Below, piece by piece: positions 1 through 64,000 of a stretch of DNA of 64,000 nt. Origin of the DNA: Ascidia mentula (Eukaryota > Chordata > Ascidiacea > Phlebobranchia > Ascidiidae). Under the pieces are notes generated by a model, which was given only the letters and a program-made list of their open reading frames with translations, was not told where the DNA came from and did not search any database. The stretch is from positions 12,772,001 to 12,836,000 of the forward strand of contig OX387198.1 of the NCBI GenBank assembly GCA_947561715.1, given 5' to 3'. Position numbers and translations under genes: made by a program. Every line of letters starts with the position of its first letter. Position 1 is the stretch's first letter.

Positions 1-8
1 CCTTTCAG

Positions 9-3000
9 GTTGCTCTGAGGTCTGAAGTCGATGGTGTGACATCTCCTTTAACAATTTTTTCCGCCGATATACGCACCGCAGGTAAAGAATGTGAGTTTAG
101 TGTAGCTGCTGTGGAGCTGCTTAAAAACGTTCTGCAGCATGACCACAATACTGGGCTGCATGGCCAGAATGAACGCAACAAATAACACACTCAAGTAAAC
201 AATATCTTCCACTTAGTTATGCCGGCTTGCATTGGAATAGTTTGTACTGAAAGTTCGGTGTGCGGGATGGTTTCGTCCGACGGTGGCGCAACTCAATCTG
301 CAGAGTGTGTTTGTGAACATACGACGACTGATTGTCAGGGTAACATGAGTGCTAATTGCTGCAAAAGTATCGGCCAGTTACAAGCAATGCTTCTTTCTCA
401 GAAATTTGTCACGCCAGGACCATCGTCAGTTCAAGTGGAATTGTGCTGTACTTTCGACAAACTTTTGCAGGATTGATTGGATACTCCGACACTCTGTGCG
501 AGTTCAGTGGTGAGTTGAGTTGAAATTAAAGATTTTATTTTCCTTATGTAAGTTGTAAGGTTGAAATTTTTACGGGTTCTGCATTTTCCTTATTTTTCCG
601 GCGCAGGTCAACCGATTGCATTTGTTCCCTGTGTTAACGTGACCACGGGTGAAAGCGGACAGTCTTATGGACGTTTTGATATAGCCAGATTATCATTAAT
701 ACCCTGCACGAACACGTCCATCGCCGAAGTTGTATCAACAGTACGAGTTACCAGATTGTGTTGTTCTTCTGTTAAATCTGTGATCTGTTACAATTATTTC
801 TTCCCTACGTAGACTGATATTCCAACGATCAACAGCACAGCGTTGGAGGAAACTCTTGTCAAGCTGGATGTAATGACAGCTGATGTGTCAAGGCTGAGCG
901 TTAACGATACCCAAGCTACAATTGACTTTATCAATACTGTTCAAACCCAGACGACAGTTCAGGTATGCGCTCCATTCGTAAAAATTTTCACAATGTTTCA
1001 CATTTATTTTATTTATTTTTAGCTGACGGAATTTTCGTATCAACATTTAGTGGATATTGGAGACCATTTGACCGATTTCCTGAACCAGAGCACCACCAAT
1101 CAGAACGCTACACTAACAAATGTGACAGGCTTCGTCCAATCACTGACTGAACTTGGATATCGTGTGGACTTACAAAACAATATCACTGCTTTAGATGTGA
1201 TTACTCCAAGAATTGCAGCTAGGGTACGTAAACGTAACCAGTTTTGGACGTGATTGACAAAGACGCTAAGCAAGCGGCCATTACATGCACAACATGTACA
1301 TAATCCAAACACGTAGTTCAGACAAACGTCGATTCTATTTCTGACAGATTGAGAGGATTCAGAATCCCGACATGCCAGTAATTTATGAACCATTCGTGTA
1401 CGTGGAGGGACTGCTTGAATCTCCGGCTACGATTACCATACCTCAAGAGGCCATAGCGACACAAATGAACGGACAAAACGACAATATAACCGGGGTGTTT
1501 CTTTTTCACATCACGAACAACTTATTTCCATCTACAGAACCCACCACGAACAACGCAGTGAGTTTTTTGTTGATGAATCATAAAAAAAGAAAAACAATAT
1601 GTTTAAAACAACTTGTTATGTTGCAGGTTATTTCCGGACAAGTGAGGGGTAGTGGTGGTGTAAGACAAGTGGCTAATTTACAACAACCAGTGGTAACTAC
1701 TTATCAAGAAGACACAGTTCGTGGAATAGATCAAGATGATGCCACACTTCAGGTCATACAATATTTGTTAATGTATATTTGACTCTGGGCATAACTTCGT
1801 GGTTTAATTTCTCAACAGGCGAAGTACGTTAATCACACTTGCGTGTTTTGGAAGTTCACTACAGAAGCCTGGTCTACGGACGGCTGCTTCGTAATACCGA
1901 AAAGTGACCCGCCGCAATGCAGATGCAACCATCTCACCAATTTTGCAATGCTAGTGGTATTATAAAATTGCTTTGTTGTAAAATTGCTTTGGAAATTGGT
2001 AAAATCAATTTTAAGGAACACATTTCCGTTGTAGTTGGGTTAGTCACATTACAGTCATTTTACATATTTTACAGCATATCTACGACGTTCAACCACACAT
2101 TTCCCTGCAAATAGTGACTTACGTATGCGCCTCGCTCTCTATCTTGTGCCTCGTAATAACATTCGTTATCCTCATTGCTTTCAAGTAAGTGACATTATAT
2201 GAGAAAGTGCACATTTTTTACTGCAACGTGATGACAGAACTTCTGGATTGTCTTGGTATATTTATTGCGGTAATTTGTATTCAAATATTTTAACTCTATA
2301 GGTATATTAGAGCTTCCAGCTCGCTGCGCTTTTTCTTATACATGAAAACATGTTCAATACACAGAGATATAAGAAAACGACGACCGATACAAGTTCTCAT
2401 GAACATATGCGTCTTACTTATCGTTGTGTTCATACTATTCATCGCCGGAGCTGACAATCGCGAAAACGAGTCTCAATGTGCAGCCGTCGCATTCCTGCTT
2501 CACTATTTCTTACTCTGCGTATGGTGTTGGATGTCTGTGTACGCATACTTTCTATACACGGCAGTTGTTAAGGTAACGCAGTATAAGATATAGAATTGAA
2601 TACATTATTTGCATAATTGCGTATCTGCGAAAATGAACAACATTTTGTTTGTATTTAGGTATTTTACTCAAACAACAGTCGTTTTCTCAAAATTGGAGCT
2701 GGGTTGTCGTACGGCATTCCAGCAGTGATTGCTTCGATCAACGCAATCGCCACAGAGACAACAAAACAACCATCCTTGGAATCTCCTGTGTATGGACAAG
2801 GTTAGAAAAATTTGTACAGCACGGGTCTGCATTTCTGTTTATTTAAATGAGCAATTTTTGTCAAAAATATGGAGTGTGTGATATGCTTGATAATGTAAGG
2901 AAGGGAATTACATATAGATTTAACCAAAATAAATGTCTTGCATTGGCCCGTTTTCTCTCGTAATATTTAGAATAGGATGTTTTGTGTAACTCTATAATTT

Positions 3001-4333
3001 CTAACACTCTAGAACGACCGTCGGCATTTGCAACTTCATACCTGGCTGAAAATATGTGCTGGATCAAAGGACATTCGCTTTACTTTTCCTTTCTTCTGCC
3101 TTTCGGAATCATGCTGATATTCAATATAGTGATGTTTGTGATTGTGATCAGGAAACTTGTGTGGGGAAGAAAACAAGTTGTAAGTAATAAAAATGTCCGG
3201 GTCAAGATATCCACTTTGCTGTGACTATACAATTACTCCCATCCTTTGGGCATCAAACTAGAGCAACCATCCGTAGAAAACAAGATAGAAAAACTATGAC
3301 ATAGCTAAACCAATAGTGCCGTCAGGCCCCGTTTCACAATAAATCTTTTGTTCACATTTACCCACACGTTCTATTTCATATATCACTCCTATTTCATGAA
3401 AGTGTTAAATATGGCCACAAAGGTACCACAAAGTGGAAATCTGTGTGCCTGCTAATGTCGAATCTAGCACAGAGCCGCAGTCAACAGCTGCACTGATGAG
3501 ACCTCACAGGTCGAAACAATGTGTACACCCTATTTGCAGCCTTCAATGATTATTATGGCTTTTTTGCACATACGTTTAATATGATTTTCTAAACCTCACG
3601 TAATTGATGAAGTTCAATCTGATCAACGTGTAATTGCAGTGGGATCCAACAAGGAAAAAATCCTCCCCAACACACCATATCCAAATTGCTATCACTACAG
3701 CAACCACTCTTGGTCTCAGCTGGTTTTTCGCATTCTTCATGATGCTTTCATCGAGTCCGGGATATCTTACTGCCATGAGTTGGCTTTTCTCCTTAACCGC
3801 AGGACTGCAGGTAAGGCAAACTTTTTTCTTTCACACAAAATTATTTTTGCATACTAAGTAGCGCTTTCTCATACATTATGGGGTTTCAGTTTCATTCCAA
3901 ACGTACTATCACAAACTTTCTTAAAAAATATTTTAATGGCCGAAACCAATAAAGAAAACTTGCCTGCTCCAAAACTGTGGATTTGCCGCGCGTTTATGCG
4001 TTTGTATTCAAATGCCTCGCTTTGCCTGCAGTTTATATAACAAACCCAAAATAATGCATCAATCTGCAGCTAAAAATAACAAGATATAAACCTCGTAAAT
4101 AGCACCGTTTTTAGGAACTAAAATCCATTTTTCAAAAACTTATTTGTTTTCAGGGTGTGGGCATCTTTCTGTTCACGATTGTAAGAAAGAACGACATTCA
4201 GATCTTAGTACGCACATTCTTCGAAGAACATGGATGTTCTTGGTGTGGTGTGCCCGCTCAGCCTCCGGCAACACTACGAAGCCATGAGCCCAAATCCAGC
4301 GTCCCCAGCCGTTCACATTCGACCCTGGCCTGA
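9..4333 (+). CDS. Adhesion G-protein-coupled receptor, copy A (5' end outside window)
   Basis: Membrane receptor of the adhesion GPCR family. Exons: 9-81, 217-339, 607-740, 813-962, 1023-1223, 1348-1557, 1627-1752, 1819-1956, 2075-2184, 2302-2572, 2659-2800, 3013-3179, 3640-3810, 4154-4333; all phases agree and 731 codons plus a stop are visible. Exon 217-339 is Cys-rich (CVCEHTTTDC). Exons 813-1956 form a GAIN-like region ending in a textbook GPS (CVFW, W, GC, CRCNHLTNF; residues about 340-385), so autocleavage at HL/T would free a tethered agonist starting TNFAMLV. Seven hydrophobic segments follow (2075-4200): TM3 near HYFLLCVWCWMSVYAYF, TM6 near LGLSWFFAFFM. The tail is short and Ser/Pro-rich. 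The signal peptide and N-terminus lie upstream of the window. Ligand and exact subfamily are unknown; an ADGRG-like group is possible. Confidence 0.9.
1819..1956 (+). other. GPS (GPCR proteolysis site) exon of copy A
   Basis: This 46-codon exon carries the whole GPS motif: four Cys and two Trp at the canonical spacing, then NHLTNFAML. In adhesion GPCRs the receptor cleaves itself between the Leu and Thr of this motif. Copy B keeps only the second half of this exon. Confidence 0.9.
3487..3540 (+). ncRNA. Type I hammerhead ribozyme, copy A (intronic)
   Basis: In the intron between the TM5 and TM6 exons, on the sense strand. Stem I is GCTGCA (3487-3492) with TGCAGC (3535-3540), a perfect 6-bp pairing. 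The core CTGATGA (3493-3499) is followed by stem II GACCT-CAC-AGGTC (3500-3512) and GAAA (3513-3516). Stem III is a hairpin around GTGTACAC, leading to an NUH site at 3532-3534. Two stem III pairs are broken here, while the paralog at 11197 has them intact. The core sequence and stem order match established type I hammerheads. Current activity is doubtful. Confidence 0.8.
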
Positions 4334-4674
4334 AGAAACACTCTAACACAAAATTTGTTCTAATGAGGAAATATGCAAATACACTCAAACATAGGCTACA
4401 TGGTTTCTGACGCTTCGTGTGTTACTGACGCATAACGTCAAACGTATCTTTTTATTTATTGTAATATCCAATTTATAGTTATGACCCATTTCATCAATAT
4501 ATTATGAAAGCATGTAGTCTTAACATGTTGTAACGCTTTAAATTGGTCCTTCATCAGACGACATTCGAACCGAATCCAATATGACGTTTGGATACGTATT
4601 TTTGCCTAATAACCGAATCTTCACCATGGTAAAAGTGTAAATATTTTGCTGCAAACTTACTCTGATCTGAATAC

Positions 4675-4680
4675 AATAAA
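4675..4680 (+). terminator. Polyadenylation signal AATAAA, GPCR copy A
   Basis: AATAAA about 340 bases after the stop codon of GPCR copy A, conserved in copy B at 12378-12383. It is the best-placed signal for the end of the transcript. Confidence 0.45.
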
Positions 4681-5812
4681 CTACTCAGTGCCAAAAACTA
4701 TTGATCTCATTGTTGAAGTTGCATTTAGCTGGCGGAAATTATTGTTCGCATCACGAACTTTTTATTTAATTATTTTAATTTTCTGTAATGTTTGTAAAAA
4801 AATGTAATGTACAATTTTCAATCATAAACACTTTTCTTTGATATAATTGATTTTTGAAAAAAAGTAAAACCAATTTCAAATTTTGCCACAGATTTGTCCG
4901 GGTTATTTTTGTATATTATTAATATACCAGGTACTTGACTACACGATCTCTTTGTAAATCTGAAAAGCCTTGCACTAGCTGTAACTGTTTTTGACCGTAA
5001 AATATTCAAGGATATTTTTATGTAAAAATGAATTGTAACTGATTTATTAAAATGCAAGCATTTTGTATAAAATGCAAGCACCAGAGCGCACATGTATTAC
5101 AAAAACTTACCTGATATTTCATAGGTTACAAAAATCTGATCACCACATTGTAATTTTAACAAAAAGATAGATTAACCAGTTTTTATGCAACGTTTTCCAA
5201 ATTGTTTGCCACTTTACAATTTCCGTCTGTTGTTTCATTAAGCACGAACACCAGACGGAAAGATCACGTTTTCGTGTGTCAAATAATTTGTATATATTTC
5301 ATCTGGCTTGTTTAGCCTTGCATACGTGTAGTATATAAAATGCCCTCATAAAAATTTACAAAAATGGTAAAATCGGAAGTGTTCGTAAAAGCGAGGGAGT
5401 TTAGCGCCATTCCAAAAGAAGATGATTTTCAGATGATCGTTACATGTGTTTCTGGCCTTGCTATAAGTCATAATTTGCCTGCTGAATAGGTGAAGTAACA
5501 GATTTACATCACCATGAATAAACTTCACTATTTCCCTTTGCTGTGACCACACAAAGATTCTGTTTGTTTGGAAATCAGAAGAAACGGTTAAGAATATCAA
5601 AGAGAATGAAGTCGGAGGAAACTGGGTCTTTCCAAGGGAATCGGTTTGAACAGAGGTAGCATGAGTTATTGTGGCGCTATGTGGCGCTATGGTAGCATAA
5701 GTATACTTACCCGGATCTGCTCACCATGGATTAATGTTTTGTTCACAACCTCACGGGCCACAACCGACAAGTCGGTTAAAAATAATCCTCTACCTCCTTT
5801 TTATTATTTTTA

Positions 5813-6615
5813 TCATCTAGCTCTATTACACGGATGTTATTGAAAAAAATCATGATATCAACGACTTAAATTCTGATATAAACTAAAATATTCTTTTACA
5901 AGGACAACACTAACAAAATAAGCGAAAAGTCATATTCCTTTACTGTTGACGGCCGACTATAATGAAAACGACTTAACGTGCTTGGCGGAAATATTTTTAT
6001 AAAAACAAGACAACAGATTGTACATTTGGAAAAACCATAACTGACAATAAACAACTTCAACTTAGATAATTAAAAATGTCCTTCTTTTAATCGGTTATAG
6101 CCCATTGCTTACAGCTAAGCGAATGCTACCTATACAGCACCGAACGATGCAATACCACTGTTTGTATCTAACTGCAATCCTTCATTGCAATTTTTGAAAG
6201 CAAAATTGGGCGATATGAGACCTCCCAGGGTTGGCCCTGGGAATGATAGTCTTTTCTTTAGAGATGTGGGAGCGTTTTGCACCACGGTGAAAGTTGGAAC
6301 AAACATTAAAATAGCAGGACTCGGGTAACTGTCTTTTAAGTGAACATGCAAAAAGTTCATTGCAAAGATTTCTTTTTCATAACCGTTATGTTACTGTGAA
6401 CTCTAGTGCAGCCACTAACTGAATTGATGCAAATTACAAAACACCTAGGATTACACCGTGCGGTGGAGCTAGAGGACTACTTTAGATAACATCCGTATGG
6501 TAGAGCTAGAGAACTACATTAAAAATCATCCGCACCGTAGAGCTAGAGCACTATTTTAAATAACATTGGTGTTGTGGGGATAGAGGACTGTTTTCAATGA
6601 TATCCGTGTGGTATG
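5813..6615. repeat. Foldback element with 37-bp subterminal repeats, copy A
   Basis: The right part (about 6456-6605) has four degenerate 37-bp units of the type GTAGAGCTAGAGGACTA, an AT-rich stretch, then AACATCCGTG. The left part (about 5813-5846) has the same unit in inverted orientation (CACGGATGTTATTGAA). Some 600 bp of unique DNA separates them. Inverted subterminal arrays suggest a non-autonomous DNA transposon or MITE, but no clear target duplication was found. Confidence 0.45.
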
Positions 6616-7089
6616 ACGGACCCGAGTGACTGAGAATTCATTCAAACGCATTTTTAGTGATAAAAGTCCCAAACTTTGTTTTGTGTCATAAGCCTGATCA
6701 AGCCTCGTTGTGTAGCAGGCAAAACGTCGGTAAATAAAAATCATCGTTTATTGTGTCATAAGGTTTGGTTCATTACTAATCAAATAGAAGTCAATAACAG
6801 ATTGCCACATATGTTTATTCCAATTTCAACCTAAGTACATGTTTTTGGTTACTAAATTAGAAAAACATTTTTCAAATGACGTTGACACAACAGTATGTGG
6901 GCTTAGCGGGGTTTTGCCAGGTTCGTCCTGGTAGAACTCAGTAGGACAAAATATATGCTGGTTCTGTAATATCCGTGTTTCTGGTAAGATGTTATTCATA
7001 AGTAGAAGTACACTGGCTATGGCATTAGCTGAACCCCAGCCACACAACTACTACGCCAATGTGTTAACATAGCCGCCCTCGACTTATGT

Positions 7090-8477
7090 TTATTCAATCC
7101 AGTGCGGTTTTTCGTAACCAAACAGCTCGAAATCCATCTTATAATGTTCGTAAACTTTGCGGGACAAATCTTTGGGAATCTTGGCGAAATGTTCCTCCAC
7201 TTTTGCGAAGTTACTTTTAAAGTCGCGTTTCGGGAAAAATACGCGTTTGTCTTTTTCATTCAAATTCAACGCATCGCTCAAGTAACTCACATCCTCTCTG
7301 AAAGTTTCGAACTTCATAATGTGGGTATAACGATGCACGCATGGGTTGCACGTTGTATTGAAAAATTCCCAATGGCCATCTTTTTCTTTCGTTGCAAGAA
7401 GATAGTTTAAAAAATCTTCGAACGTTGCTGTCCCGCCATCATCAGTACGATTTCTATCGAAAGAATTTCTTCTAGCATGTCTGAATAACTTGTTGATTAG
7501 CTTTGATAGAGGCCCATATGTAGACGTAAACCCAGGGCTGTCAGGCTTCATCTTGTCATTGTAAGCCGAAACCAAACGACTGAACGGATTTCTGACAGTT
7601 ATGATCTATCAAAAATCAAAAGCTATCTAGACTTGTAAAATTGAGGCGATTAAGACACGATGGTAAACATTTAGTGGTTAATTAAAGTAAACATCGGCAT
7701 ATGGGCAATAATTCAAAACCTTGAGTGAAGCGTTATCCCACACTTGTTGGACTTGTTCTCTACTTCTCTTTGACCCAACCCGTGCATTTTGGTTTGCCAT
7801 GATCATCACTTCATCGCCTCTTATCTTCTCATTGAGATAATCTTGTTCGTTGAAAAAACCCTCGAAAACCATCACAGCTTCAAGCCAACTGGTATAGCCG
7901 CATTTGAAAATATCACAAGTAGCAAACTGGAACAGATATGATCACTCTTTAAATGAACTTTATGGCCCACTGTAATGTGTTATACCTCGTACTTGGTTGA
8001 ATAAAGAGCATTCAAGTTGGGTTGTTTTGTAAAGCCTGTAAATTGTTGGTTCCATCGCCGACAGGCGGATTGTAGTGTGTATTTTCGCTCGTTTTGAAGA
8101 GCTTTCATAAGTTCCCCAGTGTTGTTGTTTGAACATTGATCTTGTTTGGTTGTTTCTGGCATGGGGCTTGTTTCGGCCTTAGTCACAATGGAAGCATTAA
8201 CTTGCGAAGCTGTATATTCAATACCAGCAAGTTTCTTTACTGACTTGTAATTTCTGAAAGAAGGATTCTAAAAACAATTAATAAAAGTTCAAAATTCTAC
8301 ACAACTGTAAACTGAACGCCAACCCGTCACAGCCTATTGACATATTACAGCGCTCTGGTACTAATGTAGAAAAGATGCACTTACGCGGCCGTTTTGTGAA
8401 GAGTCGTAATGTAGGACCAACACCATGGCACCCAGTACAAATCCAGCACAAAAGGAGAGCATTGAATGATTAACCAT
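7090..8477 (-). CDS. Carbohydrate sulfotransferase (CHST8-14 type), copy A
   Basis: Golgi type II membrane enzyme expected to move sulfate from PAPS to a sugar chain (chondroitin/dermatan/HNK-1 sulfotransferase family). Exons in gene order: 8385-8477, 7986-8267, 7693-7926, 7090-7605; phases agree and give 374 residues. The start ATG (8477) opens a short cytoplasmic end and a signal anchor (about residues 6-23). A 5'-PAPS-binding-like stretch is FKCGYTSW (about 132-139); the 3'-phosphate motif is VRNPFSRLVSAY (207-218). Also typical are CNPCVHRYTHIMKFET and the C-terminal YKMDFELFGYE. The acceptor sugar cannot be read from sequence. It is convergent with the upstream GPCR and was duplicated with it; the two catalytic exons are almost identical in copy B. 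Confidence 0.9.
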
Positions 8478-9566
8478 CCTGATCGAGCGTAACGATAACT
8501 AAACAAGCTGAACAAAAAATTTACAGATTTTCAGAATGCTCATTCACATTGAGGGCTACGAAAAACTGACAAAGACGTTCTCAAAATAGCATTCACACTA
8601 AAGTTGTAGTCGTTTACTATATTTTAATGTTGATAGACTGAAGTTATAGGTACAGAATCGTCAGGCAAATGTAACCTTAGAATCCAACTGCATACACATA
8701 GCCTATGACCAAATCTATCCTTCAAACACACTTGTGCCACTGCTGAGTCTCACTAGAATCTCCTTTCTAGATAAATATTTACCTTCCAACCGGATGACTG
8801 CTTGGGCGCTATTCATCAGTTATTCCACAAATTCCACAAAATGGGACATATATCAAAGATCTTAATTTTTAAAATAGTACAAACAACACACCCATCGTTC
8901 GCAATACGATGCCTATACAATACAATTATTATGTTATTTATATCACAAACATGTAAAACAGTACTGTCATGTTATTTGTATGACAAAAATTAAAAAAATT
9001 ATAATATCATGGCTCTTTTTCTTCTAAAAGACTGCCATGATCCACAATAAATGATCACGCAAATAATGATTTTCTCATCCAAGCGATACTGACTGCCAGC
9101 AGTGTTTGGCGCCGCGGTGTCTGTGAACCTTTCTTCGTACCATTAATGTTGATCCTTGAAACAAATACTTGCTACAGACGCTGGTTGGAGACCGATGAGC
9201 AATAGACAGAAATGTAGTTGGGTGCTGACACACAAGAAGTAGCCTATTTATAATTTTGCAGTGGCCGTTATCATTTCTAGCGTGCTAATCCAACAGCGCA
9301 ATTTGATTTTCAGGGGATTCTTTTACGTAGTTTGTTCCACAAAAACAAACATAAATTCGAAAATGCAAATGAAAAATTTATATATGTAACCACTTGTCCG
9401 TAATTTTTGAGGACACCATGGATAAATTGGATCAATGTGACACTGGATGTAAAAAACGTAAACACGAAGTCCTTTTACATTTTTTTGCTTTAGACTTATT
9501 TAGCGGAACTCCATCTGTGACAACTAATTGCACAATATGTTCTGCAGCATGACCACAATACTGGGC
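8478..9566. other. Upstream flank of sulfotransferase A and duplication joint
   Basis: No coding exon supported. Holds the likely 5' UTR and promoter region of the minus-strand sulfotransferase; the corresponding stretch in copy B (15798-16866) is alignable with many substitutions and small indels. The joint between the duplication units is at about 9538, followed by a 28-bp patch (9539-9566) equal to 129-156. Confidence 0.6.
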
Positions 9567-12036
9567 CGTCTACGGACGGCTGCTTCGTAATACCGAATAG
9601 TGACCCGCCGCAATGCAGATGCAACCATCTCACCAATTTTGCAATGCTAGTGGTATTATAAAATTGCTTTGTTGTAAAATTGCTTTGGAAATTGGTAAAA
9701 TCAATTTTAAGGAACACTTTTCCGTTGTAGTTGGGTTAGTCACATTACAGTTATTTTACATATTTTACAGCATATCTACGACGTTCAACCACACATTTCC
9801 CTGCAAATAGTGACTTACGTGCGCGCCTCGCTCTCTATCTTGTGCCTCGTAATAACATTCGTTATCCTCATTGCTTTCAAGTAAGTCACATTATATGAGA
9901 AAGTGCACATTTTTTACTGCAACGTGATGACAGAAATTCTGGATTGTCTTGGTATATTTATTGCGGTAATTTGTATTCAAATATTTTAACTCTATAGGGA
10001 TATTAGAGCTTCCAGCTCGCTGCGCTTTTTCTTATACATGAAAACATGTTCAATACACAGAGATATAAGAAAACGACGACCGATACAAGTTCTCATGAAC
10101 ATATGCGCCTTACTTATCGTTGTGTTCATACTATTCATCGCCGGAGCTGACAATCGCGAAAACGAGTCTCAATGTGCAGCCGTCGCATTCCTGCTTCACT
10201 ATTTCTTACTCTGCGTATGGTGTTGGATGTCTGTGTACGCCTACTTTCTATACATGGCAGTTGTTAAGGTGGGCAACGCAGTGTAAAAATATCAGCACAG
10301 AATTGAATACATGATCTGCATAATTGCGTATCTGCGAAAATGAACAACATTTTGTGTGTATTTAGGTATTTTATTCAAACAACAGCCGTTTTCTCAAAAT
10401 TGGAGCTGGGTTGTCGTACGGCATTCCAGCAGTGATTGCTTCGATCAACGCAATCGCCATAGAGGCAACAAAACAACCATCCTTGGAATCTCCTGTGTAT
10501 GGACAAGGTTAGAGAAAAATTTTGTACAGCACGGGTCTGCATTTCTGTTTATTTAAATGAGCAATTTTAGTCAAAAATTGTAAAGTGTGTGATATGCTTG
10601 ATAATGTAAGGAAGGGAATTACATATAGATTTAACCAAAATAATTGTCTTGCATTGGCCCGTTTTCTCTCGTAATATTTAGAATAGGATGTTTTGTGTAA
10701 CTCTATAATTTCTAACACTTTAGAACGACCGTCGGCATTCGCAACTTCATACCTGGCTGAAAATATGTGCTGGATCAAAGGACATTCGCTTTACTTTTCC
10801 TTCCTTCTGCCTTTCGGAATCATGCTGATATTCAATATAGTGATGTTTGTGATTGTGATCAGGAAACTTGTGTGGGGAAGAAAACAAGTTGTAAGTAATA
10901 AAAACCTCCCCGGTCAAGATTTCCACTATGTTGTGACTATACAATCACTCCCATCCGTTGGGCATCAAACTAGATCAACCATCCGTAGAAAACAAGATGG
11001 AAAAAATATTACCAAGCAATAGCTAAGCCAATAGTGCCGTCACGCATCATGTCACAATAAATCTTTTGTTCACATTTACCCACCGTATTACTATTTCATA
11101 TTTCACTCCTATTCCATGAAAGTGTTTAATATGACCACAAAGTGGAAATCTGTGTGTTTGCTAATGTCGAATCTAGCACAGAGCCGCAGTCAACAGCTGA
11201 TGAGACCTCACAGGTCGAAACAGTGTGTACACCCTGTTTGCAGCCTTCAATGATTATTATAGCTTTTTTGCACATACGCCTAATATGATTTTCTAAACCT
11301 CACGTAATTAATGAAGTTTAATCTGATCAACGTGTAATTGCAGTCGGATGCAACAAGGAAAACATCCTTCCCAACACATCATACCCAAATTGCCATCACT
11401 ACAGCAACCACTCTTGGTCTCAGCTGGTTTTTCGCATTCTTCATGATGCTTTCATCGAGTCCGGGATATCTTACTGCCATGAGTTGGCTTTTCTCCTTAA
11501 CCGCAGGACTGCAGGTAAGGCAAACTTTTTTCTTTCATACAAAATTATTTTTGCATACTAAGTAGCGCTTTCTCATACATTATGGGGTTTCAGTTTCATT
11601 CCAAACGTACTATCACAAACTTTCTTTAAAAAATATTTTATTGGCCGAACCCAATAAAGAAAACTTGCCTGCAAAACTGTGGATTTGCCGCGTGTTTGTG
11701 TGTTTGTATTCAAATGCCTCGCTTTGCCTGCAGTTTATATAACAAACCTAAAATAATACATCAATCTGCAGCTAAAAATAACAAGATATAAAACCTCGTA
11801 AATAGCACCGTTTTTAGGAACTCAAATCCATTTTTCAAGCACTTATTTGTTTTCAGGGTGTGGGCATCTTTCTGTTCACGATTGTAAGAAAGAACGACAT
11901 TCAGATCTTAGTGCGCACATTCTTCGAAGAACACGGATGTTCTTGGTGTGGTGTGCCCGCTCAGCCTCCGGCAACACTACGAAGCCATGAGCCCAAATCC
12001 AGCGTCCCCAGCCGTTCACATTCGACCCTGGCCTGA
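9567..12036 (+). CDS. Adhesion GPCR copy B, seven-helix part only
   Basis: Paralog of the receptor at 9-4333, starting inside the GPS exon. Exon equivalents: up to 9652 (GPS remnant), 9771-9880, 9998-10268, 10366-10507, 10724-10890, 11344-11514, 11857-12036. All splice sites and frames are intact and every helix is present. The GAIN region, first half of the GPS and acceptor of the GPS exon are missing. No in-frame ATG precedes the remnant; the first is at 9644, inside the tethered-agonist sequence (NFAML). Differences from copy A include Lys to Asn in the GPS and Trp to Ser at the TM6 exon start. It may be a truncated receptor, a set of exons used by an unseen upstream exon, or a young pseudogene; intact frames argue against long decay. 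Confidence 0.6.
11197..11244 (+). ncRNA. Type I hammerhead ribozyme, copy B (intronic)
   Basis: Paralog of 3487-3540 at the same intron position. Core CTGATGA (11197-11203), stem II GACCT-CAC-AGGTC and GAAA are intact. Stem III ACAG/CTGT pairs fully around the GTG..CAC hairpin, giving a GTT cleavage triplet at 11236-11238, followed by TGCAGC. Five bases of the stem I 5' strand are missing (sequence reads CAACAG before the core), so stem I pairs poorly. Damage is complementary to that of copy A. Confidence 0.75.
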
Positions 12037-12377
12037 AGAAACACTCTAACACAAAATTTGTTCTAATGAGGAAATATGCAAATACACTCAAACATAGGCT
12101 ACATGGTTTCTGACGCTTCGTGTGTTACTGACGCATAACGTCAAACGTATCTTTTTATTTATTGTAATATCCAATTTATAGTTATGACCCATTTCATCAA
12201 TATATTATGAAAGCATGTAGTCTTAACATGTTGTAACGCTTTAAATTGGTCCTTCATCAGACGACATTCGAACCGAATCCAATATGACGTTTGGATACGT
12301 ATTTTTGCCTAATAACCGAATCTTCACCATGGTAAAAGTGTAAATATTTTGCTGCAAACTTACTCTGATCTGAATAC

Positions 12378-12383
12378 AATAAA
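12378..12383 (+). terminator. Polyadenylation signal AATAAA, GPCR copy B
   Basis: Paralogous to 4675-4680 and sitting at the same distance from the stop codon, in a tract nearly identical between copies. Confidence 0.4.
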
Positions 12384-13076
12384 CTACTCAGTGCCAAAAA
12401 CTATTGATCTCATTGTTGAAGTTGCATTTAGCTGGCGGAAATTATTGTTCGCATCACGAACTTTTTATTTAATTATTTTAATTTTCTGTAATGTTTGTAA
12501 AAAAATGTAATGTAAAATTTTCAATCATAAACACTTTTCTTTGATATAATTGATTTTTGAAAAAAAGTAAAACCAATTTCAAATTTTGCCACAGATTTGT
12601 CCGGGGTATTTTTGTATATTATTAATATACCAGGTATTTGACTACACGAACTCTTTGTAAATCTGAAAAGCCTTGCACTAGCTGTAACTGTTTTTGACCG
12701 TAAAATATTCAAGGATATTTTTATGTAAAAATGAATTGTAACTGATTTATTAAAATGCAAGCATTTTGTATAAAATGCAAGCACCAGAGCGCACGTGTAT
12801 TACAAAAACTTTTTTATGTCTGCATGGTCCCAACTTTAAATGCGTATGATTCGCATCGTTAACATAGGAGGACAAGGATTGGAGATTGTGTACGTGAAGA
12901 GGATAGGGATCATTAGTAGCTGTGGTAGCATGAGTTACTGTGGCGCTATGGTAGCATGGGTATTCTTACTCGGATCTGCTCACCATAGATTACTTTTTTG
13001 CTCACAACCTCACGGGCCACAACCGACAAGTCGGGTAAAAATAATCCTCTACCTCCTTTTTATTTTATTTTTTATC

Positions 13077-13912
13077 ATAGCTCCACTACACGGATGTAAT
13101 TCAATAATACTCCAGCTCCACCACATGGATGTTATTCAAAAAAAATCATGATATTAACGACTTAAATTCTGCGATACACTGAAATATTCTGTTGCAAGGA
13201 CAACACTAACAACATCAGCGAAAAGTCATTTTCCTTTAACGTTGACGGCCGACTATAAAGAAAACGACTTAACGTGCTTGGCGGGAAATATTTTTATAAA
13301 AACAAAACAACAGATTATACATTTGGAAACACCATAACTCACAATAAACATCTTCAACTTGGATAATTAAAAAATGTCCCTCTTTTAATCGGTTATAGCC
13401 CATTGCTTACAGCTTAGCGAATGCTACCTATACAGCGCCGAACGATGCAATACCACTGTTTGTATCTAACTGACATCCTTCATTGCAATTTTTGAAAGCA
13501 AACTTGGGCGATATGAGACCTGCGAGGGTTGGTCCTGGGAATGGTATTCTTTTCTTTAGAGATGTTGGGGCGTTTTGCACCACGGTGAAAGTTGAAACAT
13601 ACATTTAAATAGCAGGACTCGAGTAACTGTCTTTTAAGTGAACATGCAAAAAGTTTATTGCAAAGATTTCTTTTTCATAACCGTTATGTACTGTGAACTC
13701 TAGTGCAGCCACTAACTGAATTGATGCAAATTACAAAACACCTAGGATTACACCGTGCGGTGGAGCTAGAGGACTACTTTAGATAACATCCGTATGGTAG
13801 AGCTAGAGAACTACATTAAAAATCATCCGCACCGTAGAGCTAGAGCACTATTTTAAATAACATTGGTGTTGTGGGGATAGAGGACTGTTTTCAATGATAT
13901 CCGTGTGGTATG
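13077..13912. repeat. Foldback element with 37-bp subterminal repeats, copy B
   Basis: Paralog of 5813-6615. Here the left end has two inverted units (about 13077-13135) against one in copy A, while the right array (about 13753-13902) is almost identical to that in copy A. The change in left unit number shows the units expand or contract. Confidence 0.45.
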
Positions 13913-14386
13913 ACGGACCCGAGTGACTGAGAATTCATTCAAACGCATTTTTAGTGATAAAAGTCCCAAACTTTGTTTTGTGTCATAAGCCTGATCAAGC
14001 CTCGTTGTGTAGCAGGCAAAACGTCGGTAAATGAAAATCATCGTTTATTGTGTCATAAGGTTTGGTTCATTACTAATCAAATAGAAGTCAATAACAGATT
14101 GCCACATATGTTTATTCCAATTTCAACCTAAGTACATGTTTTTGGTTACTAAATTAGAAAAACATTTTTCAAATGACGTTGACACAACAGTATGTGGGCT
14201 TAGCGGGGTTTTGCCAGGTTCGTCCTGGTAGAACTCAGTAGGACAAAATATATGCTGGTTCTGTAATATCCGTGTTTCTGGTAAGATGTTATTCATAAGT
14301 AGAAGTACACTGGCCACGGCATTAGCTGAACCCCAGCCACACAACTACTACGCCAATGTGTTAACATAGCCGCCCTCGACTTATGT

Positions 14387-15797
14387 TTATTCAATCCAGT
14401 GCGGTTTTTCGTAACCAAACAGCTCGAAATCCATCTTATAATGTTCGTAAACTTTGCGGGACAAATCTTTGGGAATCTTGGCGAAATGTTCCTCCACTTT
14501 TGCGAAGTTACTTTTAAAGTCGCGTTTCGGGAAAAATACGCGTTTGTCTTTTTCATTCAAATTCAACGCATCGCTCAAGTAACTCACATCCTCTCTGAAA
14601 GTTTCGAACTTCATAATGTGGGTATAACGATGCACGCATGGGTTGCACGTTGTATTGAAAAATTCCCAATGGCCATCTTTTTCTTTCGTTGCAAGAAGAT
14701 AGTTTAAAAAATCTTCGAACGTTGCTGTCCCGCCATCATCAGTACGATTTCTATCGAAAGAATTTCTTCTAGCATGTCTGAATAACTTGTTGATTAGCTT
14801 TGATAGAGGCCCATATGTAGACGTAAACCCAGGGCTGTCAGGCTTCATCTTGTCATTGTAAGCCGAAACCAAACGACTGAACGGATTTCTGACAGTTATG
14901 ATCTATCAAAAATCAAAAGCTATCTAGACTTGTAAAATTGAGGCGATTAAGACACGATGGTAAACATTTAGTGGTTAATTAAAGTAAACATCGGCATATG
15001 GGCAATAATTCAAAACCTTGAGTGAAGCGTTATCCCACACTTGTTGGACTTGTTCTCTACTTCTCTTTGACCCAACCCGTGCATTTTGGTTTGCCATGTT
15101 CATCACTTCATCGCCTCTTATCTTCTCATTGAGATAATCTTGTTCGTTGAAAAAACCCTCGAAAACCATCACAGCTTCAAGCCAACTGGTATAGCCGCAT
15201 TTGAAAATATCACAAGTAGCAAACTGGAACAGATATGATCACTCTTTAAATGAACTTTATGGCCCACTGTAATGTGTTATACCTCGTACTTGGTTGAATA
15301 AAGAGCATTTAAGTTGGGTTGTTTTGTAAAGCCTGTAAATTGTCGGTTCCATCGCCGACAGGCGGATTGTAATGTGTATTTTCGCTCGTTTTGAAGAGCT
15401 TTCATAAGTTCCCCAGTGTTGTTGTTTGAACATTGATCTTGTGTTAACGCAGTGCCCAGCAAAGGTTTGGTTGTATCTGGTATGGGGCTTGTTTTGGCCT
15501 TAGTCACAATGGAAGCATTAACTTGCGAAGCTGTATATTCAATACCAGCATGTTTCTTTACTGACTTGTAATTTCTGAAAGAAGGATTCTAAAAACAATT
15601 GATAAAAAGTTCAAAATTCCACACAACTGTAAACTGAACGCCAACCCGTCACAGCCTATTGACGTAACAGCCCTCTAGTACTAATGTAGAAAAGATGCAC
15701 TTACGCGGCCGTTTTGTGAAGAGTCGTAATGTAGGACCAACACCATAGCACCCGATACAAATCCAGCACAAAAGGAGAGCATTGAATGATTAACCAT
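14387..15797 (-). CDS. Carbohydrate sulfotransferase (CHST8-14 type), copy B
   Basis: Tandem paralog of the gene at 7090-8477 with the same four-exon structure: 15705-15797, 15283-15588, 14990-15223, 14387-14902; 382 residues. The signal anchor, both PAPS-binding segments and the CNPC and DFELFGY motifs are all present. The stem-region exon (15283-15588) is 24 bp longer than in copy A, adding eight residues (PLLGTALT region) in a Ser/Thr/Pro-rich stretch before the catalytic domain. The last exon encodes the same protein as copy A and the third exon differs at one residue, whereas the first two exons carry many changes. This pattern fits gene conversion over the catalytic part. Both copies look functional. 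Confidence 0.88.
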
Positions 15798-18700
15798 CCT
15801 GATCGAGCTAAACGATAACTAAACAAGCTGAACAAAAAATTTACAGATTTTCAGAATGCTCATTCACATTGAGGGCTACGAAAAACTGACAAAGACGTTC
15901 CCAAAATAGCATTCACACTAAAATTGTAGTCGTTTACTATATTTTAATGTTGATAGGCATAAGTTATAGGTACAGAATCGTCAGGCAAATGTAACCTTAG
16001 AATCTAACTGCATACACATAGCCTATGACCAAATCTATCCTTCAAACACACTTGTGCCACTGCTGAGTCTCACTAGAATCTCCTTTCTAGATAAATATTT
16101 ACCTTCCAACCGGATGGGCGCTATTCATCAGTTATTCCACAAATACTGTAGTTCTGATATAGGACATATACCAAAGATCTTAATTTTTAAAATAGCACAA
16201 GCAACACACCCATCGTTCGCAATACGATGCCTATACAATACAATTATTATGTTATTTATATCACAAACATGTAAAACAATACTGTCATGTTATTTGTATG
16301 ACAAAAATTAAAAAATATTATAATATCATGGCTCTTTTTCTTCTAAAAGACTGCCATGATCCACAATAAATGATCACGCAAATAATGATTTTCTCATCCA
16401 AGCGATACTGACTGCCAGCAGTGTTTGGCGCCGCGGTGTCTGTAAACCTTCGTTCGTACCATTAATGTTGATCCTTGAAGCAAATACTTGCTACAGACGC
16501 TGGTTGAAGACCGATAAGCAATAGACAAAATGTAGTTGGGTGCTGACACACAAGAAGTAGCCTGTTTATAATTTTACAGTGGCCGTTATCATTTCTAGCG
16601 TGCTAATCCAACAGCGCAATTTGATTTTCAGGGGATTCTTTTACGTAGTTTGTTCCACAAAAACAAAAATAAATTCGAAAATGCAAATGAAAAATTTATA
16701 TATGCAACTACTTGTCCGTAATTTTTGAGGACGCCATGGATAAATTGGATCAATGTGAAGACATGTATCACTGGATGTAAAAAACGTAAACACGAAGTCC
16801 TTTTACCATTTTTTTGCTTTGGACTTCTTTAGTGGAACTCCATCTGTGATGACTAATTGCACAATACTAGTTTGTATTTATTTTCTGTTCGTCACTATGT
16901 TCTTTCAAGCTTCTTTCTTTTCTATACGCTATTAAACTGTCTATATTTCTGTTGGGTGATATTTCTACCGGTTGATGTGTTTTGTTCAAGAAATCGCTGG
17001 TCACTGCAAGCTGATTTTTATACTACAGCGGCGCAAGCTCACTTGTCTTCCTGTGCCACTAGGCGACTACCGTGCGATTTGGGTTGTCCCATACCAGGGC
17101 TTCTCTAACTATATTGGTCTCGACTCCTAAATCCAGTTTAATCCTTTTTCGTTCGCACGTATATAACCAAACATAGAAATCACACTGGGGTGGAAGTAGA
17201 TGGGTTTTTAACCGGACTATTTGTTGAACTGTATTATCTAACTATACCTGTTATTTGTAGACGTTATTGACGAGTATTTCAATCGATGTAAGGTTTAGCT
17301 ATATCTGAACAGTCGCATTGGAACGCGTCAGACTCAGTGATTAGCGTTAAATGCAACGTCCTGACTCTTAAATATCTTTATCCTGTATTGTTAGGTGTTG
17401 GATAAATAAGTACATTAACTGCCCACAGCCATCTATGGCGTGTTTTGTTAGAAGATACACAAGGGATTATTTAAAAATATCTTTTTTTGGTTCGTTTCTT
17501 GGGTTAAATATGCAAAAATATAGAAAAGCTTTTACATTACTTACAAACACCGGTAGGAAGCGTATGATTGTGCTGCTTAATATCTCTTTATATTGTGTAC
17601 AATAAATACATCTTGGTCTATGAATATGTGTAAATCCAAACCGCTAACTTGCGTTGTTTTCCTAGATTGACACTGCCTATGATGTAAGATTTGCAGCTGT
17701 TAAGGCAATGTAACAAATAAACACCAAATTCCTGTGACGTCACTATAATGCCTGGCATATTCAAAAAGCATTTAAGCGTGTGAGTGGATATATGTGGCCT
17801 GTATCATGTCAGCTAACGAAATTAAATGCTTGCGGGATTCTGTAGCACCACGCACGTTTCCCAACTTAATTCTTCACATATTTGGAACGCAGACGGACCG
17901 AAGGCTGCAGACGGAGTTAGGCATTCCTGCAGAGCTCGCACAGTCTTTTTTATCATTGTAACTTGTTAAATACCCGTTCGCACTTTTCTCTGTCAATTCT
18001 CTGTTATTCACTCTGCCACCCAACTAGTCTCGGATACTTTAAGCAAATGACACGCGCCATAAGTTACTCGCTCAGTCACTATAACGCGCTTGGGACAATT
18101 TGAAATTGCGCCACCTGATTTTGCAAACGTGTGTTTTAATTAATAAATGAGCCTGCTATTATTCTCGCCATCGCGCTGTTACGTACGCACGTTCTTTTGG
18201 TAGTTAATTCAGTCACGTGTAAAACTCTATTTAAACGCGCTTGGAACAATATGTTACGCCACCTGATTTGCAAACGAGTGTTTAAATTAATAAGTCTGCT
18301 CTAGTATTAACAGCAAGAACACGCAAGCAGACTAAAAGCCTCAACACAGCAGCAACCGGCCGAAATCAATTGGTATGCTGCAATACTTTGAAAAACCGAC
18401 CTTTTAGAAAAAAGATTCGGCGGTTGAAACAAGAGTGGGCTGTAAGTTCACTGGCTTCGCAGCCAAGTTGTGTCAAAGCACCTTCAAATAGTAGTGCAAT
18501 CAAAATCATTGTCTTTTGGGAAAACGTTTTTTCATTTAAATACAGAAAAGGGTACGCAATGGGCGGGGCAATTGCAACTGATTAGAAACGCCCACAAATT
18601 TGATGAATCCCAAGTAATAGGTATGCAAGTGTGTCATGCAATGTAAAGTCATGATTACAATCGCACAAGACAGACTAACAAGAATGCAAAGTCATTTAAT

Positions 18701-19027
18701 GAAACATTTATTCAGTAATGTTTTGAATATTAAATTTAGGTTCACAGCATGAACGACGGTTTTTGTAATGCCTTTTTCAAACAATTTAATTAGTTTAAAA
18801 ATTCAATGGGAACAAAAGATGATCTAACTCCACTTGCAATTGATTGAATTATGAAGTAGGTATTTGTTTTTTGTACATCATTTTAAGTGCAAAGTGGTTA
18901 CACATGTAAACATTTGCATCTTTAGTTTGGTATATACATATTTTAGTGAGATACATACAAGAGAACATTGGACAAAGTAGGAAACACATCAACCATTGCA
19001 CAAATTCTTTAACACTTTGGTTAAGAT
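15798..19027. other. Intergenic region between the two duplications
   Basis: 15798-16866 is the upstream flank of sulfotransferase B. 16867-17226 shows nothing recognisable. From about 17227 the first CHAC2 duplication unit begins; 17.2-19.0 kb is the 3' flank of CHAC2 copy 1. A short open frame at 18370-18585 is shared with 22553-22798 but differs by length changes that are not multiples of three, so it is not called as coding. Confidence 0.6.
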
Positions 19028-19893
19028 CTACATTTTCACAATAACCTGGTTTAACACGAGTTTCTCAAGGTTAAAAAGATGAACATCATTATCCTCAGGT
19101 ATATTTTCACGAACATATTTTGCCAAATTGAGCAAATACTCAGTATTTTTGCCACTAGGGCCTACTGAGGAAACTATCACTTCTGCTATTTCCTGATCAT
19201 CAGCAGGACCAGCATAGTTAGGATTGCCAGGGTTTCCAATGTAGAGCATTAAATCAAATGGAGATGTGTTATGATCTCGTGGGTGGAATGTAACTGTAAC
19301 TGCAGAGTATCGCTTCTCTCTATAATCTAATTGGTTTCTCACATTGTTGACTTGATCTTCTGGTATCTTGTAAGCCACACCCCACACTATGGAGTTTGCA
19401 TCGGGTGTAATGGTGACAACCCTTCCTGGCTAAAACATGTCATAATTAAATAACTGTAAAAGTAATCACATGCTTATATACTACTTTTCTTTTTAAGCAC
19501 TCAATGATACCAAACAATTATGACATGTCATATAGCTTGTTTTTAATTAATTTCAATGTATGAGCCGTTATAAGTTTCAAAGCACCAACAAGCTATGGGG
19601 AAGTATTTACAAAAAAAAACAAATATTAAGTTTCACTGGAGTTTGACAATTTTCTTGGGCTTTGTAGTTTGCACCATTCTTTACAAGGTAGAGAGCTAAA
19701 TACAATGTGACTTAAAAATCAAAGTCTACATCCAGTCTATACCTAAGTACATTATTACCTTTCCGGGTATGCCTCTGTGATCAGTGCTGTGTTGCCAGAA
19801 TCGTCTTTTGTATCCCTTTATGTAACCAATCACCTGGTGTTCATATGGGAAGTCAGTTTTCCACATGAGTGAACCATACCCAAACACCCACAT
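19028..19893 (-). CDS. CHAC2: Glutathione-specific gamma-glutamylcyclotransferase 2, copy 1
   Basis: Cytosolic ChaC-family enzyme that splits glutathione into 5-oxoproline and Cys-Gly. Two exons, 19759-19893 and 19028-19429, phase 0 join, 178 residues (human CHAC2 has 184). The start [12 protein letters not shown] holds the family's YGSL substrate-binding motif; then [44 protein letters not shown] and [11 protein letters not shown] follow the human order. The catalytic Glu is in YREKRY (about residue 83). One oddity: the family has EKGGY here, and copy 2 keeps it, whereas this copy has EKRY, one residue shorter and without the glycine pair next to the catalytic Glu. It could be altered or weakened in activity. 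Confidence 0.92.
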
Positions 19894-20715
19894 GCTGGAT
19901 CAGTACTGAGTGAACAGTGTTATAAAAAAAATAAATAATGCACACGGTTGTTAACTGCAAAAGAGCAACAATATAGGCAAGCTGGGCCATGAAATAACAT
20001 AGGAAAAACTGTTATAGTCATCATACCAAAGTAACTATAGCGCTCGACAAAACTTTCTGACAAGGCTGAAATAGCCTGCTGTGGTGCTGTGTTTTGACTG
20101 TCCAATGTCCATAGCCACAGCAATCTGTCCCTTTTTTGTAATATATTGTTTCATAGTTTTGATTTTTGCGTTGTGCCAAAACGCACAAAACAGCTGAGAT
20201 GACGGTGCACATTTCTTAGACCTAGGAATGACGCAGCATAAACTGATAGCGCTGTCATCACTTCAATTTTCCTGGGAGAATGTTCTAAAGTTCTAAATCT
20301 ATTTCAAACCAAGCATGATTAGAAAGAGCACGAAAACACAAATGATTTTTTCGTGGCCCTAAGCACTTACAAAAATTAGGCTATGGTACTCAGTTTACAG
20401 ACTCATTGCTTGCTAAAAAAAATGCCAGCTTTATTGAAGGTTGTGTGTTTGCATCATATTCCTTCGCAACATCATACATACCGAAAGGTTCTACGTAACT
20501 AACAAACAAAGGACCACGATCAGCTCTATATTTCACGTCACAAACACGCTTACATTTTCATGATCACCAAGATAGCATAGTTACGTTTTCCTGCTAGAAT
20601 ATTAATGTTCCAATAAATCAGTTATTTTAGTTCAGGCCTTCTGCCATCCATGCTTCTACAGAGATAAAATCATAACAAATCCTGTACAAGCAATCAGCCA
20701 ATAATGATCAGTGAA
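19894..20715. other. Upstream flank of CHAC2 copy 1
   Basis: Likely promoter and 5' UTR of the minus-strand CHAC2 gene; alignable with 24245-25315. It includes the uninterrupted target site (near 20550-20570) of the MITE found at 24904 in the other unit. No coding exon supported. Confidence 0.55.
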
Positions 20716-21548
20716 CTGCAGAGAGTTGTGCACACTGCTTCGACCTACCAGGTTGCAGAGAATTGTGCACACTGCTTTGACTTACCAGCAAGTTGCAGAA
20801 AGTGATGCACACTTCCTCGACCTACCAGGTTGCAGAGAGTTGGGCACACTGCTTCGACCTACCAGCAGATTGCAGAGAATTGTGCACACTTCCTCGACCC
20901 ACCAGGTTGCAGAGAGTGGGGCACACTGCTTCGACCTACCAGGTTGCAGACAATTGTGCACACTGCTTCGACCTACCTGGTTGCAGAGATTTGTGCACAC
21001 TGCTTCGACCTACCTGGTTGCAGACAATTGTGCACACTGCTTCGACCCACCAGATTGCAGAGAATTGTGCACACTTCCTCGACCTACCAGGTTGCAGAGA
21101 GTGGGGCACACTGCTTCGACCTACCAGGTTGCAGAGAATTGTGCACACTGCTTCGACCTACCAGGTTGCAGAGAATTGTGCACACTGCTTCGACCTACCA
21201 GCAGATTGCAGAGAATTGTGCACACTTCCTCGACCTACCAGGTTGCAGAGAGTGGGGCACACTGCTTCGACCTACCAGGTTGCAGAGAATTGTGCACACT
21301 GCTTCGACCTACCAGGTTGCAGAGATTTGTGCACACTGCTTCGACCTACCAGGTTGCAGACAATTGTGCACACTGCTTCGACCTACCAGGTTGCAGAGAT
21401 TTGTGCACACTGCTTCGACCTACCAGGTTGCAGACAATTGTGCACACTGCTTCGACATACCAGGTTGCAGACAATTGTGCACACTGCTTCGACCTACCAG
21501 GTTCCAGAGAGTGGTGCACATTGCTTCGACCTACCAGGTTGCAGAGAC
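20716..21548 (-). repeat. 37-bp minisatellite made of core-less hammerhead units
   Basis: About 22 tandem units of 37 bp (a few 39-40 bp). On the minus strand a unit reads TGCA, ACCT-GGT-AGGT, CGAAGC, AGTGTGCACA, ATTCTC, then the next TGCA. This follows the hammerhead at 11197 segment by segment: stem I strand, stem II hairpin, GAA(A/G)C, stem III hairpin with the same AGTGTG(C/T)ACA, cleavage region, stem I strand; but CTGATGAG is absent. Some units end GTC before TGCA, a canonical cleavage triplet. A block of variant units near 20850-20950 recurs at about 21180-21280, so there is higher-order structure. Three forward frames stay open only because the 37-mer has few stops; this is not coding. 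It lies exactly at the joint of the CHAC2 duplication. Confidence 0.85.
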
Positions 21549-23367
21549 TAACCATGCCTGTTATTTGTAGACGTTATTGACGAGTATTTTAATCGATGTA
21601 AGGTTTAGCAGGATCTGAACAGTCGCATTGGAACGCGTCAGACTCAGCGATTAGCGTTAAATGCAACAATTTACAAAAATATAGAAAACCTATTACATTA
21701 CTTACAAACACGGATAGAAATGATTTTATTGCTTAATACCTCTTTATATTGTGTACATTAAAAACATTTTGATCTAAGATTATGTGTAAATCCAAACCGC
21801 TAACTTACGTTGTTTTCCTGGACTTATCATGCATGGTGTAAGATCTGCAGCTGTTATGGAAATGTAACAAATAAATACCAAATTCCTGTGACGTCACTAC
21901 AATGTCTGGCATATTCAAAAACATTTTAAACGTGTGAGTGGACATATGTGGCCTGTATCATGTTAGCTAACGAAATTAATCGCTTGTGGGATACTGTAGC
22001 ACCACGCACGTTTCCCAACTTAATTCTTCACATATTTGGAACACAGACGGACCGAAGGCTGTAGACGGATTTGGGCTTTCCAGAATAACTCGCACAGTGT
22101 TCTTTTTTTCATTGTAACTTGTTAAACACCTGTACGCACATTTCTCTGTCGATTCTCTGTTATTCACACTGCCACCCAACTAGTCTCGGATACTTTAAGA
22201 TAATGACGCGCACCTAAAGTTACTCGCTTAGTCACTAACGTGCTTGGGACAATTTAAAGTTACGCCACCTGATTTTGCAAACGTGTGTTTCAATTAATAA
22301 ATAAGCCTGCTATTGTTCTCGCCATCGCGCTGTTACGTACGCACGTTCTTTTGGCAGTTAATTGACTGTAATTCAGTCACTTGGTATAATCTAGTTAAAC
22401 GCGCTTGGAACGATTTAAAGTTACGCCACCTGTTTTTGCAAACGTGTTTTTCAATTCATAAATAAGTCTGCTCTCGGAGTCGAATTTAGCATCAACAGCA
22501 AGAACACGCAAACAGACTTAGCCTCAACACAGCAGCAGCCGGCCGAAATGAATTGGTACGCTGCAATACTTTGAAAAACCGACCTTTGAGAAAAAAAATT
22601 CGACTACAATTTTGTTTTTTGTTGAAACAAAAGTGGGCTGTAAGTTCACTGGAGCCAAGTTGTATCAAAGCACCTTCAAATCGTAGTGAAATCAAAACCA
22701 TTGTCTTTTGGAAAAACGGTTTACAATTTAAATACAGAAAAAAATGTGTAATGGGCGCGGCAATTGCAATTGATGCCCACAAATTTAATGAATCCTAAGT
22801 AATAGGTATAGAAGTGTTTGTCATGCAATGTAAAGTCACGATTACAATCGCACAAGACAGTTTCAGTTTAGATACAAGGATTCGTCGAATTGGTGGGCGT
22901 TTCCAATTAGTTGCAATTAGCACGCCCACATACGTTCCAAACGTTTGTATTGGGTTTCCTATATAGCGTCTCACGCTCCTTTAACAAAGCCCTCCAACAA
23001 GAATGCAAAGTCATTTAATGAAACATTTATTCAGTAATGTTTTGAATATTTAATTTAGGTTCACAGCATGAAATACGTTTTTGTAATGCCTAATTCAAAC
23101 AATTTAATTTGTTTAAAAATCCAATGGGAATAAAAATTAATCATACAAATGCAAAAAAATCTAACTCCACTTGCAATTTATTGCATTATGAAGTAGGTAT
23201 CAAGTTTGTGTACATCATATTAGGTGCAAAGTGGTTACACATGTGGAGATTTGCATCTTTAGTTTGGTATATACATATTTTAAATGAGATACATACAAGA
23301 AAACACTGGACAAAGTAGGAAAACACATCAACCATTGCACAAACTCTTCAAACACTTTGGTTAAAAC
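21549..23367. other. 3' flank of CHAC2 copy 2
   Basis: No coding exon supported. Paralogous to 17.2-19.0 kb. It contains inverted GTGGGCG/CGCCCAC repeats (see 22745-22935). Confidence 0.55.
22745..22935. repeat. Inverted repeat pair with GTGGGCGT/ACGCCCAC hairpins
   Basis: 22745-22800 (GGGCGCGGCAATTGCAATTG then GCCCAC and GAATCC) recurs inverted at 22873-22935, which itself folds as GTGGGCGT ... ACGCCCAC. The second arm lies in about 137 bp absent from the paralogous site in unit 1, so it was inserted or copied there after the duplication. Confidence 0.45.
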
Positions 23368-24244
23368 TTACATTTTCACAGTAACCTGGTTTAACACGAG
23401 TTTCTCAAGGTTAAAAAGATGAACATCATTATCCTCAGGTATATTTTCACGAACATATTTTGCCAAATTAAGTAAATACTCAGTATTTTTACCACTAGGG
23501 CCTACTGAAGAAACTATCACTTCTGCTATTTCCTGATCATCAGCAGGACCAGCATAGTTAGGATTGCCAGGGTTTCCAATGTAGAGCATCAACTCAAATG
23601 GAGATGTGTTATGATCTCGTGGGTGGAATGTAACAGTGACTGCAGAATATCCACCCTTCTCTCTGTAATCTAAGTGGTTTCTCACATTGTTGACTTGGTC
23701 TTCTGGTATCTTGTAAGCCACACCCCACACTATGGAGTTTGCATCTGGTGTAAGGGTGACAACCCTTCCTGGCTGAAAACATATCATAATTACATAACTG
23801 TAAAAACAATCACATGCTTATACTACTTTTCTTTCAAGCACTCAATGATAGCGAACAATTATGCCATTTCACATAGCTTGTTTTTAGCCAATGTAAGTGT
23901 ATGGGCCAGTAGAAGTTTTAAAGCAACAATAAGCTATGGGTAAGTATTCACAAAAAAACAAACATTAACTTTTTACTGGGGTTTGACAATTTTTTCGGGA
24001 AATGTGCGTTGTGTAGTTTGCACCCTTCTTTACAAGGTAGAGAGCTAAATACAATGTGACTAAAAAATCACAAAGTCTACATCCAGTCTATACCTAAGTA
24101 CATTATTACCTTTCCGGGTATGCCTCTGTGATCAGTGCTGTGTTGCCAGAATCGTCTTTTGTACCCCTTTATGTAACCAATCACCTGGTGTTCATATGGA
24201 AAGTCAGTTTTCCACATGAGTGAACCATACCCAAACACCCACAT
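23368..24244 (-). CDS. CHAC2: Glutathione-specific gamma-glutamylcyclotransferase 2, copy 2
   Basis: Paralog of the gene at 19028-19893; exons 24110-24244 and 23368-23772, 179 residues. Exon 1 encodes the same 45 residues as copy 1. It keeps the family-standard YREKGGY around the catalytic Glu, plus YGSL, HRGIPGKPGRVV and [15 protein letters not shown], so it is the better candidate for the conserved enzyme. Cytosolic glutathione breakdown is the expected role. Confidence 0.93.
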
Positions 24245-24903
24245 GCTGGATCAGTACTGAGTCAACAGTGTTATAAAAAAATATAAATAATGCACACGGT
24301 TGTTAACCGGGAGGTAAAGCTGCAAAAGAGCAACAGTATAGGCAAGCTGGGCCATGAAATAACATAGGAAAAACTGTTATAGTCATACCAAAGTAACTTA
24401 GCGCGCGACAAAGCTTTCTGACAAAGCTGAAGAAACCTGCCGTCTTTTAACTGTCCAATCTCCATAGCAACACCAATCTGTCCCTTTTTTGTCATACGTT
24501 GCTTCATGGTTTTGATTTTTGCGTAATGACAGAATGCACAAAACAGCTGAGATGACGGTGCACATTTCTTACCTTTGGAATGACACAGCATAAACAACGC
24601 CGTCATCACTTCAATTTTCAAGTTTCCTGAGGGAAAGTTCCAAATCTATTTCAAACCAAATGGTTAGAGAAAAGCACGAAAACACAAATGATTTTTTCGT
24701 GACCATCGGCACTTTCAAAAATTAGGTTATGGTGCTCACTTTACAGACCCATTGTTTACTAAAAAAATGGTAGCTTTATTGAAGGTTGTGTGTTTGCATC
24801 ATATCCCTTCGCAACCACAACGACATACCGAATGGCACTACGTAACCAACATACAAAGAGCCGAAATCGGCCCTATTCACGTCATAAACACGCTTACATT
24901 TTC

Positions 24904-25161
24904 GGAAAATACGACTACACCGGGTCACAAAGTTTTTTCCAAACTTAATCCACAAATAAGTATGTGTAAAACAGAAATCTGTGCGAATTTTAATGATTAG
25001 GCGTAAACAGACCCACTGCCTGTTATTTTTGTTTATAAATTTGAGTTCAAATACTACACGAAATCGTATCGTTAATATTCGTGCAGATTTCTATGTTACA
25101 CAGGCTTATATGTGGATCAAGTTCGGAAAAAACTTAGTGACCCGGTGTAAAAGTATCTTCC
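24904..25161. mobile_element. MITE with long terminal inverted repeats, Mutator-like
   Basis: 258 bp. The left end reads GGAAAATACGACTACACCGG; the inverted right end reads GGAAGATACTTTTACACCGG. The inverted repeats extend about 75 bp. It is flanked by the 9-bp direct repeat TACATTTTC (24895-24903 and 25162-25170). The paralogous site in unit 1 (about 20550-20570) has a single TACATTTTC and no insert. GG..CC ends and a 9-bp target duplication fit the Mutator superfamily. No transposase is present. Confidence 0.85.
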
Positions 25162-25315
25162 TACATTTTCATGATCACTAAGATAGCATGGTTACGTTGT
25201 TGTGATGATTAATGTTCTAATAAATCAGTTACTTTCTTCTGCCATCCATATGCTTCTACAGAGATAAAATCATAACAAATTCTAAAGAACCAATGAGCCA
25301 ATAACGATCAGTGAA

Positions 25316-25353
25316 CTGCAGAGTTATGCACACTGCTTTTCATCAGTGCAGCT
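25316..25353 (-). ncRNA. Decayed hammerhead copy, relative of the minisatellite
   Basis: Minus strand: AGCTGCA, CTGATGA, then AAAGCAGTGTGCATAACT and CTGCAG. It keeps the stem I strand and catalytic core but has lost stem II and part of GAAA. It lies at the position paralogous to the start of the minisatellite; both follow GATCAGTGAACTGCAGAG on the plus strand. Confidence 0.7.
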
Positions 25354-25460
25354 GATGGTGACTGACGCGTTTGGTACCTAACGGATGGACTGCAAAGTCA
25401 CTAAAAAGTGGAATATTATCTGTCTGCTTAATTAGCCGACAAGACCTTCGTCAGTAACCG

Positions 25461-25511
25461 GCTGCGCTGATTAGACCTAATGGCCCTAAACAGAGTGTAA
25501 CTGTCTGCAAC
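25461..25511 (+). ncRNA. Degenerate type I hammerhead plus partial second unit
   Basis: GCTGCG, CTGATTAG (core with one change), ACCTAATGGCCC, TAAAC in place of GAAAC, stem III ACAG-AGTGTAA-CTGT, GTC, TGCAAC. The preceding CAGTAACCG resembles the CAGTCACC flank seen before the other copies. After it, 25506-25527 continues TGCAACTCACAGGTCGTAAG, like the start of a core-less second unit. Confidence 0.55.
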
Positions 25512-27108
25512 TCACAGGTCGTAAGCTCCTTTTGTCAACGCAAGTATTAATCATACATGTCCCAATTTTTTGTCGTCGGCAACGTGTCTGATGTCACGCA
25601 TATTGTTTTGGTGTTTCCGACAGTTTTCTGTGTTGCAACTTATACGCGACTGACTACAGAATCGTTGAATTTGGTCAGAGTTTCGACGCACAGGCCCTGA
25701 ATTTTGTGTATGTTTCCGAACTTCTTTTCACAACACAATTTTACAGTTGGTACGCCTGCGGTATATTCTTTGTGGTCATGAAAAGGAATTGTTCTTTTCT
25801 AAATAGCTTCGACATACATAAATGCCATTTATCCCCAAATGGGAAACAACTTGTCCAAACATTTATTCAAATAAGAGCATCTGCCTTATTCAATAACAAC
25901 TCCTACACTTACCTACAGCCGAAAACCAACAGCCAACAGACCAAGCAAAAAAGCGGTCGCACGTTCGCCTGTGTATGCACAATACAATATGACGTAGCAA
26001 TACAAAAACAGGATGCAAGAAGTCGGAACTTTCACGATCAGAAACAAAAAAGCACACAAGCATTTAACTAGGGCAAATCAGAAGCAAAACATTGGGTGAT
26101 GTTTATGGTGAATTGCAAGCATTGGTTTTAGCTTGTCTTCAGTGGTCATGTTGAGTGTGTTGCATTTGAAAATGCCAAATTATTCTTATTGTAAACATTG
26201 CACGAACTTGGGGCTTACAGTCAAGTTCGGTATTTTTTGTGGTAAACAACTGGAAAGTCATGACGATAAAGGTTGAACCGTAACAAAGGCAAAATAGTAT
26301 AGGTCAGGAAAATAAACGTGCGTTAACGTTTGCCCCACGAATAACAAAAAGCAGAGTTCTGAAATTGGCACTGTTCCATGAAATTGACAAACTTTTTCAA
26401 AACGTATGCTACCAGCATCTAACCAAAGTACAAAACGCGGATTGGAAATTTGACACTTGCGCTATTCACGCTTGGCGACTTCGCACACCAAAGGCATTCT
26501 TATTTTTTAGCAGCATGCAAGCAACAGTTACGGTCATCTGTAATATATCACAGAAAGCAGTCGACGCAAAGCATTTCCTTAAAAGAGCGTAGGACTTTGG
26601 ACACTTGGTGGCACCAACGATCCAGTTATCACAACGCAATTGGTACTATGTAATTTCCGTTTCATCGAGTAAAATCACAGCGCGCAAGACTTACCGGGGG
26701 TAAAAACTTGTGAAAAAAGTGCAATTGCCTTCGAGAGGGAGGGTGTTTCTGGGAGAGCAAGAAGTGCATGCTGCTAGGAGACGTGGATGAAGCGACGAAC
26801 AGGCGGAACAATGTGTAAAGGTAAACGTTGTGAACAGGTATGAAAGGATAGTCGGCTTTAGGATACCTCCCGGAGTTCTAAAAAACGTGGATACAGCAGA
26901 ACATATAGTGGTAAAGGGTGCGGGGCGGGGAAGTACCATAGGCGGAACAGGATGGAAAACGAAACGTACGAGAAGGCAGTAAAAAATTTAACAAAAAATA
27001 GTCCCGTGAGGACCGCGGGCACCAGACGTAGTTTAAGGTAACTCACGTCGCGTTCAAATTCACGTACAGAGAAAATAGCACCCGATCTGGATTTGGCGCC
27101 AACGACGT

Positions 27109-30100
27109 TCAATTGTTCACCATGCTAAGAGCGCAGTGCGCCCCCGAGGACATTGTTACGTCATTGTGGGGGTAGTGCTGAAGTCGGGCGGACGATGACG
27201 TCGCGCTTGATGACGTGGGCGAATTGTTTAAAGGGTAACTGTCGCGAAGTCGGCCGTTGTCCAGGGGCGAATGTCCATCAGCTTTTGCTGCGTCGATTTC
27301 CTCTGCACACATAATGTTTTGTTTGAAATGTGCTTTGAGAGAAAGGGGATTACGAGTTATGACGTTGTTGTTACTAACAATACAAATAATGCGGAATCTG
27401 GGAACTTGCGAATTGTGAAAACACGCAGTTACTTCTTTTATTGTCATAAAATTGCTTAGCGACGAGCAATTTAGTGTCGGAAAAGCGAAAACTGTTATAA
27501 CAGTTTCGTTAAACTGCAAACAGTATGCTATGTTACAACAACTAAAAGCACGCCTTTTTGGTCAACGTAAACACAACAATTTACAGCCTTCGTAAGTGAC
27601 GTCTTGTTGACATACGTTTTAAAGGTACTGAACATTACCTTCATCACCATTCGTTGGCCCGTTTGATGTCGAGGATATAGAGTTTGGCCAGAAGCGGTCT
27701 GTTGGCCGGTTGTTTTGAGGTTTTGCCTTTTTCGTTTTAGCAGTTGCAGACGAGGAGGTTGCCTCTGGGTTGCTCGCATCGAGCATTGGCTGAAGGATCC
27801 TCCTTCGAGCGTTGATAAACCTACGACAAAAATATATGAAGTGTATGCTGCACAAATTCGGGTATTTGAACTTGTTGGGTATTGAACTTGTTGGGTATTT
27901 GAATTTGTTGGGTATTGAACTTGTTGGGTATTTGGGTATTGAACTTGTTGGGTATTTGAACTTGTTGGGTATTTGAACTTGTTGGGTATTGAACTTGTTG
28001 GGTATTGAACTTGTTGGGTATTGAACTTGTTGGGTATTGAACTTGTTGGGTATTGAACTTTGTTACATATTTAATCCTTATTAAAGGATGGTGTATTTAC
28101 CGAAGTTAACTAGTGTGGCATTTATTCAGCCTAATTGCATCATTTCACACACAAACAATTTGCCTTAAAACCCTGGTCATTAATGTCACATAGAATTTTA
28201 TCTATTGGTAAAGTTTCTTTTTCAAACCTCAATTAGAGTGACAGTTTTTTGATCGGAATATATGTGCGTCATGTAGTGAACAGTTTTTTACAACCACAGC
28301 TAAATATGTCTTTTACCAGTTATTAACTTGAAGGAGGGTTAGGTTGGTTTGTGTAGCAAGTGTTCTCTTTTCATCTTCTGTGGGATACGGATGCTGGAAA
28401 ATAATATTGCCAGATGTTAAAAACAAAAAATCAAGCGAAGCTTAACATCAGATTTATTTAAGGGAACACTGTATGAAGTCAATTTGTACAAATACGTTAA
28501 TATGACAGTGTTCTAGACCAGTGCTTCCTAACCAGTGGGTGGCGACCCATTGGTTGGTCGCGAAGCTATTTCAGGTGGGTCACGAAGCATTTCTAAATGT
28601 TCACATTAATAGTAAACCGCATGTGTATACATTGTTTCTTTTCTCATTAAATTGTTTTTTATTCGTTTGGTCACATCTCATTGTGGGTCGCACAATAAAA
28701 CTTGCATTAAAAGTCGGTCGTGAACTGAAAAAGGTTGGGAAGCACTGTTCTAGAATCTAGACCTCTGCCATAAACAGGAAGCATAAGAAAGCAACTTTTT
28801 ATGACTTTAAAAGAAATGTTTATCATAAAGAACATACACCATTGCTGTTGGACTACAATGTAGAAACAAATAAACATACCACAATGTGTGAAAACAGCCA
28901 AGATCTTAAGATCTGTGTTGCTTGTTTAGGTAGGACACCCCGCTTTGTTTTGCGACCATTCGCGTCATCGTGTCCATTACTTGAGGCAAGGTGTTGTTGG
29001 TGGTGATGGTAAAGATGCTGGGAAGTCATATTGTGCATATGCTGCAACAAATTAAGTGGATAAAATGTAAATTATTAATACACGACAAAGCAACACAGAA
29101 AAACATTTTTAAATTTATAACCATTTAAAAATGATTCCCTATATAATTCAAGTCCGCTACTGCCTGCATACACACACAAAAAGGTTTGCCATTATCACAG
29201 ATCTGTAAGTTGTGAACAAAACAAAAAGAACAGTCCTTAGTTTTGACAGAAAAAAATCTGTTTTTTGCGACAAATGCTTTGTTGTAGTCTACCGAAACAT
29301 TTGCAAGTTAATAGTCACTTACTTGTGATGGAGGAGAGGAAACCCCGACTTGTGAGAGGGGAGTTGATCCATCAATGCCATTTTCACCAGGATGTAGCAT
29401 TTGTGCATCTCCAGGTAAATTTTGTTGATACATGCCTTCATGAAAAAATAATTAATATTGTGATGATCTATCTTGAAATTATTTTTGATCAAAACTATTT
29501 TTGAACTATTATATGCAGCTGTAAAGGATATGAGTGAGTATTATTTTGACCAGAACACAGAAAAAAACTGTTTTTTATTGCTTAGTTGTTTCCTAAACTT
29601 AAAGTAAAAACTTCTTTCATTCAATGACGAGTTAAACCACACTTATAAAATAAATTTTAATTGTTAGAAAACACAGACCTTGTGCTACTATTTCACCTTG
29701 TTGATTGACAGTTACATTCGCATTCGGCGTATTAGCCATACACTGAGCATTCTACAAAGAAAATAAAATTTATGTTAACATTAAACTATACCACAGCTAA
29801 GATAATGTCATTCGATCACTTACAGCACCATGTAGCAATGCATGCTGAGAGGGCATGTCTGCAAATGGACCCATGTCTGAACGAAGTAAATTCTCGCTAT
29901 GCATTTTTCCTTTCAAGCAGGTGATGTACCTTCACAAATAAGAACACAATAAGCATAAGAAAAGCAGTTGTTGGAATGCAGTTTGTTTGAAAATCATTAA
30001 CAACACATTTTGTTTAAACTGTGAACAAACACAACCTTAACAACACACAATGACATAAAAACATATTAAAAACCGCAAAAAATTCTATGCAATTAACAAA

Positions 30101-31430
30101 TTACTGATTGTTTTGTTTATCAGGCACTAGTTTCACTGGCTACAAACACTAACCAATCTATTTAGTAATTAAACAAAAGCATGTTTAAAGTGAAAACAAT
30201 AGTCCTGAAAAACAAAACACAAAAGTTCAATGGATCATGTCATATACATAGATAAAACACAACAATATCATGTAAATCATACAACTACTTGTGTATAAAC
30301 ACAGGTGTGTCAACCTTTTACCTGTGGCAAAAATCTTTACACAGTTCATTGACCTTTTCCAACTCCAACAGGTGTATTCTCAAAACTTGAATTGCTTTAA
30401 TCATCTGTAAGAATGTAATTGAGGCTACGGTAATTGTTGTTTAAACATAAGTTGTTTGTGCACAGCCGGAAAAAGTGCTTTAGGCTATTTGGAAAATATT
30501 TTGAAAGAATAATTGCAGGTTATTTTTCCATTACCAGCCACTGCAATTAACAGCTTAAAGCTTCTGTTGCACATTTTCATGCTAATTTCATGCTTGCATT
30601 CTTGAGGCTAACCCATTTTCAAGGTCAAAATAGATCTTGCATTATTTATAACTTGTAATCGTCATAATAAAGCTTTCGACAAAATTTGTGTGAAGAATAA
30701 ATTTAAAAAAAAAAATATTTTATCGATGAATCTACACACCAGGTTGTCTATTTCTGGATTGTCAATGAAAATAGAATTCATCAGAGTTTCATGTCTCCTC
30801 ACAAACTCTTGTATTTCGTCATCGTAAGTAGTTGACGACGGTGTTTCCTCTCCTCTAGTTGCTTTCTCACACTTGTCAAACAGAAGCTCCAGCAATGCAA
30901 ACAGGGGATGGCTGCCCAAACAAAAAACATTCATTTAATTTCGGAATTGACTAACGTAACATTTCATATGTGGTATCCAGAAACATATGTATATATGTGT
31001 TCATTTGCCACAAATAATCACACTTATTTTTAACCCCATAATATAAAACTAAAATCAACTAAAACATATAAAATACTGCAATCTTGCCAATCATGCCATT
31101 GCATTAAACATTACCGCGATATAAAATACTGTAGTGACTTGTAAAACTTTAAGACAAGGTAAATGTCAATGCAATTGACTTAAATAAAAGTGTATATACT
31201 TTATTCCCATTACTTTTAACCTTTTTATAAGTTGTTTTTCTTGTTCTATTTGTACTGTGTCTTCTCCACAGTTTTTCGGCACTGAAACGCCTTCACTTGA
31301 CACTGTCACATCCTACACAAAACTTGTCAAGTTACAAACAGATATTTTGGCCAAAGAATATATTTTTATTTTATCTAATAACATGTTGACATACCTGAGA
31401 CTGGCCATCACCATATGCATGTTGTGCCAT
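27109..31430 (-). CDS. PKNOX: PKNOX/Prep TALE homeobox transcription factor
   Basis: Nuclear TALE homeodomain protein that pairs with PBX. Coding exons in gene order: 31395-31430, 31221-31312, 30740-30911, 30322-30404, 29824-29929, 29679-29751, 29323-29435, 28880-29041, 28317-28393, 27639-27820, 27109-27302; 429 residues, human PKNOX1 436. The start [12 protein letters not shown] resembles vertebrate Prep. The PBX-interaction region begins [15 protein letters not shown] (about 44) and continues with [20 protein letters not shown] and [15 protein letters not shown]. The homeodomain (about 254-316) has [10 protein letters not shown], the TALE loop HPYPTEDEK and the recognition helix WFINARRR, split after WF's first two bases by an intron. 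Features fit PKNOX rather than MEIS. The C-terminus is Ser/Thr-rich, ending SMVNN. A 5' non-coding exon is likely, since an acceptor lies just upstream of the ATG. Confidence 0.95.
27860..28060. repeat. 16/17-bp tandem repeat in a PKNOX intron
   Basis: About 12 units of TTGTTGGGTATTGAAC, with a 17-bp variant carrying an extra T. Lies in the intron that splits the homeodomain recognition helix. Confidence 0.9.
28519..28747. mobile_element. hAT-type MITE (229 bp)
   Basis: Ends CAGTGCTTCCTAACC and GGTTGGGAAGCACTG, inverted repeats of the hAT type, flanked by TTCTAGAC/TTCTAGAA (7 of 8 target bases shared). Inside the PKNOX intron before the homeodomain-loop exon. No transposase. Confidence 0.85.
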
Positions 31431-33802
31431 CACTTTACTATCTCTGAAACACAGATATCACTAAACAGAAATGCCTTCCTATTTTAACCGCCATGCCACA
31501 TTGCCCAACCTGTGTAAACACCAAGAGCAAAACAAATTCTTTTTTAATTCAATGTTTATAGTCAATTGCAGTCCATATAGGGACATTTCATACTTAGACA
31601 AGAACATTGAACCAATCAATCTTCAAACAAAACAAAGAATTCAATTCAGTAACATAAAGCTTTGATTGGTGGCACAAAAGATACAGCATTCGCGGAAGCA
31701 TTACTACAAAGCATACATAATATATACTCATTTGAATTCAAAGCATTTTATGAATGAAGACCATCACACGTACTGTGGCAACAAACAAAAATGTGAATCA
31801 TAATCAGCATCCTATATTTTCAGGAAGAGTTGCATCCTTCTATTTTAACAGAAGCAGACCAACAGTTCTTAATCAACCATTTCCTAACATATTTACTTTA
31901 TGTTTACTATAGTTTTATAACCCTGACATCAACAACTATGCACCAGCAAACAATGTGCTTGGCATCAACCAAACACAACTTTTTGACAATCTGTTGTAAA
32001 GAAAATACACACACAGTTCACAGTTTCAACTATTCTTATCAGAAGGTGTTTAGACATATTTTGTTCCACTGGTTAACCCAAACATTACACATTCTACCTT
32101 ATGTATTAACATTGTTTGCTATGTGAAATTTTACAAATCCAGCTCACTTGCATTTACAACATTGTATACCAAGTTAGTTAAGGAAGACACAATGCATTGC
32201 CTAACCTAACTACCTACTTCTGTGAACGGATGTTCATAATAATTAACCTTCGTCAAACACATTAGCAACAATTACCAAATTAATCTGCAAGCCTCAGTAA
32301 GGTTCAGAATGCAGCAAATAATGATGTTTACCGTAGTACAAATATATGTATAAAGATTTTGCTCCATGCAATGCTAATTTACATGTACATTGAAGCTGAA
32401 CTTGGCCTCACGCTGAGTTAGTCAGCAAAAGCATGCAGCATCACATTAAACCAGCATGTAATTTGATAAAATGACAAAACAGTGCCACAGTTGATAAGAA
32501 AATGAAAAAAAAACTGTTCAAAAGCTGCAAAAGGGCCAACGTGCAGTCAGATGGCAAACCACTTCCTGCAAAACCAAGTCGCCTCATTTCTCTGCAAAAC
32601 GTCAATCTTCGTCACACTGAAAGCTCTAATGATGGCGGATTGACAACGTCAGGCGCACGTGATGTGTGCTGAGCCTGTGATTGGCGGTAATTCACGAGGA
32701 TCAATAAAGCGGAACGCCGCAGCATTGCAGAAATGAGTTCAACCATAAATTCAGCAGAAGCAAAAGACTTTTCGAGAGTGTGATCACTTTCTTATTTACG
32801 TAAACCATCAAAACTGCAATGAATGTCACGCTCGATTGACTTTTTCGTCAAGCTACAGCTAATAGTATTTTGCGTCACCCTGGCGCAAATGTGGACAAAG
32901 ATTTGAATTCGGTAGTCCGGTTTGTGACTAAAACGCTTCGTTTATTGTAGGATACTGTTTCGTTCCAAAACCTTAAAAAACTGTCACATTCTAAAGTGTG
33001 TTCCGAATATGTTTAATTGCAGTTATAGCCTAGAAATCTTGCAATGACCAGAAAACGCGGATTTGGGTTGTTTGCTGGTGGTCATTACACAATTTCATTT
33101 CGCATCATGTAAGCAAAAATGACCACCTGGACACTCATTAATCGATTGACATTCAGTACAACACAATTTGGTATACTTCTTGATTTAACTGATGAGTTCC
33201 GTAATCCTTTACGCTTATAATTGCTTGCTTTCGTACGCCGAGATGAATAACGATAAGATAACCTTTTTTTGCAGGCGATTATCTACTATTGTCAAAAGAA
33301 ATCTTGACACTGGAAACTAGTTGTGTCTATTTTGATGTAAATTGATGCTGTTATTTCGAATCGAACATTACGCCTAAATCGCAAAGATTTTTTAAGTTTA
33401 CCCATAGCTCTCATACAACTAGGCTAACTAAGCGGCAACAAAGAACATTTTACGAAAAACAAATTTGAATGTCGCCATTTTTATTTTTTGCGAGACGCAT
33501 TACAGGCATGTACAAGTAGTGAGACAAGCAAATGGCGGAATGAAAGGAGGAACACGAAAAGATGTACTTGAAATCGAATGGCAGAGCGCATTGTAAAGTG
33601 TATGTTTGCTAAAGGAAACCCTGCTTCAAAACTGCATTGGAAATAATTTATACAAAACTGTTTATATTAGGTGTGGCGGATAACGATACTTTCACAAAAC
33701 AGATTAAAGAGTTAATTTGCGGTGCACTCTAGAACTGAAAATAACAAATGCAATGTATATAGTGAACTCTAAACAGACTTGGAAAAGGTTTTCACAAAGG
33801 CG
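31431..33802. other. PKNOX upstream region and nephrin 3' flank
   Basis: 31431-31460 is the 5' UTR end of PKNOX. The open frames at 31471-31665 and 31830-32126 show no domain and are not called. 33.0-33.8 kb is the 3' flank of nephrin, with a minus-strand AATAAA near 33480. Confidence 0.5.
32580..32740 (-). promoter_or_regulatory. Candidate PKNOX promoter
   Basis: Locally GC-richer than its surroundings, with a minus-strand CCAAT (CGCCAATCAC near 32680) and a CACGTG-like site near 32657. Position about 1.2 kb upstream of the ATG fits a non-coding first exon. No transcript evidence. Confidence 0.3.
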
Positions 33803-36800
33803 TCAAACAAAAAGTGTGCCGTCCGAGTCGACGCCCAGAAACACCATTTGTTCGTCTTGGCCTTGAGAATTGGAAGCAGTTGTTTCATTGGGACTATCCT
33901 GGAAAGAAATAGGCGGAAGTACTGCAGTCGAAACCTGATCTTGTGAGATTGAGTCAACTGCTGAACTCGCGACCATTTTACCAGGGACCAGTTGTCTTGT
34001 TGAGGAAGCAGAAAGCTCGGAGTTGTTCGTGCAGGAATTAGTATCTGCGGCTATCACAGGTTCCAAGTTCTGCAAAATAGGCAGTTGTTGAATATCAACT
34101 TTAGTCCTTTGCGCAACTTTATACCGTGATATTTAGACGGTTTTACTTCCGGAATATACTCAGTCTGAGTAAACTTTGGTGGCTACTACACTGATGGGAT
34201 TCGAACCCAGGATATCTTGGCCATGATTATTTTACGACTTTTTCAATGACCCTTACGGCACTGACAAATTTATTTCAATAAATGCCGCTAAGCGATTACA
34301 AATCCATGACCGACAGATTATATATTGTCCTCACTCTAGATTTGACCGAGACATCAGGACGAACATAGACAATTAACTACACAAACAAGTACCTGTTTCT
34401 CGCGTAAACCCGATTGCTGTGAGCCGTAATCCGATGTTGAAGAAGATGATGAGATCCAACTATTCCTCACGCACGGGATTCCTCCTCTCGCGGAGAGAGG
34501 AAGAGAGTTAACTGGGATCTGATCCTCGTCACATTCCTCCACGTTCAGAACATACAAACCGCTCTCATTAGGGATGTCTGGGGAATGTCTTTTGGGGGCT
34601 TCTTGGACGTTAACCTGAAGATAGAAAACATTGGAGTATGAATAAAAAGCAGTTACCATAACACATTTTTTATTGAGGTTCGCATCAATGACAACCATGA
34701 GATAACAATTATCTTTTTCTTTCAAAAACATCAATATTTTCTAGATGGAGATTTAAATATTTCGATATCATAACTACAGTTAAAATTAGACGGAATTACA
34801 CCAGAAAAACTAACCATCATAAAACTAAATCAGGCAAAAAAACGCATTTTATATCGAGTTTGTTTTCACGAATCGAGTCCAAATACCCGAAACGCTTTGG
34901 ATCTATAGTTTATCGATTACCTAAAATTAACCTCCGTTTGAGAAGCGAACATCTGGAACAAATTGTAAGCAAACGAACATCTATTTCCCAAACACAGCAT
35001 TTACCGCATAAAGTGCATCCATGTCTTGGCGTGACGTCGTCTTACAGTGAGAGGGGTCGGTTTCTGGAGATAGAAGAGGTTGTAGCTGATAGCAGCGATC
35101 GTCAAAGGCGTATCGGCGTTTTGAGTTTAAAAACGAGGACGTGGAATAGGAACGTGGCATGGATGGAAGAGTTTGACAGGTTTCGCGTGTCTGAGTTTGT
35201 TGCATCCCATGGTCGTTCAAGCTGTCGATTGGCATGTTGTCAGGAATTGGAGGATATGGATTGTACGTCATTGAGGCTTGTCGTTTCGGGTTGAGCGACA
35301 TAGAATGGTAGCGTTGACCTGAAAAGCAATACAATATATACTACGAGGCAACAAAAACAAATCACATTTGTACATGGTTATAAGGTAATGCATTACACAG
35401 TTTAAGTGATTTTTTTGTGATTAAGAGATTACAAGAAACCGCCGATATCGAAATCAGCACCGAACCGTTGCGTGACTACGTTTAGTGTCAAACGCATCAG
35501 GAAGTTGCCGCGAATTTCAACTATCAATTTCTTTGTTGTTATCGGATAAGTCTTACAGTTCGAAGCATTTTTTAAACATAGGGCTTGCTTTTGTTTTTGG
35601 GTCAGAAAAAAACCTTGTTAAAAGTTTGTGAGATTGGAAAACTTTGTTTGTGTTTTATTTAATTAAAAGTGTCCCAACCGTGACCTTCCTCGACCGTGTT
35701 TAGTGCGACTCCAACACTGCATGAAAACTTGGGACAAACAAATTAAATTCTTCAACACAACCGCGACACAAAAACCGCAATCGGCAATATAAAGCACACT
35801 ACTAACTTGCGGACTGAAATCTAACCTTGTGGATAGGTAATTTCCCCAGCGTGTCTTATTATGTCACAACAGCGACCCGAAGCCTGCACGAGGGACCTCT
35901 CCTCAATACAGCGGACGCATGAGTCCCAGTCATTCGAATGGCTGCATGCTGGCGTTGAATGTTGGTTGGTTCCAGCGCAGGAAAGCATGTCTACACTACA
36001 GCGGTCCAAAAACCGACCTCGCTCGCTTGATGGTGGGAGGTTATGCGGCAAGTAATCGCTGTATCTGGTTCTAGGCACAGACTGCATCGTTCCACACCTT
36101 TGGTACATTTCTGTGGAGAAGCGTCAAAAACATTTTGCTACTGAATTCTTAGTCGGGCTTGATCATTGTACAAAACTATGCGATTTACGTAAAATGCTTT
36201 GCGTTGAGCAAATGCAAATAAACATTTTACATTAACGATTACCTACTGTTTGCAAATTCAACGTGTCATTGCAATCGTATGCACACAACTTCATATTCCT
36301 GCCGACAAAAAATACACTTACCGTTGGTGTATGACGCCTCATCGTGCAACAGAGAACTCACGCTGGTGTCACGTGACGACCTACGTCCTTGCAAGTAAGT
36401 CACGTGTCGTGCCTCGAAGTTTGAGAGGTCCTGATTGTTAAAAGCGTTGATGAAATACACGTCCAAGTACTTAAAATTGTTGCTAAATACCCAGAGGACA
36501 AAACAACTCACCGAACGTGCTCCGCTCATTCCGTCAGCGCTGTAGGCAACACGTGACATGCTGTTACGCTCCAGCGATTGTCCGCTGCCTCCGAAACGAT
36601 GTGCGCCATCTGCAGCGCCTGAAATAGAGAGTTATATAGTTTACATACGTTAAGGATTTCAGGTGCAGATGTCAGGTATTTTGCTTGATTTATAATTGTT
36701 ATTTGTAGCTAATCTAAATACATGGGAAATATAAGCAATTACAAATGCAGGATACTGAAAGAAACTCGACAAGTCTGTTTGTTTTTAAATGTAATCCTCT

Positions 36801-39800
36801 TAATAGTAACAAGTACAATTTGTTTGTATGATACAAACATCAGTAAGTACGACACAAGCTTAAATCAAAGAGTAGGATGGAATGCAGATCAATAAAGATA
36901 ATTCAGCTCCCTCATACCGCAGTCTACGCTTGCGCGCATGAATGATGACGTTTGATGAACGGAATGGTGATGATCCCCGTTTTCACTGCTCGTTAAACTT
37001 GCATTCGGCGTTGGAAGGCTGTCACTCTCAGTTCGAAGACCTACAAAGTATTTAAATTAAGAGTTGTACAACATAAAAGTCACGACAACGATTATTTTTA
37101 AATATGAACCAGTTTAAAATGCGATGGACAAGGTATAAATATGAACTGAAATTAACAAACCTCACTTCCCTAAAAGGACATACCTCAGCATTCTATACCT
37201 TCATGTGCCGTTTGTTTTGAATTTTAATAGGAATGTAAAGTAAAACGTCAAATACTTTCAATTGCATTTACTATGTCTATATGTTTAAACTTAGTGTTAC
37301 AACAACATATCGGGATTATTTTTGACCTATTGAAATGTATCTTTGACTCAAAACAATAGCATATTTAAACCTAAAATTTTCACTTTAAACGAAAGAAAGT
37401 TTTCATACTTTTCGGTTTGGAGACACGACGGTGTCTCAGATAGCGAACCACGATGCATGCCAGAAGGATTAGAACCACCAACACCAACGCACAGGATGCT
37501 GCAATAATTAGCAGGTAGTTCGTTGGAAGATGGGTGCCTGCAATGTTGGAAATATGATGGTAAGCGCATAACAGTGTGGGTCTATATGGGTTCCATTACA
37601 AAATGTGCGCTAATTACAGTATAAAATCGACGTTTAAAATGATTTCATTCCGCAACTTACCAGGTCCTGAATTTGATGGACTTGCCTTCAAACCTTTAAA
37701 AACAAAATTTAAAATTTAATAGATCGCCAATATCATCATCAGCTTCAAAAAATGGTATAGTAACTCTTACGTGATGTGGTGACTAGGCGCGCTTTGATGG
37801 CTCCGCTGCTCCCATAGGTGTTGAATGCTAACATGCACACAGCGTATGACGTGGAGTGACGTAATCCATCGATGACATATGAAGTGCGGCTATGTGGAAC
37901 GTTTATTTGCCTCCATTCGCCGATTTCATCGTCAAACTTGCAATCTGATGAGGCGGAAGACGCCCTAAATAAAATGATTGGTAAAACATATTGATTTTTA
38001 CAAAGCCGAAATTCTCATGCCAGAACTGAATTTTTGCGTGTCAAGAGGGGTAGAAAATGCCCAAAATAATTAAAGTTATAATAATATGCAAAGAAATTAC
38101 CCGACAGTTTAACAATAGAAATTTGAATTTGTAATTGCCTTATATACTATACTACTGCGTGCATAGGCAAAATACTGGCAGTAACTACAACCAAATCCCA
38201 CAGTTAAGTAACATAACTTACGGAAAATACTGGAGCAGGAAAGTTTGTGGCGCCCCTCCGTCAAACCCAGCATGCCACGAAAGAGCAATTGCGTCATGAG
38301 TGACGTTGATAACTTTGATGTCACTCGGCGCGTCTGGGGGCCCTTGTGGAACAAAAAAGTGTTACACAATGAGGAAACGATATACAGCTTCGAAATTATC
38401 GTAAGTTCATACCCCTCGGCACGAGTTTGGCTTCGATCTCGTCCTGGTCTAGGGAATTGGTTGCTACGCAACGAAATGTTGAAGCGAGACTTTCATCTAA
38501 ATGAACTACTCTGGTATTGACGAAAAGCATGCTGGTGTACACGTCATTCACGTAACTTGCCTCGTCGATTACGTAACTGTATAGAAAATACATTGCCTTG
38601 AAAATACACGACAGCACTTTCGGCTAAAATCGGTACTTGAGAATATCATAATAAGACAAATTTAAGTTTAAAATTAAAACTTAAAAATAAATTTTTTGCC
38701 CAACAAAAGCGCTACATTTATTCCTTTAAAAGATATACGGGTAAGATCTTAAAACTCACCCGGTCTCCAAACTGTCGCTCACGCCCGACACAATAACCGA
38801 ACCGTCGTCGTCCCTCCAAGAGAACGATACCTTGGGATTCCCCGTTGCCATGCACACAAGTTCGGCCGACATCTTTCCGCCACTTGAGGGCGGACGAGCC
38901 ACTTTTAATGACGATCTTGTTCGGTCTATTTCCGCACCAACTAAAGTAAAAAAAGACAAGGTTGTAGTTGTGGTTTAGAAAGCCCAAGGCTATGTGATTC
39001 AGAACAATAGAACTATGATCAACGTAGGTTCACAGGCTACTTCTGCGTTGTATGATCAACGTATTGCGTTTTTTCGAGCAAACCCATTAATCGCAATGTG
39101 CGTTTTTTTATTACTGCAAATATTCTGTGATATTTTCAACGACAAATGTCGCGAGTAATACAATGAATTGCTTTGCGTTTACTATATCCAATCACAATAC
39201 GCGTTTTTTTTCAACTAAAACTACGCCAGAATTTGGTTGATTTGGTCAAAATAAATTTGCCGCTTGTTTTTCATTCATGATGCACACATTCTTACATTGT
39301 ACAGAAAGCTCCACACCCATTTCCGCCGCTTGACCAATTCCGTTTGTTGCCACGCAACGGTACTCCCCCCGATCGTGTGACGTCACGTTACGTAGTATCA
39401 ACGTTGTAGAGTTTTTGGACAAAACTACTTCCAACTTGTTTCGACGCAAGTTTGGAATCTAAAAAATGTCGAACGGGGTGTTGGCGAAAAACGTTTGAAA
39501 ATGTATCTTTGGAAAAAGGATTATAAATGCATTTGTTTGCATTGGGAAACGTTTATCAGAAATGGTCTACGTCTGGGATGTTAAAGAAACTTACCACTTT
39601 CGTCCACTGCACCTCAGTGTTTAAAAGAGGATGACCCTCGAACTCACACAGGAGTGTTACGTCACTTCCAACCCTGACGTCACTCGGTGCGACCATCTGG
39701 GTGATCTTGGGAGGGTCTAAATGAAATTAGAATTTAATTGATATTCTGCAAAGTCAATATAAAACACTGTTTTTGTTACTTTGCATTGCAGCACAAGTGT

Positions 39801-42800
39801 AAAAAACTTGAATCTCTCATAATATTTGTTTATATTTTATATTAAGAAAAGTGCAATTGTACTTCCAACTTTAACTATAATGACTATGCATGAAGTCGTC
39901 ATTTTAAACATGAATAAAGGTATTTCTATTTCTTTCGAATCACCAGAGTATATTTTAATGCTATTAATTATATGCGCAAAAATATTGATGCTTTACTGGT
40001 CTTATATAATCGTTCCATGAACGCAAAACAACTTACAGAACACGTCGATGGTGAAGTTTACAATCAGGGAACCTCGGTCATTCGTCACTTCAACTTGGTA
40101 CAATCCACCGTCCTCATTTCGGACACTAAGAATTCTAAGAACATTCCGATCCGTCGTCCAATGCACTCTATCACTGCGAGGTAACGCCACCTTGCGTCCC
40201 CAGGTTGACACCCCGGCACTCAACAGCTCCCTGTCACGTGAGCTGGAAACAGCACCTGATTGGCGCAGATATTTCCACCAGCGGAAAGTTAGTTTGTTAG
40301 GGTTGGCTCTGATTGGTATTTGGACGATGAAGTTGTTGCTGTTGACTGTTGTGTTGAACTTTAATGGTTTGATGCTTATTTGAGGTGGGAACTTGATATC
40401 CAATATCACATCGCTCTCGGTCGACTTTTCCAAAACCTCATTGGTCGCCCTTAATTAAAAAAAATCGTTACTTGCTTTTGGAAGTGGCTGTGTTTCTGTC
40501 GAAAATTGCAACAAATCTAATGTTTTGCTGAAGAAATATGGAGAACAAATTCTGTTTTTGAATATTAAAAATGGATTTTTTTTCACTTGAATCTTGTTAA
40601 TCATATAAAAAAAAAAAATCTGTGTTCCGCCTTAATTTGTAAATCTATTAGACGGTTTAAAACTATCTATAAACCTGCATGTTATTCTTGATTGATCAAA
40701 CGAAGATGTCGGTGTGAGGTACAACTGACTTCTTGTGATGAAGCCAACGTATTTACTGGAAGGACGGTTGCTGTTAGTTACAGTGGGATTCACATCTGCG
40801 GCCACTGCACCGTCTTCAATTAACTTTCCGTTGTACCACCTGAAAGCAAAAATGTTTAAGGATATTTTTGTGTGAGTGCTACCCTACATGCATATTAGGT
40901 TTGCTTTTAGATCCTTTTGTTCAAGCAATATGCAAGTATAACAGTGTCATAAAATTGCAATATTGCATGAGTGCGTCCTGTTGGAGTTAACAATGATAGC
41001 CACCCATCAGAAATGTATTAGTTTGAATTCCAAGCTACTGGCCCAGAAATTTCCTTTAACTTCGTCTAATTTGTACAGGGCATTCTTTTGTCCCCCTTTG
41101 GTTGGTATTGAAACAAAAAAAACGCATTTGTGCAAGTGCTTATTGTTCATTACACTCACCACGTTACAGCAGATATGGGAAATGAGGGCGAACTCTCACA
41201 AACCAAACTCATTCTCTGTCCACTGAGCAAAATCTGGGGAAACTGCGATATTTGTACGCTTGCAGGCGGGTACAATACCTAAAAATCAAAGTAAGGTTTG
41301 ATTACATACGCTGCTAGCGTTTATTACCAGAAATTTCCGCAATTACCAACCTCAAGAACAATACTGTCACGCTTCGGCACGTTCGAAGCCACGTGATTGG
41401 AGCGACATTCAAATTTGCGCGCGTTGTCTGATTGGTTGAGTACGATTTCTATGACGCTGCATGTGATGCTTTTAGCTTTGCAATCAAGTACTTGGCTGGG
41501 GTCGATATGAGTGACAAGCCGTTCGTCAGAAGAAATAAGTTGACCATCCCGGTACCATGAAAGTTCTGGGGCTGGGTTTCCACCCTAAAATTAGACAAGC
41601 CACAGATTATTAACTCGTTTATCGTATTTCCCAAAACCGAAACAAAGACGTATTTTTCAAGATTGTCAAAAATGTTGTAAACTCCGACGTTTTAAAAGTA
41701 ATTTCCTAAAATGCATTTAACCAATCAATAATCCAACTTACTGTTGCGGTGCATTTTAGCTGAACGGTTTGTCCCGAGTAAAGCTTGCCTTGTTCTCCAC
41801 CTTCCGCAAGGTGGAACACGCGAGCAGTGACGTAAAGGGGAGGATAATTGATATTGACGACAGCTGGTGTCTGCAAAAGCATAAATCAACGTAACCTGAC
41901 AGCACATCCAACAGACAGTATTTGTCTTCAAATAAGTCGTAAAGAGATACAGTAGCCAGAATATCACTTACGTCTTTTTGGTAATTCAGCTCAGATATCA
42001 TTGAACGGCACGAATACATTGCATCCGCGTCTCTCCTTGTGACCCTAGTTATCATTAGGGTACTCTGTGAGTGCGAGCTCAAGTCAAGCGTAGTTACAAT
42101 GACGTCACCGCTGTCTGGCGTCAAAGGCAAACCATCGCGATACCTAATAAACAATACATGTTACATTGAATCTTACAAGTTTAAATTGTGCTTATTTTCA
42201 GAGGTTGTTTCAAATAAATCCGTTTACTCACCAACTTAACGTCGCCCTTGGGTTGCTTTGGGCAGTTCGGCAAGTAAGGGAAACTGAAGTGTTCTCGAAT
42301 ACGCCATCTTGCGGATGTTGTGATACCACGATGTCGGATGGAGAATCTGAAAGCAACATTTATTCAAACAAGCGAACAGACAATCGGCGCAAATATTTGA
42401 TGCGCCGAATACTGGGCAGGTTTAACGCGAAAAAACTACAAGTTACTCAAAACAGAACAACCACAATGCTTGGTTGCGAGGATTTTAAAGGTAATCATCA
42501 ATCTGTGCTCAAAGTCAAACAATAATTCTTTCATTGAATTATATTCCTTTTGTGCACAATTGTTACAACAAGGCAAAGGTTTATTGTTTTATCACATTTC
42601 CAACTATCTCCATGTATCTGATAACCGTCACGATTATAATTTCACTCACAAAGAACTTGGATTCTCGTTTGTGTTGTCATGGCAGAGTTTAGGGCTGGGC
42701 TGTTCACAGAACACGTGACCATCTTGCCATCGTCCTCTGGCTGTAGTCGGTAACGAAGTGCGCTTACTGCTCGATCATCGGATGTTGTCAGCTCCCCGAG

Positions 42801-45800
42801 TACGTCTCGGTCACCCTAAATCGCGGTAAAATGGTAAGAATGTCGTAATCCCCACCTTTTTGAGTGTGTTGTTAGTTATTACAAGTTCTCCATAAAAATG
42901 CGGTCATAATGTACTTCCTATGAGCGCCCCTGAACATATCAGTAAATAAAAGGAAGTCTTTCGACCTTGTAAAATAAAGATTTGATCTAACCTTTAGAGA
43001 CATGAAATACAAACTGTCATTTAATTTAAGAAACGATAAAATTTATTATTCCCAGTGCAACAGGACATGATTTTATTTTCAATCGTAACACAGCCTGTTT
43101 TTATTGCGATGGAGGCCCAGAGTATCGCGAAGAGACGGCAGACAGAGACGGATGCGATTTGTCGTCGGGAAGAGGGAAATTATGAAAGTGTCGAGTAAGC
43201 ACGTGCGGGTTGAGGGAGTTGGCGTTTACTCGCCTGCCAAGTGCACTGTGGGTCGATAACCGTCGAGGTATTTAATCAGCACGTGCACAGAAGACGATAA
43301 TGAGATATCGCGATATCTCAACTGTTATCGAAACCGCCGGGATGTGGGCCGACTTAGCCAGTTACAGCATTAAATCTTATCTTTGGAAGATAGCGGACGC
43401 CCTCCCCCCGATTCGAACTAAACGTTTATTCAGTTAAGGTGTTCGCATTAAACGTATTCTGTCGTTTCACGTTTTTCGGAAGCTTTTGCTTTTGAATGTG
43501 GGTGAAAACCACCGAGCGTGACTTGCTTCCCAGTGAAAGAACTTCGTTCTTATTACAAGTTTGGTGAGCTGAAAAACGCCCCAAAACACCACTGAAAGGT
43601 TTAGTAGAAAACTCGGTGTTGGAAACAAAACAAGAGTGGCCATTGGAATCTTCGTGCCTCTTAACCGCGATTGCACTTGATGGGCCGCAAAGCTGAGATC
43701 GATACACGATTTTCCGATTGACCGGCTTCGACAACTTTGGGACAAAACACCCCTTGTGCTCAACGAACACCACTAAGGCGATCGCATACAAGAACTGACT
43801 TTGCTTTAATCGAAGTGGTCGCGGTGCGAAGGACGCGTAACACAAGTCGATGGCGCGTAAGAATCCTTATAACGTCGTCATAATCAAAACTGTAAATAGC
43901 TTTTTCGATTAACAGCCTGTATCGAGTTTTTTCGACACTTTTTTGCGACGGTAAGCAGAAGGCGAAAAGCGCTGATGTCGTTTCGATGAGCGTTGACGAG
44001 GCGTGGGCGTATTAATACTGACCCTGTTTTCATGTTTGCGCTCGCGTTTGGGTAATTTTCAATAATAGGCCTAGACGCATTTTGCCAATATTAATCGAAT
44101 GATAATATTCATAATATAAGTTTGCGAATAATAATTTATTATTCACCTTTCTGCAAAGGTGCGATGTTTAAAACATGTAACCCACTCTGCTAACCGGGCG
44201 AAAAGTCCCGTAAAAACAAATTTCCGTAACTTCCAATACTATAAAGCAGTACTTATAATGTAGACATACCACTTTCCAGGATATCTCGGCAAGAGGATTG
44301 CCACCAAAGCTTATGCATTGCACAGACAAGTTTCTTCCGGCAATCAAACGATCAGCAGCAAAATCGGACAATGTCGGGTTACCGGGAGGATCTTGTAAGA
44401 AAATGATAAATAGTAATACAAGCTATGTAATGACTGTGTTACACAAATAATAAATTTGAGAAAAATGCAAGTACTGTCCACAAATTTAACAATGACTTTA
44501 TATAATACTGTACACAGTTTCACATATTCTTAAATACTTCAATGGATGAAATGTCCTTAAGGTTGTAAATATTCGTTAGAATGGCTATAAATAAAATAGT
44601 TAGAGAGAAATCATTTCCACTAAAGCATTTTTTTATAAGAAAGCCAAAGATAAGATGTTGGATATATTAAGCAGACGTTGCAACACAACCGTGTTCATCT
44701 TTAGTAGCATCTCTCCCCGACAGCATCTTAGCTTTGGTTTTTTTTATATAAAGTATAGCCAGCACCACCTTCTTTGCATCTAACATTACTATATGTTTAA
44801 ACCAGTGTTGTCTACTTACACAATACGTTGAAGACGGCCGTAGTGACAATAGGAGATTGTGAAACAGGATGTGAAGCCAAACATTGTACGGTTGAACCGT
44901 TGTGAGACCTGGCGGGTGTGAAGGACAAGGTGCTAACACTGGTGGTCAACTTGCTGCCTGTGTTTTGATAAAGCATAGTCGGATTAAAAACAAATGCCAA
45001 ACATGGCAGCCTGGTTAAGTTCAATAAGAACGAGGGCGGTTGGCGGGTTTTATATAGGTTGAAAAGCACGACTTGAAATACGAGGCAATCGTTTCGACTT
45101 AATGAAGAGTTTTTTCACGCTGTCTGGTTTTATAGCACACCAATAGCATATATATTTTGCTTCTATAGCGATTCACTGACAAAAAGTATAGTTTTGTTGT
45201 CACTTATGGTTTGCTCACAACACAAACAGTGGGATTCTGCTTATCCCTTTGTAAACAGGCCCGTTTTACACATTGTTGAAGTTTGTCTGATTTCATTCAT
45301 AAAACAAATATTTCTCACGTTGTTTACCACTCCGAAATGATATTGTCAAAAACAAGAAACATTAATTGTTCTGCATTTACACGTACAGGATATAAAGAAA
45401 CGTAAGAATGGGTTTAGTGAATTTTCATAACAAACCCACACTCACCTGGAATTTTATTATCAACAACTGGCCGAAATACGTCGTTCTCCCCAACCTTCCA
45501 CGTGATCCGAGCAGGAGGTTTGCTTTCCACGGCGCGACATTGGATGGAAACTGGCTGGTTTTCCCTTACCGTAATTCTATCCTGTTGGTCGACGGGCGAA
45601 ATGACAAGGCGCTTCGGTGGCACTACCAAGCAGACGAAGTTGTTTTATTATTGATGATGGAGACAATTGCTGTCATATTAAGCAACCTTAAAACGCCAGA
45701 ATATATTGAAGAGATACTTTTTCTTTTTTATGCATTTAAAAACTATAAAAACGAGAAAAAAAAAGTGTTTTTAAAACGATAAAGCACGTTGCATTTTCTG

Positions 45801-48404
45801 TAAAAAAGTAGTAAAGTTATGTGAGCTAAAGACAGATGGCAACTGTTTCGACCTATTCGTTCTTATCAGTGCAGCTTGGTGACTGTTGTAGCCGATCTTG
45901 CACGTCAAACGACCAAGCAAACACTTTCTGCCCACCTGCCTGTGGCTCACATAATTCATTGGCTTCCAATATTTATTATAGTGAAATTGATCAAAAACAG
46001 TAAATCATTCTTGAATATAGTTTTTGGGAAGACCTAAGCGACTATAAAAAGGTTCACCTTGGACGTTGATGTAAGCTTTCCTGGAGCGCACTTTATCGAG
46101 TGGATCTTGACATTCGTAAACTCCGTCGTCGTCGATTGTGACGTTCTCAATTCGCAAATTCTGTTCACCTAAAGGAGAAAACCGTTTATACAAATTACAG
46201 CATGTACATTTCCATATCACATTGTTAGCGAGACCATTAGGGTCGTAACCTTGTCATAAAATATTTCGTTTTTTGCCCAAAATGCTGTAATTATCACCAG
46301 TTAAATGTAAAGTTACGTATGTATTGGTAGCAGATTTAGTGGAAATGGGGGTTATAACAAGGTAATTGTTACCGATTGTGTTGGTGTGTTGCAAGCTGTA
46401 TCTGTTTATTGGCGAGTATCCGTCTATACCAAATATGGCGAAGCCGTCTTTCGTCCACGTGACAGTATTCTGTAACATATTTCACATTAGACAAGCGAAA
46501 AAATTATGAAAATCTTCGGAACAATACAATTTAAATGTTTTTTCTTAGATGAAATTGCTACGGGGTTGCATTTATGGCACAGTGAAGTCTTTGGAACTCG
46601 AAATTAAAGTTTAATGATGAATTTGAAATACCAGACGCCCGATGAACAGGTTTTTGTGGAAGAATAGCGTATCTGCTAATCTAAAATAAATGCAATTCCC
46701 TTACAAGAAAAACCATCAGCAACCAAACACATAGTCAAAATAACCTTTTCCCAAACAGGCTGCTTTAGACCAAAATCTCCACACGTTTACCTGGTAGTTT
46801 TCAATGTGACACTGAATGACAATCTGCCTCGTTCCGGCGAAGACGGTCTCGTTTGAAGGCTGGCGGAGAAAACGAACCGGGGCTGATTCCGCGAGCATTT
46901 CTAATGCAAACAAACAATAGATAACGACATCACATGGGTAATTATTATTAAGGTGGACAATGCCGATTACCGTATGTCCCTTTGCAGTGCATTAATTCTC
47001 TACGACAGGTTTACAGCGCACAGGGGAGTTCGGCCTATTAAAGATTAGGATGATCCTGGCCCAAATTTTTAAGATTAAGTGCCTTCAAGTTACAACGACG
47101 CAAAACGCGCCAAGATTGGTGGAACGTGCTCGTTTTGAAATAGGTCACCAATGCTTTTGGGCGTATGGTCTCGTGATATCACCAACAAACTTGTTTTAAA
47201 TATTTAAGTAAATTTATTTTAATGAATTGTACAAGCTGATCCAAAAACTAGAGCGGCAAATCAAAGAGAAAAGAAAATGGATTTCACAGTGGCGATCGAC
47301 GGAATAAAAGCAGTGCGTCAAACGTCGCGTTACTATGGAGACCCGCCGGAACTTCGTAAGTCAAAAATCCCGTCAACAATTATGAAATACGGTCGGGCCG
47401 CGGGGATCCCGCTGCCATTCGGCCGAAATAAAAAGGCCTGAAAAAATGGTGGCGTTGCGAGATGTTCGTCGCCACGAAGTCCTTTGTTGGCAGTGAACAA
47501 AACAAACACGCGAGACCGGGCACTGGCCGGCCCATGGCCCCCAGCGTCAGCGGGCGCTGTGTCTAGTTTGGCGGCTTCATAAAAGCAACATGAAAATGTG
47601 GCCCTGCAACGTGTTTCGTCTTAATTAAGGCGTAGTAAAAAGCAACGCTCCGCCTTGCGATGGATGAAGAATTACGGCGAACGTTTGGGCGTTTCCTGAA
47701 CAGTTGATTGGGTAATTTACCATCGGCCACACTAACCAACCACAATTCTCACTGTATTAGGTTTACGTCCAGTTTTACAATCTTAAGTCTATCTTATTAG
47801 TGACGTTTTAATAATCTCGTGGCAAAGTGCTACAACAACGATATTAAAACAAACTTCAGTTCGCAAACATGAAAAAACTTTTTCTTTATTTGAAAAAATT
47901 CAGGGTGGCTTTGTTTCTGGCAACACAATCCAGTATTGTAAACTAGCGAAAGCGGCATAATTTTTAACTCCCATTATATAAGCCAAGCTACCCCACTGGC
48001 AAACTCCCATGCGCACACCCAGCACAAAGACGCATCTTATGTAATTCGGCGCATGTTTGTTTGCATATTAAACGTAAACATCGCATTACGCCAGCGTGGG
48101 GGCGCCTGATAAGAAGCATTCCAGCTTGAATCTAATATAAGAAGACGATGGTTCACTGAGCTATGATGTCATACCCACATCGCGCGCTTCTGATAAACGG
48201 ATTACGTACTTATGTTTAAATCCAGTTTTGACGATTGCATCGTATCCTGTTTCAAAACTTTACTCAATAGGGAAGTTTGGTTAAAAAGGAAATTAACGAA
48301 AAAACGAGGGCGTTAATTAACGTGATTTCCCTACCTTGGAAGCTCCAAAGCAGCAAGCTGATGAAAAAGCTCCATTGTATATTCCCCCTCAGCCCGTTTG
48401 GCAT
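33803..48404 (-). CDS. NPHS1: Nephrin (Ig-superfamily adhesion receptor)
   Basis: Single-pass adhesion protein; in vertebrates it builds the podocyte slit diaphragm, its insect kin act in myoblast and nephrocyte contacts. Thirty exons with agreeing phases, 1,623 residues: 48335-48404, 46791-46900, 46373-46469, 46058-46168, 45446-45622, 44820-44957, 44270-44391, 42650-42815, 42232-42346, 41972-42143, 41742-41870, 41351-41584, 41160-41278, 40675-40839, 40037-40449, 39595-39716, 39296-39458, 38760-38940, 38413-38576, 38222-38342, 37771-37964, 37661-37693, 37409-37537, 36918-37040, 36512-36618, 36322-36430, 35826-36110, 35005-35318, 34393-34614, 33803-34069. Signal peptide 1-23; nine Ig-like modules to about 989, the seventh (about 645-779) without the Cys pair, like nephrin's spacer; FN3 about 990-1094 (LSWHAGFDGGAP); TM 1113-1136; 487-residue tail ending GTLFV, a possible class II PDZ ligand. 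The domain order is that of nephrin, not Kirrel. Confidence 0.93.
34175..34290 (-). repeat. tRNA-like SINE remnant
   Basis: Minus strand carries a perfect T-arm/box B, GGGTTCGAATCCC (34197-34209), with 3' sequence ATCAGTGTAGTAGCCACC. No complete tRNA cloverleaf or clear A box was found upstream, so this looks like a tRNA-derived SINE piece in the last nephrin intron rather than a tRNA gene. Confidence 0.4.
43190..43380. promoter_or_regulatory. Candidate intronic enhancer with 20-bp palindrome
   Basis: Inside the 1.4-kb nephrin intron 42816-44269. TGAGATATCGCGATATCTCA (43301-43320) is a perfect palindrome holding two AGATAT sites; CGATAA lies just left and TTATCG just right. Two CACGTG E-boxes sit at 43200 and 43280, and CTTATC and AGATAG follow near 43375. 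Dense, symmetric GATA-type and E-box sites suggest a regulatory module. Function is inferred only. Confidence 0.4.
44639..44760. mobile_element. Foldback MITE, copy 1
   Basis: Starts AAGCCAAAGATAAGATGTTG and ends with the approximate inverse (CAGCATCTTAGCTTTGG). Its first 50 bases match 63235-63285 closely, so the two are one family. In a nephrin intron. Confidence 0.45.
45824..45876 (-). ncRNA. Type I hammerhead ribozyme, nephrin intron
   Basis: Minus strand, the sense strand of nephrin, between exons 46058-46168 and 45446-45622. AGCTGCA (stem I), CTGATAA (core with one change), GAACGAATAGGTC (stem II region), GAAA, stem III ACAG-TTGCCAT-CTGT, cleavage triplet GTC, TTTAGCT (stem I, one mismatch and one wobble). 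The flank CAGTCACC before stem I is shared with 25353-25364. Probably weakened but clearly of the same family. Confidence 0.7.
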
Positions 48405-51400
48405 TTTTCTCACGTTCCTATTTACCCGCAATGGGCTGAATCCACCAAATAGTATCATCAGCAATATAATAATTTTATCCAAATATAAAGTCAAGAAATC
48501 TGAAGAAAAAGACAAATTGTTGTGAAAAAATTGAAACAAAACATATTCCTCAGCCTTGATGAGTCACAATAGTCAAAGTGGTGGCAATCAAAAAAGATAA
48601 GGCGACATCAGCGCAGTCGCTTACACTATCTCCATCAACTACAAAGAACAAGATCAACCTTGAATGCAATCTAGCAATACCCCAGTCTTCGTCGCATACC
48701 CTGACTTGATAAACCACTTAAAACCCTTTAGTATCCTCACTTTCCCACGTAGGGCTGAGCCAATCACAGTAGATTAAGAAAGTCGCTAAACCCTGTAGCC
48801 TCCAGCATTTAGGCTTGCTTCTGTCGCATCAACATTTTGCTTGATTACTTCCCTAATTGTGAGCAAAGAAAATACTGAGCCTGTCCAAAGGTTTCGATTT
48901 CAATGCAGTGCAACTGAGTTCGAAGTGAGAAAAATAATTTGAGGAAATAATTCTGTCGTTCTTTATTGTTTGAAGTTTTCTTTGCGCTGGCAGACGAACG
49001 TATGGTAAAATTGGCCGAGTTGAAAGCTGCACCCGAATGCTAAATAATTTCTAATTGTGTAAGCTGTTGTAGCTTTAATGGCGCACACAATTATTTGACA
49101 AGAAAGCTATACACATAATTTACTTCGAAGTAGCATGCTGAAGGAGCCTGAAGTCACAACTAAATATTCTCTCTGGCATTGAATAATGCGCAGATAAAAT
49201 ACATGGCTGATTTTTTGTAAATGTTGAGAACAGTTGAAACACTGACACCCACTCCATCGCACGTGCAACGCATCCCATAAAACTGCTTATTAGACAAAAT
49301 CTAAGACAAAAGCGGGCGTTCTTTTAGTGGCCGCAAACACCCGGCGCGTCCCCACCAACTAAAGTCGTAAAATCATCGCAACTCCTATTAAAACCCTTTC
49401 CATCTCGTTCTGTTTTTTCTTCTATCTACCGTGTCCTGGACTGCCTCAATCCAGTCAATCAAATGCGAACAAGCAACGAGTCGCCTTTATCATTTCAGAT
49501 AGTGACGCTGTTCGCCACAGCACGCTTCCTTCTTAACCGAGGCCGACTGTTTTTTCCTTCACTGTCGCGCTGCTTGGCTCCAGGTCCCGCTGCGTTCGTC
49601 CTAACGCGCGATCCGTACGTTATCGCAATCTCATTGCCAAGAGTAATTGTTTTTTTAATGCGACAACCTGCATTGGACAGGAAGCGGACGTTGTCCAGGG
49701 AGAAGGAATTTCGAACAGACGTCAGGGAATCGCATGGGGTTTAATTTCGTCAGGTGAAATCCCTAAAATGAATTACATTTCTTGTTCGCGATTGGCAAGG
49801 GCGCCTAATGGTTTGATATCTGATAACCGCAGAAGGTGACGCGGACATTTTTGGACATTTTTTAAGAAATTTATGCGGAACAAACATACATGATAAAAAA
49901 CATTTTTCATGCAAAACATCCCGCAATATTTCTGATACATTCCAGTATGTTTTAGAAAACTCGTTCCCACAAAAATAACGTTTGTGTAACAAAATACAAA
50001 ATCTCGCACTTCGCCTAAAGTTCCCCGGAGAAAGAGAAATGATCAATATAAACTATCAATGCGCCAAATACATCATCGATCCTAACTTTAATCCTTGTCC
50101 CAATTAAGACAAATTTCGTCTCCTTGTACCGCGGTTTACACAGCAATGTTGAACTGCCCAAGCATTCCGTGAGACAACTTCGAATCAAGCAACTTGCGGA
50201 TTTATATGATTGGCTCTGCTTATAGCACTGGCTGAACGTAAAATTGACCAAAATGTAATCAAGGGTTACTAATCGCAATGGCTAACTTGACTATTCAGAA
50301 AAGCATTTTGTTTCATTCGCAAAATTACAGAATAAAACCCATTACACATCACCCACAGAATTATAACCGGATACCCAAAGACATAAAGACTACACCTCCT
50401 GTGACGGTAACAAGCACATTACAAAATCGCAAACTGCCACTGTTACTGTCGTTAGCTATTCTTCCATCTTTACAGATGCAACTGCGAATAGCAGTGTTAC
50501 GTCATAAACAGTTTCCAGCCTTTTGTAAGATCACAAAACACAGCACAGTGTTTCCTATAGACTGTGCAACGAAGACAAAGTAAATGACTCGTAATCCCCA
50601 AAATCTCTATGTAGGAAAGCATTAATCGAATTGTGGGAGTCGCCATTTCTTGACGTAAAAGCGTCCTAGCGACTTTTAGTAGATAATCGGATTTGTCTGG
50701 GACGAAACGTAACAGTTGGGGGCGCGAACTTCATGGGAACAACAAAAGGAAAATCCAGACTGTTCTTGGACAAAAGTATCGTGATTTTCTTTAATTTTTT
50801 TGTAGAATACAAAGGATTAACCAGAGGAACGCTACAAAACATCAAGCTTTAAAAAAAAACAGATATACTTAGATTGGTAACATGCCAACTCTATCTGTGA
50901 GAAACGGATGCACGCCATGTTTTTGGTTTTGTCAACAGTGACATACTTAAAGTCGATTCCTTCCGGAAGAATCCGTTTGGACACCTGTTCTGTAGCAATC
51001 CCTATGCGTATAACCAACCACCAACTGCGAAAACGTGTGTGATGCAACAATTGCCGCGTTAACCGCGGGATGCTTCCAAGCAGCTCGGCGCGCCGACAAT
51101 TCCACGAACAACCGGTACACGTGGTGCCCGAAGGAATTGCAACAGTTTGGTTCGAGTGTTTAAAAGGAAATAAAACGGAAGACTTGGCTGGAGATCTCAA
51201 TACCAGATGCTACAGGTGTGTGCACTGCGTATTTAAGACAATCACCATTGTCGGTGTTAAATAACGTTCAGCTGCAACAATGGAATCTATAACTGATAGG
51301 CAAAAAGGGTTAACATTCTTGTGAAAAGAATTAAAAAAGCATTGGTGCAGAATTGTTTTACCGTCTCTTAATTTAAAGCAGTGGTTCACAATCTTTTTAC

Positions 51401-54400
51401 CCTTGAACTGTTAGAGTTCCAAAAGTATGCACCTTTACCATAACAAATCTATTCAAAAGGAAAATATTGTATATTAGGGACCCAGTAAAAAGTGACCGGT
51501 GGTTAAAAAACACTGATTTAAAGTACAAGCAAGCGGGGACGTTAATATGTTATTACCCGACAAACAGCAAAAGGCCATAAAATCTACCAAGCAGGTCAAA
51601 GTCGCGAAATATCTAGTTACGAACACCCGCACTTTTTCAAATATCTTTCTCTGTGGGGAGCATTTTCTGCGCGTTTGTTGCAAAGATTGTGTGACCCCGA
51701 TTTCTCGAAACAAACAATCACCGAGGACGTGAATCAGCTGCAGAACGCCTGTCGGGTTTGTTTTCTCAAAATGTCCCGTTTCTAGATTAGGAACAGAAGC
51801 ACGTTGCTTGTTCAACTACGCACACAAATAAATGAATGATCCAATACGGAAGACGAGCCCTGCGGGATTACATTTTCCATGCTTGTACTTGTTCCGGATT
51901 CAGCAGTTCAAACGGCAAAAACGAGTCCCCGACTTTTTGGTGTCTTAAAGTGAATCTTTTTACAAACCGTTGTTTTCTCTACATGCAAAACAGCTGAAAT
52001 GTTAATTACAGAAATAAGGTTCACAGGCTTCGCAGCCAAGGCATTGCATTACAGAATTACAGAAATGTTGAAACAAGTCGATTTTGTGCTGAAATAACCA
52101 AAGCAGCTCTCATCCGAATCCTTGTTTAAATGGATTGGGAAATATGCGAAGGCACGACAACAAAGGTTGAGAGATGCTTTATGACGTTAAAGGTTAGATC
52201 CCTCATGAACTTACGAAGAAAATTAGGGGCCAACTGGCCAAACCACAACGACTCCTTACAAAAAGAACACTCTCGCCCGATGAACAGCTGTTTCACAAAC
52301 ACCTAGTGTATTCGTTTATAAAAGGAACATACACAAATAAAGCGATTGAAAACGGAACAATTTTGAATAGTAAAAGTAAATACTAACAAAACGTGCCGTA
52401 TACTTTTCGTCCCCAAAAGCGTTTTTCCAAACCTCGCTCAAAAAATTTCTTGGTGCCCGATGTATCAGCGACTTGTCACATGTAATCAGCAACATTCAAA
52501 AACGATAAAGTTGAAAATTCCACACTGCGACGTCATTTCTGATACGACCTGTCAAGACTCGAGGCTCAAATTGGAAACTTTTATCAGCTACTATTTTCCC
52601 AAACGAAAACTCTGCTAAAAAATTTTGCTTTCAAAATATGCGGCCCCCTTTGCCTTGAGAATCATTGCTGCAAAAAGTAAACCCATATGCTATACTGTAT
52701 AAAATGCACATACATTTTTTTGTTTTTCCCATATCCTGTACATAATCAACGCGTATACATTCGAATTCGTCTCCGCAACTTGGAACGTATAATTGTGCTA
52801 TTACAGCCAACGCACAGCGCCTTTCCACTGAACGATAAGACGAAGAGAATGCGGTTTTAACCTTAAAACCAAGCAGCAGTGCATGATTAAGTACAACATA
52901 AGCAAGTTTGTATACCTGCAAAATCAGCTTACGACCCCGAGTTTGGCTCCACGGTCAGCACTGCGGCCACAAATCAATTACTAGATGCCTGCTGACCGCA
53001 CTAGGGCACACGCCACCATAAACATAAATTAACTCTGGAAGCCGTGTTAATCTGGCTCGGCGCTACAGCAACTTTAATTGGAATTGACAAAACGGACCAG
53101 CGCACCGCAGCGCTCGAACTTATTGCGGTTCTATGTAACTTGGTCATGGTTTATGTGGCAAAACTACCAGCAGATTATAGCATATTGTATGCATGGTTGG
53201 AAACATATTAAGTTCATACAAAGTACTTTAAAACAGCGGAGTGTATTCGGGTCGCTGCCAATAAAACGTTGCAATCATGCATGTTAGTTGTCATGTATGA
53301 ATTTTTTCGTTGTTCTATATAAGAGTAACATACCCTCTGTCATGTTCAACACACAACCAGAAGCATAAATTTACCTAAAAAATTATGCGTAAAACACATA
53401 TAAGGCAAGGTTAAGATTTACCGGTTGACTTGCTATTGAAGCCCTTTTAATTATATCAGGAAAATTACTGCGCTAAGGTATATATAGCATTAAAAAATGT
53501 TTCAAGCGATTTATAAATTGCTTTAAACCGTTGTGCTACTTACACAAGTAAGCGGAAAATCTGTATGTTGCGCGTGTGAAACTCCGTGCAGTCGGTGCCT
53601 GAAGGTCTTGGGGGAATGCTCTGTTTTCAGCACCCGTTCGTAGGGAACAAGTGCACTCATCGGGCAGGTACTTCGCTCTGACATCTCATTAGCCTCCCAG
53701 TTGCCAAGGGGATTGTGCTCGCTTTCGTATAAACTGTTGCCGCTGTTTTAAAGGTTGCAGCGGATACCGTGGCGGAGTAGTAACGTTTTGATGTGTTCTA
53801 CTCGAATCCTCTCGGCGCGCTAAGCTGCTCCCTCGGCGAATGAAATTTGAAACCTGGCGAAAAAATTTCCTGCTCGCACCGAGACCTCTGCGAGAAACAA
53901 GACAATAATTGAAAAACAATATCTTCTGTATAAGAGAGTTTCTGTTGCGGGAAGTTAACATTGTTCCGCGATATGCAATCATCCCTGTAAATCCCTTGAA
54001 TGCTCCCATTTGTTATTCCCACTTGAATAGATTAAATCGCACCAGACAATTCTTTGCGACTAGGCCATAATTCGAATTCCCGCAGATTAAAAAACGTTTT
54101 GGAGACAACACGACTGTGTCAAATATGTTATTGTTTGCTGTATATCACGCACTTTACACAAAATTATGCTTACCAAAGTTATCTTGCTGCATACGGCTTG
54201 TGGTGTGGTCGGTTTTCGTTTTCATGATCGCCAACAATACTTGCTTGCAAAGCGCAAAAACGTGTATGGGTGCGAAGACGGTTTTTTGGTCCCTTGGTTT
54301 TAAAGCAAACATTGGGTTGCCGATGGGCCCCATTTTGCTATTCATGGCCGCCTAGAGTGGTTTGGGTCCTCATGCGGACCTGAGTAGGTCTACAACAAAT

Positions 54401-54936
54401 ACTCGTTTGTTTTTTGTCACAAAGTAAGATAATGATCTTAAAGTCTTTATTACGCATAACATGGCTTAAAATAGGTGAATAATAGATACAAAGTTTTGAA
54501 CTTGCTTTTGTTTTGTTGTCTGTATTCTAATCGGTTGTTGTCAGCTATAGTAAATATACTTTAGATAGAAATCACACGAATTTAAATATTTTTTTTGTAC
54601 TTTTCAAACCGCTGGATTTACGTATGTTGTCGCCGTAATGGTTACTGTAAACAGGAAAGCGCGATCAGCCGGCCTTTGTTGATTACTTAGTGGTCGTAAT
54701 AAATGTTAACCGGTTAGTTTGAGCCTGTTTTTTTTATATTTATCAAGTTCACTTTTGTTCTTACAGCTCGAAGAAATTTCCAACCCAAAAAAGCTTTTAT
54801 TAAAGCTCACGGAAACAGCAAACAAATAGCATAATTTGGTCAAGTTTTGCAAACAGCAAGCTATACATCCTTCTAAAATATATTGCATTGCCTGCAAATA
54901 CGCCTTCTGACTACTGATTTTATTACACAAACAAGC
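48405..54936. other. Intergenic region between divergent nephrin and FAM161 genes
   Basis: 6.5 kb upstream of both genes. Contains one hAT-type MITE (51379-51515). Open frames at 49463-49744 (+), 50832-51200 (-) and 53689-54009 (-) show no rec­ognisable domain, splice-phase partner or repeat structure and are not called. Likely holds the 5' non-coding exons and regulatory DNA of both genes, but no single site stands out. Confidence 0.55.
51379..51515. mobile_element. hAT-type MITE (137 bp)
   Basis: Ends CAGTGGTTCACAATC and GGTGGTTAAAAAACACTG, flanked by a perfect 8-bp duplication ATTTAAAG (51371-51378 and 51516-51523). No coding capacity. Confidence 0.85.
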
Positions 54937-57900
54937 ATGGATGCACATTCCATGTCAAAACTGACAATGGCATCAGTAAAAAGACCAGTTACAGCAGGAA
55001 CAAAGAAACGACAGACTTTTTTGGATGAAAGCCTTGAGCAAGCAGGCAGTGCCTTGTCACTCGAAACTCAGGTATGATCCAAATAAAGTGTTATCAGAAG
55101 TGATATGATACTGGGCTATTTATGCACAAGGTATTACGATGTGTATTTATAGGCAAAGCAATTTACAAATAGACTGCTTTTGGTACAATGCAAACATAAA
55201 ACATTACAGGTCGAAACAGTGGCCATCTGTCTGCAGCTTACCCAATTGATGTTATTGGCTCTACTTTGCTTATAAAACATTCTATTGTAAACAACATTTT
55301 GATAAATTTGCGTTGTAATTTTTATTGTGCAGGATGCCTATGACCCACTGTATGTTCACCAACCGGAGCCACCAAATTTTAAGTCCTATTCAAACTCAGA
55401 ACCCATTGCTTTAAAAGCCTTCGACTCAAACAGGGAAACTCTGACTGCTGAGTTTTATTCTAAACTTCAAAATCTCAAAAAAGAGCACAAAAAGACTCTG
55501 AAGTTGCTTTCACAACTTTATGAGGATTCTAATTCGAGGTATGATAACAGCATGGACAGGTTTGGAGTAGTGTCTTTTATTTGAACTCTCTATATAGCAT
55601 GTATGTATGTTGAGCATAATAATATGTTAAATATTGTCTGCTCTTATTGGTTTAACAACTGAAATTTGTATATTGAACCATGTTAAATTGTTGTGACCTT
55701 TGTAGGCAGTGCAATCACTCTGCAAGAAACCACCAGGAAGCCATAAAGATCAAACGCAGCATGTGTGGCAGTCACCAAAATCGCTATTATGATGATGATG
55801 AGTCTGACGATGAACCAATTCAAATTCCAATGGATTCCTCAAGAATTATGAATTCCCAATCACATGAGCCAAGATACCAGGACTCACAATCTGATGGCTC
55901 ACAAGACACTGATGATGAGGAAAAAAGTGCCATGTCATCCTATGCTGAGTCAACCGAAGATGTGGTGTCCAGGATGTGGGAAGACTTTACACTGGAAAGT
56001 TACCTTGAGAAAAGAAGCACAAAGGACCAACTAAAAAGTAAGAGGAACGTAAGACCGAGAAGTGCACCACCCAAGAAAAAAGAATGGTCACCAATTATTA
56101 CCATTCCAAAACCCTTTAAGATGACATTGAGAGAGGAAGAAAAGAAGGGAAAATCTCACACTAGGTTGGGTTTGTTTATATTGATGACTAATGCAGTTAA
56201 ATGCTCAATCATACAGTATGTTACTTTCAACCGCTTGCAGAGTATATTATGCATCAAATAATATTAGCTGATAAAAAAAAACTCCAGAATTTCAGTACAT
56301 CTTTGACCTCAATATTTAATCATTTTTGTCACAAAAAACTAAAAGTGTGTTTTAACAAAAAATGTCTTACAATCCTCAAAACAAACAGAAACAGTAAAAT
56401 CCATGTAACTGCTGAGAAATTCATTTTTCTACATACAAACGACGTTGCTGTTTGTGTTGAGGATTTTTACAATCCTCCTAGTTTAAATGAGTTTCATATC
56501 CATACTGCAGTTCATCACATGAAATTTCGCTACATGAGAGAGAGAGAAGGGAAAAGGAGGAAGATGAACTTGGTTTTCGAATAAGACCTCGAGAACCCCC
56601 TGCTCATATTTACCTTCCCCTATTCGATGAGTTTAGAGAAAGACAGGAGCAACGATCAAGATTTAATCGCGAAAATGCAATTTCAACTCTAGTTGCCCTA
56701 CAGAAACCTTTTTCTTTCGCTGAACGGGATGAGGAAAAACGGAAAGAAAGGGTTTGTTATACTTTTACTTGTATGATTTTTGTTACAGTTTCGCCTCATT
56801 TCTCTTCAATTATTAGTATCCATAATTAATTAGGAACCATTTGTGATATTGATCATTTTCTGTACAGACGTAATTGCTTTACCAAACGTTGACAATGTGA
56901 CTTTAAATTTAGGAGCATAAAAAAAGACAAGAAGAATTACAGAAACTAAGGAACATTAAGAAGATGTCAAACTTTGAAGCTAGTCCTGTTCCTTATAGTG
57001 TCCATGACCCTACTGTGTCAGATCGCATCATTGAGGAGGGATTATACAGAAAGATTAAAAAGAAAATGAGGTCAGTGAAAAATTGTATTTGCCTGTTCAT
57101 CGATTTATGTTGTTTGGAAAGATGTTACATACAAAAAAATACATTTTTTATGACTTTTTTGTTGCTGGTAAGTACTAATGTCACTTAAAAAAACCTGGGT
57201 TGTGTATTTGTTTTTAAAACCACTTTGTAGTGTTTATAATTGTCATTTGTTAATCACATACCTGTTCTGGCATGTACAACAATGGTATCAACAATAGTTA
57301 ATCAATTGTATGTGTTTGTGGTGTGTGTTGTAGAACACATTGTAACCATAAGAACACAGAGTGAAAGGAAGTTTGAAACTTACCTTGTGTATAAGGTTAC
57401 CTACAAACTTTTCAATGAGGATTAATTGAGTGTAATTGTTAGGGGTATAGTTGGCAGATGGAGACCAAACATTCAGTTTAGTGTTTTTTCAACAACAAAA
57501 CAAAAACACCTGCAAGGGTTTTGAAGTTTTATTGTCAACACTGTGTCTGAATGCAACTTTCACCCAAACAAAAATGTGGGCAAAAGTATACCGTTGAAGC
57601 TTAACGCCTTTAAATGTCTTAGCTTTTTGGATTGTTGGCACAGAATAAATCATCTTAGTCGGCCACCACACATTACTAATTCCAGTCATCTTTATGAAAA
57701 TTTGTGCTCATAATGTGTGTAATAATGTGTTTACACTCAGGTCAGAAGACCTCATGCGGTCCTCTGCTCTTCCACCTCGCATGCAAGCTCACGAAGTTAT
57801 GGCGGGCGAGAAGAGACGCGTTTGGCAACGCGAAGTGGACAGAACTACAGCTCATTCGTTCCGCCCCGTAACACACGACGTTCCAGACTTCGATGCTCTG

Positions 57901-59999
57901 CACAAACGACAGCAGTTCGAATCCTATCAGCACAAGATGGACAGAGAGACAACAGCTTCTGAGCCGTTCAGGTTGAGGACGAGCGAGAGGTCGAGACAGA
58001 AGTTCGAAACGCGGCTTGTGGAACCTGATGAGAGTTTCGAAAAGCCGAAGCAAAGCAGGCGAAGGCCGAAGACCGCGGTGGACATGTCGATTACCGGTAA
58101 ACCGATTAGGATGCGTTTCATTTGAAGCACGTTTTTATTAAATAATCGCGTATATTGCATTCTAGAAAAATGTATGTGTTTATTTGAACAATAAACTTAC
58201 TGTTTTTTAATGAAGATTCAATACCTGCTCGTTTAACCGACTCCTCTCGGCTTCGCATCGAAAACATGAAGCGATCCCTGCAGGAGGCCGAAAGGATCAT
58301 CCAGAGAGCCAAGGAGGAAGATGAAGAACGGAAGGAGAGGAGAAAATTGATCGCTCAACAAGTCGCACAGAAGTCGGCCGGAAATGACGTCGCGCTGACG
58401 TCAGAAACCGAGAAAGAAAAGAAACTGAAGCAGTACAAGTAAGTCTGGCGGGTCGATAAGGGAAATTCTATGTGTGTGAACTATGCAAAATTTCTAAAGG
58501 TAGCAAATTATTCCATCACGAATGGCAGTGACATGAAGAGTAAACTACCCATCTGTGAAGGCATTTTTTTTACACAGATGAGCAAACCCCGCAAAAAAAA
58601 ACCAATAGTTCCCTTGCATAGTTTTTGTTGAAATCAGTTTGCATTGTTGTGTTTTATTCGATTATAACGCGAAACAACAATGCGCGCCAGATTCAAACTA
58701 CAGGTGCCATATGCTCTCTGTTTTAAACTATAAATAGAAATGTTGTCAGAGATGCGGTGCACAATTGGTCCACGCAGTTTTATTCGTATATCACGTCTGA
58801 GTCGATATCTTTTTGGTCAGTTTGGTGTGCCTCAAACGAATTGAGGATCCGTGTGTGCCGCGAGCCTAAAAGGTTTCAGAACCCCTGCTGTAGTGCATTA
58901 TGCAAAAAAACAGTCGATTTTGATTTGTAATTTCGTGTCTTTTATTGCAAGATCATATTTTGCTGATCCCAATGTTAACTTTTAATAAAGGAAACAACTT
59001 CGGGAAAGACAGATCGAATACAATAAATTCTTACAAGAAGTAAAACAGCGAGTGGACGATCGCCCGTTGCTTTTTGAACAACATAATGAGGTTTGTACCT
59101 AACTCTCTGTGTCGACTAGTAACGTTACAAATACCGTATATATGCGCATACTAAATGCAATATCATGACTTTTATTATGATTCCAACTGACTTCAGTGAT
59201 TTGTTTAAATGGAAACCAATGGGGAATTTGCAATTCAGGGATGTTTATTTAAAGTATGTTGACAAGTGCTGTTTTTTAGTGTCTTTTTCGCCGTTTTCAC
59301 CACAACATTCGCCTTATCGAAGTTTTTTGCCGTTAACAAATAAATAATATTTACGATTAATTGTTCCTGCCAGAAAATGGCCAAAGCTCAGGCCGAAAAG
59401 CGATACCGCGAAATACTGGAAAGCTCTGGTCTCAGCGACGATTTCGTCATCAACAAAAGTCGCTTAAGCGCCAGTTCGGATGGGTCGGCGCATTTTCAAT
59501 CACGTGACCTTTTAACAACCAATGACAGCTATGCGAGCGATGCATTCGAGCGTGACGACGACGTAGACAGTTCGGCAAGTTACAAGGCTAACAAAAAGTA
59601 TGGAACTTTTTTTTTTAGTTTAAATGGGGCAATTTTGCTTTCTTTTGTTAAATATCAATCTTGTTTTTTTTGTGTTGTTATTGGTGATGTTTTATTGAAA
59701 TATTGACGTGTTTGACTTCATAATCCAAATAATATCATTTATCAAAATTTCTTTCTCAAAACTTAAAATTTGGAAAATCGTAAAAAAACATCGCATCCGC
59801 CTCAAATCCTCATTGTTACAGAATATTGTCAGCTTTATCTTTACCCAATCTTTCATGCAGAGTTACTGAAAAATCTAAAGTCACCACGAAAGTGAGTTTT
59901 GCCCGAAACACTGGCGGCGGAAGTTCGTCATCGGAGGAAAATTCCGATGTAGAGGAGGAAGACACGAAACCCAAGGAGTTGGAGGTGGAAGAGTTTTGA
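54937..59999 (+). CDS. FAM161A: FAM161-type centrosomal/ciliary protein
   Basis: FAM161A in vertebrates is a microtubule-binding protein of the photoreceptor connecting cilium and centrioles. Exons: 54937-55071, 55333-55559, 55706-56164, 56511-56751, 56913-57070, 57741-58096, 58216-58438, 58991-59090, 59374-59597, 59861-59999; phases agree, 753 residues. The conserved UPF0564 region starts near PRSAPPKKKEWSP and continues IPKPFKMTLREEEK, HEISLHERERREKEED, AHIYLPLFDEFRERQEQR, LQKPFSFAERDEEKR, IIEEGLYRKIKKKMR, RPLLFEQ and AEKRYREILESSGLSDDFV, in the human order. Long charged helices predict coiled coil. N-terminus and C-terminus are acidic/Ser-rich and specific to this lineage. The 56511 start was chosen because its acceptor (CATACTGCAG) and phase both fit. 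Whether it is FAM161A or the ancestor of A and B cannot be told here. Confidence 0.92.
55208..55237 (+). ncRNA. Hammerhead 3' half in FAM161 intron 1
   Basis: AGGTC, GAAA, stem III ACAG-TGGCCAT-CTGT, canonical GTC cleavage triplet, TGCAGC. The CTGATGAG core and stem I 5' strand are absent (sequence upstream is AAACATTAC). Sense strand of FAM161. Confidence 0.65.
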
Positions 60000-62043
60000 A
60001 ATCGCAACTGAAATCTTGCCCCAAAATACACAAAACGTCCAATTTCCACTTTGTTCGTATCATGTGAAAAACTGGTTGTCTGTATTTCACATAAAAAAGC
60101 CTAATTTAAAATTTTGTTGTTAGCTTTTCATTGGGATAAGTAGATTTTTTGTGAACTTACCAAGCGACAAACCATAGTTGAATTGAGAGCAACTCGTGTT
60201 GATATTTAATTTGGAATCCCTCCTGAAACGTTGTGAAACATCTTATTCAGTGTTTTCATTCTCGCGATCGCTGCTATACTTTACATATCGTGCTTATTGC
60301 TAATGTGCCAAACGTTTACTGACAGTATTTGAAAACTTTTACGTTTTTTAGGGCGCAATCGAACAAGCGGATTTTTAAAGGTCTGTCATAGGCCTATAGG
60401 AACACCTTATCATACATCGAGTATGAGTAAAAATTTTTTGTATCAAGTTGTTCCTCACTATATTCACTCGAAATATAACAAAGATGGCGTCTAAACAAAA
60501 AAAATTAAGCCGTGTCGCTTGACGCATTTACCGTTTCCTCTATATTGCTGTCTAGCGCATAAGCATTTATATGAATTACAAGAAAAGGTGAGTGGTTGGT
60601 TTAAATGTCATCAGTGTATACGCGCCAGTGTGTAATGGTGTTTTTGTGTATGCTGACACAGCGATATGTAAGTTCTATCTAGTCGGGTAATGGACATTCT
60701 GCGTAGTTTTTGTAATAAATTTTGTGAAAAAGGATCTTTTTCGTAATTGTGACAGGAATATATTCGGCCGGGGCGAATAAACTTACACCTTTTAAATCCA
60801 ACAGGCAATAGAATCACAATTTCCCCCAAAACCGAAAAGAGTGCAGCATAGTAGCTGTACTTAAACTGTAGATCTTTAATGTAGACAATAATCCCAAGTT
60901 GTGTACTGCCTAAATCAGTGATTTTCAACCGGTGGTCCGCGGAACACCAGTGTTCCGTGAAAGATCGTCAGGTGTTCCGCAAGAAATTTATTAGTTTCAC
61001 TGATATTCCGTGGAACACGGGTTGGAAATCACTTGTTTATCACAAATGGCGTAAATAGCTTTATGAAAGTAATCATCCACTATCACCAGTTTGAATGTTC
61101 TATCGTGAATTCATTTATTGTTGTGCAACAATAAGACTCGTTTTGTAATAATATGAATGTAATGGCGCGAGCCTGTTGCTGGTTAAGTATAATGACGCAA
61201 TACTTCCAACAGTTTGGTGTTCCGCAAGATTATTTCAATAAAAAAAGGGTTCCGTGGCTCAAAAAGGTTGAAAAATACTGGCCTAAATGATAATACCCAT
61301 ATATACTATCCTAGCGTGACTGTGAATTATGCTTCCTACCGCTTGTGATGTTGTTGACTATTTTCAGTTTTCATCCACTTTGCACAAATTTTAACAAAGT
61401 AAAAGTCTTAAAAATACAAGGCATAAAGTTTCGGCGAGGCCGCAACTGCAATCTTGCCAAGAGAACAGTTTACTCGTCATGGGGTCCTGTCCAACCTTGC
61501 AGTAAACAATTGATTTTTTGCGAACACATTCTTGATCGTTGTTGCACATTGCGTTCGTAAACTTGTTGGAAAAGTACAGCGGAACAAATGTTGGAAAATT
61601 AGAATGGAATCAAATGGTGGAGTGCAAAAAAACACAAGATTTCAAGTCACTGAAAACCAAGAAATAAAAGTAAAAGTGAGAAAGTATGACGCCATGAACT
61701 GCCACGGAAAAAAATGATATACATACATGCGTGTTTGTTCCTTGTACAACTTGATGTTGTAAAATTACACGAAGTAAAATGGCGCAACCTTAATACGTCG
61801 GGGACATAACATAATAACCCACATATTTTACATTGGTGTTGTGACTAACAGCAACCATTTAAAAAAGCCGGTCAATAAAAATAAAAAGGTATTGTCAGTT
61901 TGACCTAATCGAACTTGTGGGAAACCACGAAACAATCCTTCGGAAAAGTAGTTCAGAAGCGAAATGCGATTATCACCAAAAGCCGAGGTAAGCACAAAAA
62001 GACACCAGCAATGATAATATGTGAAAAGGAAGTGATGTTAAGG
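60000..62043. other. Convergent gap between FAM161 and the coiled-coil gene
   Basis: 3' flanks of both genes plus a hAT-type MITE (60916-61280). Open frames at 61345-61560 and 61532-61717 have no support; the frame at 61915-62277 (+) is the shadow of the terminal minus-strand exon 62044-62200. Confidence 0.55.
60916..61280. mobile_element. hAT-type MITE (365 bp)
   Basis: Ends CAGTGATTTTCAACC and GGTTGAAAAATACTG with a perfect 8-bp duplication GCCTAAAT (60908-60915 and 61281-61288). Inside, TGTTCCG(T/C)... motifs recur near both ends in inverted and direct form. No transposase. Confidence 0.9.
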
Positions 62044-64000
62044 CTATGTGGCAGTTTTCTTTCTTATAACGTCCAGTTCGCGAGAATCTATTCCCACTCT
62101 GCGCAGGGTCCGCTTGACGTGGGGCTTCCCCTCTTCCGTGAACCACTGTCGGCAGTACATGATCTTCATGACGTCACGCAAAAGGTCACGTTCGCGTTTC
62201 CTGGCAACGCAATCAGCAAAGATTGTTTTTTATTGAGCTCTAAATTATTGCAGATTTTTTTAATTTGTAACAAATAAATCGTATGACAAAATTCACCAAA
62301 ACATATGAAGTTAGTTACAATGAATATAGATAGTATTTTGAAGTTTTAAGGATTTATAACACTGTGAGTTATGTTCCTAGATAGTGTAATGGTAAACACA
62401 TTTATTTGTCATGTTGTATGCACAATATAATATGTATATTGGAATAATGTTGTTGTAACAATGCCGTTATTTTTCACTTGGAAAATATCGTGCACATGTA
62501 ATATCTTCCACCAAATGTAGATCAGCAGACAAAACTATTTTAGTTGATAAGTTCTGTGAAAATATAGTATCTCTGTGTTTACGCTTACAGTTGAACCAAA
62601 ATTTCCCGGTTTTTAGTGTCCTGGAACAACAGAATCCGCATTTCGGCGTCACGAACGTCGGGACAATCCTTCAACTCGCCGTTCGCAATCGCGTACTTCG
62701 CTGCGCACCTCAAACACTGAACGGAGTAAGCTAAACCTGAAATACATAAAGCGATGCAGACATTGAATAAAGAGTAGATTTAAAAAAAAAATTAAAAAAC
62801 CTGCCCAAATTGGCTCAAATTTAAAACCGAATTTTTCATTAGAGGTACATTTGCATACCCATATCAAAACTCAAACCGCTGTGGTGTAAAAAGCTAATTA
62901 TTTTGACATTCTTAATGACCTATAGTATACAGTTTGACATATCCAAAAACTCTACGCCCTGTTTCCTTCAAACGGTTTTTTTATGTGAGGAATAAAACTC
63001 ACCGTTCAGCTTTTCCTTCATCAAATCTTCAGTGTTAGTGGCGGCGTCTGTTACAACTTGCGCTAAAGATTTTCGCCTGTTGCTATGACTACTGGCAGGC
63101 GGTTTCTGATTGGACAATTTTTCCACCTCCTGCTTTGAGGCAGCAAATTTGAGCATCACGGCGCTGAGTTCACGCTGCAGTACATCCTGTCAACAAAATT
63201 TTTTCCAATCCTTGCATTTAAGTGCTTTGACTAAGAAAGTCAAAGATAAGATATTGGACATATTGAGCAAACGTCACGCACAACTGTGATCATCATCAGT
63301 TGCGTTTGGAACGTCTGCTTAGTATATCCAGCATCGTTGCTTTGGCTTTTTACATTTAATTTGAGGAAAACCATTTGTTCAGATATTTCTATCTATTACA
63401 ATTGTTTCGTAGCAAACCTGTCTGGTTTTGGATTCTTTTTCCTTTTTCGCCTGACCTTCCTTCAAACTTTCAATTTCGGCAAGGGCAGATTCCAGTCTTA
63501 TTGAAGTTTCTCTCGCCGCGTTTTCGTACTGCGCGGCCAGCCTATCACGTTCGAGGTTACTCTTGGTCAAGTCGCTCTGCCACTGTTCGAAAGTAGTTTT
63601 TGCGTCGCGTTCCTAAGTTTCATGCAAAAAGAAATGACACAGTACAAAATGTTCAGGTGTTCTGTTTAAATGCTGCTTAACTGCAAACATTAAGATTGGG
63701 AATATAATAATAATAGTTTATAGTTTTTGGAGTTCAGTACGATGACCTCACAAACATAGCAAATGTTCAAATAAGTATAAATGAACCATCTGCCAAAACT
63801 CAAAAAAACGTACCAAATGTTTGGCCAAAATTCTTTTCAAACATGTCAAATGGTTGTCAATTAAGTATTGCATGACGCCGTATGAAGCCCGATACATAGC
63901 GTACTAAGAGTGAGAACCAAAATCCTCTACCTTAAACATTCAATACCTTTTTCTTCATTTCATTCCTAAGTTGAGTAATCTCCTCTTCCAGTGATTGGTT
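62044..64000 (-). CDS. Coiled-coil protein, C-terminal part (gene runs off the window)
   Basis: Not recognised to family level. Exons in gene order: 63947-64000 (partial), 63418-63612, 63003-63186, 62589-62736, 62044-62200; phases agree and give 245 residues to a TAG stop. The first 140 residues are charged coiled coil (NQSLEEEITQLRNEMKKK; ERDRLAAQYENAARE), then a Ser/Lys-rich link (SSHSNRRKSLAQVV) and a more structured C-terminal part with several Cys (SVQCLRCAAKYA), a helix REILVQLKRERDLLRDVM and the end TLRRVGIDSRELDVIRKK. The last splice is supported by codon completion (CT|G, Leu) across 62589/62200. Charged coiled coil is common in centrosomal and trafficking proteins, but no role is assigned. 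Confidence 0.75.
63235..63352. mobile_element. Foldback MITE, copy 2
   Basis: Left AAAGTCAAAGATAAGATATT, right (inverted) AAGCCAAAGCAACGATGCTG; about 45-bp inverted arms around a short loop. Same family as 44639-44760. In an intron of the coiled-coil gene. Confidence 0.5.

Follow-up and report, generated by a model that had tools for sequence, protein, structure and literature searches.

In type I hammerhead ribozymes, stems I and II are joined by the core strand CUGANGA, and a GAA strand and an NUH cleavage site come ahead of stem I. Tandem repeats bearing hammerhead sequence make up satellites of newts and schistosomes. Cervera and de la Pena (2020, PMC7229834) describe the metazoan non-LTR retrozymes as small type I hammerhead repeats in tandem arrangement, with target duplications exceeding 4 bp. 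In the pDo500 satellite of Dolichopoda cave crickets, the repeats span 463–505 bp and include a 49-bp hammerhead for which the available part of the account gives very few core substitutions; in one sequence, vat3, a 308-bp deletion has removed the hammerhead region (PMC2837043). The genome paper on Didemnum vexillum reports, in the part available, 9 type I hammerhead loci. Literature searches, judged by titles and abstract openings, returned no on-topic paper on a hammerhead-ribozyme minisatellite and none on retrozymes in ascidians.

Here we describe a minisatellite of 37-bp units in a window of 64,000 nucleotides from the ascidian Ascidia mentula (assembly GCA_947561715.1, contig OX387198.1, positions 12,772,001 to 12,836,000). 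The account that we prefer, with a probability of about 0.8, is that the array is a catalytically dead minisatellite that grew within the hammerhead of an old retrozyme-like element, through a duplication break followed by slippage or exchange. The observations that carry this account are the homology of the units to the hammerhead, the absence of the core strand, an element tail at one end of the array, a parent element at the paralogous place and a duplication junction at the other end. The features of the window are collected in Table 1.

Table 1. Hammerhead-related and duplicated features of the window
Feature	Position	Strand	Basis
Type I hammerhead copy of the dispersed family; both TGCA boxes and the core present, stem III partly broken	3484..3546	+	
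Dispersed hammerhead copy akin to the one at 3484; core kept, 5' TGCA box of stem I missing	11187..11250	+	
Tandem duplication, copy 1 (~4 kb); ChaC matches at 19031-19429 and 19729-19899	17238..20740	-	
Element tail right after the last array unit	20683..20716	-	identity search
Minisatellite of 22 units, each with hammerhead stem II, GAA strand, stem III region and stem I TGCA; no CTGATGAG	20717..21547	-	
Host flank on the 5' side of the array as read on the minus strand; 94% identity with 17238-17357	21548..21667		
Tandem duplication, copy 2 (~4 kb); ChaC matches at 23371-23817 and 24080-24250	21548..25338	-	
Parent element at the paralogous place: inverted hammerhead, spacer, direct hammerhead, similar tail, host flank	25281..25516	-	
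Hammerhead in the 25.3-kb parent element	25311-25354	-	
Hammerhead in the 25.3-kb parent element, inverted relative to it	25459-25516	+	
Dispersed hammerhead copy	45819..45878	-	
Dispersed hammerhead copy, degraded	55184..55243	+	

Organization of the array

Tandem Repeats Finder resolves the minus-strand array at 20717–21547 into 22.2 copies of a 37-bp period and detects a second period, 336 bp repeated 2.4 times, in the same span. Cut at the TGCA boxes, the array yields 22 head-to-tail units, 19 of 37 bp and three of 40 bp (nos. 10, 19 and 21), with the consensus ACCTGGTAGGTCGAAGCAGTGTGCACAATTCTCTGCA; this is the organization of a minisatellite, whose units range from about 10 to 100 bp. A partial unit, TCTCTGCA, stands at the array start, ahead of the first ACCT. 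The mean pairwise identity among the units is 0.889 (the lowest value is 0.725), with peaks at lags of 9 (0.915) and 11 units (0.925), so that blocks of units seem to have been copied after the single units had diverged. The motif CGAA is present in 17 of the units and is replaced by CGAG in units 9, 13, 18 and 20 and by CAAA in unit 21. The sequence-only reading of this DNA had noted GTC before TGCA in some units; GTC indeed precedes the last TGCA in 5 of the 22, and the others mostly have CTC. An unrelated minisatellite with 16-bp units (GGGTATTGAACTTGTT, 12.8 copies) is located elsewhere in the window, at 27856–28061.

Homology of the units to a dispersed hammerhead family

The proposal that the 37-bp unit follows a hammerhead piece by piece is borne out by a profile search. 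A profile built from 28 dispersed copies outside the window (a 31-row alignment minus its three window rows) identifies all 22 units with scores of 18.9–42.5 bits (E 4.4e-5 to 1.9e-12), whereas 20 dinucleotide-shuffled windows peak at 3.8–8.5 bits. This shuffle test led us to reject chance likeness, and the tail match and the paralogous parent element described below further leave an unrelated minisatellite with a fortuitous resemblance to the hammerhead vanishingly improbable, even though the array has no Rfam hammerhead match up to E 10. Judged by their sequences, the array and the dispersed hammerhead family are homologous, irrespective of the Rfam and covariation results.

The matches of the array units begin at profile position 17, 18 or 20, that is, at or after the last base of CTGATGAG, which occupies positions 10–17. 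The strand CTGATGAG is thus missing from 22 of 22 units, as the sequence-only reading had maintained, and a CUGANGA strand between stems I and II is found in none of them (0 of 22). Because this strand is missing throughout, the array should not self-cleave, given what is known of the ribozyme. The same reading had explained the unit length as a full unit minus eight nucleotides. The arithmetic holds for the copy L032, where 45 nt less 8 gives 37. The copy at 11197, with which the unit had been compared piece by piece, has no 5' TGCA box, unlike its relative at 3484; by our own count, the TGCA-to-TGCA spacing is 46 nt in the copy at 3484 and 45 nt in L032. In favour of the preferred account, the GAAGC and GNT-loop variants are shared by dispersed relatives.

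The profile also matches six dispersed hammerhead copies in the window, the number counted previously; its matches cover 3485–3544 (+), 11196–11248 (+), 25311–25354 (-), 25459–25516 (+), 45820–45877 (-) and 55197–55240 (+). A covariance model of all 31 rows produces 22 window matches up to E 1, 15 of them within the array; the rest are the six dispersed copies, three of which are themselves rows of the model, and one weak antisense match at 11220–11239. The copies at 3484 and 11187 lie in similar sequence. The window further contains a second tandem duplication (segments 7090–9537 and 14387–16866), in which 15001–16866 is 94% identical to 7704–9537; identical 161-aa open frames are present at 7090 and 14387, and the frame at 7090 matches Sulfotransfer_2.

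The parent family

Across the 195.8-Mb genome, a stem II-to-stem III pattern allowing up to 3 mismatches has 1780 matches (reversed control, 2), and the core-bearing pattern CTGATGAGACCTNNNAGGTCGAAACA, also with up to 3 mismatches, has 4889 (reversed control, 1). Several subfamilies, with the loops TAC, TTT and GAT/GGT, are apparent, and some copies form inverted pairs a few hundred base pairs apart. The typical dispersed copy reads CAGCTGCA CTGATGAG ACCT-TAC-AGGT CGAA ACAG...CTGTC TGCAGCTC, a hammerhead layout that we take to be type I, with GUC as the cleavage site; the dispersed copies show all parts of it, namely CTGATGAG, GACCT/AGGTC, GAAA, stem III, GTC and AGCTGCA/TGCAGCT. In a sample of 76 distinct copies from 80 loci (L001–L020 and L063–L122, with L127–L133 left out), the core is exact in 44, has at most 2 mismatches in 63 and is lost in 13, these last being single copies with at least 3 mismatches in the 8 nt before ACCT.

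The Rfam and covariation results speak against the hammerhead reading. At or above the gathering score, the Rfam models detect no hammerhead in the window and none in 16 loci. The comparison of the array with Rfam that the sequence-only reading had suggested came back empty, with no hammerhead model matching any unit up to E 10, and the single hammerhead match in the window up to that value is Hammerhead_1 at 11191–11239, with 19.2 bits against a gathering score of 34. Among seven loci, the best hammerhead match is to the type III model (28.6 bits, L020), and the best sub-threshold match is that of Hammerhead_3 across the dimer L135 (35.8 bits, E 8.6e-5); the young arrays L125 and L126 give no hammerhead match up to E 0.1. 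On palindromic copies, microRNA models rival the hammerhead scores (34.4 bits for L015 and 33.0 for L135). Covariation of the stems in 31 copies does not exceed that of shuffles; in the same copies, 86.8% of the stem cells are paired, compared with 20.7–36.5% when the 3' partners are slid by 1–3 columns. Given the weak Rfam scores and the absence of covariation, the hammerhead reading is based on the known core consensus and the paired stems.

The one locus of the family that was closely examined is a young tandem array (L125, G000:C1:3332100-3334700; 347-2129) of 285-bp monomers repeated 5.9 times with 99% matches. The direct copies keep the core (6 of 6), as does the inverted first copy, and the array is flanked by 12-bp repeats that, read from the sequence, resemble a target duplication. 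Shorter retrozyme-like runs are present in L126. Thus, at this one locus, tandem type I repeats within the range of 150–450 bp are combined with an apparent target duplication longer than 4 bp. The monomer array would be a good candidate for a source of circular RNA, and the parent family fits the metazoan non-LTR retrozymes as described in the available part of PMC7229834.

The array edges and the ChaC gene duplication

The array has a ChaC gene on either side and lies about 0.8 kb upstream of the first exon that matches ChaC in copy 1 of a tandem duplication; its two edges differ in nature. On one side, the 34 nt directly after the last unit match the tails of element copies at 30 positions in L034, 29 in L031, 28 in the 25.3-kb paralogue, 27 in L041 and 26 in L033; the maximum over 10 block shuffles (191,419 bases) is 23 of 34. 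On the other side, the best match of the adjacent 40 nt to any fetched element copy is 24 of 40. Here, the sequences 21548–21667 and 17238–17357 diverge exactly at the array edge (...GTTAG|). In the minus-strand reading, the end of copy 2, ...AACAGGCATGGTTAG, runs directly into the array, and the end of copy 1, ...AACAGGTATAGTTAG, continues into other sequence.

A self-comparison of the 15–28 kb region against the window reveals four pairs of duplicated segments: 17238–17357 and 21548–21667 (94% identity), 17507–18673 and 21668–22860 (84%), 18677–20559 and 22996–24903 (88%), and 20551–20740 and 25162–25338 (82%), the last of which extends 24 bp into the last array unit. The paralogous place thus reached is occupied by the parent element. 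In its direct hammerhead, CTGATGA is kept and stem II is lost; the element is palindromic, with CAGCTGCACTGATGA abutting AAAGCAGTGTGCATAACTCTGCAGTTCACTG. Among the best candidates scored, the host flank was found in two places only, the array and this paralogue. Taken together, the tail, the paralogous element and the junction positions place the array at the duplication joint, inside a former hammerhead element.

Beside the 25.3-kb element, there is an imperfect palindrome of ~258 bp (24904–25161), which shares 68% identity with its reverse complement. In copy 1 of the duplication, the sequence continues without this palindrome, and the flanking matches overlap by 9 bp (20551–20559), as if a small inverted-repeat element had inserted.

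Origin of the array

In the proposed sequence of events, the tandem duplication of ~4 kb would first break within the hammerhead at a point downstream of CTGATGAG, or within an array that had already begun there. A duplication with its 5' end in the hammerhead would leave the second copy without the core and whatever else lies 5' of the break. The repeated piece would then have stem II at one end and the 3' strand of stem I at the other, with the core outside it; slippage or unequal exchange between the TGCA boxes could multiply this 37-bp piece, and later exchanges could copy blocks of several units. Under this scenario, the core would be missing from the units because the repeated piece never held it. 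A tandem duplication of ACCT...TGCA would by itself yield the joint TGCA|ACCT; the core was therefore probably outside the repeated segment, and a separate 8-nt deletion is unnecessary.

The sequence-only reading had placed loss of the core first and slippage second. Its hammerhead origin and the missing core stand, whereas a stand-alone deletion of CTGATGAG does not fare as well, given that the array edge is the duplication breakpoint; the order of events is better explained by that breakpoint. The view that a small deletion removed exactly CTGATGAG and the core-less unit was then amplified by TGCA-box slippage, with the gene duplication being incidental, draws on the unit length, which equals that of the 45-nt copy less 8 nt, and on the existence of core-less single copies. 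In addition to the 13 of 76 noted above, one of which (L089) reads TGCAC|ACCT, an exact TGCA|ACCT is found at C70:6058851 (L040), outside the sample. Such a deletion, however, leaves the base-exact coincidence of the array edge with the duplication junction to chance and invokes an event for a joint that arises automatically from the ACCT...TGCA duplication, which makes it rather unlikely.

The genome-wide distribution of the joint and of the breaks is as follows. The joint CTGCA|ACCTNNNAGGTCGAANCA has 11 exact matches in the genome, 10 within the array and 1 elsewhere, so that this exact search found no dispersed progenitor family sharing it. Allowing up to 2 mismatches raises the number to 123 (control, 4), and many among those listed are intact-core variants such as ATGAAACCT. 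In the 76 copies, which were picked via a pattern starting with ACCT, the break upstream of ACCT is within 8 nt in 18, at 9–20 nt in 13 and farther away in 45; with copies picked in this way, the counts do not bear on whether breaks cluster near ACCT.

A simple break at ACCT with subsequent slippage does not produce the partial first unit TCTCTGCA. The start of the array is easiest to understand if the duplication was preceded by a short array, which copy 2 then lost, although other paths are possible, among them a further deletion as the source of the partial unit. The loss of stem II in the 25.3-kb paralogue fits loss of an array there but proves nothing.

Alternatively, the array could have formed at insertion, by template switching of a reverse transcriptase between the TGCA boxes of retrozyme RNA, without any later events at the DNA level. 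The related array L125, 285 bp x 5.9 between 12-bp repeats with the first copy inverted, would be compatible with such a process, but there the whole 285-bp monomer is repeated, core included, and the diverged units of the present array (mean identity 0.889), with variants shared by blocks, are what turnover at the DNA level would be expected to produce. We consider this route improbable.

It is more improbable still that the array is kept for a function, be it an RNA or protein product or an interaction with active hammerheads as their target or decoy. For most of its length, the array is free of stops in all three plus-strand frames (290, 256 and 254 codons), and GTC|TGCA is retained in 5 of 22 units. 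The open frames, however, follow from a stop-free unit, with a chance of ~0.07 that none of the 17 distinct substitutions creates a stop, and none of the three frames contains a Pfam family at the cut-off; four weak matches fall below it, the best being DNA_pol_A_exoN (E 1.4e-4, 22.6 against 23.5 bits). Coding in these frames, stop-free by composition, was accordingly rejected. The single-strand DNA fold of the unit does not exceed that of shuffles (z -0.13), and a DNA hairpin of the unit as the driver of the array was rejected as well. No function of the array is indicated or needed.

Other small hammerhead-derived repeats

Arrays of short units that keep the core had been anticipated, but the pattern GCACTGATGAGN{24,54}GCACTGATGAG, which covers units of 35–65 bp, has 0 matches in the genome; its reversed control has 32, taken to be an unrelated repeat. 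Neither is there a second array of the GGTCGAANCANTGTG type, as 10 of 10 exact paired-unit matches fall within the array described here. The exact GGTCGAAACA pair occurs at two places in the genome, L134 and L135; all of these patterns are exact, and diverged arrays could escape them. L135 (G000:C2:16067587-16067651; 1483-1593) is a perfect repeat of 55 bp x 2 that keeps CTGATGAG and is preceded by an inverted hammerhead; from the sub-gathering type III score across its joint, it might form a dimeric hammerhead. L134 (G000:C1:19825132-19825189; 1485-1579) is a perfect repeat of 48 bp x 2 built of a 5'-truncated hammerhead piece, with CAAATAAG at the core position and no clear core.

The two dimers may represent early stages of array growth. 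A broader generalization, namely that hammerhead retrozymes recurrently seed tiny satellites, by breaks at the base of stem II and amplification of the piece from stem II to stem I, and that the palindromic element also supplied the break of the ChaC duplication, is doubtful. If true, three stages would be visible, namely L135 (core kept), L134 (no clear core) and the array of 22 copies.

Comparison with known systems

With both of its ends explained, the array would be a clear case of a mobile ribozyme decaying to plain satellite DNA, neat rather than surprising to specialists. It also implies that hammerhead-like tandem repeats detected in genome scans need not be ribozymes. In addition, the analysis brings to light a family of thousands of hammerheads in a tunicate genome, compared with the 9 loci given in the available part of the Didemnum vexillum paper. 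In line with a tunicate, GH6 scores above the Pfam cut-off at 2 places of this genome and in 0 of 14 control genomes; among animals, GH6 genes are not known outside the tunicates.

As far as the available parts of the respective papers go, the parent family and the array relate differently to the described systems. The likeness to retrozymes lies in small type I repeats, tandem copies and target duplication, and the 285-bp monomers of L125 with their intact core fit this description; the retrozyme unit, however, is the whole 150–450-bp repeat with a complete ribozyme, whereas the array consists of a 37-bp core-less part and thus is not itself a retrozyme (PMC7229834). Like the pDo500 satellite, the array is a tandem repeat containing hammerhead sequence, but one without the core in 22 of 22 units (PMC2837043). 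Penelope-like elements, with their minimal type I hammerheads, share the short helices and the tandem organization (PMC7761336, PMC11167929). Among satellites born from pieces of mobile elements, a counterpart is TIR-220 of the Tetris element in Drosophila virilis, where, as here, an internal piece of a non-autonomous element has been tandemly amplified; in the present case, the amplified piece is a fragment of a ribozyme, and the amplification is found at one 0.83-kb locus (PMC4079207).
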